Assembly: GCA_028873075.1 (NCBI GenBank) | Contig: JAGWND010000005.1 | Span: forward strand, 1 to 38,480 | Source of the DNA: Bacteroidota bacterium | Lineage (GTDB): Bacteria > Bacteroidota > Ignavibacteria > UBA10030 > UBA8401 | Reading direction: 5' to 3' | Length of the DNA stretch: 38,480 nucleotides | Shown: positions 1 to 38,480 of the stretch, one piece after another | Position numbering within the stretch: the first letter of the stretch is position 1 | Layout: every line of letters starts with the position of its first letter | Translations under genes and position numbers: made by a program | Notes under the pieces: generated by a model | Database searches by the model: none | The model's input: the letters and a program-made list of their open reading frames with translations, nothing else | What the model was told of the DNA's origin: nothing

Positions 1-56
1 CTGAAATCAGAAATGCGGGCCAACAGCGTCAATAACACTATCAGGGAGCAACAACA

Positions 57-824
57 ATGCTGAATATGTATGGAACACGTGTTTTGGTGACAGGCGGTTC
101 ACGCGGTATCGGGCTTGCCAGCGTTGAAGCTTTTGTGCAGAATGGGTGCGATGTTGTCATTGTCCATTTCAATGATGGCGCGAAGGCGGAGCGAGAATGT
201 GCACGCTTTCGTTCGGCAACTGGAAAGAAAATTTCTCATCTTGATGCTGACCTTGGAACTGCGAAGAGTGCCCGCGCAGTTGTTGAAAACGCAGCGCAGC
301 TTCTTGGCGGATTGGATATCGTGCACAGCAATGCCGGAATCTGCCGCTTCACGCCGTTTCTCGAGCTCGACGACGAAAACTGGCAGCGCCATTGCGATGT
401 TAATTTGAGTGCGGGGTTTTGGGTGGGTCAGGCTGCTGCAAAAATTATGATACAACAGGGAACCGGGGGCAGAATCATTTTTACAACAAGTGTTGGTGCA
501 TTCAGATCGAATTCAACACAGACGCATTATTGCGCAACGAAAGGCGGGCTGCATCTTCTTGCACAGGGGATGGCGCTCGAGCTCGGGCGGTATAATATCA
601 CCGTGAATTGTATCGCGCCCGGATGGATCCACACGGATATTAACGATGCGCAGTCGCGGGACGAAGCAACTGTAGCACCGTGGCTGAAAACACATGTTGC
701 CCGCGGAAGGCTTGGTTTTCCAAACGACGTGCAGGCAGCTGTATTATTTTTTGCAAGCAAGGAATCGGACTATTCCACCGGAGCGACGATCACTGTTGAC
801 GGAGGATGGAATTCACAACTATGA
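57..824 (+). CDS. SDR-family oxidoreductase
   Basis: N-terminal VLVTGGSRGIGLA Rossmann motif, catalytic YCATK, C-terminal TGATITVDGGW. Start may be ATG 66. Confidence 0.93.
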   Translation: MLNMYGTRVLVTGGSRGIGLASVEAFVQNGCDVVIVHFNDGAKAERECARFRSATGKKISHLDADLGTAKSARAVVENAAQLLGGLDIVHSNAGICRFTPFLELDDENWQRHCDVNLSAGFWVGQAAAKIMIQQGTGGRIIFTTSVGAFRSNSTQTHYCATKGGLHLLAQGMALELGRYNITVNCIAPGWIHTDINDAQSRDEATVAPWLKTHVARGRLGFPNDVQAAVLFFASKESDYSTGATITVDGGWNSQL

Positions 825-1615
825 AACCGTACCGCATTACGGCAATGAAGATGGGGGAGACAAGCGTTCCCTCTGCCGAAATATTTTGGATGACAAAGCT
901 TGTCGGATGGGAAATGCTGACGTTCTGGTCATTCCTCATTGAAAATGACGAGCGGAAGGTTCTGCTGAATACAGGTTTCCCCCAAGATTATTCTGCGCTT
1001 CATAAACATTGGACATCATGGGCAAAATCTGCAATGGGAGAAGAAGGACACGTGCCGATAGTGACTCCCGATCATTGGATTGTGAATGCGCTTGGGCAGA
1101 ATAATGTACGCAGTGACGACGTTACCGATGTTCTTGTAACACCGTTGACAGCATACGCTACCGGCGGGCTTGATCAATTTGCAAAAGCGAGCCTCTGGTT
1201 TTCACGCCGCGGCTGGCTTGATTTTCACGCACCTGATCCGGAGATTCCGCAACTGCCTCGTCGCATTATATTCCCCGATCACGTATTGCAATGGCTTGTC
1301 GGTCCCGCGGCTTCACGTATTCGTTTGCTCGATGATGAAGAACAGGAATTTCTTCCGGGCATCCGCGCGTGGTTTTGCGGCGGGCATCATCGGTCGAGCA
1401 TGGTGTTTGCAGTTCAGACACGACGCGGCACAGCGGCGCTCACTGATGCAGTTTTCAAGTACAGAAATTTTGAGGAGCGTATTCCACTGGGCTTGAGCGA
1501 ATCGTTGGAAGAGCATTATCGTTTATTTGCTAAGCTCAAGCGCTCGGCGGATATTATTATTCCATTGTACGATCCATTATTGATGCAACGGCATGAAAGA
1601 GGTGTGATCGAGTGA
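821..1615 (+). CDS. Metallo-beta-lactamase-fold protein with degenerate metal-binding motifs
   Basis: Lactonase-like MBL layout (VLLNTGFP, DVLVTPLTAYATGGLDQF, GGHHRSSM, TDAVFKYRNFE, IIPLYDPL), but HxHxDH is absent. ATG at 821 overlaps the upstream TGA (ATGA). Confidence 0.7.
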   Translation: MKPYRITAMKMGETSVPSAEIFWMTKLVGWEMLTFWSFLIENDERKVLLNTGFPQDYSALHKHWTSWAKSAMGEEGHVPIVTPDHWIVNALGQNNVRSDDVTDVLVTPLTAYATGGLDQFAKASLWFSRRGWLDFHAPDPEIPQLPRRIIFPDHVLQWLVGPAASRIRLLDDEEQEFLPGIRAWFCGGHHRSSMVFAVQTRRGTAALTDAVFKYRNFEERIPLGLSESLEEHYRLFAKLKRSADIIIPLYDPLLMQRHERGVIE

Positions 1616-2403
1616 TGAGCATGCTGGAATTTCAAAACACAGTGGCATTGGTTACAGGAGCAGGCAGCGGCATCGGTCTTGCAACAGCCCGGAAGCTTGC
1701 AGATGGCGGTGCTTGCATTATCGGTGTGGACAAAAACGCGGAGAAAATAAATGCCGCAATCGCATCGCTTCCCCGGGTAGGTGAGCGGCACTACGCGCTC
1801 GTGAAAGACCTTCGCTCTGCAGAAGCAGCAAAGCAGGCTGTGCCGGACGCGCTTCGCTTTACTGGAACTCTTGATATTGTCGTCAATGCAGCGGGAGTTT
1901 GTTATTTTACAACGATGAATAACATCAGTGCAGAGGAGTATAATGACGTCTTCGATGTCAATGTTCGAGCATTGTTTTTCATAAGCGTTGCTGCAGCGGA
2001 GGCAATGGATGCTAAAAAAGGGGGACGGATTATCAATCTTGGCTCGAATGCGGGACGCAAAGGGCGCGCGCTCTCCGCACATTATGCTGCATCCAAAGCA
2101 GCAGTGAAAAATATCACGGAGTCGCTCGCGCTTGCATACGGTGTAAAAAACATTTCAGTGAACACCGTCTGTCCCGGTCCAACTGAAACGCCGATGTGGG
2201 AAAGAAATTTTGAGGGATTAAAAAAGATCACGGGAAAATCGCAGGAAGAATTTTGGGAGCTATGGAAAAAGCAGACTCCGTTAGGGCGTGTCGGCCAAGC
2301 GGACGACGTGGCGAACTTGATCTGCTTTCTCGCTTCGGACAAAGCCGCGTTTATTACGGGCCAAGAAATCAACGTGTGCGGCGGATTTATGCTGACGTCG
2401 TAA
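1612..2403 (+). CDS. SDR-family oxidoreductase
   Basis: VALVTGAGSGIGLA, NAAG, YAASK and ITGQEINVCGG motifs. GTG 1612 or ATG 1615 start. Confidence 0.93.
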   Translation: MMSMLEFQNTVALVTGAGSGIGLATARKLADGGACIIGVDKNAEKINAAIASLPRVGERHYALVKDLRSAEAAKQAVPDALRFTGTLDIVVNAAGVCYFTTMNNISAEEYNDVFDVNVRALFFISVAAAEAMDAKKGGRIINLGSNAGRKGRALSAHYAASKAAVKNITESLALAYGVKNISVNTVCPGPTETPMWERNFEGLKKITGKSQEEFWELWKKQTPLGRVGQADDVANLICFLASDKAAFITGQEINVCGGFMLTS

Positions 2404-2452
2404 TGCCGTGGGGCGAATTTTTTTATTTCATCATTTTTAGACAAGGATCATT

Positions 2453-3232
2453 ATGGCTATCAAATATTCCCCCTTGCTCAATCGAGATCTCCGGCAGGAC
2501 GAGCCGCGCGAAGCGGGCATTTCAACACTCAAGCAAGCGTACCAAGCAATGGACAGAGGTGATCTTGCGGCAGCAAAACGTATAACGGAATATGCGAGGC
2601 TTGAGTGGCAAGTTGTGCATGATATGTACGTCAACTGGTCGTGGTCTTTTTTTACTTACATTGCCGATAATTTTGGCGAGGAAGAACTGGAAAAAGCGTA
2701 TCGTGGTATTCTTGGCAGCTATTATAAACACCGTTATGACAGAGTAATGAAGAACGATGTCAAGACGCAATTGCAGTTGACGGTAGAAGGGCTGCGCGGG
2801 CACCTTATGGGAAAAGATAGGCAGGGTGAAATTATTATTACCGAAGAAGAAGAACGCTACGTGCTAACGCTTGATCCCTGCGGTAGCGGCGGCGTTGCGC
2901 GTCAACGCGTCGAAAGCGGGAACGAGCAGTTCCCGGAACAATTCGGGTTTTCAAAAACACCTCATCCATGGACATGGGGGAAAGAGCATGTGTGTTACTA
3001 CTGCGGCCATTGTGCGATGGTAAACGAAATTATGGCGATTGAAAACTATGGACACCCGATGCGGGTCACGGAATATCCTCGAGCCGCCAAGGATGCGTGT
3101 GTCTGGTACATCTACAAAAATCCAGAAAAAATTCCGGCGGAGTATTATGAGCGTGTCGGGAAAAAAGCTCCGGATAATGCGCCGCGGCTTGACGGTACAG
3201 CGTCTGCCGAGAAACGCGGAGGCGAGAGATGA
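2453..3232 (+). CDS. Conserved hypothetical protein with Cys motifs (DPCGSGG ... CYYCGHC)
   Basis: 259-aa intact ORF preceded by an AAGGA-like RBS. Motifs LTLDPCGSGG, PHPWTWG, CYYCGHCAMVNEIMAIENYG, KDACVWYIYKNPEKIPAEYYERVGK. Confidence 0.7.
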   Translation: MAIKYSPLLNRDLRQDEPREAGISTLKQAYQAMDRGDLAAAKRITEYARLEWQVVHDMYVNWSWSFFTYIADNFGEEELEKAYRGILGSYYKHRYDRVMKNDVKTQLQLTVEGLRGHLMGKDRQGEIIITEEEERYVLTLDPCGSGGVARQRVESGNEQFPEQFGFSKTPHPWTWGKEHVCYYCGHCAMVNEIMAIENYGHPMRVTEYPRAAKDACVWYIYKNPEKIPAEYYERVGKKAPDNAPRLDGTASAEKRGGER

Positions 3233-3969
3233 AGCACGATCCTCTGCACGCATGGTCAACACCGTGGGATGCGCCGCTTGTTCCGAACTTTCCATTTGCG
3301 TTTCGGAATGTTGAAGTTATGACATTGACATATCGCACGCACCTCAACGCAGTGCGTGCATTGCTCCCTCCGCCGCTCGAAGCGTTGAATGATTGGGTAG
3401 TCATTCACTTGTACAGAATGAACGATGTGGAGTGGCTGGGCAGCTATAACGAGTGCAATGTGATGATTGGTGCCAAGTTTGACAGTGTCGTCAGCGGCGG
3501 GTTTTCGCCGTATCTTTTTTTGAACAGCGATGTGGGTTTGGCACATGGGCGTGAAGTCCATGGTCAGCCCAAAAAATTTGCCGAAACGGCAATTGACTTC
3601 CGGAAAGACCTGATTGTCGGAACCGTAAACCGGAACGGTATTGATATTATTACAGGGACAATGGCGTTCAAACAAGAGCGGGGAGCTTTGGATGATCTGA
3701 AGAAAACGACATTCGATTTTTCGACGAACATCAATTATAAAATCATTCCGAATATTGACGGAAGCTTTGCTGTACGGCAGTTGACAAGCCGAATATTATC
3801 GGACGTTGTTGTTCATGAATGCTGGACGGGTGATTGTACTGTCGAATTGCGCCCGAATGTTCAAGCGCCGGTGTACAAGCTTCCCGTTGTCGAAGCAGGA
3901 GCCGGCTATTTCTGGCGGGCGGATTTTACCCTTGTTGCCGGAAACATCATTCATGATTATCTCAAATAA
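3229..3969 (+). CDS. Acetoacetate decarboxylase (ADC) family protein
   Basis: ADC-like layout including GREVHGQPKKFAE, which resembles the region of the catalytic lysine pair. Confidence 0.75.
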   Translation: MKHDPLHAWSTPWDAPLVPNFPFAFRNVEVMTLTYRTHLNAVRALLPPPLEALNDWVVIHLYRMNDVEWLGSYNECNVMIGAKFDSVVSGGFSPYLFLNSDVGLAHGREVHGQPKKFAETAIDFRKDLIVGTVNRNGIDIITGTMAFKQERGALDDLKKTTFDFSTNINYKIIPNIDGSFAVRQLTSRILSDVVVHECWTGDCTVELRPNVQAPVYKLPVVEAGAGYFWRADFTLVAGNIIHDYLK

Positions 3970-3991
3970 ATTCTGAGGGCGCATACGAGAG

Positions 3992-4915
3992 ATGAAAGTG
4001 GTGATTACAGACTGGGGTTTTCCCTCGCTCGACATCGAACGAAGAATTTTTGCTGAACATGCGATTGTTGTGGAAGAGCATCAATGCAAAACGGAAGATG
4101 ATGTTGTCGCCGTCGTTGCTTCTGCAAATGTCGTGATGACACAATGGGCGCCGGTGAAAGCGAAAGCCATTGCCGCAATGCGTTCATGTAAAGGTATCGT
4201 ACGGTACGGAATAGGGCTGGACAATATTGATATGGCGGCGGCACGACAGCACGGTATTCCCGTTCGCAATGTTCCCGATTATTGCCTGAATGAAGTTGCC
4301 GACCACACGATGGCGCTCCTTCTTTCACTTCAGCGGCAGATAACGCATACACAGACGCTGGTGCGCCGCGGTGTGTGGAGCATTGTGCCGCCGCAAGAGC
4401 TGGCCGCACTTCGGACGTGCACACTTGGGTTAGTTGGCTTTGGCCGCATTGCTCGTCTCGTAGCGCTGCGAGCACAATCGTTCGGTTTGAAAATTCGGGC
4501 ATACGATCCGTACATTGCCGATGATTTTTTTTCAGCCCGCCATGTTGAGAAAACGGATTTTTCGGAACTTCTCAGGAGTGCAGATATTTTCAGCTTGCAT
4601 TTACCCCTGACGCCCGAAACACAACATCTGCTGAATGCAAAAACTTTTTCAATGATGAAACGCAATACCCTCGTTATCAATGCAAGCCGTGGAGGGTTAA
4701 TAGACACTGCCGCTCTCTGTGAAGCTCTCGAGAAAAAAAATATTGCAGGAGCTGCGCTGGATGTAATAGAAGAAGAACCGCTCATGCCCGGCCATCCGTT
4801 GCTGCAATTTGATAACGTTATCGTAACAAGCCATACCGCATGGTACAGTAGTTCAAGTGTTGGTGAATTGCAGCGGCTCGCTGCATTAGCAGCAGTAGAT
4901 TTTCTGCTTAAGTGA
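3992..4915 (+). CDS. D-isomer-specific 2-hydroxyacid dehydrogenase (CtBP/PGDH-like)
   Basis: LGLVGFGRIARLVALRA NAD-binding motif; NASRGGLID (Arg), EEEPLMPGHPL (Glu), VTSHTAWYS (His). Confidence 0.9.
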   Translation: MKVVITDWGFPSLDIERRIFAEHAIVVEEHQCKTEDDVVAVVASANVVMTQWAPVKAKAIAAMRSCKGIVRYGIGLDNIDMAAARQHGIPVRNVPDYCLNEVADHTMALLLSLQRQITHTQTLVRRGVWSIVPPQELAALRTCTLGLVGFGRIARLVALRAQSFGLKIRAYDPYIADDFFSARHVEKTDFSELLRSADIFSLHLPLTPETQHLLNAKTFSMMKRNTLVINASRGGLIDTAALCEALEKKNIAGAALDVIEEEPLMPGHPLLQFDNVIVTSHTAWYSSSSVGELQRLAALAAVDFLLK

Positions 4916-5150
4916 AATACAAAAGTAAGAACGAACGGTAGCGCCAGGGCGATGAATATCCAGCGTACTTACGATAAAGAAGGGAATGGAAGTTGGGATG
5001 CCGGGTGATAATCTCGGCATTGCCGAGTTCCTTCGCCGCATGTTCGATGTCCGGTTGGTTCTCCCATCCTACAGACAGGCGCTTCTACTTCTTTGTTGAA
5101 ATTGACAGGCAGGCCGGTAACAGCAAAAGAGAGCGCCATTCGTATGTTAC
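4916..5150 (-). pseudogene. Possible decayed coding remnant
   Basis: The longest gap in the window. The minus strand carries two protein-like segments in different frames (MALSFAVTGLPVNFNKEVEAPV and RLSVGWENQPDIEHAAKELGNAEIITRHPNFHSLLYRK...) with stops or frameshift between them. Not identified; a plus-strand reading is not excluded. Confidence 0.2.
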
Positions 5151-5179
5151 TTGACAAAGAAAAGTAATTCGAGTATACT
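5151..5179 (+). promoter_or_regulatory. Near-consensus sigma70-type promoter upstream of the IclR gene
   Basis: TTGACA (5151-5156), 17-nt spacer, TATACT (5174-5179), 47 nt before the ATG at 5227. Confidence 0.7.
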
Positions 5180-5190
5180 TCCAATATACT
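5172..5190. promoter_or_regulatory. Inverted repeat AGTATA-N7-TATACT overlapping the -10 box; candidate operator
   Basis: AGTATA 5172-5177 and TATACT 5185-5190 are exact reverse complements, immediately upstream of an IclR-family regulator. Confidence 0.4.
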
Positions 5191-5226
5191 AATAAAACAC
5201 TATTCAATTAGAGAAACAGATCATCA

Positions 5227-6018
5227 ATGACAAAAGATTACACAGTACCCGCGGTGTACCGCGCCATTCAGGTATTGGAGCTTCTCTCATCATCCCGTGA
5301 CGGGGTTTCTCTGGCACAGCTTTCGCTTCAAACGAAAATTCCTAAGAGCACATTATTCCGGATACTTGTGACGTTGCAGCAGCATTCGTTAGTCGTAGAA
5401 GACGCGGAGCGTCATCTTTTCACTCTGGGTATTAAACTGCTCGATTGGGGAGGGGCGGCGCTGGAGCGGCTCGATATCAAGACGATTGCCCACCCGCACA
5501 TGGTGAAACTTGCTCATGCAACAAAGGAAAGCCTCTACCTCGCTGTGCTTGAGCACGACGAAGTAATTCTCATAGACCGCGTGGACACGCCGGAGATTTG
5601 GAAAATTGTGACACGGCTGGGGTATCGCTCCCCGATCCACTGCACTGCTTCCGGACAGGTGATTGCGGCATACCAAGGAGAACAATATTGGAACGGCATT
5701 CTTTCAGACTACCAGTTCACAAAATTCACGGCAACGACTATTACAACAGCGGCAAGACTAAAAAAGAAATTCAGGGAAATCGTCAAAGCGGGGCACGCAA
5801 TTGCAGATGGTGAATTCAAACCGGATTTATTTGCGGTTGCGGTGCCTATTTGGGACCACTCGGGAAAAGTGAACGCCTCGCTGATGTTGGCGCTTCATTC
5901 TGATCGAGCGCATAAAAATAAAAAGCATATTGACTCTCTGCTTGCCTCCCTTAAGGAGGAAGCAATGCTCATTTCGCAGCGGATCGGTTATGTCGAGGGA
6001 TCAAACAACAGGGAATAA
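5227..6018 (+). CDS. IclR-family transcriptional regulator
   Basis: N-terminal wHTH (YRAIQVLELLSSSRDGVSLAQLSLQTKIPKSTLFRILVTL) and IclR effector domain (GYRSPIHCTASGQVIAAY). Confidence 0.94.
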   Translation: MTKDYTVPAVYRAIQVLELLSSSRDGVSLAQLSLQTKIPKSTLFRILVTLQQHSLVVEDAERHLFTLGIKLLDWGGAALERLDIKTIAHPHMVKLAHATKESLYLAVLEHDEVILIDRVDTPEIWKIVTRLGYRSPIHCTASGQVIAAYQGEQYWNGILSDYQFTKFTATTITTAARLKKKFREIVKAGHAIADGEFKPDLFAVAVPIWDHSGKVNASLMLALHSDRAHKNKKHIDSLLASLKEEAMLISQRIGYVEGSNNRE

Positions 6019-6859
6019 AGCGGCATCTTCCCCAAAGGGACTTTCAATCGGAATTGTTTCCGATGAGATAGTGCTTGATATCCGAGATGCGGTGAGCCTT
6101 GGCATGAGCTGGGGGATTTCGTTGTATGAAATCCGAAGCGCACCGAGCGGGCGCATTCCTTTTTTTTCTCCCCGTGATATCGCCGCCGTGATGCATGCAC
6201 GCAGTGAGCTTGGCATCGCAATTACCGCCCTTTCTCCGGGAATTTTCAAGCACCCCCTTTCCCGTACGACGGAAATAGAACACGAGCTTACCGTCGTTCT
6301 TCCGAACACAATTGAGGCCGCTCATCAATTCGGTGCGCCGCTTGTTATTGTGTTTGGATTTCAACGAGAGAATAATGAACCGCGTGAGAACATTCATCGC
6401 GCCGTTGAAGTGCTCTCCCGCGCGGCATTGCTTGCACGACGTGCAGGGATCATTCTCGCCGTTGAAAACGAGCCGGGCTGTTGGTGCGATAGTGGTAGCG
6501 CAACCGCGCATATTATTCATGAGGTCAGTTCACCGGCCTTGAGGGCAAACTGGGACCCATGCAATGCGTTTGGCACGGAAGAGTTTCCTGTCCCCGACGG
6601 TTACGAAGCAATTAAAAATGTTGTTGCCAACGTTCATGTGAAAGATACTCGCAAAGGCGCGCTCGTGGAATGCCTTCCTGTTGGAGAAGGAGTGATTGAC
6701 TGGAAAGGGCAGCTTGCAGCGCTCATCCGCGACGGCCATATCTCTCATGTTACTATAGAAACACACTCGTTGCCTCTCGTAGAAAAGTCTAAGCGGAATG
6801 TCGACACAGTGCGTGCCTATCTCAACGAAATTTATTGTGAAGAAAAGATTGGCATATGA
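5990..6859 (+). CDS. Sugar phosphate isomerase/epimerase (AP endonuclease family 2 TIM barrel)
   Basis: LAVENEPG, ANWDPCNAF, NVHVKDT and THSL motifs. ATG at 5990 lies inside the end of the IclR gene. Confidence 0.85.
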   Translation: MSRDQTTGNKAASSPKGLSIGIVSDEIVLDIRDAVSLGMSWGISLYEIRSAPSGRIPFFSPRDIAAVMHARSELGIAITALSPGIFKHPLSRTTEIEHELTVVLPNTIEAAHQFGAPLVIVFGFQRENNEPRENIHRAVEVLSRAALLARRAGIILAVENEPGCWCDSGSATAHIIHEVSSPALRANWDPCNAFGTEEFPVPDGYEAIKNVVANVHVKDTRKGALVECLPVGEGVIDWKGQLAALIRDGHISHVTIETHSLPLVEKSKRNVDTVRAYLNEIYCEEKIGI

Positions 6860-9066
6860 GCATTCCCCGAAGAGAATTTTTAAAATATATTGGCGCTGGA
6901 GCCGCCGCTACGGCGCTCCCGCATCTGTCATCAGAAAAAACGTCTTCGGAAGAAGACGCAGACGTACAGAGGCTCCATCAGGATTATGAATCGAACAATC
7001 CGGGGACAGAATATTATTTCTTAGGCAACGGTCTTATCACGGCAGTGCTTCAAACGTCTGCTTCCGAAGATGCAGGTACGCATTGCGGGTTGCTCGTCAT
7101 GTCGCCGGAGCATTTTGGAAGAAAAATCAGCACGTTTTTGTACCATCCCGAGCGCGGCTTGGCGAATTCCCGGTTGTATGTCATCTGTGGAACCAAAACA
7201 TATGTTCCTCAATTTTCAAGCACCACTCTCAACTGGGACTATCCTGAAAAGATTCCGACACTTGAAATGGAATGGAGCGCCGGAGAATGCGTCGTGCGCG
7301 AGAATTTTTTTTGTCCGATCAATTTTCCCGCAATTGTGAGAACCATTACCATCAGAAATGTCAGCGGGAGACCCGTGAACGTTGACAGCTACATGTACCT
7401 CTACCCCAATCTCATGTTCTTCGATGAGTACGCTGTTGACAGGAAGAAAATGACGCTGACAGCAAGCGGTTTTCAGCGGCTGGATCTTTTCTCTCCGCAA
7501 GCGACATCAATCGGCGATCGTTTTTTTCACATTGCACCGGGTCATCTTTCGGCAGGGAAAGAATTTTCCTCTGTTGTTATTCTGGCATTGAACTCCTCGC
7601 GGGAAGAATTTGAGAGCCGCGGGCTCGGTGTACTGCGCAAGGAAACATCCGCTTATTGGAAGCGGCGGGCGCTGCTGAATACCGGCAACGAAAAACTCGA
7701 TCGCCTGTTCAATACTGCGCCGCCGGCGCTCCGGGCGAGTGTTGCGCATTCTGGCAAAGCGGACGGCGGCATCTGGCAGTATAATCTTGAGTGGGTTCGT
7801 GACCAGAGCATGCTTGCTGTTGCCAATGCCATGGCCGGCGGTTACGATGTTGCCGAGTCACTGCTGCATCGAATGCTCATGCATTCTGTTGATGACCAAG
7901 GCGGAACGGTAGATGCGAGTCGAACCAGAACGCCGGAGAATGTTGAGCTCGATCAAAACGGTGCGCTCCTTTATGCACTCTGGACACATTGGACCTGGAG
8001 CGGCAACGATTCGATTCTTTCATCACATTGGGAGAAAATTTCCCGTGTTGCAGACTATGTACTGCAACCGACTTTTTGTGACCCGTCAATCGGGCTTGTG
8101 AAGAATTCACGCGAGTATTGGGAACGTGATGCTTCGTTCGGTGTGAAAGAAGGATACGAACTTGCCTATCAGGTATGGAATATTCTCGGACTCGAAAAAA
8201 TCGCTGACGCAGCAGAACATTTCGGGGAGCGGGACACTGCAAAGAGATGGCGTAACGCCTCAACACTGATGAAACGGTCGTTTCTCATGCACCCGGAATT
8301 TGCGTTGGTTGACAACGGTATTTTCATCAAACGGCGGCTTGTGAATGGAGAAGTGCAACGCACATTCGATCCGCCGAACCGAGGCTCCCTTGTTCCTGGA
8401 ATGCCGTTGCGCGAAGAAAAAATTTCGTACTGCAATCCCGACACATCGAGTGTTCTGCCGATCGTGTACGGCTTGGTCGACCCGAAAAGCGGTCTTTCCC
8501 GCGCAACGCTTCGCTCAATGGAACAATTATGGAATCAGCGCTGGAATATCGGCGGCTACGGGAGGTACAATGTAACATCGGAACCGGATTCGCCCGGTCC
8601 GTGGCCCTTCGCTTCCTTGTTCGTTGCGCGCGCATATCTGGAAGCAGGCGATGATGAAAAAGTATGGCGCGTGATGAACTGGCTCCTTGATGTACAAGGA
8701 GGCAAGGCAGGGACCTGGCTTGAATTTTACGGACATCGTTCCACGCCTCCGCTTCCGCCGGTCGGCATTGTGGTGTGGACATGGGCGGAGATCGTGATGT
8801 TCTTCATTCATCATTTGCTCGGCGTTCGTCCTTCACCGGAGAATATTTCAATGCATCCCCGCTTGTTGCAAGGGATTCCAAATATTTCAGCGAAAATTCC
8901 GCTGCACGGGCACATGCTCACGCTTCACATCCAGCGGACAACAAGCGAATCGTATGCAAGGGCCGATAAAGAATCTTTTAAGCTAACCAACGGCGCGCTG
9001 ACGGTTCCTCTTCTTGCACGCGACCGCACAATTGAGTTTTATCTTTCGCAAAAGGAACTTCAATAA
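6856..9066 (+). CDS. Tat-exported six-hairpin (alpha/alpha-toroid) glycosidase-like protein
   Basis: Twin-arginine leader PRREFLKYIGAGAAATALP; GH15-like features (GGIWQYNLEWVRDQSMLAVANAMAGG, LDQNGALLYALWTHW, NIGGYGRYN). Confidence 0.75.
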   Translation: MSIPRREFLKYIGAGAAATALPHLSSEKTSSEEDADVQRLHQDYESNNPGTEYYFLGNGLITAVLQTSASEDAGTHCGLLVMSPEHFGRKISTFLYHPERGLANSRLYVICGTKTYVPQFSSTTLNWDYPEKIPTLEMEWSAGECVVRENFFCPINFPAIVRTITIRNVSGRPVNVDSYMYLYPNLMFFDEYAVDRKKMTLTASGFQRLDLFSPQATSIGDRFFHIAPGHLSAGKEFSSVVILALNSSREEFESRGLGVLRKETSAYWKRRALLNTGNEKLDRLFNTAPPALRASVAHSGKADGGIWQYNLEWVRDQSMLAVANAMAGGYDVAESLLHRMLMHSVDDQGGTVDASRTRTPENVELDQNGALLYALWTHWTWSGNDSILSSHWEKISRVADYVLQPTFCDPSIGLVKNSREYWERDASFGVKEGYELAYQVWNILGLEKIADAAEHFGERDTAKRWRNASTLMKRSFLMHPEFALVDNGIFIKRRLVNGEVQRTFDPPNRGSLVPGMPLREEKISYCNPDTSSVLPIVYGLVDPKSGLSRATLRSMEQLWNQRWNIGGYGRYNVTSEPDSPGPWPFASLFVARAYLEAGDDEKVWRVMNWLLDVQGGKAGTWLEFYGHRSTPPLPPVGIVVWTWAEIVMFFIHHLLGVRPSPENISMHPRLLQGIPNISAKIPLHGHMLTLHIQRTTSESYARADKESFKLTNGALTVPLLARDRTIEFYLSQKELQ

Positions 9067-9072
9067 TCGTCT

Positions 9073-10542
9073 ATGCCGACAAGATATTTCAAATACAAAA
9101 CATTGGATGATATCCGAAAGGATGTTGCGCGGTTAGGACTCGACATCACATTTGAAGAAAAACTTACGGCAATCGCTCAACCAGTGACGATTGGTACACG
9201 CACGATCGGCAACGCGCTCGGAATTCATCCGATGGAAGGGTGCGACGGAACGTTAGACGGCGCGCCGGATGAACTGACGTTCCGAAGATGGCGTCGCTTC
9301 GGTCAAGGCGGAGCGAAGCTGATTTGGGGCGAAGCTACCGCCGTAACAGAAGAAGGGCGCGCCAATCCGCGGCAGCTCTTTCTCACGGAAAAACGTCTGC
9401 CTGAATTTGAAAAGTTACTCCGCGGCGCGCGCACCGCACACCGCGAAATGTTCAGCCGTGACGATGACCTGCTTATCGGCTTACAGTTGACGCACTCCGG
9501 AAGGTACAGCTACCGCGCTCCTGTCATTGCGTACCATCATCCTCAGGCTGATCGTCTCACGTTTCTCGATAAGGGAAAAGGCATTCATCTTACAGAGGAC
9601 TATCCTGTCGTTTCCGACGATGCATTGGAAAAATTAGAAGATGCGTTTGTTGAAGCCGCGGTGCTCGCCGCCAAAGCCGGCTTCGATTTCATAGACATCA
9701 AACAGTGCCATACCTATTTGCTGAACGAGCTTCTCGGAGCGCGCATTCGTCGGGGAAAATACGGCGGCAGTTTCGAAAACCGTACGCGGCTCATCCGGAA
9801 TATTCTCGGAAAAATAAAAAACGAGCTTGGCGAAAAAATCATGCTTGCATCGAGGATCAATGTGTTCGACAGCATTCCTTTTGAAGCTGATCCGCAAACA
9901 CATGCTGCCGCGCCGATGCCGTTTTCGATCCCGTATGAATACAGCTTCGGCGTTGATAAAAGCAATCCGCTGAAAGAAGATTTAACGGAGCCGCTTGCAC
10001 TTGTAACACTGCTGCGGCAGCACGGCGTCCGGCTTGTGAATGTTTCGATGGGAAGTCCGTACTACAATATGCACTACGGCAGACCGTTTGAGCGAAGGCC
10101 AGATGACGGCTACGAAACGGTCGAGCATCCGTTGATCGGTGTTGCGCGGCATTTCCGGCTGACGGAAACAATTCAAAATGCAAATCCCGATCTCGCTGTA
10201 GTTGGCACGGGATACAGTTGGCTGCAAAAGTTTTTTGTTAACGCGGGCGAGTCGAATGTGCGCCGTCGGCGTGTTTCAATTGTTGCCGCAGGGCGCGGCG
10301 CAATTGCGTATCCCGATTTTGCGCGCGATGCGCTGACAAACGGCGAGCTGAAATCGTCCAGCGTGTGCCTCGCCGTCAGCTACTGCACGGATTTGATGCG
10401 GTCGAAAAATAATGAGCTGGGTCAGTATGCAACGGGCTGTGTGCCCCGCGATGATGAAGTATACGCGCCGCTTTACAAAGAAGTGTTGAAGAAGAAAAAA
10501 TTCACTGCAGATGAAAAGGTTAAAACGGCAAGCCAAAAATAA
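9073..10542 (+). CDS. NADH:flavin oxidoreductase / Old Yellow Enzyme family
   Basis: TIM-barrel OYE motifs (HPMEGCDGT, GLQLTHSGRY, FDFIDIKQCHTYLLNELL, RGKYGGSFENRTRLI). Confidence 0.9.
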   Translation: MPTRYFKYKTLDDIRKDVARLGLDITFEEKLTAIAQPVTIGTRTIGNALGIHPMEGCDGTLDGAPDELTFRRWRRFGQGGAKLIWGEATAVTEEGRANPRQLFLTEKRLPEFEKLLRGARTAHREMFSRDDDLLIGLQLTHSGRYSYRAPVIAYHHPQADRLTFLDKGKGIHLTEDYPVVSDDALEKLEDAFVEAAVLAAKAGFDFIDIKQCHTYLLNELLGARIRRGKYGGSFENRTRLIRNILGKIKNELGEKIMLASRINVFDSIPFEADPQTHAAAPMPFSIPYEYSFGVDKSNPLKEDLTEPLALVTLLRQHGVRLVNVSMGSPYYNMHYGRPFERRPDDGYETVEHPLIGVARHFRLTETIQNANPDLAVVGTGYSWLQKFFVNAGESNVRRRRVSIVAAGRGAIAYPDFARDALTNGELKSSSVCLAVSYCTDLMRSKNNELGQYATGCVPRDDEVYAPLYKEVLKKKKFTADEKVKTASQK

Positions 10543-10576
10543 ATCTTGCATCACTTACCGACTTCCCTCTCTAACT

Positions 10577-10625
10577 CTCTCCCTTCAGGGGGAAAGGGTC
10601 TATTCCCCCCTGCTAGGGGGGAGAG
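10577..10625. repeat. G/C-rich intercistronic hairpin (REP-like)
   Basis: CCCCCC-TGCTA-GGGGGG (10605-10621); alternative outer pairing CTCTCCC (10577-10583) with GGGAGAG (10619-10625). Confidence 0.55.
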
Positions 10626-10665
10626 CGGGATCGTTGTATGAAAATAATTCTATTCCGTAAATAAT

Positions 10666-11733
10666 ATGACAACATTATTCGGGCGAAATTTTTCTCGGCA
10701 AGAACTGCTGCTGCGCGTCGGCTCGCTTACTCAGCTTGCCGGTGTTCGCATGATGGAACTGCGCGACGGCGCTGAGAACAATGTTCGCATTGCCGATGTG
10801 CGAAGTGGCGTGCTTCGCTTTCAGGTAACGCTTGACCGCGGCATGGATATTTCTCTTGCCGAATACAAAGGCATTCCTTTGACATGGCGCTCTCCGAACG
10901 GCGATGTTCATCCGGCATTTTATGATCGCAGTGGAAGCGGATGGTCGCGCTCCTTTTCCGGCGGATTGATGACCGGCTGCGGACTGACGCAAGTCGGTGC
11001 TGCAGGTGTTGATGAAGGAGAAGAGCTCGGTTTGCACGGAAGGCTCTCGCATTTGCCGGCTTCTGCAGTGAGCGCGGCATCCGTTTGGAATAACGATAAA
11101 TGCGTGTTTCGTATCGAAGGGAACGTCCGCGAAGCGGCCCCTTTCAAAGAGAATCTTCTTCTTCACCGCGCAATTGAAACTCAACTCGGCGGTTCAACAA
11201 TTTCTGTGCGCGACGAAGTGACAAACGAAGGCTCATCGCGTACACCGCTGATGCTGCTATATCACATTAACATCGGATTTCCCGTTCTCGATGAAGGAAC
11301 AGAATTATTGCTGAATGCAGACGAGACGAAGCCGCGCGATAATGAAGCGCTGAAAGGCATCAAAGAAGCACAGCGCTTTTCACCGCCGATTCAAAATTAC
11401 AAAGAACAAGTTTTCTATCACGAGCTTCGGGAAGATGGCGACGGCTTCGCCTCTGCTTTGCTTGTGAACAAAGAGCTGAACCTCGGCGTGTTTGTTCAGT
11501 TTCGAAAGAAAGAACTGCCGCGCTTCATCGAATGGAAAATGATGGGAGAAGGGATGTATGTTGCCGGCATGGAGCCGGCGAATTGTTTTGTCGAAGGACG
11601 AGCGAAGGAACGCATGCGCGGCACGCTGCAATTTCTTGAACCGAATGAACGACGCGGATTTCTCGTTCGTATCGGCGTGGTCGAGGGGCGCGAGCAAATC
11701 GCCGATTTTGTCCAGGAGAATCATTTACGATGA
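10666..11733 (+). CDS. DUF4432 / aldose-1-epimerase-like protein
   Basis: LDRGMDISLAEYKGIPLTWRSPNG, GLMTGCGLTQVG, GLHGRLSHLPA and MLLYHINIGFPVLDEG pattern. Confidence 0.8.
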   Translation: MTTLFGRNFSRQELLLRVGSLTQLAGVRMMELRDGAENNVRIADVRSGVLRFQVTLDRGMDISLAEYKGIPLTWRSPNGDVHPAFYDRSGSGWSRSFSGGLMTGCGLTQVGAAGVDEGEELGLHGRLSHLPASAVSAASVWNNDKCVFRIEGNVREAAPFKENLLLHRAIETQLGGSTISVRDEVTNEGSSRTPLMLLYHINIGFPVLDEGTELLLNADETKPRDNEALKGIKEAQRFSPPIQNYKEQVFYHELREDGDGFASALLVNKELNLGVFVQFRKKELPRFIEWKMMGEGMYVAGMEPANCFVEGRAKERMRGTLQFLEPNERRGFLVRIGVVEGREQIADFVQENHLR

Positions 11734-12755
11734 ACGACGGCAGAGTCATCGTTGCTCAAGCGGGCATTGCAAATCACGGCAGAACAATTCTCAATGCGGT
11801 TCGCGATTCAGGAAATCTGAAGCTTGTCGCATGTTACGATCCGAATGAAGAAGCGAGCCGCGAAGTCGCACGGGAATTTTCCGTTGATCGTGCGCCGGAT
11901 TTTGATGCTTTGATTCAACGCTCTGATGTTGATGCGGTCGTGTTGGCGACGCCGAATCATTTGCACTATGCACAGGCAAAGAAAGCCGCGGCGGCGGGCA
12001 AGCATGTGTTTGTGGAAAAGCCGATCGCAAATACAATCGCCGAAGCACAGGAGATGATACGTTTCATGAACGATGCCGGAAGGACACTGATGGTCGGACA
12101 CAACACGAGGCGGCGAAGAGTGTTTCGGCGGGCAAAAGCATTGTTGGACGAGCGTCGTATCGGAACCATTGCTGCGGTCGAAGCGAATCTTTCTCGTCCC
12201 GCCGGATTGCAGTCGGGTGTGCCGCGATGGAAAACCGATCCCGTGTTGTGCCCGCTTCTTCCGATGATACAGCTCGGCATTCATTTTGTTGACACGATTA
12301 GCTATCTTTTTTCTCCGATTCGGAAAGTTGCTTGCGTAGCTTCTCATGCTGCAATACCGGGGGATATATACGATGTCGCGTCGGCAGTGCTGCAGCTTGA
12401 ATCCGGCATTCCGGTTGTTCTGACGTCAAGCTACGTTTCTGCCGATGAATATGTTCTTCGCATTTTTGGGACAGAAGGAACAATTCACTGTTTCCCTCTG
12501 AAGCTGCGGTTGGATGTCCTGAAGAACGGAGAAGTGAAAGAAACACTCGAAGAAGATTTCAGTGACGAAGGCGCTGAAAGTTATATTCTCGAAATGCGCG
12601 AGTTCGGAAAATGCATTCTCGACCACACTCAGCCCGAAACTGACGGCGGAGAAGCGTTGCACGCGCTCGCGGCTGTTGAAGCGATGATGCAATCGGTAAA
12701 AACAAATTTTTTTGTTTCTGTGTATGAGATTCTTAAAAAGGCAGCGGAGAAGTGA
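11730..12755 (+). CDS. Gfo/Idh/MocA-family oxidoreductase
   Basis: N-terminal Rossmann fold, VVLATPNHLH, HVFVEKPIANT, IQLGIHFVDT. Confidence 0.93.
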   Translation: MNDGRVIVAQAGIANHGRTILNAVRDSGNLKLVACYDPNEEASREVAREFSVDRAPDFDALIQRSDVDAVVLATPNHLHYAQAKKAAAAGKHVFVEKPIANTIAEAQEMIRFMNDAGRTLMVGHNTRRRRVFRRAKALLDERRIGTIAAVEANLSRPAGLQSGVPRWKTDPVLCPLLPMIQLGIHFVDTISYLFSPIRKVACVASHAAIPGDIYDVASAVLQLESGIPVVLTSSYVSADEYVLRIFGTEGTIHCFPLKLRLDVLKNGEVKETLEEDFSDEGAESYILEMREFGKCILDHTQPETDGGEALHALAAVEAMMQSVKTNFFVSVYEILKKAAEK

Positions 12756-12766
12756 TGTTAAGTTGT

Positions 12767-12811
12767 TCCTCGCCCTATCCCTCTCACAGAGGGGGGGACA
12801 AAGGGGGAGGA
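12767..12811. repeat. Nested intercistronic hairpin (REP-like)
   Basis: Outer TCCTCGCCCT (12767-12776) with AGGGGGAGGA (12802-12811), 9/10 pairs; inner CCCTCT-CAC-AGAGGG (12779-12793). Confidence 0.6.
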
Positions 12812-12845
12812 CACGAGTTTACCGGAGTAGTTACCATTTTTGAAC

Positions 12846-14093
12846 ATGAAAAAATCTGATCGCTATTTTCAGGAAGCGCTGAAATATATTCCGTGGGGAA
12901 CGCAGACGAATGCGAAGCGGCATTTCCCGTTTTTCGATGAAGCGATGCCGAAATTTATCGAGCGCGGGAAAGGCTGCCGCATCTGGGATATGGACGGGAA
13001 GGAATATATTGACTTTCGTCTTGCACTCGGTCCCGTCATACTCGGCTACTGCTACGATGAAGTTGATGACGCTGTGCGCGCCCAGATGAAGAAGGGCGTT
13101 CTCTTCAGCATGGCAAGCCCGATCGAGCTTGAGCTTGCAAAAAAAACCTGTGAAATAGCTCCGGCGGTCGAAATGGTTCGCTTTATGAAAACGGGCGAAG
13201 AGGCGAATCTTTGCAACGTGCGCATCGCACGCGCGTACACAAAACGCGACATGATTTTGACAAGCGGTTATCACGGCTATACCGATTGGTTTGCACTCGG
13301 CGACAGCCCGCACAACGGGGTTCCTTCCGCTCTTCGAGATTACGCGAAAGAAATTCCGTGGGGAAATCTTGAGCGCGCCGAAGAATTGATCGAGCAGTAC
13401 AACGAGCGCATCGCGTGTGTGCTGACAATTCCCTACGATCTGAACGAAGACACAAGCGGAACATACATCCGTCATCTCCGGACATTGACGCGGAAGTACG
13501 GGATCGTTCTCGTCTTCGATGAAGTGTGGACAGGATTTCGCGTTGCGCTCGGAGGAGCGCAGCAGTTGTTCAATGTGGAAGCGGACCTCGTCAGTTATGC
13601 GAAGGCGATAGCGAACGGCTATCCGCTTTCTGCATACGGCGGAAAACGAAAATATATGAAACAATTGAATCACATTAAATTGACGACGACGTACGCGGGC
13701 GAAACTTTTTCCATTGCGGCGGCAATTGCAACGCTGGATATCATGCAGCGCGAGAAGGTGCACGGCCATCTCAACGCAATGGGAAAACGCTTGATGAACG
13801 GCTTCGATTCGATTGTGAAAGAATTAGGCGTTGAAGGACATGCCGCCGGACTCCCGGCAGCGGCGTTTATTAAATTTCATTCATCGGACAGGTTTTACGA
13901 TGCACGGCTTGAGTATTTGTGGCATCGTGAATTATTTCGTGAAGGCGTGTTCGTGATGCTGCGGTGGTTTCTCTGTTACTCGCACAGCCAGAAGGATATT
14001 GATGATGCATTGGAAAAAGCGCGGAAAGCGCTGCGCCGCGCGTTGGAGGCAGAGTTGAAAGAACGGAAGACTGTAACACCATTCTATTGGTGA
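12846..14093 (+). CDS. Class III PLP aminotransferase (glutamate-1-semialdehyde aminomutase-like)
   Basis: KTGEEANLCNVRIARAYT, ILTSGYHGYTDW, VFDEVWTGFR, and PLP-Lys region LVSYAKAIANGYPLSAYGG. Confidence 0.93.
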   Translation: MKKSDRYFQEALKYIPWGTQTNAKRHFPFFDEAMPKFIERGKGCRIWDMDGKEYIDFRLALGPVILGYCYDEVDDAVRAQMKKGVLFSMASPIELELAKKTCEIAPAVEMVRFMKTGEEANLCNVRIARAYTKRDMILTSGYHGYTDWFALGDSPHNGVPSALRDYAKEIPWGNLERAEELIEQYNERIACVLTIPYDLNEDTSGTYIRHLRTLTRKYGIVLVFDEVWTGFRVALGGAQQLFNVEADLVSYAKAIANGYPLSAYGGKRKYMKQLNHIKLTTTYAGETFSIAAAIATLDIMQREKVHGHLNAMGKRLMNGFDSIVKELGVEGHAAGLPAAAFIKFHSSDRFYDARLEYLWHRELFREGVFVMLRWFLCYSHSQKDIDDALEKARKALRRALEAELKERKTVTPFYW

Positions 14094-14096
14094 ACA

Positions 14097-15719
14097 ATGA
14101 GTGAACGAATCTACTTCGATTGTTATGCGATGATCGGCAAGCGCGGACCTAAAGATGTTGAAGCGCAGTACGAAACCGAAGTGCTGCTCGAAGAAATGGA
14201 GTGGTGTGGAATTCACGCGGCTCTCATTGCACATTCAACGGCGAAGGAGTACGACCCGATGTACGGCAACCGGATGCTGACGCGCGAGCTGAGGAAAAGT
14301 CCGCGGTTGTACGGCGCTTGGGCAGTAATGCCGCATCACACCGGCGAAATGCCCGCGCCGAAAGAGCTGGTCGAGGAGATGCGCGACAATAATATTCGCG
14401 CTGCAGCGATGTACCCGCGCGCACACCGCTATCCGTTTTCTGTGGATTTTTGCGGCGGCTTATTGCGCGAGTTGGAAGAAAATGAAATCCTGCTGATGGT
14501 GCAAGGCGGATATATGTACAACCCGGATGTCCTTGAGCCGACAAACCAAGTCCTGCTCACAGACTTGGATGCTGTATTGACACAGTTTCCCCAGCTCAAT
14601 GTCGTTTTACTGGGGTCGCGCTGGGAGTCTACACGGTATGTGTATCCGCTCATGAAAAAGCATTCTCGTCTTCACGTCGAGTTGTCGAATCACCAAGGCA
14701 ACCGTGCGATGGAAACGTATGCTGAATGGTTTGGTGATAGACGTGTGTTGTTCGGAACCGGTGCTCTTGAAAAATCTCCCGGTGCGGCAAAAGCGTTTGT
14801 GGATTATTGTTTTCTGAACGACGACCAGAAACGACACATTGCAGCACTCAATCTTATGCATCTCTTGAACATTGAGAAGCCTCCGGAGCCGTACGGAACA
14901 CAGGACGATGCCGATTTGATTCTTGCTCGCGCTAAAGAAGGAAAACCGCTGAGCGATATTCTTGTCATTGATTCCCACGCTCACATTGCTCACGACAATG
15001 CAGGTGGAATCGGATTTGTGCACTCTCCGTTCTCCGATGACAAAAGTATGTACGAGCGCGCACAGGCAATGGGCATTGATGCAATGTGCATCAGCGGGTT
15101 TCTTGCCGTGTGGACCGATTACGAGGAAGGCAACATGATTGTTGTCAATGCGATGAAGCGTTTTCCGAATTTCTATCACGGTTATGCTGCGCTTCAGCCG
15201 CAGTATGTCAAAGATTGGGAAAAAGAATTTCGTCTCTGGTACGGAACGTACAAAATGGAAGGAATGAAACCGTACCACCCGAGAACATTTTTATCGTACA
15301 ACGATCCGCTCTACACGCCGTGGTACGAGTTCGGCAATCGTATCAACGCATACTGTCTCGTGCATCCGTCCCCCAATCTTGTTGCGGAGATGAATGACAT
15401 TGCGCCGAAATATCCGAACATCGCGTTTATCCTCGCACATACAGGGGCGTCATTTCACGATGCGCGCCTCGGCATTGAAGTCGCTCTCCGTAATCCGAAT
15501 GTTTATCTTGAAATCACGCTGACATCGGTAACGTACGGCGTGATTGAATTTCTCGTGAAGCATGTCGGAGCCGAGCGTGTCTTGTTCGGCACCGACCAGC
15601 CGATGCGCGACCCGATTCCGCAATTCGGATGGATGGCGTACTCGCATTGCTCATTTGAAGAAAAGAAAAAAATGTTCGGTGAAAATATGCAGAAGATCAT
15701 TCAGCGAGTTCGAAGATGA
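14097..15719 (+). CDS. Tandem amidohydrolase-2 domain protein; N-terminal copy lacks metal ligands
   Basis: C-terminal half has VIDSHAHIAH, LVHPSP, ILAHTGAS, LFGTDQP. N-terminal half aligns but reads YFDCYAMIG, MVQGGYM, LLGSRWES, LFGTGAL. Confidence 0.85.
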   Translation: MSERIYFDCYAMIGKRGPKDVEAQYETEVLLEEMEWCGIHAALIAHSTAKEYDPMYGNRMLTRELRKSPRLYGAWAVMPHHTGEMPAPKELVEEMRDNNIRAAAMYPRAHRYPFSVDFCGGLLRELEENEILLMVQGGYMYNPDVLEPTNQVLLTDLDAVLTQFPQLNVVLLGSRWESTRYVYPLMKKHSRLHVELSNHQGNRAMETYAEWFGDRRVLFGTGALEKSPGAAKAFVDYCFLNDDQKRHIAALNLMHLLNIEKPPEPYGTQDDADLILARAKEGKPLSDILVIDSHAHIAHDNAGGIGFVHSPFSDDKSMYERAQAMGIDAMCISGFLAVWTDYEEGNMIVVNAMKRFPNFYHGYAALQPQYVKDWEKEFRLWYGTYKMEGMKPYHPRTFLSYNDPLYTPWYEFGNRINAYCLVHPSPNLVAEMNDIAPKYPNIAFILAHTGASFHDARLGIEVALRNPNVYLEITLTSVTYGVIEFLVKHVGAERVLFGTDQPMRDPIPQFGWMAYSHCSFEEKKKMFGENMQKIIQRVRR

Positions 15720-16699
15720 AGATGCCGTCGAAAATTTTTGCGGTGAGCATTGCTTTCACACTCGCTGCATCAGCGCAGGATACGCTCTACATGTCTGTGC
15801 TCAGTTCGCACGCATATCGCATAGGCGCGCAGGATAATCCAATTGTCGGATTGTTCGGCAGCGCCGACGGTGGAAATTCGTGGCACCACGAAGGATGGAT
15901 AAACTACATCCGCGTGTTTTACACTGAAGCCGCTTCCGACGGAACGCTCTGGTCCGCGTGCGGCAACGGCGTTCTGCGTTCAACAGACGCCGGCGCTTCG
16001 TGGAAAATTACAACCGGCTGGCAAATCACCGAGGCGCTGAAAGTGCGTGCGGATAATTCCGATCCTTCGGTTGTTTACGCGGCAACCGCGTACGGAATTT
16101 TCAAAACGACCGATCACGGAGCAACGTGGAAGAAAAAAAGCCGCGGCTTGCCCGGCAGATTTACGGCGGATGTTATTATTGATGAACAGAATCACGCGCA
16201 CCTTTTCGCAGCAACAGAAGAAGGCGTGTATGTGAGCCGCGATGCCGGCGGTCATTGGATGCTGTGCGGCTTGAAAGGAAAAGGAATTCGGATGCTTTTG
16301 CAGGAGCAGAACAATCCGCAAACACTGTGGGCGGGAACAGAAGATGACGGCCTGCTCAAATCGGAAAATGACGGAGCAACGTGGAAGCCGATGAACAACG
16401 GACTCAGCGCAAAAACCGTTTACGCGCTTGCGAGTAATCCCTCGGACTCACGATTGCTCTTTGCCGGAACGCACGGCGGCGGTGTGTTCCGCTCGCGCGA
16501 CGGAGGAGAACACTGGACGCAGCAAAACAACGGTCTGACGAATCTCGTTGTTCATGCATTGCTCGTCCTTCCATCGCATCCGCAATCCGTGTTTGCCGGA
16601 ACGCTGAACGGCGGACTTTTCAGAAGCGATGACGAAGGGAATTCATGGAAATTTGTTTGTCAGCCGGAAGCACAAGTATGGGGGCTTTCAGTGCGATGA
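15716..16699 (+). CDS. Secreted Asp-box (BNR/sialidase-like) beta-propeller protein, copy 1
   Basis: Sec signal MKMPSKIFAVSIAFTLAASA; seven SxDxGxxW-like boxes (SADGGNSW, STDAGASW, TTDHGATW, SRDAGGHW, SENDGATW, SRDGGEHW, SDDEGNSW). Confidence 0.85.
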   Translation: MKMPSKIFAVSIAFTLAASAQDTLYMSVLSSHAYRIGAQDNPIVGLFGSADGGNSWHHEGWINYIRVFYTEAASDGTLWSACGNGVLRSTDAGASWKITTGWQITEALKVRADNSDPSVVYAATAYGIFKTTDHGATWKKKSRGLPGRFTADVIIDEQNHAHLFAATEEGVYVSRDAGGHWMLCGLKGKGIRMLLQEQNNPQTLWAGTEDDGLLKSENDGATWKPMNNGLSAKTVYALASNPSDSRLLFAGTHGGGVFRSRDGGEHWTQQNNGLTNLVVHALLVLPSHPQSVFAGTLNGGLFRSDDEGNSWKFVCQPEAQVWGLSVR

Positions 16700-18522
16700 A
16701 AAGGAACGTTATGATATATGCGGTGTTGCTTATTTTTCCCGCTGTGAACGCAATGGCAGGCACATTTGAGGAGCGGAAAGCAGAATTGCTGCAGGAGGCA
16801 AGCAATGAGCGCGGACGGAATATTTTTCTCGTTGCGGCGAAGATTGCAACGCATCACGACGAGCGTTATGCGCTGACGATGCTCGATTCATTGATTAACG
16901 ACCAACAAATCGGCGGAATGTTTTACTCGTATCAAATGATCGCGACATATCTTTATCTTCAAAGCGGGCTTCCCGATTCGCTGAAGGAGAAAATCCGCAC
17001 TGCGTACCGCACGCGCACAATGTACCGCGGCGATACGGAAAATCACTGGGTAGCATATTACACCGGCTTGTACCTTGCCGCGCAGACATGGCACGATGAG
17101 GACGGCTCGCACTGGTTCAACGGAAAAAGCTCGAAAGAAAATTTTGATGAAGCAAAAGACTGGCTGAACGAATGGATGCGTATCACAACGACAATCGGTC
17201 AGGGGGAATTCGATTCGCCGACGTACTTCATCGTGTTCATTACGCCGATGATGGCGCTCCAGCAATTTGCGCTCGACAACACGATGAAGAAGAAAGCGGA
17301 GATGATGGCGGATTATCTCTTTGCAGATTTCGCCGTGGAGAACTTGAACGGCAATTACTGCGGCGCGCACAGCCGCGATTATCCCGAAGATATTGTGAAT
17401 CCGCTGCGCGCGCCAAATGTGCCGTGGGCGTGGCTTTATTTCGGTACGCCGAAAAACGCACCGTGGCTGCCGACGCTCGGACTTCCGCGCCAACCGGTGT
17501 TCCGTCATCCGACATCCTCGAATGAGAGCCTTGGCTATGCGTGGGAAGTAGTATTCGGCGCGCTCAGTTCGTACCGCTTGCCGGAAATTATTTTTCACGT
17601 CGCCACCGACCGAAGCGTGCCGTATGTTGACAAAGAACAAAAGCGTGTTCGCAACATCATTCGCTTTGGAAAAGAAATGAATCCGCAGGTGTACAAATAC
17701 ACGTACATGACCGATCAGTATGCGCTCGGCTCGATCCAAGGCGGAATTCTTCAGCCGATCCAGCAGCACACGTGGGATGTAACGTATGTGTCGGACAAGC
17801 CGGGCAACACTCTTTTCACGCTCAATCCGTTTTATTCCGGAAAAGAGCTTGCAATGTTTTTCCCTGAAGAACAAAAATTTCTTACCGACGAAGTGAACCG
17901 TTACCATAAAGTATACACCGATCCGAATAAATGGAACTCGAGTTCTCCCTACGAACAAACGTTTCAGTGCAAGAACGCGATCATCGTTCTCTATAATATT
18001 ACACCGACAGCTCATCACCGTCAGGTAGACGGCTTCTTCTCGAAAAATCTTGATGAAAGAATTACGCTGGCAAATCGCTGGATTCTCTGCAAAGCGGGAA
18101 AAACATATATCGCATTCTTCCCTTTGAAACAGTACGAATGGATCGAAGAGCCGAACGACTGGCGCTGGAGAAGCTATGATGTGAAAAACGGCGTTGTTGT
18201 TGAAGTCGGACGTGAAAGCGAATACGGTTCTTTTGAAGCATTCAGGAAAACATTCAGCGCGGCAGCAATTGACGCAAAAGATTTCGACAAAACGCTGACT
18301 GTTCGCTACACAACGCACATGGGGGACACGATGCAATTCACGTACGGCGGGGCAAGAATTCTGAACGGTCATACAGTTGATTTTTCTCATTACAAGTTGT
18401 TTGACAGTCCGTTTCTTCACAGCGATATCGGCAGCGGCGTGTTGACGATGACGTACAAGAACATGACGCGGATTCTCGACTTCAATGCTGTTGCAATACG
18501 AAACGGAATGGTGACGAAATGA
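16696..18522 (+). CDS. Secreted alpha/alpha-toroid, polysaccharide-lyase-like protein of unassigned family, copy 1
   Basis: Sec signal MKRNVMIYAVLLIFPAVNAMA; helical N-terminal half with RGDTENHW and TTIGQGEFDSP, then a beta-rich C-terminal half. Start at 16696 (ATGA overlap). Confidence 0.6.
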   Translation: MKRNVMIYAVLLIFPAVNAMAGTFEERKAELLQEASNERGRNIFLVAAKIATHHDERYALTMLDSLINDQQIGGMFYSYQMIATYLYLQSGLPDSLKEKIRTAYRTRTMYRGDTENHWVAYYTGLYLAAQTWHDEDGSHWFNGKSSKENFDEAKDWLNEWMRITTTIGQGEFDSPTYFIVFITPMMALQQFALDNTMKKKAEMMADYLFADFAVENLNGNYCGAHSRDYPEDIVNPLRAPNVPWAWLYFGTPKNAPWLPTLGLPRQPVFRHPTSSNESLGYAWEVVFGALSSYRLPEIIFHVATDRSVPYVDKEQKRVRNIIRFGKEMNPQVYKYTYMTDQYALGSIQGGILQPIQQHTWDVTYVSDKPGNTLFTLNPFYSGKELAMFFPEEQKFLTDEVNRYHKVYTDPNKWNSSSPYEQTFQCKNAIIVLYNITPTAHHRQVDGFFSKNLDERITLANRWILCKAGKTYIAFFPLKQYEWIEEPNDWRWRSYDVKNGVVVEVGRESEYGSFEAFRKTFSAAAIDAKDFDKTLTVRYTTHMGDTMQFTYGGARILNGHTVDFSHYKLFDSPFLHSDIGSGVLTMTYKNMTRILDFNAVAIRNGMVTK

Positions 18523-19517
18523 AATTTCTCGCAGTGTTGTTTCTTTCTCTTTTCACTGAAGCGCATGTTGTTGCTCAGCAAACGGCCGTGTACGCAGCGG
18601 TGCTTTCGACAAAGTCATTTGTTGTCGGAGGTAAGAATCCGATGACGGGGCTTTTTTTTCAACGCCCGTCGGACGACACGCTGTGGCAGCACAGCGGCGC
18701 TCCAAACGTTCGTGTCTCCGGTGTTGCGGTGAAGGTTGAACATCCCCTTGGGGGAAAGCTTCTTTATCTTGCCGCGGGAAACGGCGTTCACCGTTCGACT
18801 GACGGCGGAGCGACATGGAAAATTGTAACCGATTGGCGCGTGACCGAAGTTCAATGGGTAACGATTGATCCGCGCAATTCGAGCGTCGTGTATATCGCAA
18901 CCCCGTACGGCGTTTTCAAATCGAGCGACGGCGGAAATGCATGGAAAGAAATGAGCCGCGGTTTGGAGGCATCGCATTTCATTTCCTCGATTATAGTAGA
19001 TGTTGTGAACTCGAACATCGTGTACTGTTCAACAGAAGACGGCGCGTACATCAGCCGCGATGCAGCCGCGACTTGGCAGCGAATGGGGCTTTCCGTCGGA
19101 GGCGTGCGCGTGATTGCACAAGACCCGGACAACCCGAAGACGCTCGCCGTCGGAACGGAGGACAATGGAATTTACATCTCCCACGATGGAGGTGAGGTGT
19201 GGATGAAAAAAGAATCCGGCGTTGATCATTCTACTTTTTATACCGTTGTTTTTGATCCGCATGATTCACGCATTCTCTATGCCGGCGGTTATGTGACCGG
19301 CGTTTACAAATCTACCGACAGCGGCGAAAGCTGGCGGCGAACGAATGACGGACTGACGTGTCTTAACGTTCATTCCATTGCTGTAGATCCGGCAAACAGC
19401 AATCGCATTTATGCGGCGTCAATGGGTGATGGCGTGTTTCGTTCGGATGACGGCGGAGCGCACTGGAAATTTGCCGGCTTGAGAAATGCTGAAGTGTGGA
19501 GATTAGCGATACAGTAA
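18519..19517 (+). CDS. Secreted Asp-box beta-propeller protein, copy 2
   Basis: Paralogue of 15716-16699. Boxes STDGGATW, SSDGGNAW, SRDAAATW, SHDGGEVW, STDSGESW, SDDGGAHW plus a degenerate first box; Sec signal MKFLAVLFLSLFTEAHVVAQ. Confidence 0.85.
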   Translation: MKFLAVLFLSLFTEAHVVAQQTAVYAAVLSTKSFVVGGKNPMTGLFFQRPSDDTLWQHSGAPNVRVSGVAVKVEHPLGGKLLYLAAGNGVHRSTDGGATWKIVTDWRVTEVQWVTIDPRNSSVVYIATPYGVFKSSDGGNAWKEMSRGLEASHFISSIIVDVVNSNIVYCSTEDGAYISRDAAATWQRMGLSVGGVRVIAQDPDNPKTLAVGTEDNGIYISHDGGEVWMKKESGVDHSTFYTVVFDPHDSRILYAGGYVTGVYKSTDSGESWRRTNDGLTCLNVHSIAVDPANSNRIYAASMGDGVFRSDDGGAHWKFAGLRNAEVWRLAIQ

Positions 19518-19563
19518 ACAAAGCGATGCCACTGTCATTGTCCAGATAGATTGACGGAGTATT

Positions 19564-19591
19564 CAATGTTCAATTTTCAATTCTCAATTAT
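19564..19591. repeat. Four tandem 7-mers (CAATGTT CAATTTT CAATTCT CAATTAT) running into a start codon
   Basis: Read directly; the consensus is CAAT(N)(N)T and the last unit overlaps the ATG at 19590. Confidence 0.75.
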
Positions 19592-21365
19592 GAAACATTA
19601 CGCTGGAGTGTTTCCTCTTTTGTTGATAGCGTCATTCTGTTCGCTCTATTCCGAACATCAATCGCGGGACGAATATCTGAAAGCGTACGAGCAGCGGGCG
19701 CGGTATGAAACAATTCTCTACGATACAATGCAGAATCCGGGAATTTACGGGGCAACGGTTCGCTATGCTGAAAACCGGGACCTTGCTGTTGCCGACAGCT
19801 TGTTGTTGAACTGCAGCCAGATCAAACATCCTCAAGGCGATATGTTTTGGATGTACCCGGTCATCGGCACGTATCTTCACGGCAAAGGAAAAATGTCCGC
19901 TGCCGCGGCAGCAGCTGTCCGCAACGCGTGGAAAACATACGCACCGTACCGCGGCGATACGGAAAATCATTGGGCGATGTATTACGCATCACTGTATCTT
20001 GCGGCAGAGCAGTGGCGCAATCTTCCCGGCTCGGAATGGTTCAACGGAAAATCTTCGGAAGAAAATCTGAACGACGCGAAAGAATATCTTATTCATTGGA
20101 TTCATATCACGACAACGATCGGGCAAGGGGAATTTGATTCTCCCGATTATTTGCCGGAGTACATGAATGCGATGACGCTGCTCGCAGAGTTTGCGAAAGA
20201 CCCCGCGATGAAACAGCGCGGAAAGATGATGCTCGATTACTTATTGGCAGATTTCGCCGTGGATGAGCTTGGCGGCGAATACATCGGCGGCTTCAGCAGA
20301 ATTTACCAGCCGGCGGTGTACAAGCCGTGGCTTTCCGGTGCATCAGCATTTGCCTATTTGTATTTCGGAACAGGCGGCCCCGTGCAATCCGGCTGGACGT
20401 TGCTTTCTGCATTGTCGGATTACCGGCTGCCGCAAATCATTTATGACATCGCGACTGATCGTTCGCATCCGTTCGTTAATAAAGAACGGAAGCGCATCCG
20501 CAATATTCTTCGTTACCGGAAAGAAATGAATCCGCCTGTGTACAAATATTCGTACATCACGAAAGACTACGGCATCGGTTCGCTGCAAGGCGGCATCCTC
20601 CAGCCGATTCAGCAGCACACATGGGGCGTCAGGTACCTCTACGGAAAACCGACAAGCACGATCTTCGGCTTGCACCCGTATTGGTCCGGCTACGAGCTTG
20701 CGATGTTTTTTCCGGAAGAACGGAAGACGATGATTGCAGATGTTGTCAGCTCGAAAGGAACGTACAACAAAGATGATAAATGGACGAGCAGTTCACCGTA
20801 TGAGCGGACGTTCCAGCACAAGAACACTGTCATTGTGCTGTACGACATTTCCCCGGGAACAACGTCGGAACATATTGACGGATTCTTCCCGAAAAATTTG
20901 CAGAGGCGCATTGTTGATCCATCCGGTTGGATTATGTGCAAGGCGGGAGATACATACATCGGCTGGTATCCTTTGCAGGAATATCGGTGGATGCAGTTAA
21001 AAGATGACGAAGATAATTTCCGCCTTCGCAGTTACAAGCTGCAGAACGGTTATGTAGTCGAAGTTCGCTCGAAAGACGAGGTCGGCTCGTTTGAGAAATT
21101 TGGGATGATGCTGCGGAAACATCTTCCGACAGCGGTTTTGAAGCCCGGTGCTGTCTCTGTGAAGTACACAACGCTGCGCGGTGACAGAATGTTTTTTGCA
21201 TTTCCCCGTACGCGTATGTTGAATGGCAAGGAGGTAAATCTTGGCAGCTACAAATTGTTCGACAGCCCGTTCGCGCATGCCGATGTCGGAAGCGAAAAGC
21301 TCACGCTGACGTACAAGAACAGAAAAATGGTGCTGGATTTTAAGAAGCTTTCAATAACAAAATGA
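19590..21365 (+). CDS. Secreted alpha/alpha-toroid, polysaccharide-lyase-like protein of unassigned family, copy 2
   Basis: Strong colinear similarity to 16696-18522: YRGDTENHW, ITTTIGQGEFDSP, QGGILQPIQQHTW, SGYELAMFFPEE, SSSPYERTFQ, YKLFDSPFAH. Signal-like N-terminus. Confidence 0.6.
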   Translation: MKHYAGVFPLLLIASFCSLYSEHQSRDEYLKAYEQRARYETILYDTMQNPGIYGATVRYAENRDLAVADSLLLNCSQIKHPQGDMFWMYPVIGTYLHGKGKMSAAAAAAVRNAWKTYAPYRGDTENHWAMYYASLYLAAEQWRNLPGSEWFNGKSSEENLNDAKEYLIHWIHITTTIGQGEFDSPDYLPEYMNAMTLLAEFAKDPAMKQRGKMMLDYLLADFAVDELGGEYIGGFSRIYQPAVYKPWLSGASAFAYLYFGTGGPVQSGWTLLSALSDYRLPQIIYDIATDRSHPFVNKERKRIRNILRYRKEMNPPVYKYSYITKDYGIGSLQGGILQPIQQHTWGVRYLYGKPTSTIFGLHPYWSGYELAMFFPEERKTMIADVVSSKGTYNKDDKWTSSSPYERTFQHKNTVIVLYDISPGTTSEHIDGFFPKNLQRRIVDPSGWIMCKAGDTYIGWYPLQEYRWMQLKDDEDNFRLRSYKLQNGYVVEVRSKDEVGSFEKFGMMLRKHLPTAVLKPGAVSVKYTTLRGDRMFFAFPRTRMLNGKEVNLGSYKLFDSPFAHADVGSEKLTLTYKNRKMVLDFKKLSITK

Positions 21366-22303
21366 AACAAACGCAAACATTCGATGTGGCGGTTGCAGGA
21401 CTTGCCGTCGTTGATGTTCTCGGCTCGCCGATCAATGTGAGGCGGCTTCCGAACGCCGGCTCACTGCGGATGATCGAGTCGCTTGTTCTCACGACAGGCG
21501 GCAATGTTTCGAATGTCGGTATTGATCTTGCAAAGTTAGGATTTCGCGTTGCCGCCATCACGCGCATTGGAAAAGACGATCTCGGCGAATTCTTGTTAGA
21601 ACGGTACCGATCCCATAACATTGACTGCAGCGGTATCACGTTCGATGAAAGGCTGCAGACATCCGGAACGATTGTCTGCGTTGATAAAAGCGGAGAGCGG
21701 ACGTTTCTTCATTCGCGCGGATGTTTGAAACGGTTCCGCGCTCGCGATATTCTTGCCCGTCGTTCCGTGCTAAAGAGCGCGAAAATTATTGCTGTCGGTT
21801 ATCTCGGTTTGTTGCCGGAAATCGAACCTCACTTTCCTTTGTTGTTCGGAACAATCAAGCAGGAAGCTTCCGCGCAAATTTTCCTCGACACCGGCGGTGT
21901 CCCGAGGGTTTCATCGGGCACATTGAAAAAAATTCTTCCGCTTGTTGATTTTTTTATTCCAAGCTATGAAGAAGCGCGCCTTCTTTCGGGAAGAGTAAAG
22001 CCCGATGAAATCGTTCACTTTTTTCGCGAGTGCGGTGCATCTGGCGTTGTCGGTGTCAAGTTAGGGAAAGACGGCTGCTATATTACAGAAAACGGGCGCG
22101 CCGAGCACATTCCTGCCGTTCGTGCCCGCCGTGTCGTGGACACGACAGGCGCGGGAGATGCGTTCGCTGCCGGATTTCTTGCCGGTGTGCTGCGCGGGAA
22201 AAACCCGTTCGATGCTGCCCGGCTTGGCGCTTCGGTTGCGGCAAGCTGCGTTACTTCGTTCGGCGCCTCGACTGGAATTCAGCCGCTGAGAAAATATCTT
22301 TAG
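21362..22303 (+). CDS. PfkB-family carbohydrate kinase
   Basis: TTGGNVSNVGIDLAKLG and VVDTTGAGDAFAAGFLAG signatures. Confidence 0.93.
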   Translation: MKQTQTFDVAVAGLAVVDVLGSPINVRRLPNAGSLRMIESLVLTTGGNVSNVGIDLAKLGFRVAAITRIGKDDLGEFLLERYRSHNIDCSGITFDERLQTSGTIVCVDKSGERTFLHSRGCLKRFRARDILARRSVLKSAKIIAVGYLGLLPEIEPHFPLLFGTIKQEASAQIFLDTGGVPRVSSGTLKKILPLVDFFIPSYEEARLLSGRVKPDEIVHFFRECGASGVVGVKLGKDGCYITENGRAEHIPAVRARRVVDTTGAGDAFAAGFLAGVLRGKNPFDAARLGASVAASCVTSFGASTGIQPLRKYL

Positions 22304-22353
22304 AATGAATGAAGGGATGACATCGTTTGAAAAGATGTCATCAATTATCTTCA

Positions 22354-25071
22354 ATGAAACCAATCTATCATATCGTTTCGCACTCGCACTGGGACCGTGA
22401 ATGGTACAAGCCATTCGAGGAGTTTCGTGCGATGCTTGTTCAGATGGTGGACGATGTACTCGATCTTCTCAACCGCGATTCTTCCTTTCGCAGTTTCACA
22501 CTCGATGGTCAAACGGTTGTGGTCGAAGATTATCTTGAAATCAAGCCCGAGCGTGCGGAAGAGATCCGCAGGCTCGTAACTGAAGGCAGATTGTTTATCG
22601 GGCCGTGGTATGTTCTTCCCGACGAATTTTTAGTGAGCGGGGAGGCGATCGTGCGCAATCTTCTTCGAGGCATTGAGGTCGCCCGCACTTTCGGCGGAGA
22701 AATGAAGGTCGGCTATCTTCCCGATTCGTTCGGACACATTGCGATGATGCCGGCAATTCTGAAAGGCTTCAACATTGATGCGGCACTGCTCTACCGCGGT
22801 TTTGGCGGTGAGCCGGATCAGCAAACGTCGGAGTATTGGTGGAAGTCACCCGACGGCACACGGTGTTTAATGGAACACCTGTACAGCAACGGCTACAGTG
22901 CCGGTTATTTCCATCAAGAAACAGACGCACAGGCAATAGAGCGGTTTGGAGCAATAAAAAAAGAGCTTGATGCACGTGCCGCTACTTCACACCGTTTGCT
23001 GATGAACGGAGGTGATCATCATTGGCCCGATCCGAAGCTTCCACAGACGCTCGAACTGCTACGGAAGAATTTTGACGGAGAATTCGCACACAGCAACATT
23101 CCGGATTTTTTTTCAACGGTAAAAAAAGAAATGGGCAGAATTCCCGGTACAGGCCGCATCGGAGAAATCAGCGGTGAGCTTCGGTTCGGCTACCGATATG
23201 CCTTTGTGGTGTTAAGCGGCGTTTACTCGAGCCGCATGTATCTGAAGCAGGAAAACTGGAAATGTGAGAACCTGCTTCAGCGCTATGTTGAGCCGCTCAA
23301 TGTTTTTGCCTTGTGTGAAGGAGGAATTTCACAGAATGCGCTCATCCGTGAGGCGTGGAAAAATCTTTTGCATAATCATCCGCACGACAGTATATGCGGA
23401 TGCAGTGTTGATCCCGTGCACAGCGAGATGATGACACGCTTTGCCGCTGCCGAACAAATCGGACGGTCTGCCATTGAGCGGTGCGGCGAACAATTGATTC
23501 CGTCGGATGACCGTGCTTTCAAAGACGACCGATGTATTTTCTTTTTTAATCCGTCGCCGTTTAACCGCAGCGATTGTGCCCAGGCCGAAATCAAGTTCTA
23601 CGTGCAGGACGTGGTGGTCGGATTGAATCCGGATGTGAAAGTTGCACCAAAGCTTCCGCCCGTACGCGGTTTTACCTTGCTCAACGAACAAGGAAAGGAG
23701 ATACCCTATCAGATTCTTCACCACGAGGAAGGGTACGATATTACCTACTCGCGCTACAATTATCCGAAGCAGATCAGGGCGGAAAAATTTACGCTTCTTG
23801 TTGATGCGCAGGATGTTCCTGCCATAGGCTTTGGCGGTTACACGATTGAAAAGACGAAAAAATTCCCGCGATGGAAGACAAAAATTAAATGCGGGCGAAA
23901 TTTTATCGAAAATGAGCATCTTCGTGTCGAAGTAAGCCGCGGCGGCGAAATCGCGCTCCATGACAAAGAGACGGGAGAAATATTTTCTAAGCTTCATGTG
24001 TTCGAGGATTCGGGCGACGTCGGCGATGAATACAATTATTCCTATCCGGCAAAAGATCGCTGGATTTATTCCGGCAAGGCGAAAGCAAACATTGAAGCGG
24101 TGGAGCGTGGACCGCTTCGTGCAGCGTTGCGGGTTACGGTGACGATGAATGTTCCGGTTTCTGCTGCTGCCAATCGCCGCTCGCGGGGCACGGCACTCAC
24201 AAAAATTTCAATTTCGACTGCCGTGCGCTTATCGCATCATTCGCGTTCTGTTGAATTTGAAACAACGGTGAACAACACCGCAAAGGATCATCGCCTCAGA
24301 GTTCTTTTCCCTTCGGGAATTGAGACCAACACCGTCTATGCCGACTCGCAATTCAGCGTTGTTGAACGTAAGCAACAGCAGTACGACGTCTCGCAGTTCA
24401 CAATCGAGCATCCGGCAAAAGTTGCGCCGATGCAGCGTTTTGTAACGGTGAAAGGCAAAACGAGAGCATTGACGATCATATCGTACGGCTTGCCCGAATA
24501 CGAATTAAAGTCGGACGGGAAAGGCACAATTGCGCTGACGCTTTTGCGCTGCGTGGGATTATTGGCAGGAGAGGATCTCATTACGCGCCCCGGCGGCAAA
24601 GGGGGCTGGCACAACGAAACACCGGATGCTCAGTGTCTCGGCACGCATACATTTCGGTACGCAATACTTCCTCATTCTCCGGAGGAGACAAAAATGTTCG
24701 GGGAAATCAACCGTGAAGCAGAGCGGCTTCATCTTCCGTTTTTTTCGTTTCGCCGAAAAAACTCCTGCAATACATTCCCGAAGGCAGGGCTGCTATCGGT
24801 TTCTCCTCCGCAGCTTGTGTTGAGCGCCGTCAAAGAGTCTGATGACGGCTCCTCGCTTATCGTGCGCCTTTACAATCCGTTTGCTGAAAGGGCGGAAGGA
24901 ACAATTCAGTTCGGAGTGCCGGTGAAATCTGTGTTTCGTTCGCAGTTAAACGAAGAGACGAAAGAAGAATTGGCAGTGAATGAGAGGAGGCGTGTTCAGG
25001 TCTCTGTAGTCCCGTACGATATTCTCACGTTGAAAGTAGTGCCGGACCATGAGAAAAAAATTAGCGGATGA
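22354..25071 (+). CDS. Glycoside hydrolase family 38 alpha-mannosidase
   Basis: HIVSHSHWDREWYKPFEEFR, GYLPDSFGHIAMMP (nucleophile Asp) and HNHPHDSICGCSVDPVH. No signal peptide. Confidence 0.93.
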   Translation: MKPIYHIVSHSHWDREWYKPFEEFRAMLVQMVDDVLDLLNRDSSFRSFTLDGQTVVVEDYLEIKPERAEEIRRLVTEGRLFIGPWYVLPDEFLVSGEAIVRNLLRGIEVARTFGGEMKVGYLPDSFGHIAMMPAILKGFNIDAALLYRGFGGEPDQQTSEYWWKSPDGTRCLMEHLYSNGYSAGYFHQETDAQAIERFGAIKKELDARAATSHRLLMNGGDHHWPDPKLPQTLELLRKNFDGEFAHSNIPDFFSTVKKEMGRIPGTGRIGEISGELRFGYRYAFVVLSGVYSSRMYLKQENWKCENLLQRYVEPLNVFALCEGGISQNALIREAWKNLLHNHPHDSICGCSVDPVHSEMMTRFAAAEQIGRSAIERCGEQLIPSDDRAFKDDRCIFFFNPSPFNRSDCAQAEIKFYVQDVVVGLNPDVKVAPKLPPVRGFTLLNEQGKEIPYQILHHEEGYDITYSRYNYPKQIRAEKFTLLVDAQDVPAIGFGGYTIEKTKKFPRWKTKIKCGRNFIENEHLRVEVSRGGEIALHDKETGEIFSKLHVFEDSGDVGDEYNYSYPAKDRWIYSGKAKANIEAVERGPLRAALRVTVTMNVPVSAAANRRSRGTALTKISISTAVRLSHHSRSVEFETTVNNTAKDHRLRVLFPSGIETNTVYADSQFSVVERKQQQYDVSQFTIEHPAKVAPMQRFVTVKGKTRALTIISYGLPEYELKSDGKGTIALTLLRCVGLLAGEDLITRPGGKGGWHNETPDAQCLGTHTFRYAILPHSPEETKMFGEINREAERLHLPFFSFRRKNSCNTFPKAGLLSVSPPQLVLSAVKESDDGSSLIVRLYNPFAERAEGTIQFGVPVKSVFRSQLNEETKEELAVNERRRVQVSVVPYDILTLKVVPDHEKKISG

Positions 25072-25076
25072 ATGGA

Positions 25077-25104
25077 TTGACGGATTGGCGAAAAAAGGCA
25101 TAAT
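25077..25104 (+). promoter_or_regulatory. Possible sigma70-like promoter before the aldolase gene
   Basis: TTGACG (25077-25082), 16-nt spacer, CATAAT (25099-25104), in a 128-bp gap. It sits in a repeat-like phrase. Confidence 0.3.
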
Positions 25105-25199
25105 GGCATAATGGGATAGTGCACTTTTCCAGCATTCCGTTATTCCGGGTAGTTGGTTTCCCGTTAAGCAACGAGACTAATTTTTAAGGAGTGATGATA

Positions 25200-26030
25200 A
25201 TGTTCTCAAGCACAGGTGCGCAGCTTCGAACAAACAGAATTCTTAATCCTGTGACCGGCAGCGGAATTGTTGTTGCCATTGATCATGGATTGTTTCTCGG
25301 CCCGCTGCCGGGAGTTGAAAATACGTCGGCGACGATTGATGTGCTGCTGTCCGGACTGCCTGATGCGATTCAAATGACACCGGGAATAGCGCATGCGAAC
25401 GGCTCAAAATTTTTCGGAAAGAACAAGCCGGCCGTCATTGTCCGTCTCGATGCAACAAACATCTGGCGAAAAAAACCGGAACCGAAAGAGGCTTATTACA
25501 CACCGGTTGCTTCGGTGAAGGATGCGGTTCAATTAGGCGCTGATGCCGTGGTAACTTTTTTGTTCGCCGGCTACAATACCGATGCACAGGAAGCGGATAA
25601 CCTCAGCACGTTGGCGCGCATCGGAGCCGACGCGCGCGAGTACGGCATTCCGTTCATCGTTGAGCCGCTCGCAATCGAGAAAGGAGCGAACGTTGTCCGC
25701 GATTTTGAAATCATGAAATTGATTGTCCGCATGGCGTCGGAAATCGGTGCCGATATCATCAAAGCCGACTATCCTGAAACGCACAAGCAGTTTGAAGAAT
25801 TAGTTGCTGTTGCTTCTGCGCCCATTCTTGTGCGCGGCGGCCCGAAAATGGACTCAGACAAGGAGATGTTGAAGATGGTGAAAGACGCGATGGACGCAGG
25901 AGCAAAAGGGATTGTGTTCGGCAGGAATGTTTGGCAGCACCCAACACCGTCAAAAATACTTCGTGCGCTTGCTGCAATTGTTCATGAAAAGCAGAGTGTA
26001 GAAAAAGCATTGACAATGCTTAAAGGATAA
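25200..26030 (+). CDS. DhnA/FbaB-type class I aldolase family (DeoC/LacD superfamily), copy 1
   Basis: VVAIDHGLFLGPLPG, DIIKADYPE (Schiff-base Lys region), GGPKMDS, GIVFGRNVWQHP. AAGGAG RBS at 25187. Confidence 0.85.
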   Translation: MFSSTGAQLRTNRILNPVTGSGIVVAIDHGLFLGPLPGVENTSATIDVLLSGLPDAIQMTPGIAHANGSKFFGKNKPAVIVRLDATNIWRKKPEPKEAYYTPVASVKDAVQLGADAVVTFLFAGYNTDAQEADNLSTLARIGADAREYGIPFIVEPLAIEKGANVVRDFEIMKLIVRMASEIGADIIKADYPETHKQFEELVAVASAPILVRGGPKMDSDKEMLKMVKDAMDAGAKGIVFGRNVWQHPTPSKILRALAAIVHEKQSVEKALTMLKG

Positions 26031-26071
26031 TGAGAAGCATTTTTCAAACCCTAAAGAAATTTACAGCCAGC

Positions 26072-26117
26072 GGGAGAGGCAAGTGCCTCTTCGGAAAAAC
26101 GTTTTGACTTGTCTCCC
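26072..26117. promoter_or_regulatory. Overlapping, mutually exclusive inverted repeats; attenuator-like or palindromic element
   Basis: AGAGGCA (26075-26081) with TGCCTCT (26084-26090); GGGAGA[GG]CAAG (26072-26083) with CTTGTCTCCC (26108-26117); palindrome AAAACGTTTT (26096-26105). Confidence 0.45.
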
Positions 26118-26174
26118 AAAATGTTTTCGTTCGATCCGCCGCTCCCGCTGTCCTTTGATCCCAAAAGGATAGTT

Positions 26175-27302
26175 ATGACAAAGAAAGAACTTCGTGTCGG
26201 CGTCATCGGCTTCGGCCAGATGGGGCGCATTCATGCGTTCGCGTACCGGGCAATTCCATTCTATTATGACGGAAATCCGTGCGCCGTGAAACTAAAATGC
26301 GTCTGCGATGCGAATGAATCTCTGGCGAAAAAAGGCGTAGAGCAGGCGGGCTTTGAGGGCTACACGACGGATTTTCATGAGCTTGTTTCACGTAACGATA
26401 TTGATATTGTGAATGTCTGTACACCGAACAATATGCACAAGGAGGCGGTTATCGCCGCACTCAGAAAAGGGAAACATGTGTATTGTGAAAAGCCGCTCGC
26501 GTTCAATGAAGCAGAAGCGAAAGAAATTGTCGCTGTCGCAGATGCGTCGAAAATGAAACATCAGATTACCTCTGAATACCGCTTTATCCCCGCTGTGATG
26601 AAAGCGAAGGAACTGATCGAGCAGGATTTTGTCGGGCGCGTGTTTCATTTCCGCGGCGTCTATCTTCATTCCGGTTACATTGACCCGAAGCGTCCGCGTG
26701 AATGGCGGATGCAAAAAAATGTTATCGGCGGCGGTGTGCTTGTTGACCTCGGCCCTCATCTTCTCGACATGATGCACTATCTTGTCGGAGACGCAAGCGA
26801 AGTTTCTGCGACAATGGAGACGTTTTTCAAAGAGCGCCCCTTGCCGGAGAACCCCTCTCTCATAGGACGTGTTGAAGTTGAAGATGCGATGAGCGTCATT
26901 GTGAAATTTAAGAACGGCGCTGTCGGCACGGTGGAAATGTCTCGTGTAGCAACCGGTGCCGAAGACGAAATGCGGTTTGAGATTCACGGGCAAAACGGCG
27001 CGTTAGCCTTCAATTTAATGCAACCCAACGAGTTGCTTGCCTTCAATGCACGCGAGCCGAAGGGCGTGCAAGGATTCAAGAAAATTACCACAGTGCAAAA
27101 ATATCCTGCACCGGCAGTGATGCCCGCGTCAAAATTCACCATGGGCTGGATTCGCTCTCATGTTGCGGCGCAATACAGCTTTCTCGATGCGATCGTGAAT
27201 GACCGAATGCCGTCGCCGGATTTTCATGATGCACTGAAGCTTCATCATTTGCTTGAAACAATCTACACCGCCGCGAATACAAAATCGTGGGTCAAGGTGT
27301 GA
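26175..27302 (+). CDS. Gfo/Idh/MocA-family oxidoreductase
   Basis: VGVIGFGQMGRIHAFAYR, CTPNNMHKEA, HVYCEKPLAFN, GGGVLVDLGPHLLD. Confidence 0.94.
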   Translation: MTKKELRVGVIGFGQMGRIHAFAYRAIPFYYDGNPCAVKLKCVCDANESLAKKGVEQAGFEGYTTDFHELVSRNDIDIVNVCTPNNMHKEAVIAALRKGKHVYCEKPLAFNEAEAKEIVAVADASKMKHQITSEYRFIPAVMKAKELIEQDFVGRVFHFRGVYLHSGYIDPKRPREWRMQKNVIGGGVLVDLGPHLLDMMHYLVGDASEVSATMETFFKERPLPENPSLIGRVEVEDAMSVIVKFKNGAVGTVEMSRVATGAEDEMRFEIHGQNGALAFNLMQPNELLAFNAREPKGVQGFKKITTVQKYPAPAVMPASKFTMGWIRSHVAAQYSFLDAIVNDRMPSPDFHDALKLHHLLETIYTAANTKSWVKV

Positions 27303-27315
27303 AAGGAGTAATGAT

Positions 27316-28419
27316 ATGGATGTAAAACTTAAATCTCTGGCGCAAACGCCGCTCCTTCTCGAACCCAATCGGGTGTGGAGGTTTTATGAAGGGGGAAAAA
27401 TGATCGAGCGTTTTCAGGGAAACTCTGCCGGTGCCGATTCGTTGTATCCCGAAGAGTGGGTCGGCTCCACGGTACAGGCAGTTAATCCCGGCGAACACTA
27501 TAAAACAGGTGAAGGCTTGGCGGTAATCTCTCGTGGACTTCCTGAGCCCGTACCGTTGAAGTCGCTCACCGAACAATTTCCGGAAGAAATGCTAGGTGCC
27601 GCGCACGTAAAAACCTACGGCACGAACAGCGCATTGCTCGTCAAGCTGCTCGACAGCGCGATCCGGCTGCTCATTCATGCGCACCCGACAAAAGCGTTTG
27701 CGTTGGAACATTTGAATTCCTGCTTCGGAAAAACGGAAGCGTGGTTCGTTCTCTCAACTCGTCCAGAAGTTGACGACCCGTACGTGCTGATTGCCTTCCG
27801 TGAAGAAATCGGCCGCAAACGCTACCGCGAGCTCTTGGATAAACAAGATGTTAAAGAGATGATGCGCATTATGCACCGCGTTTCGGTGCGCGCGGGCGAT
27901 GTTGTGTACGTGAAAGCCGGACTTCCGCACGCCATCGGCGAAGGAACGTTCATGGTAGAATTGCAGGAGCCGACAGATTTTTCAATTTTGCTCGAGCGAA
28001 GCTGTGCGGGATTTACGCTTCGGGAAGATGAATCGTTCCTCGGATTGGACCCGAGCCTGACGCTGTCGGTCATTGATCACCGCGTCTATTCTGAAAAAGA
28101 AGTGCAGGATGAATTAGTGATCAAACCGAAGCGGCTGCGGAAGCAAGGCGAAAGCGCCGAGTATCAATTGTTAGGATACGATACGACAGAATGCTTTGCC
28201 GGACATCGCCTTGAAGTTCGCGGCGAGCTTGGCGATGCAACGTACGGACGCTTTTCAATTCTCATTGTTCTTGACGGCGAAGGCAAACTCCAGCATCGCG
28301 GCGGGGAAATTCCTCTGCGCCGCGGCACAGAAATTTTTCTTCCGGCGTCTATCGGCGAACATGTTTTTCAAACGGCTACGCAGATGACAATTTTTAAGAG
28401 CATGCCGGCACGCGTGTGA
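27316..28419 (+). CDS. manA: Mannose-6-phosphate isomerase, class I-like
   Basis: LLVKLLDSAIRLLIHAHPTKAFA, GDVVYVKAGLPHAIGEGTFMVELQEPTDFSILLER. Confidence 0.82.
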   Translation: MDVKLKSLAQTPLLLEPNRVWRFYEGGKMIERFQGNSAGADSLYPEEWVGSTVQAVNPGEHYKTGEGLAVISRGLPEPVPLKSLTEQFPEEMLGAAHVKTYGTNSALLVKLLDSAIRLLIHAHPTKAFALEHLNSCFGKTEAWFVLSTRPEVDDPYVLIAFREEIGRKRYRELLDKQDVKEMMRIMHRVSVRAGDVVYVKAGLPHAIGEGTFMVELQEPTDFSILLERSCAGFTLREDESFLGLDPSLTLSVIDHRVYSEKEVQDELVIKPKRLRKQGESAEYQLLGYDTTECFAGHRLEVRGELGDATYGRFSILIVLDGEGKLQHRGGEIPLRRGTEIFLPASIGEHVFQTATQMTIFKSMPARV

Positions 28420-28561
28420 AGAAAACGGATAGATGGATTGTTGGATTTCTCGATGGGAGTATAGAAGTTGATCATCAATCTATTATTCCGATATTCCAGC
28501 AACATGAATGTACGCAACATCGTGAATAAAATAATTGCAAACAAGAAGAGGAGAAAAAGCC

Positions 28562-29785
28562 ATGAACTCGACATTAACCGTGCGGCAGAATCTTGACCTG
28601 CTTGGAAAATACCGTTACACAGAAATTCAGATGATGGAGATAATGGGAAACTGGGCGCACACCATCACCGACCCCGAAGCGAAGATCGGATTCGGACGGC
28701 AGATGTTTCAGGATTCAAGGCACGCCGATCTGTTAGGCAAACGAATTCCCGAGCTGAAAGGGCGCTCGCAGAAATTTCATTCGATTGCTCCGAGCGATGA
28801 GTTTGTGCGCTTGTTGGAAAAAATTTGGGAAGCGAACAACGATGTGCTGCGGCTTGTCGCATTGTATCGCGTGCTGAAACCGGCGGTGGCTGCGGCGTAC
28901 GAGCGTCACTTACAGCAGCTCGAGCTTCCTGCCGACGAACCGACCGCCTACATTCTTCAGCACGTTGCCGATGAAGAACGCGACCACGCTGCATGGGCAG
29001 AGCCGATCATCGCACGATTAATCGTACAATCGCAGCGCGGTGAAGAAGTTCTTCGCTGGGAAAAAGAATTGCAAAGCGATTTGAAAAATTCCGGCGGCGT
29101 GCGAGGTGAAGGAAAAATGCCGGGAACGTACTCGTTCAAGAAAACGCACCCGTACAGCACCCGGCCTGTGCGCGACCTGCGATGGAATGTGTCCGATCAT
29201 CCCGAACAATTCACGGAAAAAAATTGGTCGTTCGATTCGAGTGATGGGAAATTGCATTTGCTCCACGATTTGCTGAACAGCGAATTCATCACGGTAGAGC
29301 GGATGGGATTGATACTTTCCGACTTCCCCGAAATCCCGTGGCAGATGAAATTGGATATGGCGCGGCAGGCGTGGGACGAAGCGCGCCACGCGGAAATTGT
29401 TCAGCGCCGGCTTGAAGAATTGGGCGGACACGTCGGGATGTTTCCCACAAGCTGCTGGGGATGGGAACAGGATGTGAACCGTCCCGATCCGTTGGAGCGT
29501 CTCGCTCTTTCGAATATGACGTTTGAAAGCGAAAGCTGCAAACATTTGCGCGATTGGATTGCAAAGGCAAAAGCGCAAGGCGATGCGCGCTCACAGCAGT
29601 TGATCGAATTTCTTCTTGCCGACGAGGTGAATCATGTTCTCTACGGCGTTCATTGGATTGACGAGCTGACGAAAGACGATCCCGAGCGGCGCAGGCGTGT
29701 CCTTGCATATCCCGAAGAATTACTGAAAGGCACACATCCGGTCGGGGTGAATTTTGAAGAAACAATCAACGTGCAGAAGAATTAG
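28562..29785 (+). CDS. Ferritin-like (DUF455-type) protein with two diiron-type domains
   Basis: Domain 1: TEIQMMEIMGNW, DSRHADLL, DEERDHAAWAE. Domain 2: SEFITVERMGL, DEARHAEIV, FESES, ADEVNHVLYG. Confidence 0.7.
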   Translation: MNSTLTVRQNLDLLGKYRYTEIQMMEIMGNWAHTITDPEAKIGFGRQMFQDSRHADLLGKRIPELKGRSQKFHSIAPSDEFVRLLEKIWEANNDVLRLVALYRVLKPAVAAAYERHLQQLELPADEPTAYILQHVADEERDHAAWAEPIIARLIVQSQRGEEVLRWEKELQSDLKNSGGVRGEGKMPGTYSFKKTHPYSTRPVRDLRWNVSDHPEQFTEKNWSFDSSDGKLHLLHDLLNSEFITVERMGLILSDFPEIPWQMKLDMARQAWDEARHAEIVQRRLEELGGHVGMFPTSCWGWEQDVNRPDPLERLALSNMTFESESCKHLRDWIAKAKAQGDARSQQLIEFLLADEVNHVLYGVHWIDELTKDDPERRRRVLAYPEELLKGTHPVGVNFEETINVQKN

Positions 29786-29843
29786 TTCTCGATGAAGAAA
29801 GGTTCGGTGGAAGTTTATCTCAATAAAATCTGGTTCAACGCCG

Positions 29844-30947
29844 GTGAACATTGAACGAATCACGCTTACACATGTCCGCATTCCGCTGGTTGAACCGTTC
29901 ACAATCAGCAACGGCAGCGTGAGAGAAAAAGATGGAATCATCGTCCGCGTTTTCAGCGACGGGCTTGTTGGTGTCGGCGAGGCTTCGCCGATGGCGGGTT
30001 CGTTTTATTCGGAGGAAACGCCGGAGTCAACTTGGGGGTGTTTGGTGCACAGGATTATTCCGATGCTGTTTGCTTCAAAGCCGGTGTCGCTGGATGATGT
30101 CAATATTCTTTTTCACAAAATTCACGGCGACACATTTGCGAAAGCAGGAATCGAAACAGCGTTGCGGGACATCGAAGCGCAAAAACAAGATAGTCCGCTG
30201 TACAAGCTGCTTGGCGGAAAACGCCGCGATGTTGAATCTGGATTGGCAGTTGGCATCTATTCCACAGTTGACCAGCTTGTTTCTACCATTGAAAGGTACC
30301 TGCCGGAAGGGTACAAGCGCGTGAAGATAAAAATTCAGCCCGGATGGGATGCAACGCCGCTGCGCGCTGTGAAGAAATGTTTTGGCAACATTCCGCTCAT
30401 GGTTGATGCAAACGGTGCATACTCGCACGACGATCTTGAGCATCTCTGTTCGCTCGATGAATTTGAATTGATGATGATCGAACAACCATTTTCAAAAGAC
30501 GATTTTGATGCTCATGCGCAGTTGCAGGCGATGATGCGAACGCCGATCTGCTTGGATGAAGGGGCGTGCGATTGTTCGGCGATTGAGAAAGCAGCGTCGA
30601 AAAAGAGCTGTCGCATCGTCAACATAAAAATTCAGCGCGTTGGAGGACTGACTCAGGCGGAAGCAATGCACGCTGTGTGTGCGGAAAAAGCAATCCCTGT
30701 TTGGGCAGGCACAATGCCGGAATTGGGCGTCGGCGCCGCGCAAACACTCCACCTTGCCACGCTCGATAATTTTCTTTTTCCGACCGATGTTGAGTCGTCG
30801 CGGCGGTGGTTCGTAGACGACATCATAGAGCCGATGCTTGAGGTACACAACGGTGTGATTGAAATTCCCGACGGCATCGGCAACTGTTTTCAACTTAATG
30901 AGCGGAAGGTTTTGCAATACAAAGTTCGTGAAGAAATTTTTCAATGA
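29844..30947 (+). CDS. Enolase-superfamily (mandelate racemase/muconate lactonizing enzyme group) protein
   Basis: KRVKIKI, LMVDANGAY, MIEQPF, ICLDEGA, VNIKIQRVGGLTQA. GTG start. Confidence 0.92.
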   Translation: MNIERITLTHVRIPLVEPFTISNGSVREKDGIIVRVFSDGLVGVGEASPMAGSFYSEETPESTWGCLVHRIIPMLFASKPVSLDDVNILFHKIHGDTFAKAGIETALRDIEAQKQDSPLYKLLGGKRRDVESGLAVGIYSTVDQLVSTIERYLPEGYKRVKIKIQPGWDATPLRAVKKCFGNIPLMVDANGAYSHDDLEHLCSLDEFELMMIEQPFSKDDFDAHAQLQAMMRTPICLDEGACDCSAIEKAASKKSCRIVNIKIQRVGGLTQAEAMHAVCAEKAIPVWAGTMPELGVGAAQTLHLATLDNFLFPTDVESSRRWFVDDIIEPMLEVHNGVIEIPDGIGNCFQLNERKVLQYKVREEIFQ

Positions 30948-31951
30948 ATCTTTCAACGTCATTTGTCGGTTTGAATTTCCAAAGCCCGGTCATGATTGCT
31001 TCGGGTCCTGCAAGCCACGATGTCAACCAGATAACACTTGCGCAGCAGCAGCATGTCGGCGCAGTGGTGCTGAAGACCGTTTGCTCGGACAAGTATGAAC
31101 ATATGCGTTATTGGCCCCGCCCGCGTTACAAACTTCTTGACTGGGATAAACAGATCGGAGGACGGTCGAAATATTTCACGCTCTATTCGTACGAACAAGG
31201 ATACAGTGGCACACTGGAGGATTACTGGAAATTTATTGCGGAGTGCAAACGGCATTCCACTGTGCCGGTCTTTGGCAGCATTTTTGCCGATGTTGCGGGC
31301 GATTGGAAAATGCTTGCAGCGAATGTCGAGGCAAGTGGTGCCGATGCCGTAGAGCTTGACATCTCTTCTCCGCATAAGCCCGGTAGCCTCGATTTTGAAA
31401 CGACGTTCACCGCAGCCATTGCGGCAGTTGTGAAAGCGGTGAAGATACCCGTGATCGTGAAGCTCGCGGCAAGCGCAGATGTTGTTCAGCAATCGCTTGT
31501 TGCACAGGAGTGCGGTGCCTCGGCGGTAACTCTCTGCAACCGCATCCGCGGTTTTGATGTGGATATTGAGACGCAGCGTCCGATTCTTCACGGAAATTTT
31601 GCGGGAGTCGGCGGACCATGGGCGAAGTACTACACGTTCCGTCATGTTGCGGAAGCCGCGCAGTCAGTTGCTGTTCCCATCAGCGCAACCGGCGGAGCGA
31701 TGACTGGCAGCGATATCATAAAGTACATTCTGTTAGGCGCAACTACCGTGCAGGTGCTTTCAGTTGTGATGGTCAACGGATGGGATTCTATCGCAGCGAT
31801 GCACAAGGAAATTGCAGAGTACATGCAAAGGAAAAAAATTCTTTCGCTCGATGAAATCCGCGGCAGAGCATTGAAGGCTATGGCGCATCCGGATGAAATT
31901 GTTCGCTGGTCGGGCGAGCCGAAATCTGGGCCTCGCAATGTTTGGAAGTAA
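30944..31951 (+). CDS. Dihydroorotate dehydrogenase / PreA-like flavoprotein
   Basis: FQSPVMIASGPAS, VLKTVCSDKYEHM, VELDISSPHKPG, PVIVKLAAS, PISATGGAMTGSDIIKYILLGATTVQV. Confidence 0.88.
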   Translation: MNLSTSFVGLNFQSPVMIASGPASHDVNQITLAQQQHVGAVVLKTVCSDKYEHMRYWPRPRYKLLDWDKQIGGRSKYFTLYSYEQGYSGTLEDYWKFIAECKRHSTVPVFGSIFADVAGDWKMLAANVEASGADAVELDISSPHKPGSLDFETTFTAAIAAVVKAVKIPVIVKLAASADVVQQSLVAQECGASAVTLCNRIRGFDVDIETQRPILHGNFAGVGGPWAKYYTFRHVAEAAQSVAVPISATGGAMTGSDIIKYILLGATTVQVLSVVMVNGWDSIAAMHKEIAEYMQRKKILSLDEIRGRALKAMAHPDEIVRWSGEPKSGPRNVWK

Positions 31952-32264
31952 TTTGAAATATCCGGGGCTGAACCCGATTCCGCCGCCGTTTGCACATGAA
32001 CATCCGCCGGTCGCGGAGGTCATTGAAGAAAAATGTATTGCGTGCGATCGTTGTCCGCCGCTTTGCTTTTTTGATTCCATTGTCATGGAAAATCGTCCGC
32101 AACATCCGTTCGGCAGAACGGCTGTCGTCATTCAAGAGAATTGTACAGGCTGCGGGTTATGTTTTGAAGCGTGCCCTGTTGATGCAATCGTCTGGGTAGC
32201 AGATGTCGCCGGTCGCAGCGATGCGAAGACAGCATCGTCGTCGGTAGAGGACACAGATTTATGA
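31938..32264 (+). CDS. 2x[4Fe-4S] ferredoxin-type protein
   Basis: CIACDRCPPLC and CTGCGLCFEACP. Start overlaps the end of the DHOD-like gene by 14 nt. Confidence 0.88.
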   Translation: MFGSNLKYPGLNPIPPPFAHEHPPVAEVIEEKCIACDRCPPLCFFDSIVMENRPQHPFGRTAVVIQENCTGCGLCFEACPVDAIVWVADVAGRSDAKTASSSVEDTDL

Positions 32265-32887
32265 CTGTCATTGATCTCACACACCCGATTACGGACAACA
32301 TGCCGGTCTATTTCCCTTGGCATCCCGCAACGGAAATTGTTCAAACCGCAACGTATGCTCATGATCGCTGCGAAGTGCGCCGCCTGGCTATCGGCACGCA
32401 CAGCGGCACGCACATAGATGCCCCGAGCCACATCCTTGAAGGAACGCCGGCGCTTGATAAGTATGATCCGAATCTGTGGTGTATGAAAGCGCAGGTGTTA
32501 GATTTCACGCCGCGCCAGCCTCGTCAAGAAATTATGAAAGAAGAAGTGCAAGAGAAATTAAAACAGCGCGGCATCGGCGTGATCATCAAGGCGGGATGGG
32601 ATGTTCATTTTGGGAAAAACGATTATTACAAAACCTATCCGCCGATTTCAAACGCGGCGGCGGAATTTTTTTTAGCGATGAACGTTCCTCTTGTTGCTGC
32701 CGATACGCCCTTCACACTTGACGTGCATTATCTTCTTTTGAGGAGAGGGATCCCGCTCGTCACAAACCTTAACAACACAGCGCGGTTAAAAGAAGGCATC
32801 GTCACGCTCATCTCTGCGCCGCTGCTTATCGCAGGGGCAGACGGCGCGCCCGCCCGTGTTTTTGCTCTTGTTGAAAAGGAAGGATAA
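32261..32887 (+). CDS. Cyclase family protein (kynurenine formamidase-like metal hydrolase)
   Basis: DLTHPITDNMPVYFPWHP and GTHSGTHIDAPSHILEG (HxGTHxDxPxH) signature. Confidence 0.92.
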   Translation: MTVIDLTHPITDNMPVYFPWHPATEIVQTATYAHDRCEVRRLAIGTHSGTHIDAPSHILEGTPALDKYDPNLWCMKAQVLDFTPRQPRQEIMKEEVQEKLKQRGIGVIIKAGWDVHFGKNDYYKTYPPISNAAAEFFLAMNVPLVAADTPFTLDVHYLLLRRGIPLVTNLNNTARLKEGIVTLISAPLLIAGADGAPARVFALVEKEG

Positions 32888-32891
32888 ACGT

Positions 32892-34067
32892 GTGAACGCT
32901 GTCGCTGAACTTCTTGCCGATCTGGTGGCAATTCCAAGCATGAATCCGATGGGGCGGAGTCGAAACGGAATGTCGAATGCCTCGCCGCTTTTCGGCGGGG
33001 AATATTCCGAGCAAAATCTTGCCGATTATCTTGCTTCCTGTTTACGCCGACATCACATCGATGTTGAAATACAGGCATGTGCGACTCGCCTTGAAGGTGA
33101 GTCGCACATCATGCGCCCGAACGTTCTCGGACGCATTGACGTGAACGCCCCGCGCACGTTGTTGCTTGATGCGCACATGGATACGGTTCAAGCCGAGAAC
33201 ATGCCGACACCGTTTACTCCTGTTGTTAAGGAGGGGAAGCTGTACGGCAGAGGTGCGTGCGATACGAAAGGATCAATTGCGGCGTTTCTTTCCGCTGTTA
33301 CCGAAACACTTCGTAACAACCAATTCACGTGGAATGTGTTGCTGTTGTTTACTTCTGATGAAGAATATGGTTTCACGGGAGCGCGCGAGGCGATGCAGCG
33401 CAGATTGAAAGCGGATGCCGGTATCACCGGTGAACCGACGCAGCTTCGCATTATTCGTGCGCACAAAGGCGTTGTACGCTGGCACATCCGTACGCGCGGC
33501 GTTGCGGCCCACGCGGCATATCCCGAGCGCGGCGAGAATGCGATTTATACAATGGCCTCCGTTGTATCACGCCTTCAACGGTATGCGGAGGAATTGCTTC
33601 ACTTGACGCCGCACCCTGTTCTTGGAACTCCAACGCTGAGTGTCGGAGTCATTGAAGGCGGCGAGGCGGTGAACGTTGTTCCGGCTTCATGCCGGATTGA
33701 AATAGACCGCCGCTCGCTTCCCGGCGAGACAACGGAAAGCATTCTTCAGCCTGTGCATGCATTACTGCGCGACCTTCCGGCAGTGGACGATGAACCCCCG
33801 TATCTTGTTGCTGCCGGAATGGAGGTTGCAGAACATGCAGAAGTTGTTCGAAGATTGTCTGAAGCAATTCATTCTGTTACAGGCGATGTGAATATCGAAC
33901 CGGCGAGCTATGCTACAAACGCAGGAACATTCAATGCTGCGGGAATTCCGACTGTTGTTTTTGGTCCCGGGAATATCGCCCAAGCCCATACGAATGCGGA
34001 ATTTATTGAACTCAACGAAGTGGAGCAAGCTGCTGCCATTATCAAACATTTGTTGACAACGCACTAA
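32892..34067 (+). CDS. M20-family metallopeptidase / deacylase (ArgE/DapE-like)
   Basis: LLLDAHMDTV, YGRGACDTKGSIAAFLSA, TSDEEYGFTGA, GEPT, AHTNAEFIEL. GTG start. Confidence 0.92.
   Translation: MNAVAELLADLVAIPSMNPMGRSRNGMSNASPLFGGEYSEQNLADYLASCLRRHHIDVEIQACATRLEGESHIMRPNVLGRIDVNAPRTLLLDAHMDTVQAENMPTPFTPVVKEGKLYGRGACDTKGSIAAFLSAVTETLRNNQFTWNVLLLFTSDEEYGFTGAREAMQRRLKADAGITGEPTQLRIIRAHKGVVRWHIRTRGVAAHAAYPERGENAIYTMASVVSRLQRYAEELLHLTPHPVLGTPTLSVGVIEGGEAVNVVPASCRIEIDRRSLPGETTESILQPVHALLRDLPAVDDEPPYLVAAGMEVAEHAEVVRRLSEAIHSVTGDVNIEPASYATNAGTFNAAGIPTVVFGPGNIAQAHTNAEFIELNEVEQAAAIIKHLLTTH
33077..33109. repeat. 33-nt palindromic element inside the M20 gene
   Basis: ATGTGCGACTCGCC (33077-33090), loop TTGAA, GGTGAGTCGCACAT (33096-33109); 14-bp stem with one G.T pair. 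Confidence 0.8.
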
Positions 34068-34085
34068 GGAGTTATAAAGAGCATT

Positions 34086-34913
34086 ATGAATCTCGGTAAA
34101 GAAATCCGTCTGAAAAAAATCTGGAAACATGAACGCGCGGTCATTATTCCCTTCGATCACGGACAATACGGCGGCGTGCCTTCAGGATTGGAAAATCCTT
34201 TGCAGTTGACCGAGCGCATTGCACGAACTTCCGCTGATGCGATTCTTGTAACGCCGGGGGTGCTGCGATCGGTTGTTCCTGCGGTGAACAACCTCGGCAT
34301 CGTGCTGCGGCTCGACGGCGGTTTCACAAAATACACACAAGTTGCCGGAGATTACGAGCAGGTATGCAGCATCGAATATGCCGTGCAGTCGGGCGCCGAT
34401 GCCGGAATCGTGTTCACCTTTGTCGGTACACCGTTCGATGCGAAATCGTTGGGCCGTTTGGGTGCTGTTGCGGAAAAGGCTGAACAGTGGGGGCTGCCGT
34501 TGATTTCGGAAGTACTTCCCCCAAGCCTGCTCAATAATCATTTCGAGAGGGAAATTTTTGAGCCGGCCGTGAACGGAGAAAGCTTGGAAGTAGAAACCCG
34601 CGTTGTCAGCCGCATCGCTGCAGAACACGGCGCCGATGTCGTGAAAACCCGATATGCTGGAAATGTGATTGCCTTTCGGGGCGTTGTCGAATCGTGCGGG
34701 GCAAAAGTGATCGTTGCAGGAGGGCCCAATGTACAACAGGGAAATGCAGCGCTCCTTTCTTTTGCTCATGACTGCGTTGAAGCAGGCGCTGCCGGCATTG
34801 TCTTCGGCAGAAATGTGTGGCAGCATCCAAAGATGGAAAAATTAATTGCCGCGCTGTGTGCTATTGTTCATGAAAATGAATCTGTGCATAGCGCGCTGAA
34901 ACTTTTAAAGTAG
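34086..34913 (+). CDS. DhnA/FbaB-type class I aldolase family, copy 2
   Basis: VIIPFDHGQYGGVPSGLENP, DVVKTRYAG, GGPNVQQGN, AGIVFGRNVWQHP. Paralogue of 25200-26030. Confidence 0.85.
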   Translation: MNLGKEIRLKKIWKHERAVIIPFDHGQYGGVPSGLENPLQLTERIARTSADAILVTPGVLRSVVPAVNNLGIVLRLDGGFTKYTQVAGDYEQVCSIEYAVQSGADAGIVFTFVGTPFDAKSLGRLGAVAEKAEQWGLPLISEVLPPSLLNNHFEREIFEPAVNGESLEVETRVVSRIAAEHGADVVKTRYAGNVIAFRGVVESCGAKVIVAGGPNVQQGNAALLSFAHDCVEAGAAGIVFGRNVWQHPKMEKLIAALCAIVHENESVHSALKLLK

Positions 34914-34929
34914 AAAAAGGGAAGCTCTC

Positions 34930-36096
34930 ATGGCGTCTACATCAACTGGACAATCCTCGCAACGGAGAATGAAAGCGATAACCCCGCGCGAACGGATACT
35001 CACCGCAATGCGGCGCGGAATTCCGGACCGCGTTCCTGTTATTCCCGACATTTCGAACATGGTTCCCGTGCGCCTCACGAGAAAACCGTTCTGGGATATT
35101 TATTTGCACGAAGACCCGCCGTTAGACGAGGCGTATCTTCATGCGGTGCGGTACTTCGGAATGGATGGATGGTATGTGTACGACAATGCAACGATGAGCG
35201 AAGAGCCGAAGTGGCACACACACATCGTCGAATCATTGGCAGATGAACTGCACGTGAGGAAATGGATCGAGACGCCGTTCGGCACACTTGAACAAATGAT
35301 CTGCTATCCTGTTGACAACCCTCCGTGGGAAATGAGCGGGATGATCAAAGATATCAAGGAAGATCTTCCAAAGCTCAGGTGGTACATGGAGCAACGGCCT
35401 CTCGACGTGCTGTTCCGGAATCGGCAGAAAATCGGCGACGCGGGAATTTACGGCATCGCGATTGAAACGTTCATGGGATTCTGGGTCTGGGTGCGGGACG
35501 GCGGCTCAATGCAGGCGATTCAGGATTTCTTTCAATTCCCGGAATTGATGCCGGAAGTTCACAAATTCTATTGCGACTTTGTAGAAAATGCGGCGCACCG
35601 CATCGTGAAAGAAAAGCCTGATGAAATTCTTATTGCAGGCTCCTCGTCCTCACTCAGCCTCAGCTCTCCCAAGATTTATAAGGAGTTCGATCTCCCTGTA
35701 ATACAGCTCATCGGCTCGCTGTGCAAAGAGGAAGGTATTATTTGTCATCAGCACACATGCGGCAGGTCGCGGCAAATCGTGGAGATCAATTACCACGAAA
35801 CCGATGTCAACGTGATGGAACCGCTTGAGCGCCCTCCCGGCGGCGATGTTGACCTTGCTGAGGTGAAAAAAAAATTCGGCGATAAGTTTTGTCTCAAAGG
35901 GAATGTCAACACGTTCGAAACAATGTTGAATGGAAGCGTGAAGGATGTCGAGCGCGAAGCGAAAGCTTGTATTGATGCAGCGGCTGCTGGAGGCGGGTTC
36001 ATTCTCTCGACGGGCGACCAGTGTGGCCGCGACACACCTGACGAGAATCTCTTTGCACTTATCGAGGTCGCAAAAACGTACGGAGCATATTTATGA
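34930..36096 (+). CDS. Uroporphyrinogen decarboxylase-family (MtaA/CmuA-like) methyltransferase component
   Basis: TPRERILTAMRRGIPDRVPVIP; Zn-type HxC...C motif (HQHTCGRS ... STGDQCGRDTP). Adjacent to the corrinoid protein and MtaB-like genes. Confidence 0.85.
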   Translation: MASTSTGQSSQRRMKAITPRERILTAMRRGIPDRVPVIPDISNMVPVRLTRKPFWDIYLHEDPPLDEAYLHAVRYFGMDGWYVYDNATMSEEPKWHTHIVESLADELHVRKWIETPFGTLEQMICYPVDNPPWEMSGMIKDIKEDLPKLRWYMEQRPLDVLFRNRQKIGDAGIYGIAIETFMGFWVWVRDGGSMQAIQDFFQFPELMPEVHKFYCDFVENAAHRIVKEKPDEILIAGSSSSLSLSSPKIYKEFDLPVIQLIGSLCKEEGIICHQHTCGRSRQIVEINYHETDVNVMEPLERPPGGDVDLAEVKKKFGDKFCLKGNVNTFETMLNGSVKDVEREAKACIDAAAAGGGFILSTGDQCGRDTPDENLFALIEVAKTYGAYL

Positions 36097-36111
36097 AGCA
36101 ATGTCTCACGG

Positions 36112-36124
36112 CGGCTTCAAGCCG
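36112..36124. repeat. Intercistronic hairpin CGGCT-TCA-AGCCG
   Basis: Exact 5-bp stem with 3-nt loop between the UroD-family and corrinoid-protein genes. Confidence 0.45.
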
Positions 36125-36156
36125 TCCGGCATTTAGCTATCACGAAGGAATAAACT

Positions 36157-36792
36157 ATGGAAGAACTTAAGCGACTCGCTGAATTTTTAGAAAACGGCTA
36201 CGCTGATCGCGTTGCACAACTCACACAGGAGCTTCTGGACAACAACGTCGGGCCTCAAATAATTCTCAATGAAGGACTCATCCCCGGAATGGCTGTCGTG
36301 GGCGAGAAAATGAGAAAAGGAGAAATGTTTTTGCCGGAAGTGCTCCAATCTGCAGCGGCGATGTACGAATCGTTGAAGATTCTTAAGCCGCAGCTGGTGG
36401 AGCAAGGGCTAAAACCAATCGGAAAAGTTTTAATGGGAACGGTGAAAGGCGATATGCACGATATCGGGAAAAATTTAGTCGGCATTTTGCTGCAAGGGGC
36501 AGGATTCGAGATTATAGATCTCGGTGTAAATGTCCCTCCGCAGAAATTTGTCGAAGCGCTCGGCACGCATCATCCTCCTATCCTCGGCATCTCTGCAATG
36601 TTGACAACGACGATGTTGAATATGAAAACGACGATTGACGCTATTGCCAATGCCGGACTTCGCGAGGGTGTGAAAATCATTGTCGGCGGCGCACCGGTGA
36701 GCCAAAAGTTCGCCGATGACATCGGCGCCGACGGCTATGCACGCGATGCTGTGAGGGCCGTGGATAAAGTGAAAGAACTGTTAGCGCTATGA
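36157..36792 (+). CDS. mtaC: Methyltransferase corrinoid-binding protein (MtaC/MttC-like)
   Basis: N-terminal helical cap plus GTVKGDMHDIGKNLVGILLQGAGFEIIDLGVNVPPQKFVEA (DxHxxG cobalamin motif). Confidence 0.92.
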   Translation: MEELKRLAEFLENGYADRVAQLTQELLDNNVGPQIILNEGLIPGMAVVGEKMRKGEMFLPEVLQSAAAMYESLKILKPQLVEQGLKPIGKVLMGTVKGDMHDIGKNLVGILLQGAGFEIIDLGVNVPPQKFVEALGTHHPPILGISAMLTTTMLNMKTTIDAIANAGLREGVKIIVGGAPVSQKFADDIGADGYARDAVRAVDKVKELLAL

Positions 36793-38162
36793 ACAGAATT
36801 TTTTCTACACTTTCCGCTACGCATGCGTCTGATCTGATGTTCGGGAAAGCCCCCGTACCGGTGCGCTGCGGCTTTGGTTTAGAGCTTGGCGGCGGAAAGG
36901 TATTCCCCGAAATCAACTTCACGCTTCCGACAATGCTGCTCGATGAGGAAAGTTGGCAGTCGGTCGTCGCACAGTACGAAGAAACCGGGGAAATGATAGA
37001 GCGAGCGGCAAAGAGACTTCATCTTCCGGGCTTGATGGTGGAATTCGAACTGCTTCCTCCGATGACGGAACGCCCCGAGTGGGGAGCGGAAATCACAGCG
37101 CTACTGCACAAGCATCTTCAGCAGGCAAATGAAAATTACGGACTGCGCAGCGCACTGCGCGTTACGCCGACAGATATTCGGGATGTTAATCGTCCGCCGA
37201 AATTGCGAACAGGGGAAGAATGGGAAACACTGCGGCAATCTTTTCTTCAGTGTGCCGGTGCCGGGGCAGATGTGCTTTCAATTGAATCGGTCGGCGGAAA
37301 AGAAGTAAACGACGAGGCGATGCTCTATGGAGATGTTGCCGGCGTTATCTTTGCTCTCGGTGTATTGGCGCCGAGAGATATGGAGTTCCTGTGGAATGAG
37401 ATCGTCTCGATTTGTTCGACGCACAACCTTATTCCCGGCGGCGATTCGGCGTGCGGATTTGCCAACACGGCAATGCAGCTTGCATCGCAGGGGATGCTGC
37501 CCGAAGTGTTTGCCTCTGTCATTCGTGCGGCGAGCGCTGTTCGAAGTCTTGTGGCGTACGAATGCGGTGCATACGGACCCTCAAAAGATTGTGCCTACGA
37601 AGGTCCCATCATAAAAGCGATCACCGGCGCGCCGATTGCGATGGAAGGAAAGTCTGCCAGCTGCGCGCACTTTAGTCCGGTGGGAAATGTCGCCGCGGCG
37701 ATGTGCGACTTGTGGAGCAACGAGTCCGTGCAAAATATCAGGCTTCTCTCAGGCTCTGCGCCGGAAGCGTATCTGGAACTTCTTGCGTACGATTGCAGGC
37801 TGTTCAACATGGCGCTTGAGAAAGGAACGGAACAGGCGTATCAAAATTTGTTGGTCGAATCGGATATTCATATAAGCCCGCAAGCGTTCGTGCTTTCGCC
37901 GTCATCGGCAATCAGAATTGCTTCGGCAATTGTGAAAGAGCGGACGCATTACCGGCAAACTGTCGCGGCGGCACGGGAAGCAGCCGCCATTATCAACGAA
38001 GCGGCGGCGAATGCTGTTCTTGTTCTTTCCACGAAAGAGCGTTCATGGCTTGACCGCATCGGCAAAGAACTTGCGTCGCTTCCCGATGAAGAAAACACGC
38101 TCACCGATTTGATGAAGAGAAAGTACGGTCATCTTTTCTTGTATGAAAGTTATGGATTATGA
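36789..38162 (+). CDS. mtaB: Methanol:corrinoid methyltransferase (MtaB)-like protein
   Basis: GGDSACGFANTAMQLA, YECGAYGPSKDCAYEGPIIKAITGAPIAMEGKSASCAHFSPVGN, CDLWSNESVQ, YDCRLFNMAL. Confidence 0.9.
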   Translation: MNRIFSTLSATHASDLMFGKAPVPVRCGFGLELGGGKVFPEINFTLPTMLLDEESWQSVVAQYEETGEMIERAAKRLHLPGLMVEFELLPPMTERPEWGAEITALLHKHLQQANENYGLRSALRVTPTDIRDVNRPPKLRTGEEWETLRQSFLQCAGAGADVLSIESVGGKEVNDEAMLYGDVAGVIFALGVLAPRDMEFLWNEIVSICSTHNLIPGGDSACGFANTAMQLASQGMLPEVFASVIRAASAVRSLVAYECGAYGPSKDCAYEGPIIKAITGAPIAMEGKSASCAHFSPVGNVAAAMCDLWSNESVQNIRLLSGSAPEAYLELLAYDCRLFNMALEKGTEQAYQNLLVESDIHISPQAFVLSPSSAIRIASAIVKERTHYRQTVAAAREAAAIINEAAANAVLVLSTKERSWLDRIGKELASLPDEENTLTDLMKRKYGHLFLYESYGL

Positions 38163-38480
38163 GTACATTGCTTGAAGTTCTTTCCCGCGCAGGCACGATC
38201 TGCACCACATCTCCGCACATCAAGGTTGAACAGACGGTTGCCGATGAGCTGATGTCAAGTGTCAGCACTCATGCGCATATCGAACAAGCACACGGGCTGA
38301 GTGCGCCGGCGGGAACGGTGCGCATTGCGGTAGTGCAGGATCAATCACAATGGAAAACGATCCACAAAGCGCTGGATGGGAAAGAGGATTGGATGCTGGC
38401 ACGTCTTCGCCCCGGAGAAGGCATCGAATTGCTGACATCTCGCCCGCATCTGCTCTATCAACTTTTTACTTTCGCGGTAG
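38159..38480 (+). CDS. Partial CDS of unknown function (runs off the window)
   Basis: ATGA overlap with MtaB stop; open to the end: MSTLLEVLSRAGTICTTSPHIKVEQTVADELMSS...LLTSRPHLLYQLFTFAV. Confidence 0.65.
   Translation, partial: MSTLLEVLSRAGTICTTSPHIKVEQTVADELMSSVSTHAHIEQAHGLSAPAGTVRIAVVQDQSQWKTIHKALDGKEDWMLARLRPGEGIELLTSRPHLLYQLFTFAV

Follow-up and report, generated by a model that had tools for sequence, protein, structure and literature searches.

Polysaccharide lyases of families PL33, PL35, PL17 and PL15, and also of PL8, PL12, PL21 and PL39, combine an (alpha/alpha) toroid with an antiparallel beta-sheet domain. The catalytic residues of this superfamily can be recognized as an Asn or His, followed by a Tyr ~53-57 residues on and by a His ~130-166 residues past the Tyr. 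Asp-box propellers, which include Vps10/sortilin, GH74, Ycf48 and DAIP, have seven blades and carry SxDxGxxW boxes. The propeller of gum arabic rhamnose-glucuronate lyase likewise has seven blades. In Bacteroidota, polysaccharide utilization loci bring together co-directional genes for secreted glycan-active proteins, a sugar kinase, aldolases and a glycosidase.

The window analyzed here, a single assembly stretch of 38,480 nucleotides from an uncultured Ignavibacteria-type bacterium, carries two copies of a gene pair for a propeller (BNR) and a toroid protein (TOR), and a search of the accessible literature found no description of such a pair. TOR resembles the toroid lyases in the two-domain fold of its model, in the order and spacing of Asn/His-Tyr-His residues and in its signal-like N-terminus. 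However, it has no similarity to these lyases detectable by phmmer or profile searches, possesses its own invariant motifs (YRGDTENHW and GQGEFDSPxY), and is accompanied by a separate propeller gene. BNR shares seven blades, SxDxGxxW boxes and significant Pfam and PDB matches with known Asp-box propellers, but is a small, dedicated secreted protein whose gene adjoins that of TOR, with one type for each TOR subfamily. The window has all the features of polysaccharide utilization loci listed above, whereas no SusC or SusD was found among its genes scanned with Pfam, and related clusters carry an SSF symporter instead. We consider it somewhat probable that TOR and BNR constitute a two-part secreted enzyme module, in which a new lyase-like family is paired with a dedicated secreted propeller within a conserved sugar-catabolism cluster.

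Organization of the Locus

BNR1-TOR1 (15716-18522) and BNR2-TOR2 (18519-21365) form one two-gene unit that is repeated in order, with all genes on the + strand. Gene calls and paralogue identities thus bear out the tandem module proposed in a preliminary description of this DNA. BNR1 (15716..16699; 327 aa) matches Pfam Sortilin-Vps10 (7.5e-18) and BNR (5.9e-10), and BNR2 (18519..19517; 332 aa) matches Sortilin-Vps10 (8.2e-22). TOR1 (16696..18522) and TOR2 (19590..21365) encode proteins of 608 and 591 aa. The three 4-nt ATGA overlaps reported earlier, at 16696, 18519 and 21362, are present, and a fourth occurs at 15716 between the amidohydrolase gene and BNR1; BNR2 and TOR2 are instead separated by 72 nt. 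All four proteins have the signal-like N-termini ascribed to them, with hydrophobic peaks of 2.2-2.5 versus 0.2-1.5 for most neighbors, consistent with signal peptides.

The flanking genes discussed here are also on the + strand. Upstream are two conserved neighbors, a class III aminotransferase resembling glutamate-1-semialdehyde aminomutase (12840..14093) and a two-domain amidohydrolase (14097..15719; Pfam Amidohydro_2, 5.4e-23) that is a core member in KSB1 and Deferribacteres-labelled loci as well. A PfkB sugar kinase gene (21362..22303; Pfam PfkB, 7.3e-48) overlaps TOR2 by 4 nt and lies downstream of TOR2 in most Ignavibacteria-type relatives. It is followed by a GH38 alpha-mannosidase family enzyme (22354..25071; Pfam Glyco_hydro_38N) that has no signal peptide and is part of the conserved cluster; its match to the NCBIfam mannosylglycerate hydrolase (3.4e-170) is below the cut-off. 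The cluster also has aldolase, Gfo and MPI genes, and related clusters add a heparinase II/III-like protein along with the SSF transporter.

Pairing of Propeller and Toroid Genes

Both BNR proteins contain repeated SxDxGxxW boxes, one per blade, together with a propeller fold. The earlier description of seven Asp boxes is accurate for BNR1. BNR2 has seven blades, but its first box is degenerate, and one of the other six is imperfect. We compared the window with 75 further loci from several phyla, which contain 90 TOR genes. Rare adjacency of homologues had been set beforehand as grounds for abandoning the idea that the two proteins act together; instead, BNR is directly upstream of 69 of the 90 TOR genes and on either side of 78, leaving 12 that have no BNR neighbor. 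Each of four full-length TOR relatives found independently by HMM also has a BNR neighbor. The two genes are fused in frame at two loci, as BNR-TOR in L042 and as TOR-BNR in L056, with no internal signal peptide in either. Two further apparent fusions (L128 and L129, with frames of 911 and 958 aa) were rejected because their N-terminal extension runs across other genes that are read in a different frame.

TOR1 belongs to a supported clade of the TOR tree, T1, that spans several phyla and is separate from T2, the clade of TOR2. The propeller type matches the toroid type, such that B1 propellers accompany T1 in 14 of 15 pairs and B2 propellers accompany T2 in 45 of 46. Recurrence of the pairing in several phyla, along with occasional fusion, suggests that BNR and TOR probably work together. 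The signal-like N-termini fit the proposal that they do so outside the cytoplasm. However, a model of the two proteins fused has a pTM of 0.65 and a domain orientation that is not confident, and thus yields no confident interface.

It is also possible, although we regard it as rather improbable, that the propeller has glycosidase or lyase activity of its own, in which case TOR and BNR would be independent enzymes of one pathway with no need for contact. The solved structures closest to the propeller by sequence and fold belong to GH74 xyloglucanases and to a putative BNR glycosyl hydrolase, and another polysaccharide lyase family, that of gum arabic rhamnose-glucuronate lyase, is a propeller (PMC8377490). 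Conversely, the one-to-one co-occurrence by subfamily, including fusions, argues for a partner of TOR, as do the protein binders DAIP and Ycf48, which are among the propeller matches and have the same single seven-bladed Asp-box architecture of ~300 aa. Among PDB sequences, the relatives of BNR2 include both GH74 and DAIP.

Adjacency could instead reflect horizontal transfer of the whole cluster, with both genes serving one substrate and no specific functional link between them. Gene order is conserved over the whole cluster, and the distribution is patchy (10 of 60 relatives; 11 of 297 in the phylum), which suggests transfer or repeated loss. Mirror-tree analysis gives a rho of 0.83 for all 61 pairs versus a permuted maximum of 0.30, but inside T2 the propeller-toroid value (0.52) is no better than the toroid-PfkB operon baseline (0.55). 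This comparison does not establish co-evolution past shared ancestry, and therefore we do not use it as evidence. Nonetheless, adjacency persists in loci that otherwise have little in common with the window cluster (L085, L086, L092, L098, L103, L130 and L131 among them), and the two genes fuse, which makes shared transfer alone a quite unlikely explanation.

A Lyase-Like Fold in TOR

Neither TOR1 nor TOR2 matches Pfam, NCBIfam or PDB sequences, and Pfam provides no meaningful match for any of 66 TOR members. Likewise, a profile of these 66 sequences finds no solved member of PL33, PL35, PL17 or PL15 up to E=10, and neither does a single-sequence search. Judged by these Pfam, NCBIfam and PDB sequence searches, TOR is an uncatalogued family. 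Kinship with heparinase II/III at the sequence level was considered and dropped, as profile comparisons of TOR with the heparinase-like family of the cluster and with a family of ~796 aa were both empty. An attempt to connect TOR with known families through distant relatives (L132-L135) was also dropped, since Pfam yields nothing informative for any of them and the PDB nothing for L134.

An AlphaFold2 model of TOR2 (pLDDT 93.2, pTM 0.92) has the secondary-structure order of an (alpha/alpha)n toroid followed by an antiparallel beta-sheet domain; the same architecture is assigned to TOR1 by its identity to the modelled protein. All 26 matches of the TOR2 model to the PDB at E<=1e-3 in Foldseek are polysaccharide lyases of the (alpha/alpha)-toroid plus beta-sandwich kind, including PL33, PL17, PL35, PL15 and PL8, and almost all of them have a probability close to 1. 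TM-scores are low (0.27-0.41 for most matches) and rmsd values exceed 11 A; thus the likeness holds at the level of the fold, and domain shifts may account for the low scores. The model and the fold search therefore agree with the toroid/lyase-like assignment made previously.

Among the 66 TOR sequences, N126-Y187-H343 (TOR2 numbering) is the sole conserved N/H-Y-H triple with lyase-like spacing. Its intervals, counted along the sequence, are 61 and 156 residues, compared with 54/155 for published residues of PL35 GAGase II, 53/153 for BtPL33, 57/155 for PL17 and 54/165 for PL15 exoHep, the first interval being slightly above those of known families. By spacing, N126/H127-Y187-H343 fits a lyase-type Asn/His-Tyr-His triad. 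The predicted neutralizer pair N126-H127 (19965..19970) is conserved in 66 of 66 members, a sample chosen partly on that motif, and N126 is kept in most relatives of ~20% identity. The predicted catalytic Y187 (20148..20150), which lies outside the search patterns, is also conserved in 66 of 66, as well as in 10 of 10 when relatives of ~20% identity are included; both Y187 and R237 persist down to these relatives, which were collected by HMM and not by motif. H343 (20616..20618), the predicted catalytic His in the beta-sandwich, is conserved in 60 of 66 and is replaced by Gln in five. Equivalent residues in TOR1 are N116-H117 (17041..17046; motif YRGDTENHW), Y177 (17224..17226; GQGEFDSPTY) and H358 (17767..17769; QPIQQHTW), and all these codons are on the + strand.

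Human dermatan sulfate epimerase DS-epi1 has the fold and Tyr acid/base of these lyases (PMC11848413), and fold plus triad cannot tell an epimerase from a lyase. Even so, it seems very unlikely that TOR acts as a uronate C5-epimerase, or as some other non-lyase enzyme built on this scaffold, with the propeller still aiding polymer binding: the significant PDB matches are all lyases, and the genes of the locus (GH38, PfkB, aldolases, hydrolases) give it a catabolic and not a biosynthetic appearance.

As a lyase, TOR would most likely cut a uronic-acid-containing glycan through beta-elimination, with N126 (together with H127) neutralizing the carboxylate and Y187 and H343 serving as base and acid. 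The Asp-box propeller would be its dedicated partner, itself non-catalytic, and would most likely bind TOR, the glycan, or both in the same extracytoplasmic compartment. Cleavage products would then be passed on to the cytoplasmic sugar-catabolism enzymes that the genes on both sides encode. If correct, this model provides a testable function for a widespread secreted family outside every Pfam and NCBIfam model, and expands the lyase-type families by one that has a protein partner. It would also imply that Ignavibacteria, KSB1, Calditrichota and Verrucomicrobia, mostly known from metagenomes only, break down one acidic glycan by a common catabolic route.

Divergence of the Two Copies

TOR1 and TOR2 are 48% identical over 561 columns (E=0), and BNR1 and BNR2 are 39% identical over 333 columns (E=9e-83). 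These identities, and the separate, old clades T1 and T2, rule out a recent or assembly duplication, as the preliminary description had argued. Since each clade has its own propeller type, the duplication is old, and the module was probably duplicated as a gene pair.

Clade-typical differences between T1 and T2 adjoin the predicted catalytic residues in sequence comparisons, which hints that the two copies may differ in specificity. The T1 and T2 enzymes probably divide the work on one polymer, each cleaving at its own positions or acting on successive oligomers. A more far-reaching proposal, which we offer tentatively and consider doubtful, is that a new polysaccharide lyase family in several bacterial phyla works only as a two-subunit enzyme, with a matched Asp-box propeller serving as a clamp, and that duplication has given it two specificities which act one after the other on a single, so far undescribed acidic glycan.

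The extra segment noted earlier in the first copy is only partly extra. SRDYPEDI aligns with SRIYQPAV of the second copy around a conserved Arg and Tyr, whereas a net insertion of ~25 residues does follow it, at about residues 258-284 of TOR1, and is partly common to other T1 proteins.

Duplicated propeller-toroid gene pairs

Two predicted secreted Asp-box beta-propeller proteins (BNR1 and BNR2) and two predicted secreted, lyase-like proteins composed of a toroid and a beta-sandwich (TOR1 and TOR2) are encoded by co-directional genes in the order BNR1 (15716-16699), TOR1 (16696-18522), BNR2 (18519-19517) and TOR2 (19590-21365); a PfkB kinase gene comes next, starting at 21362. Start and stop codons overlap as ATGA at 15716, 16696, 18519 and 21362, and 72 nt separate BNR2 from TOR2. 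TOR1 and TOR2 are 48% identical (561 columns) and the propellers 39% (333 columns), confirming the preliminary description of a tandem repeat of one gene pair. The signal-like N-termini that it assigned to all four proteins are also present, each as a short hydrophobic stretch. By a simple hydropathy rule, which is crude and also flags PfkB kinases, such starts are found in ∼95% of 86 TOR and ∼92% of 90 BNR proteins, and in 0% of neighboring GH38, aminotransferase and amidohydrolase proteins.

BNR1 carries seven Asp boxes, and BNR2 carries six (one imperfect) plus a degenerate first box. Both match the Sortilin-Vps10 and BNR models of Pfam, and PDB relatives of the propeller by sequence and fold are GH74, DAIP, Ycf48 and a putative BNR hydrolase.

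TOR1 belongs to a supported clade, T1, that crosses phyla (14 rows with an SH-aLRT of 100, plus one long branch), and TOR2 belongs to clade T2. Propellers of the BNR1 type accompany T1 in 14/15 pairs, and those of the BNR2 type accompany T2 in 45/46. Thus, the tandem arrangement is an ancient duplication of a propeller-toroid pair. Most tandem relatives have a third propeller between TOR1 and BNR2 that the window lacks, and some relatives (L033, L037 and L039) have the second pair alone with this third propeller.

Coupling of the two families across genomes

Conserved adjacency of the two families in related genomes is borne out by neighbor counts for the window and 75 further loci. Among 90 TOR genes away from contig edges, a BNR gene lies immediately 5′ in 69 and on one side or the other in 78, with locus titles spanning Ignavibacteriae, Bacteroidota, KSB1, Calditrichota, Kryptoniota, Verrucomicrobia and Deferribacteres. 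All four further full-length TOR relatives recovered by HMM search also have a BNR neighbor. Moreover, two loci encode fusions, both known from metagenome assemblies and not at the read level. In L042 the propeller precedes the toroid, with a linker in place of the toroid's signal segment, and in L056 the toroid precedes the propeller, which lacks a second signal.

Adjacency, fusions and a lyase-like fold largely support the earlier interpretation that the paired proteins act jointly outside the cytoplasm. However, although both domains of the modeled L042 fusion are folded, their mutual orientation is not confident (pTM 0.65). The distance correlation of BNR2 with TOR2 (0.52) is no higher than that of TOR2 with PfkB (0.55; 19 loci).

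One TOR subgroup (L059, L060, L061 and L099) has no propeller neighbor. It resides instead among SDR, MtaA-like and Gfo genes and two families of ∼490 and ∼775 aa that have no Pfam match.

Fold and predicted active site of the toroid protein

No match to TOR was found in Pfam or NCBIfam, or by sequence in the PDB; across all 66 family members Pfam gave nothing meaningful, and a PDB search with the family profile was empty up to E=10. The AlphaFold2 model of TOR2 (66 sequences in the alignment; pLDDT 93.2, pTM 0.92) places a helical toroid before a beta-sandwich. All 26 PDB matches obtained with Foldseek at E≤1e-3 are polysaccharide lyases, including PL33, PL17, PL35 GAGases, PL15, PL8 and a chondroitinase, which supports the proposed toroid/lyase-like identity. 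Because TM-scores are low, mostly 0.27-0.41, with rmsd >11 Å, this likeness is at the level of fold. The best description of TOR is a putative new family, paired with a dedicated propeller, within the toroid/beta-sandwich lyase superfamily. TOR is kept out of existing PL families because sequence searches of Pfam, NCBIfam and the PDB found no homology.

In lyases of PL35, PL33, PL12, PL17 and PL15, the first catalytic residue is an Asn (or His); a Tyr follows at an interval of ∼53-57 residues, and a His lies another 130-166 residues beyond the Tyr (PMC12088678 Table 4; PMC11848413). The sole conserved triple with lyase-like spacing in TOR2 is N126/H127-Y187-H343 (spacings of 61 and 156), and by order and spacing these residues fit as candidate catalytic residues. 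N126, H127 and Y187 are present in 66/66 family members and H343 in 60/66, the conservation of the first motif being due in part to selection, since GDTENHW and TIGQGEFD were the search peptides with which the collection scan picked its loci. Neither peptide includes Y187 or H343. When relatives from a motif-free HMM search of 297 genomes are aligned with the window copies, all 10 rows have Y187 and R237 and almost all have N126, even at identities as low as ∼20%.

T1 and T2 differ characteristically at residue 186, adjoining Y187, and at residue 238, between R237 and Y239; the loop after the R237-Y239 motif is longer in T1. Such sequence differences near the predicted active site would be compatible with different subsite preferences of the two copies.

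Very distant TOR relatives (∼20% identity) with a GxxE...Y motif occur in L132, L133, L134 and L135, where no propeller neighbor was found beside them. They possibly represent a wider uncatalogued lyase-like superfamily.

Gene neighborhood

Families across the window's order share the conserved cluster that contains the BNR-TOR unit. This cluster comprises IclR, TIM-barrel, six-hairpin glycosidase-like, OYE, DUF4432, Gfo and heparinase II/III-like genes; class III aminotransferase, amidohydrolase, ∼796-aa protein and BNR/TOR genes; and PfkB, GH38, aldolase, Gfo, MPI, DUF455, FAA hydrolase, MR_MLE and M20 genes. A core of GH38, aminotransferase, amidohydrolase, BNR and TOR is also present in L082 (KSB1) and L088 (labeled Deferribacteres). 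The gene content of the cluster suggests that it serves to catabolize a glycan. The two-domain Amidohydro_2 protein of this core (14097-15719) has no PDB sequence relatives at E≤0.001. The ∼796-aa family (15 loci; e.g. L034:2708-5095), which has no Pfam match above the cut-off, is encoded immediately upstream of BNR genes in most relatives and is missing from the window.

Consecutive genes for N-acylamino-acid racemase-like MR_MLE, DHOD-like, cyclase-like and M20 deacylase proteins (29844-34067) are partly kept in relatives such as L042, L047 and L052. Last in the same gene run is a set encoding an MtaA/URO-D-like protein, a corrinoid protein and an MtaB-like methanol methyltransferase (34930-38162), possibly an O-demethylation system linked to the sugar cluster.
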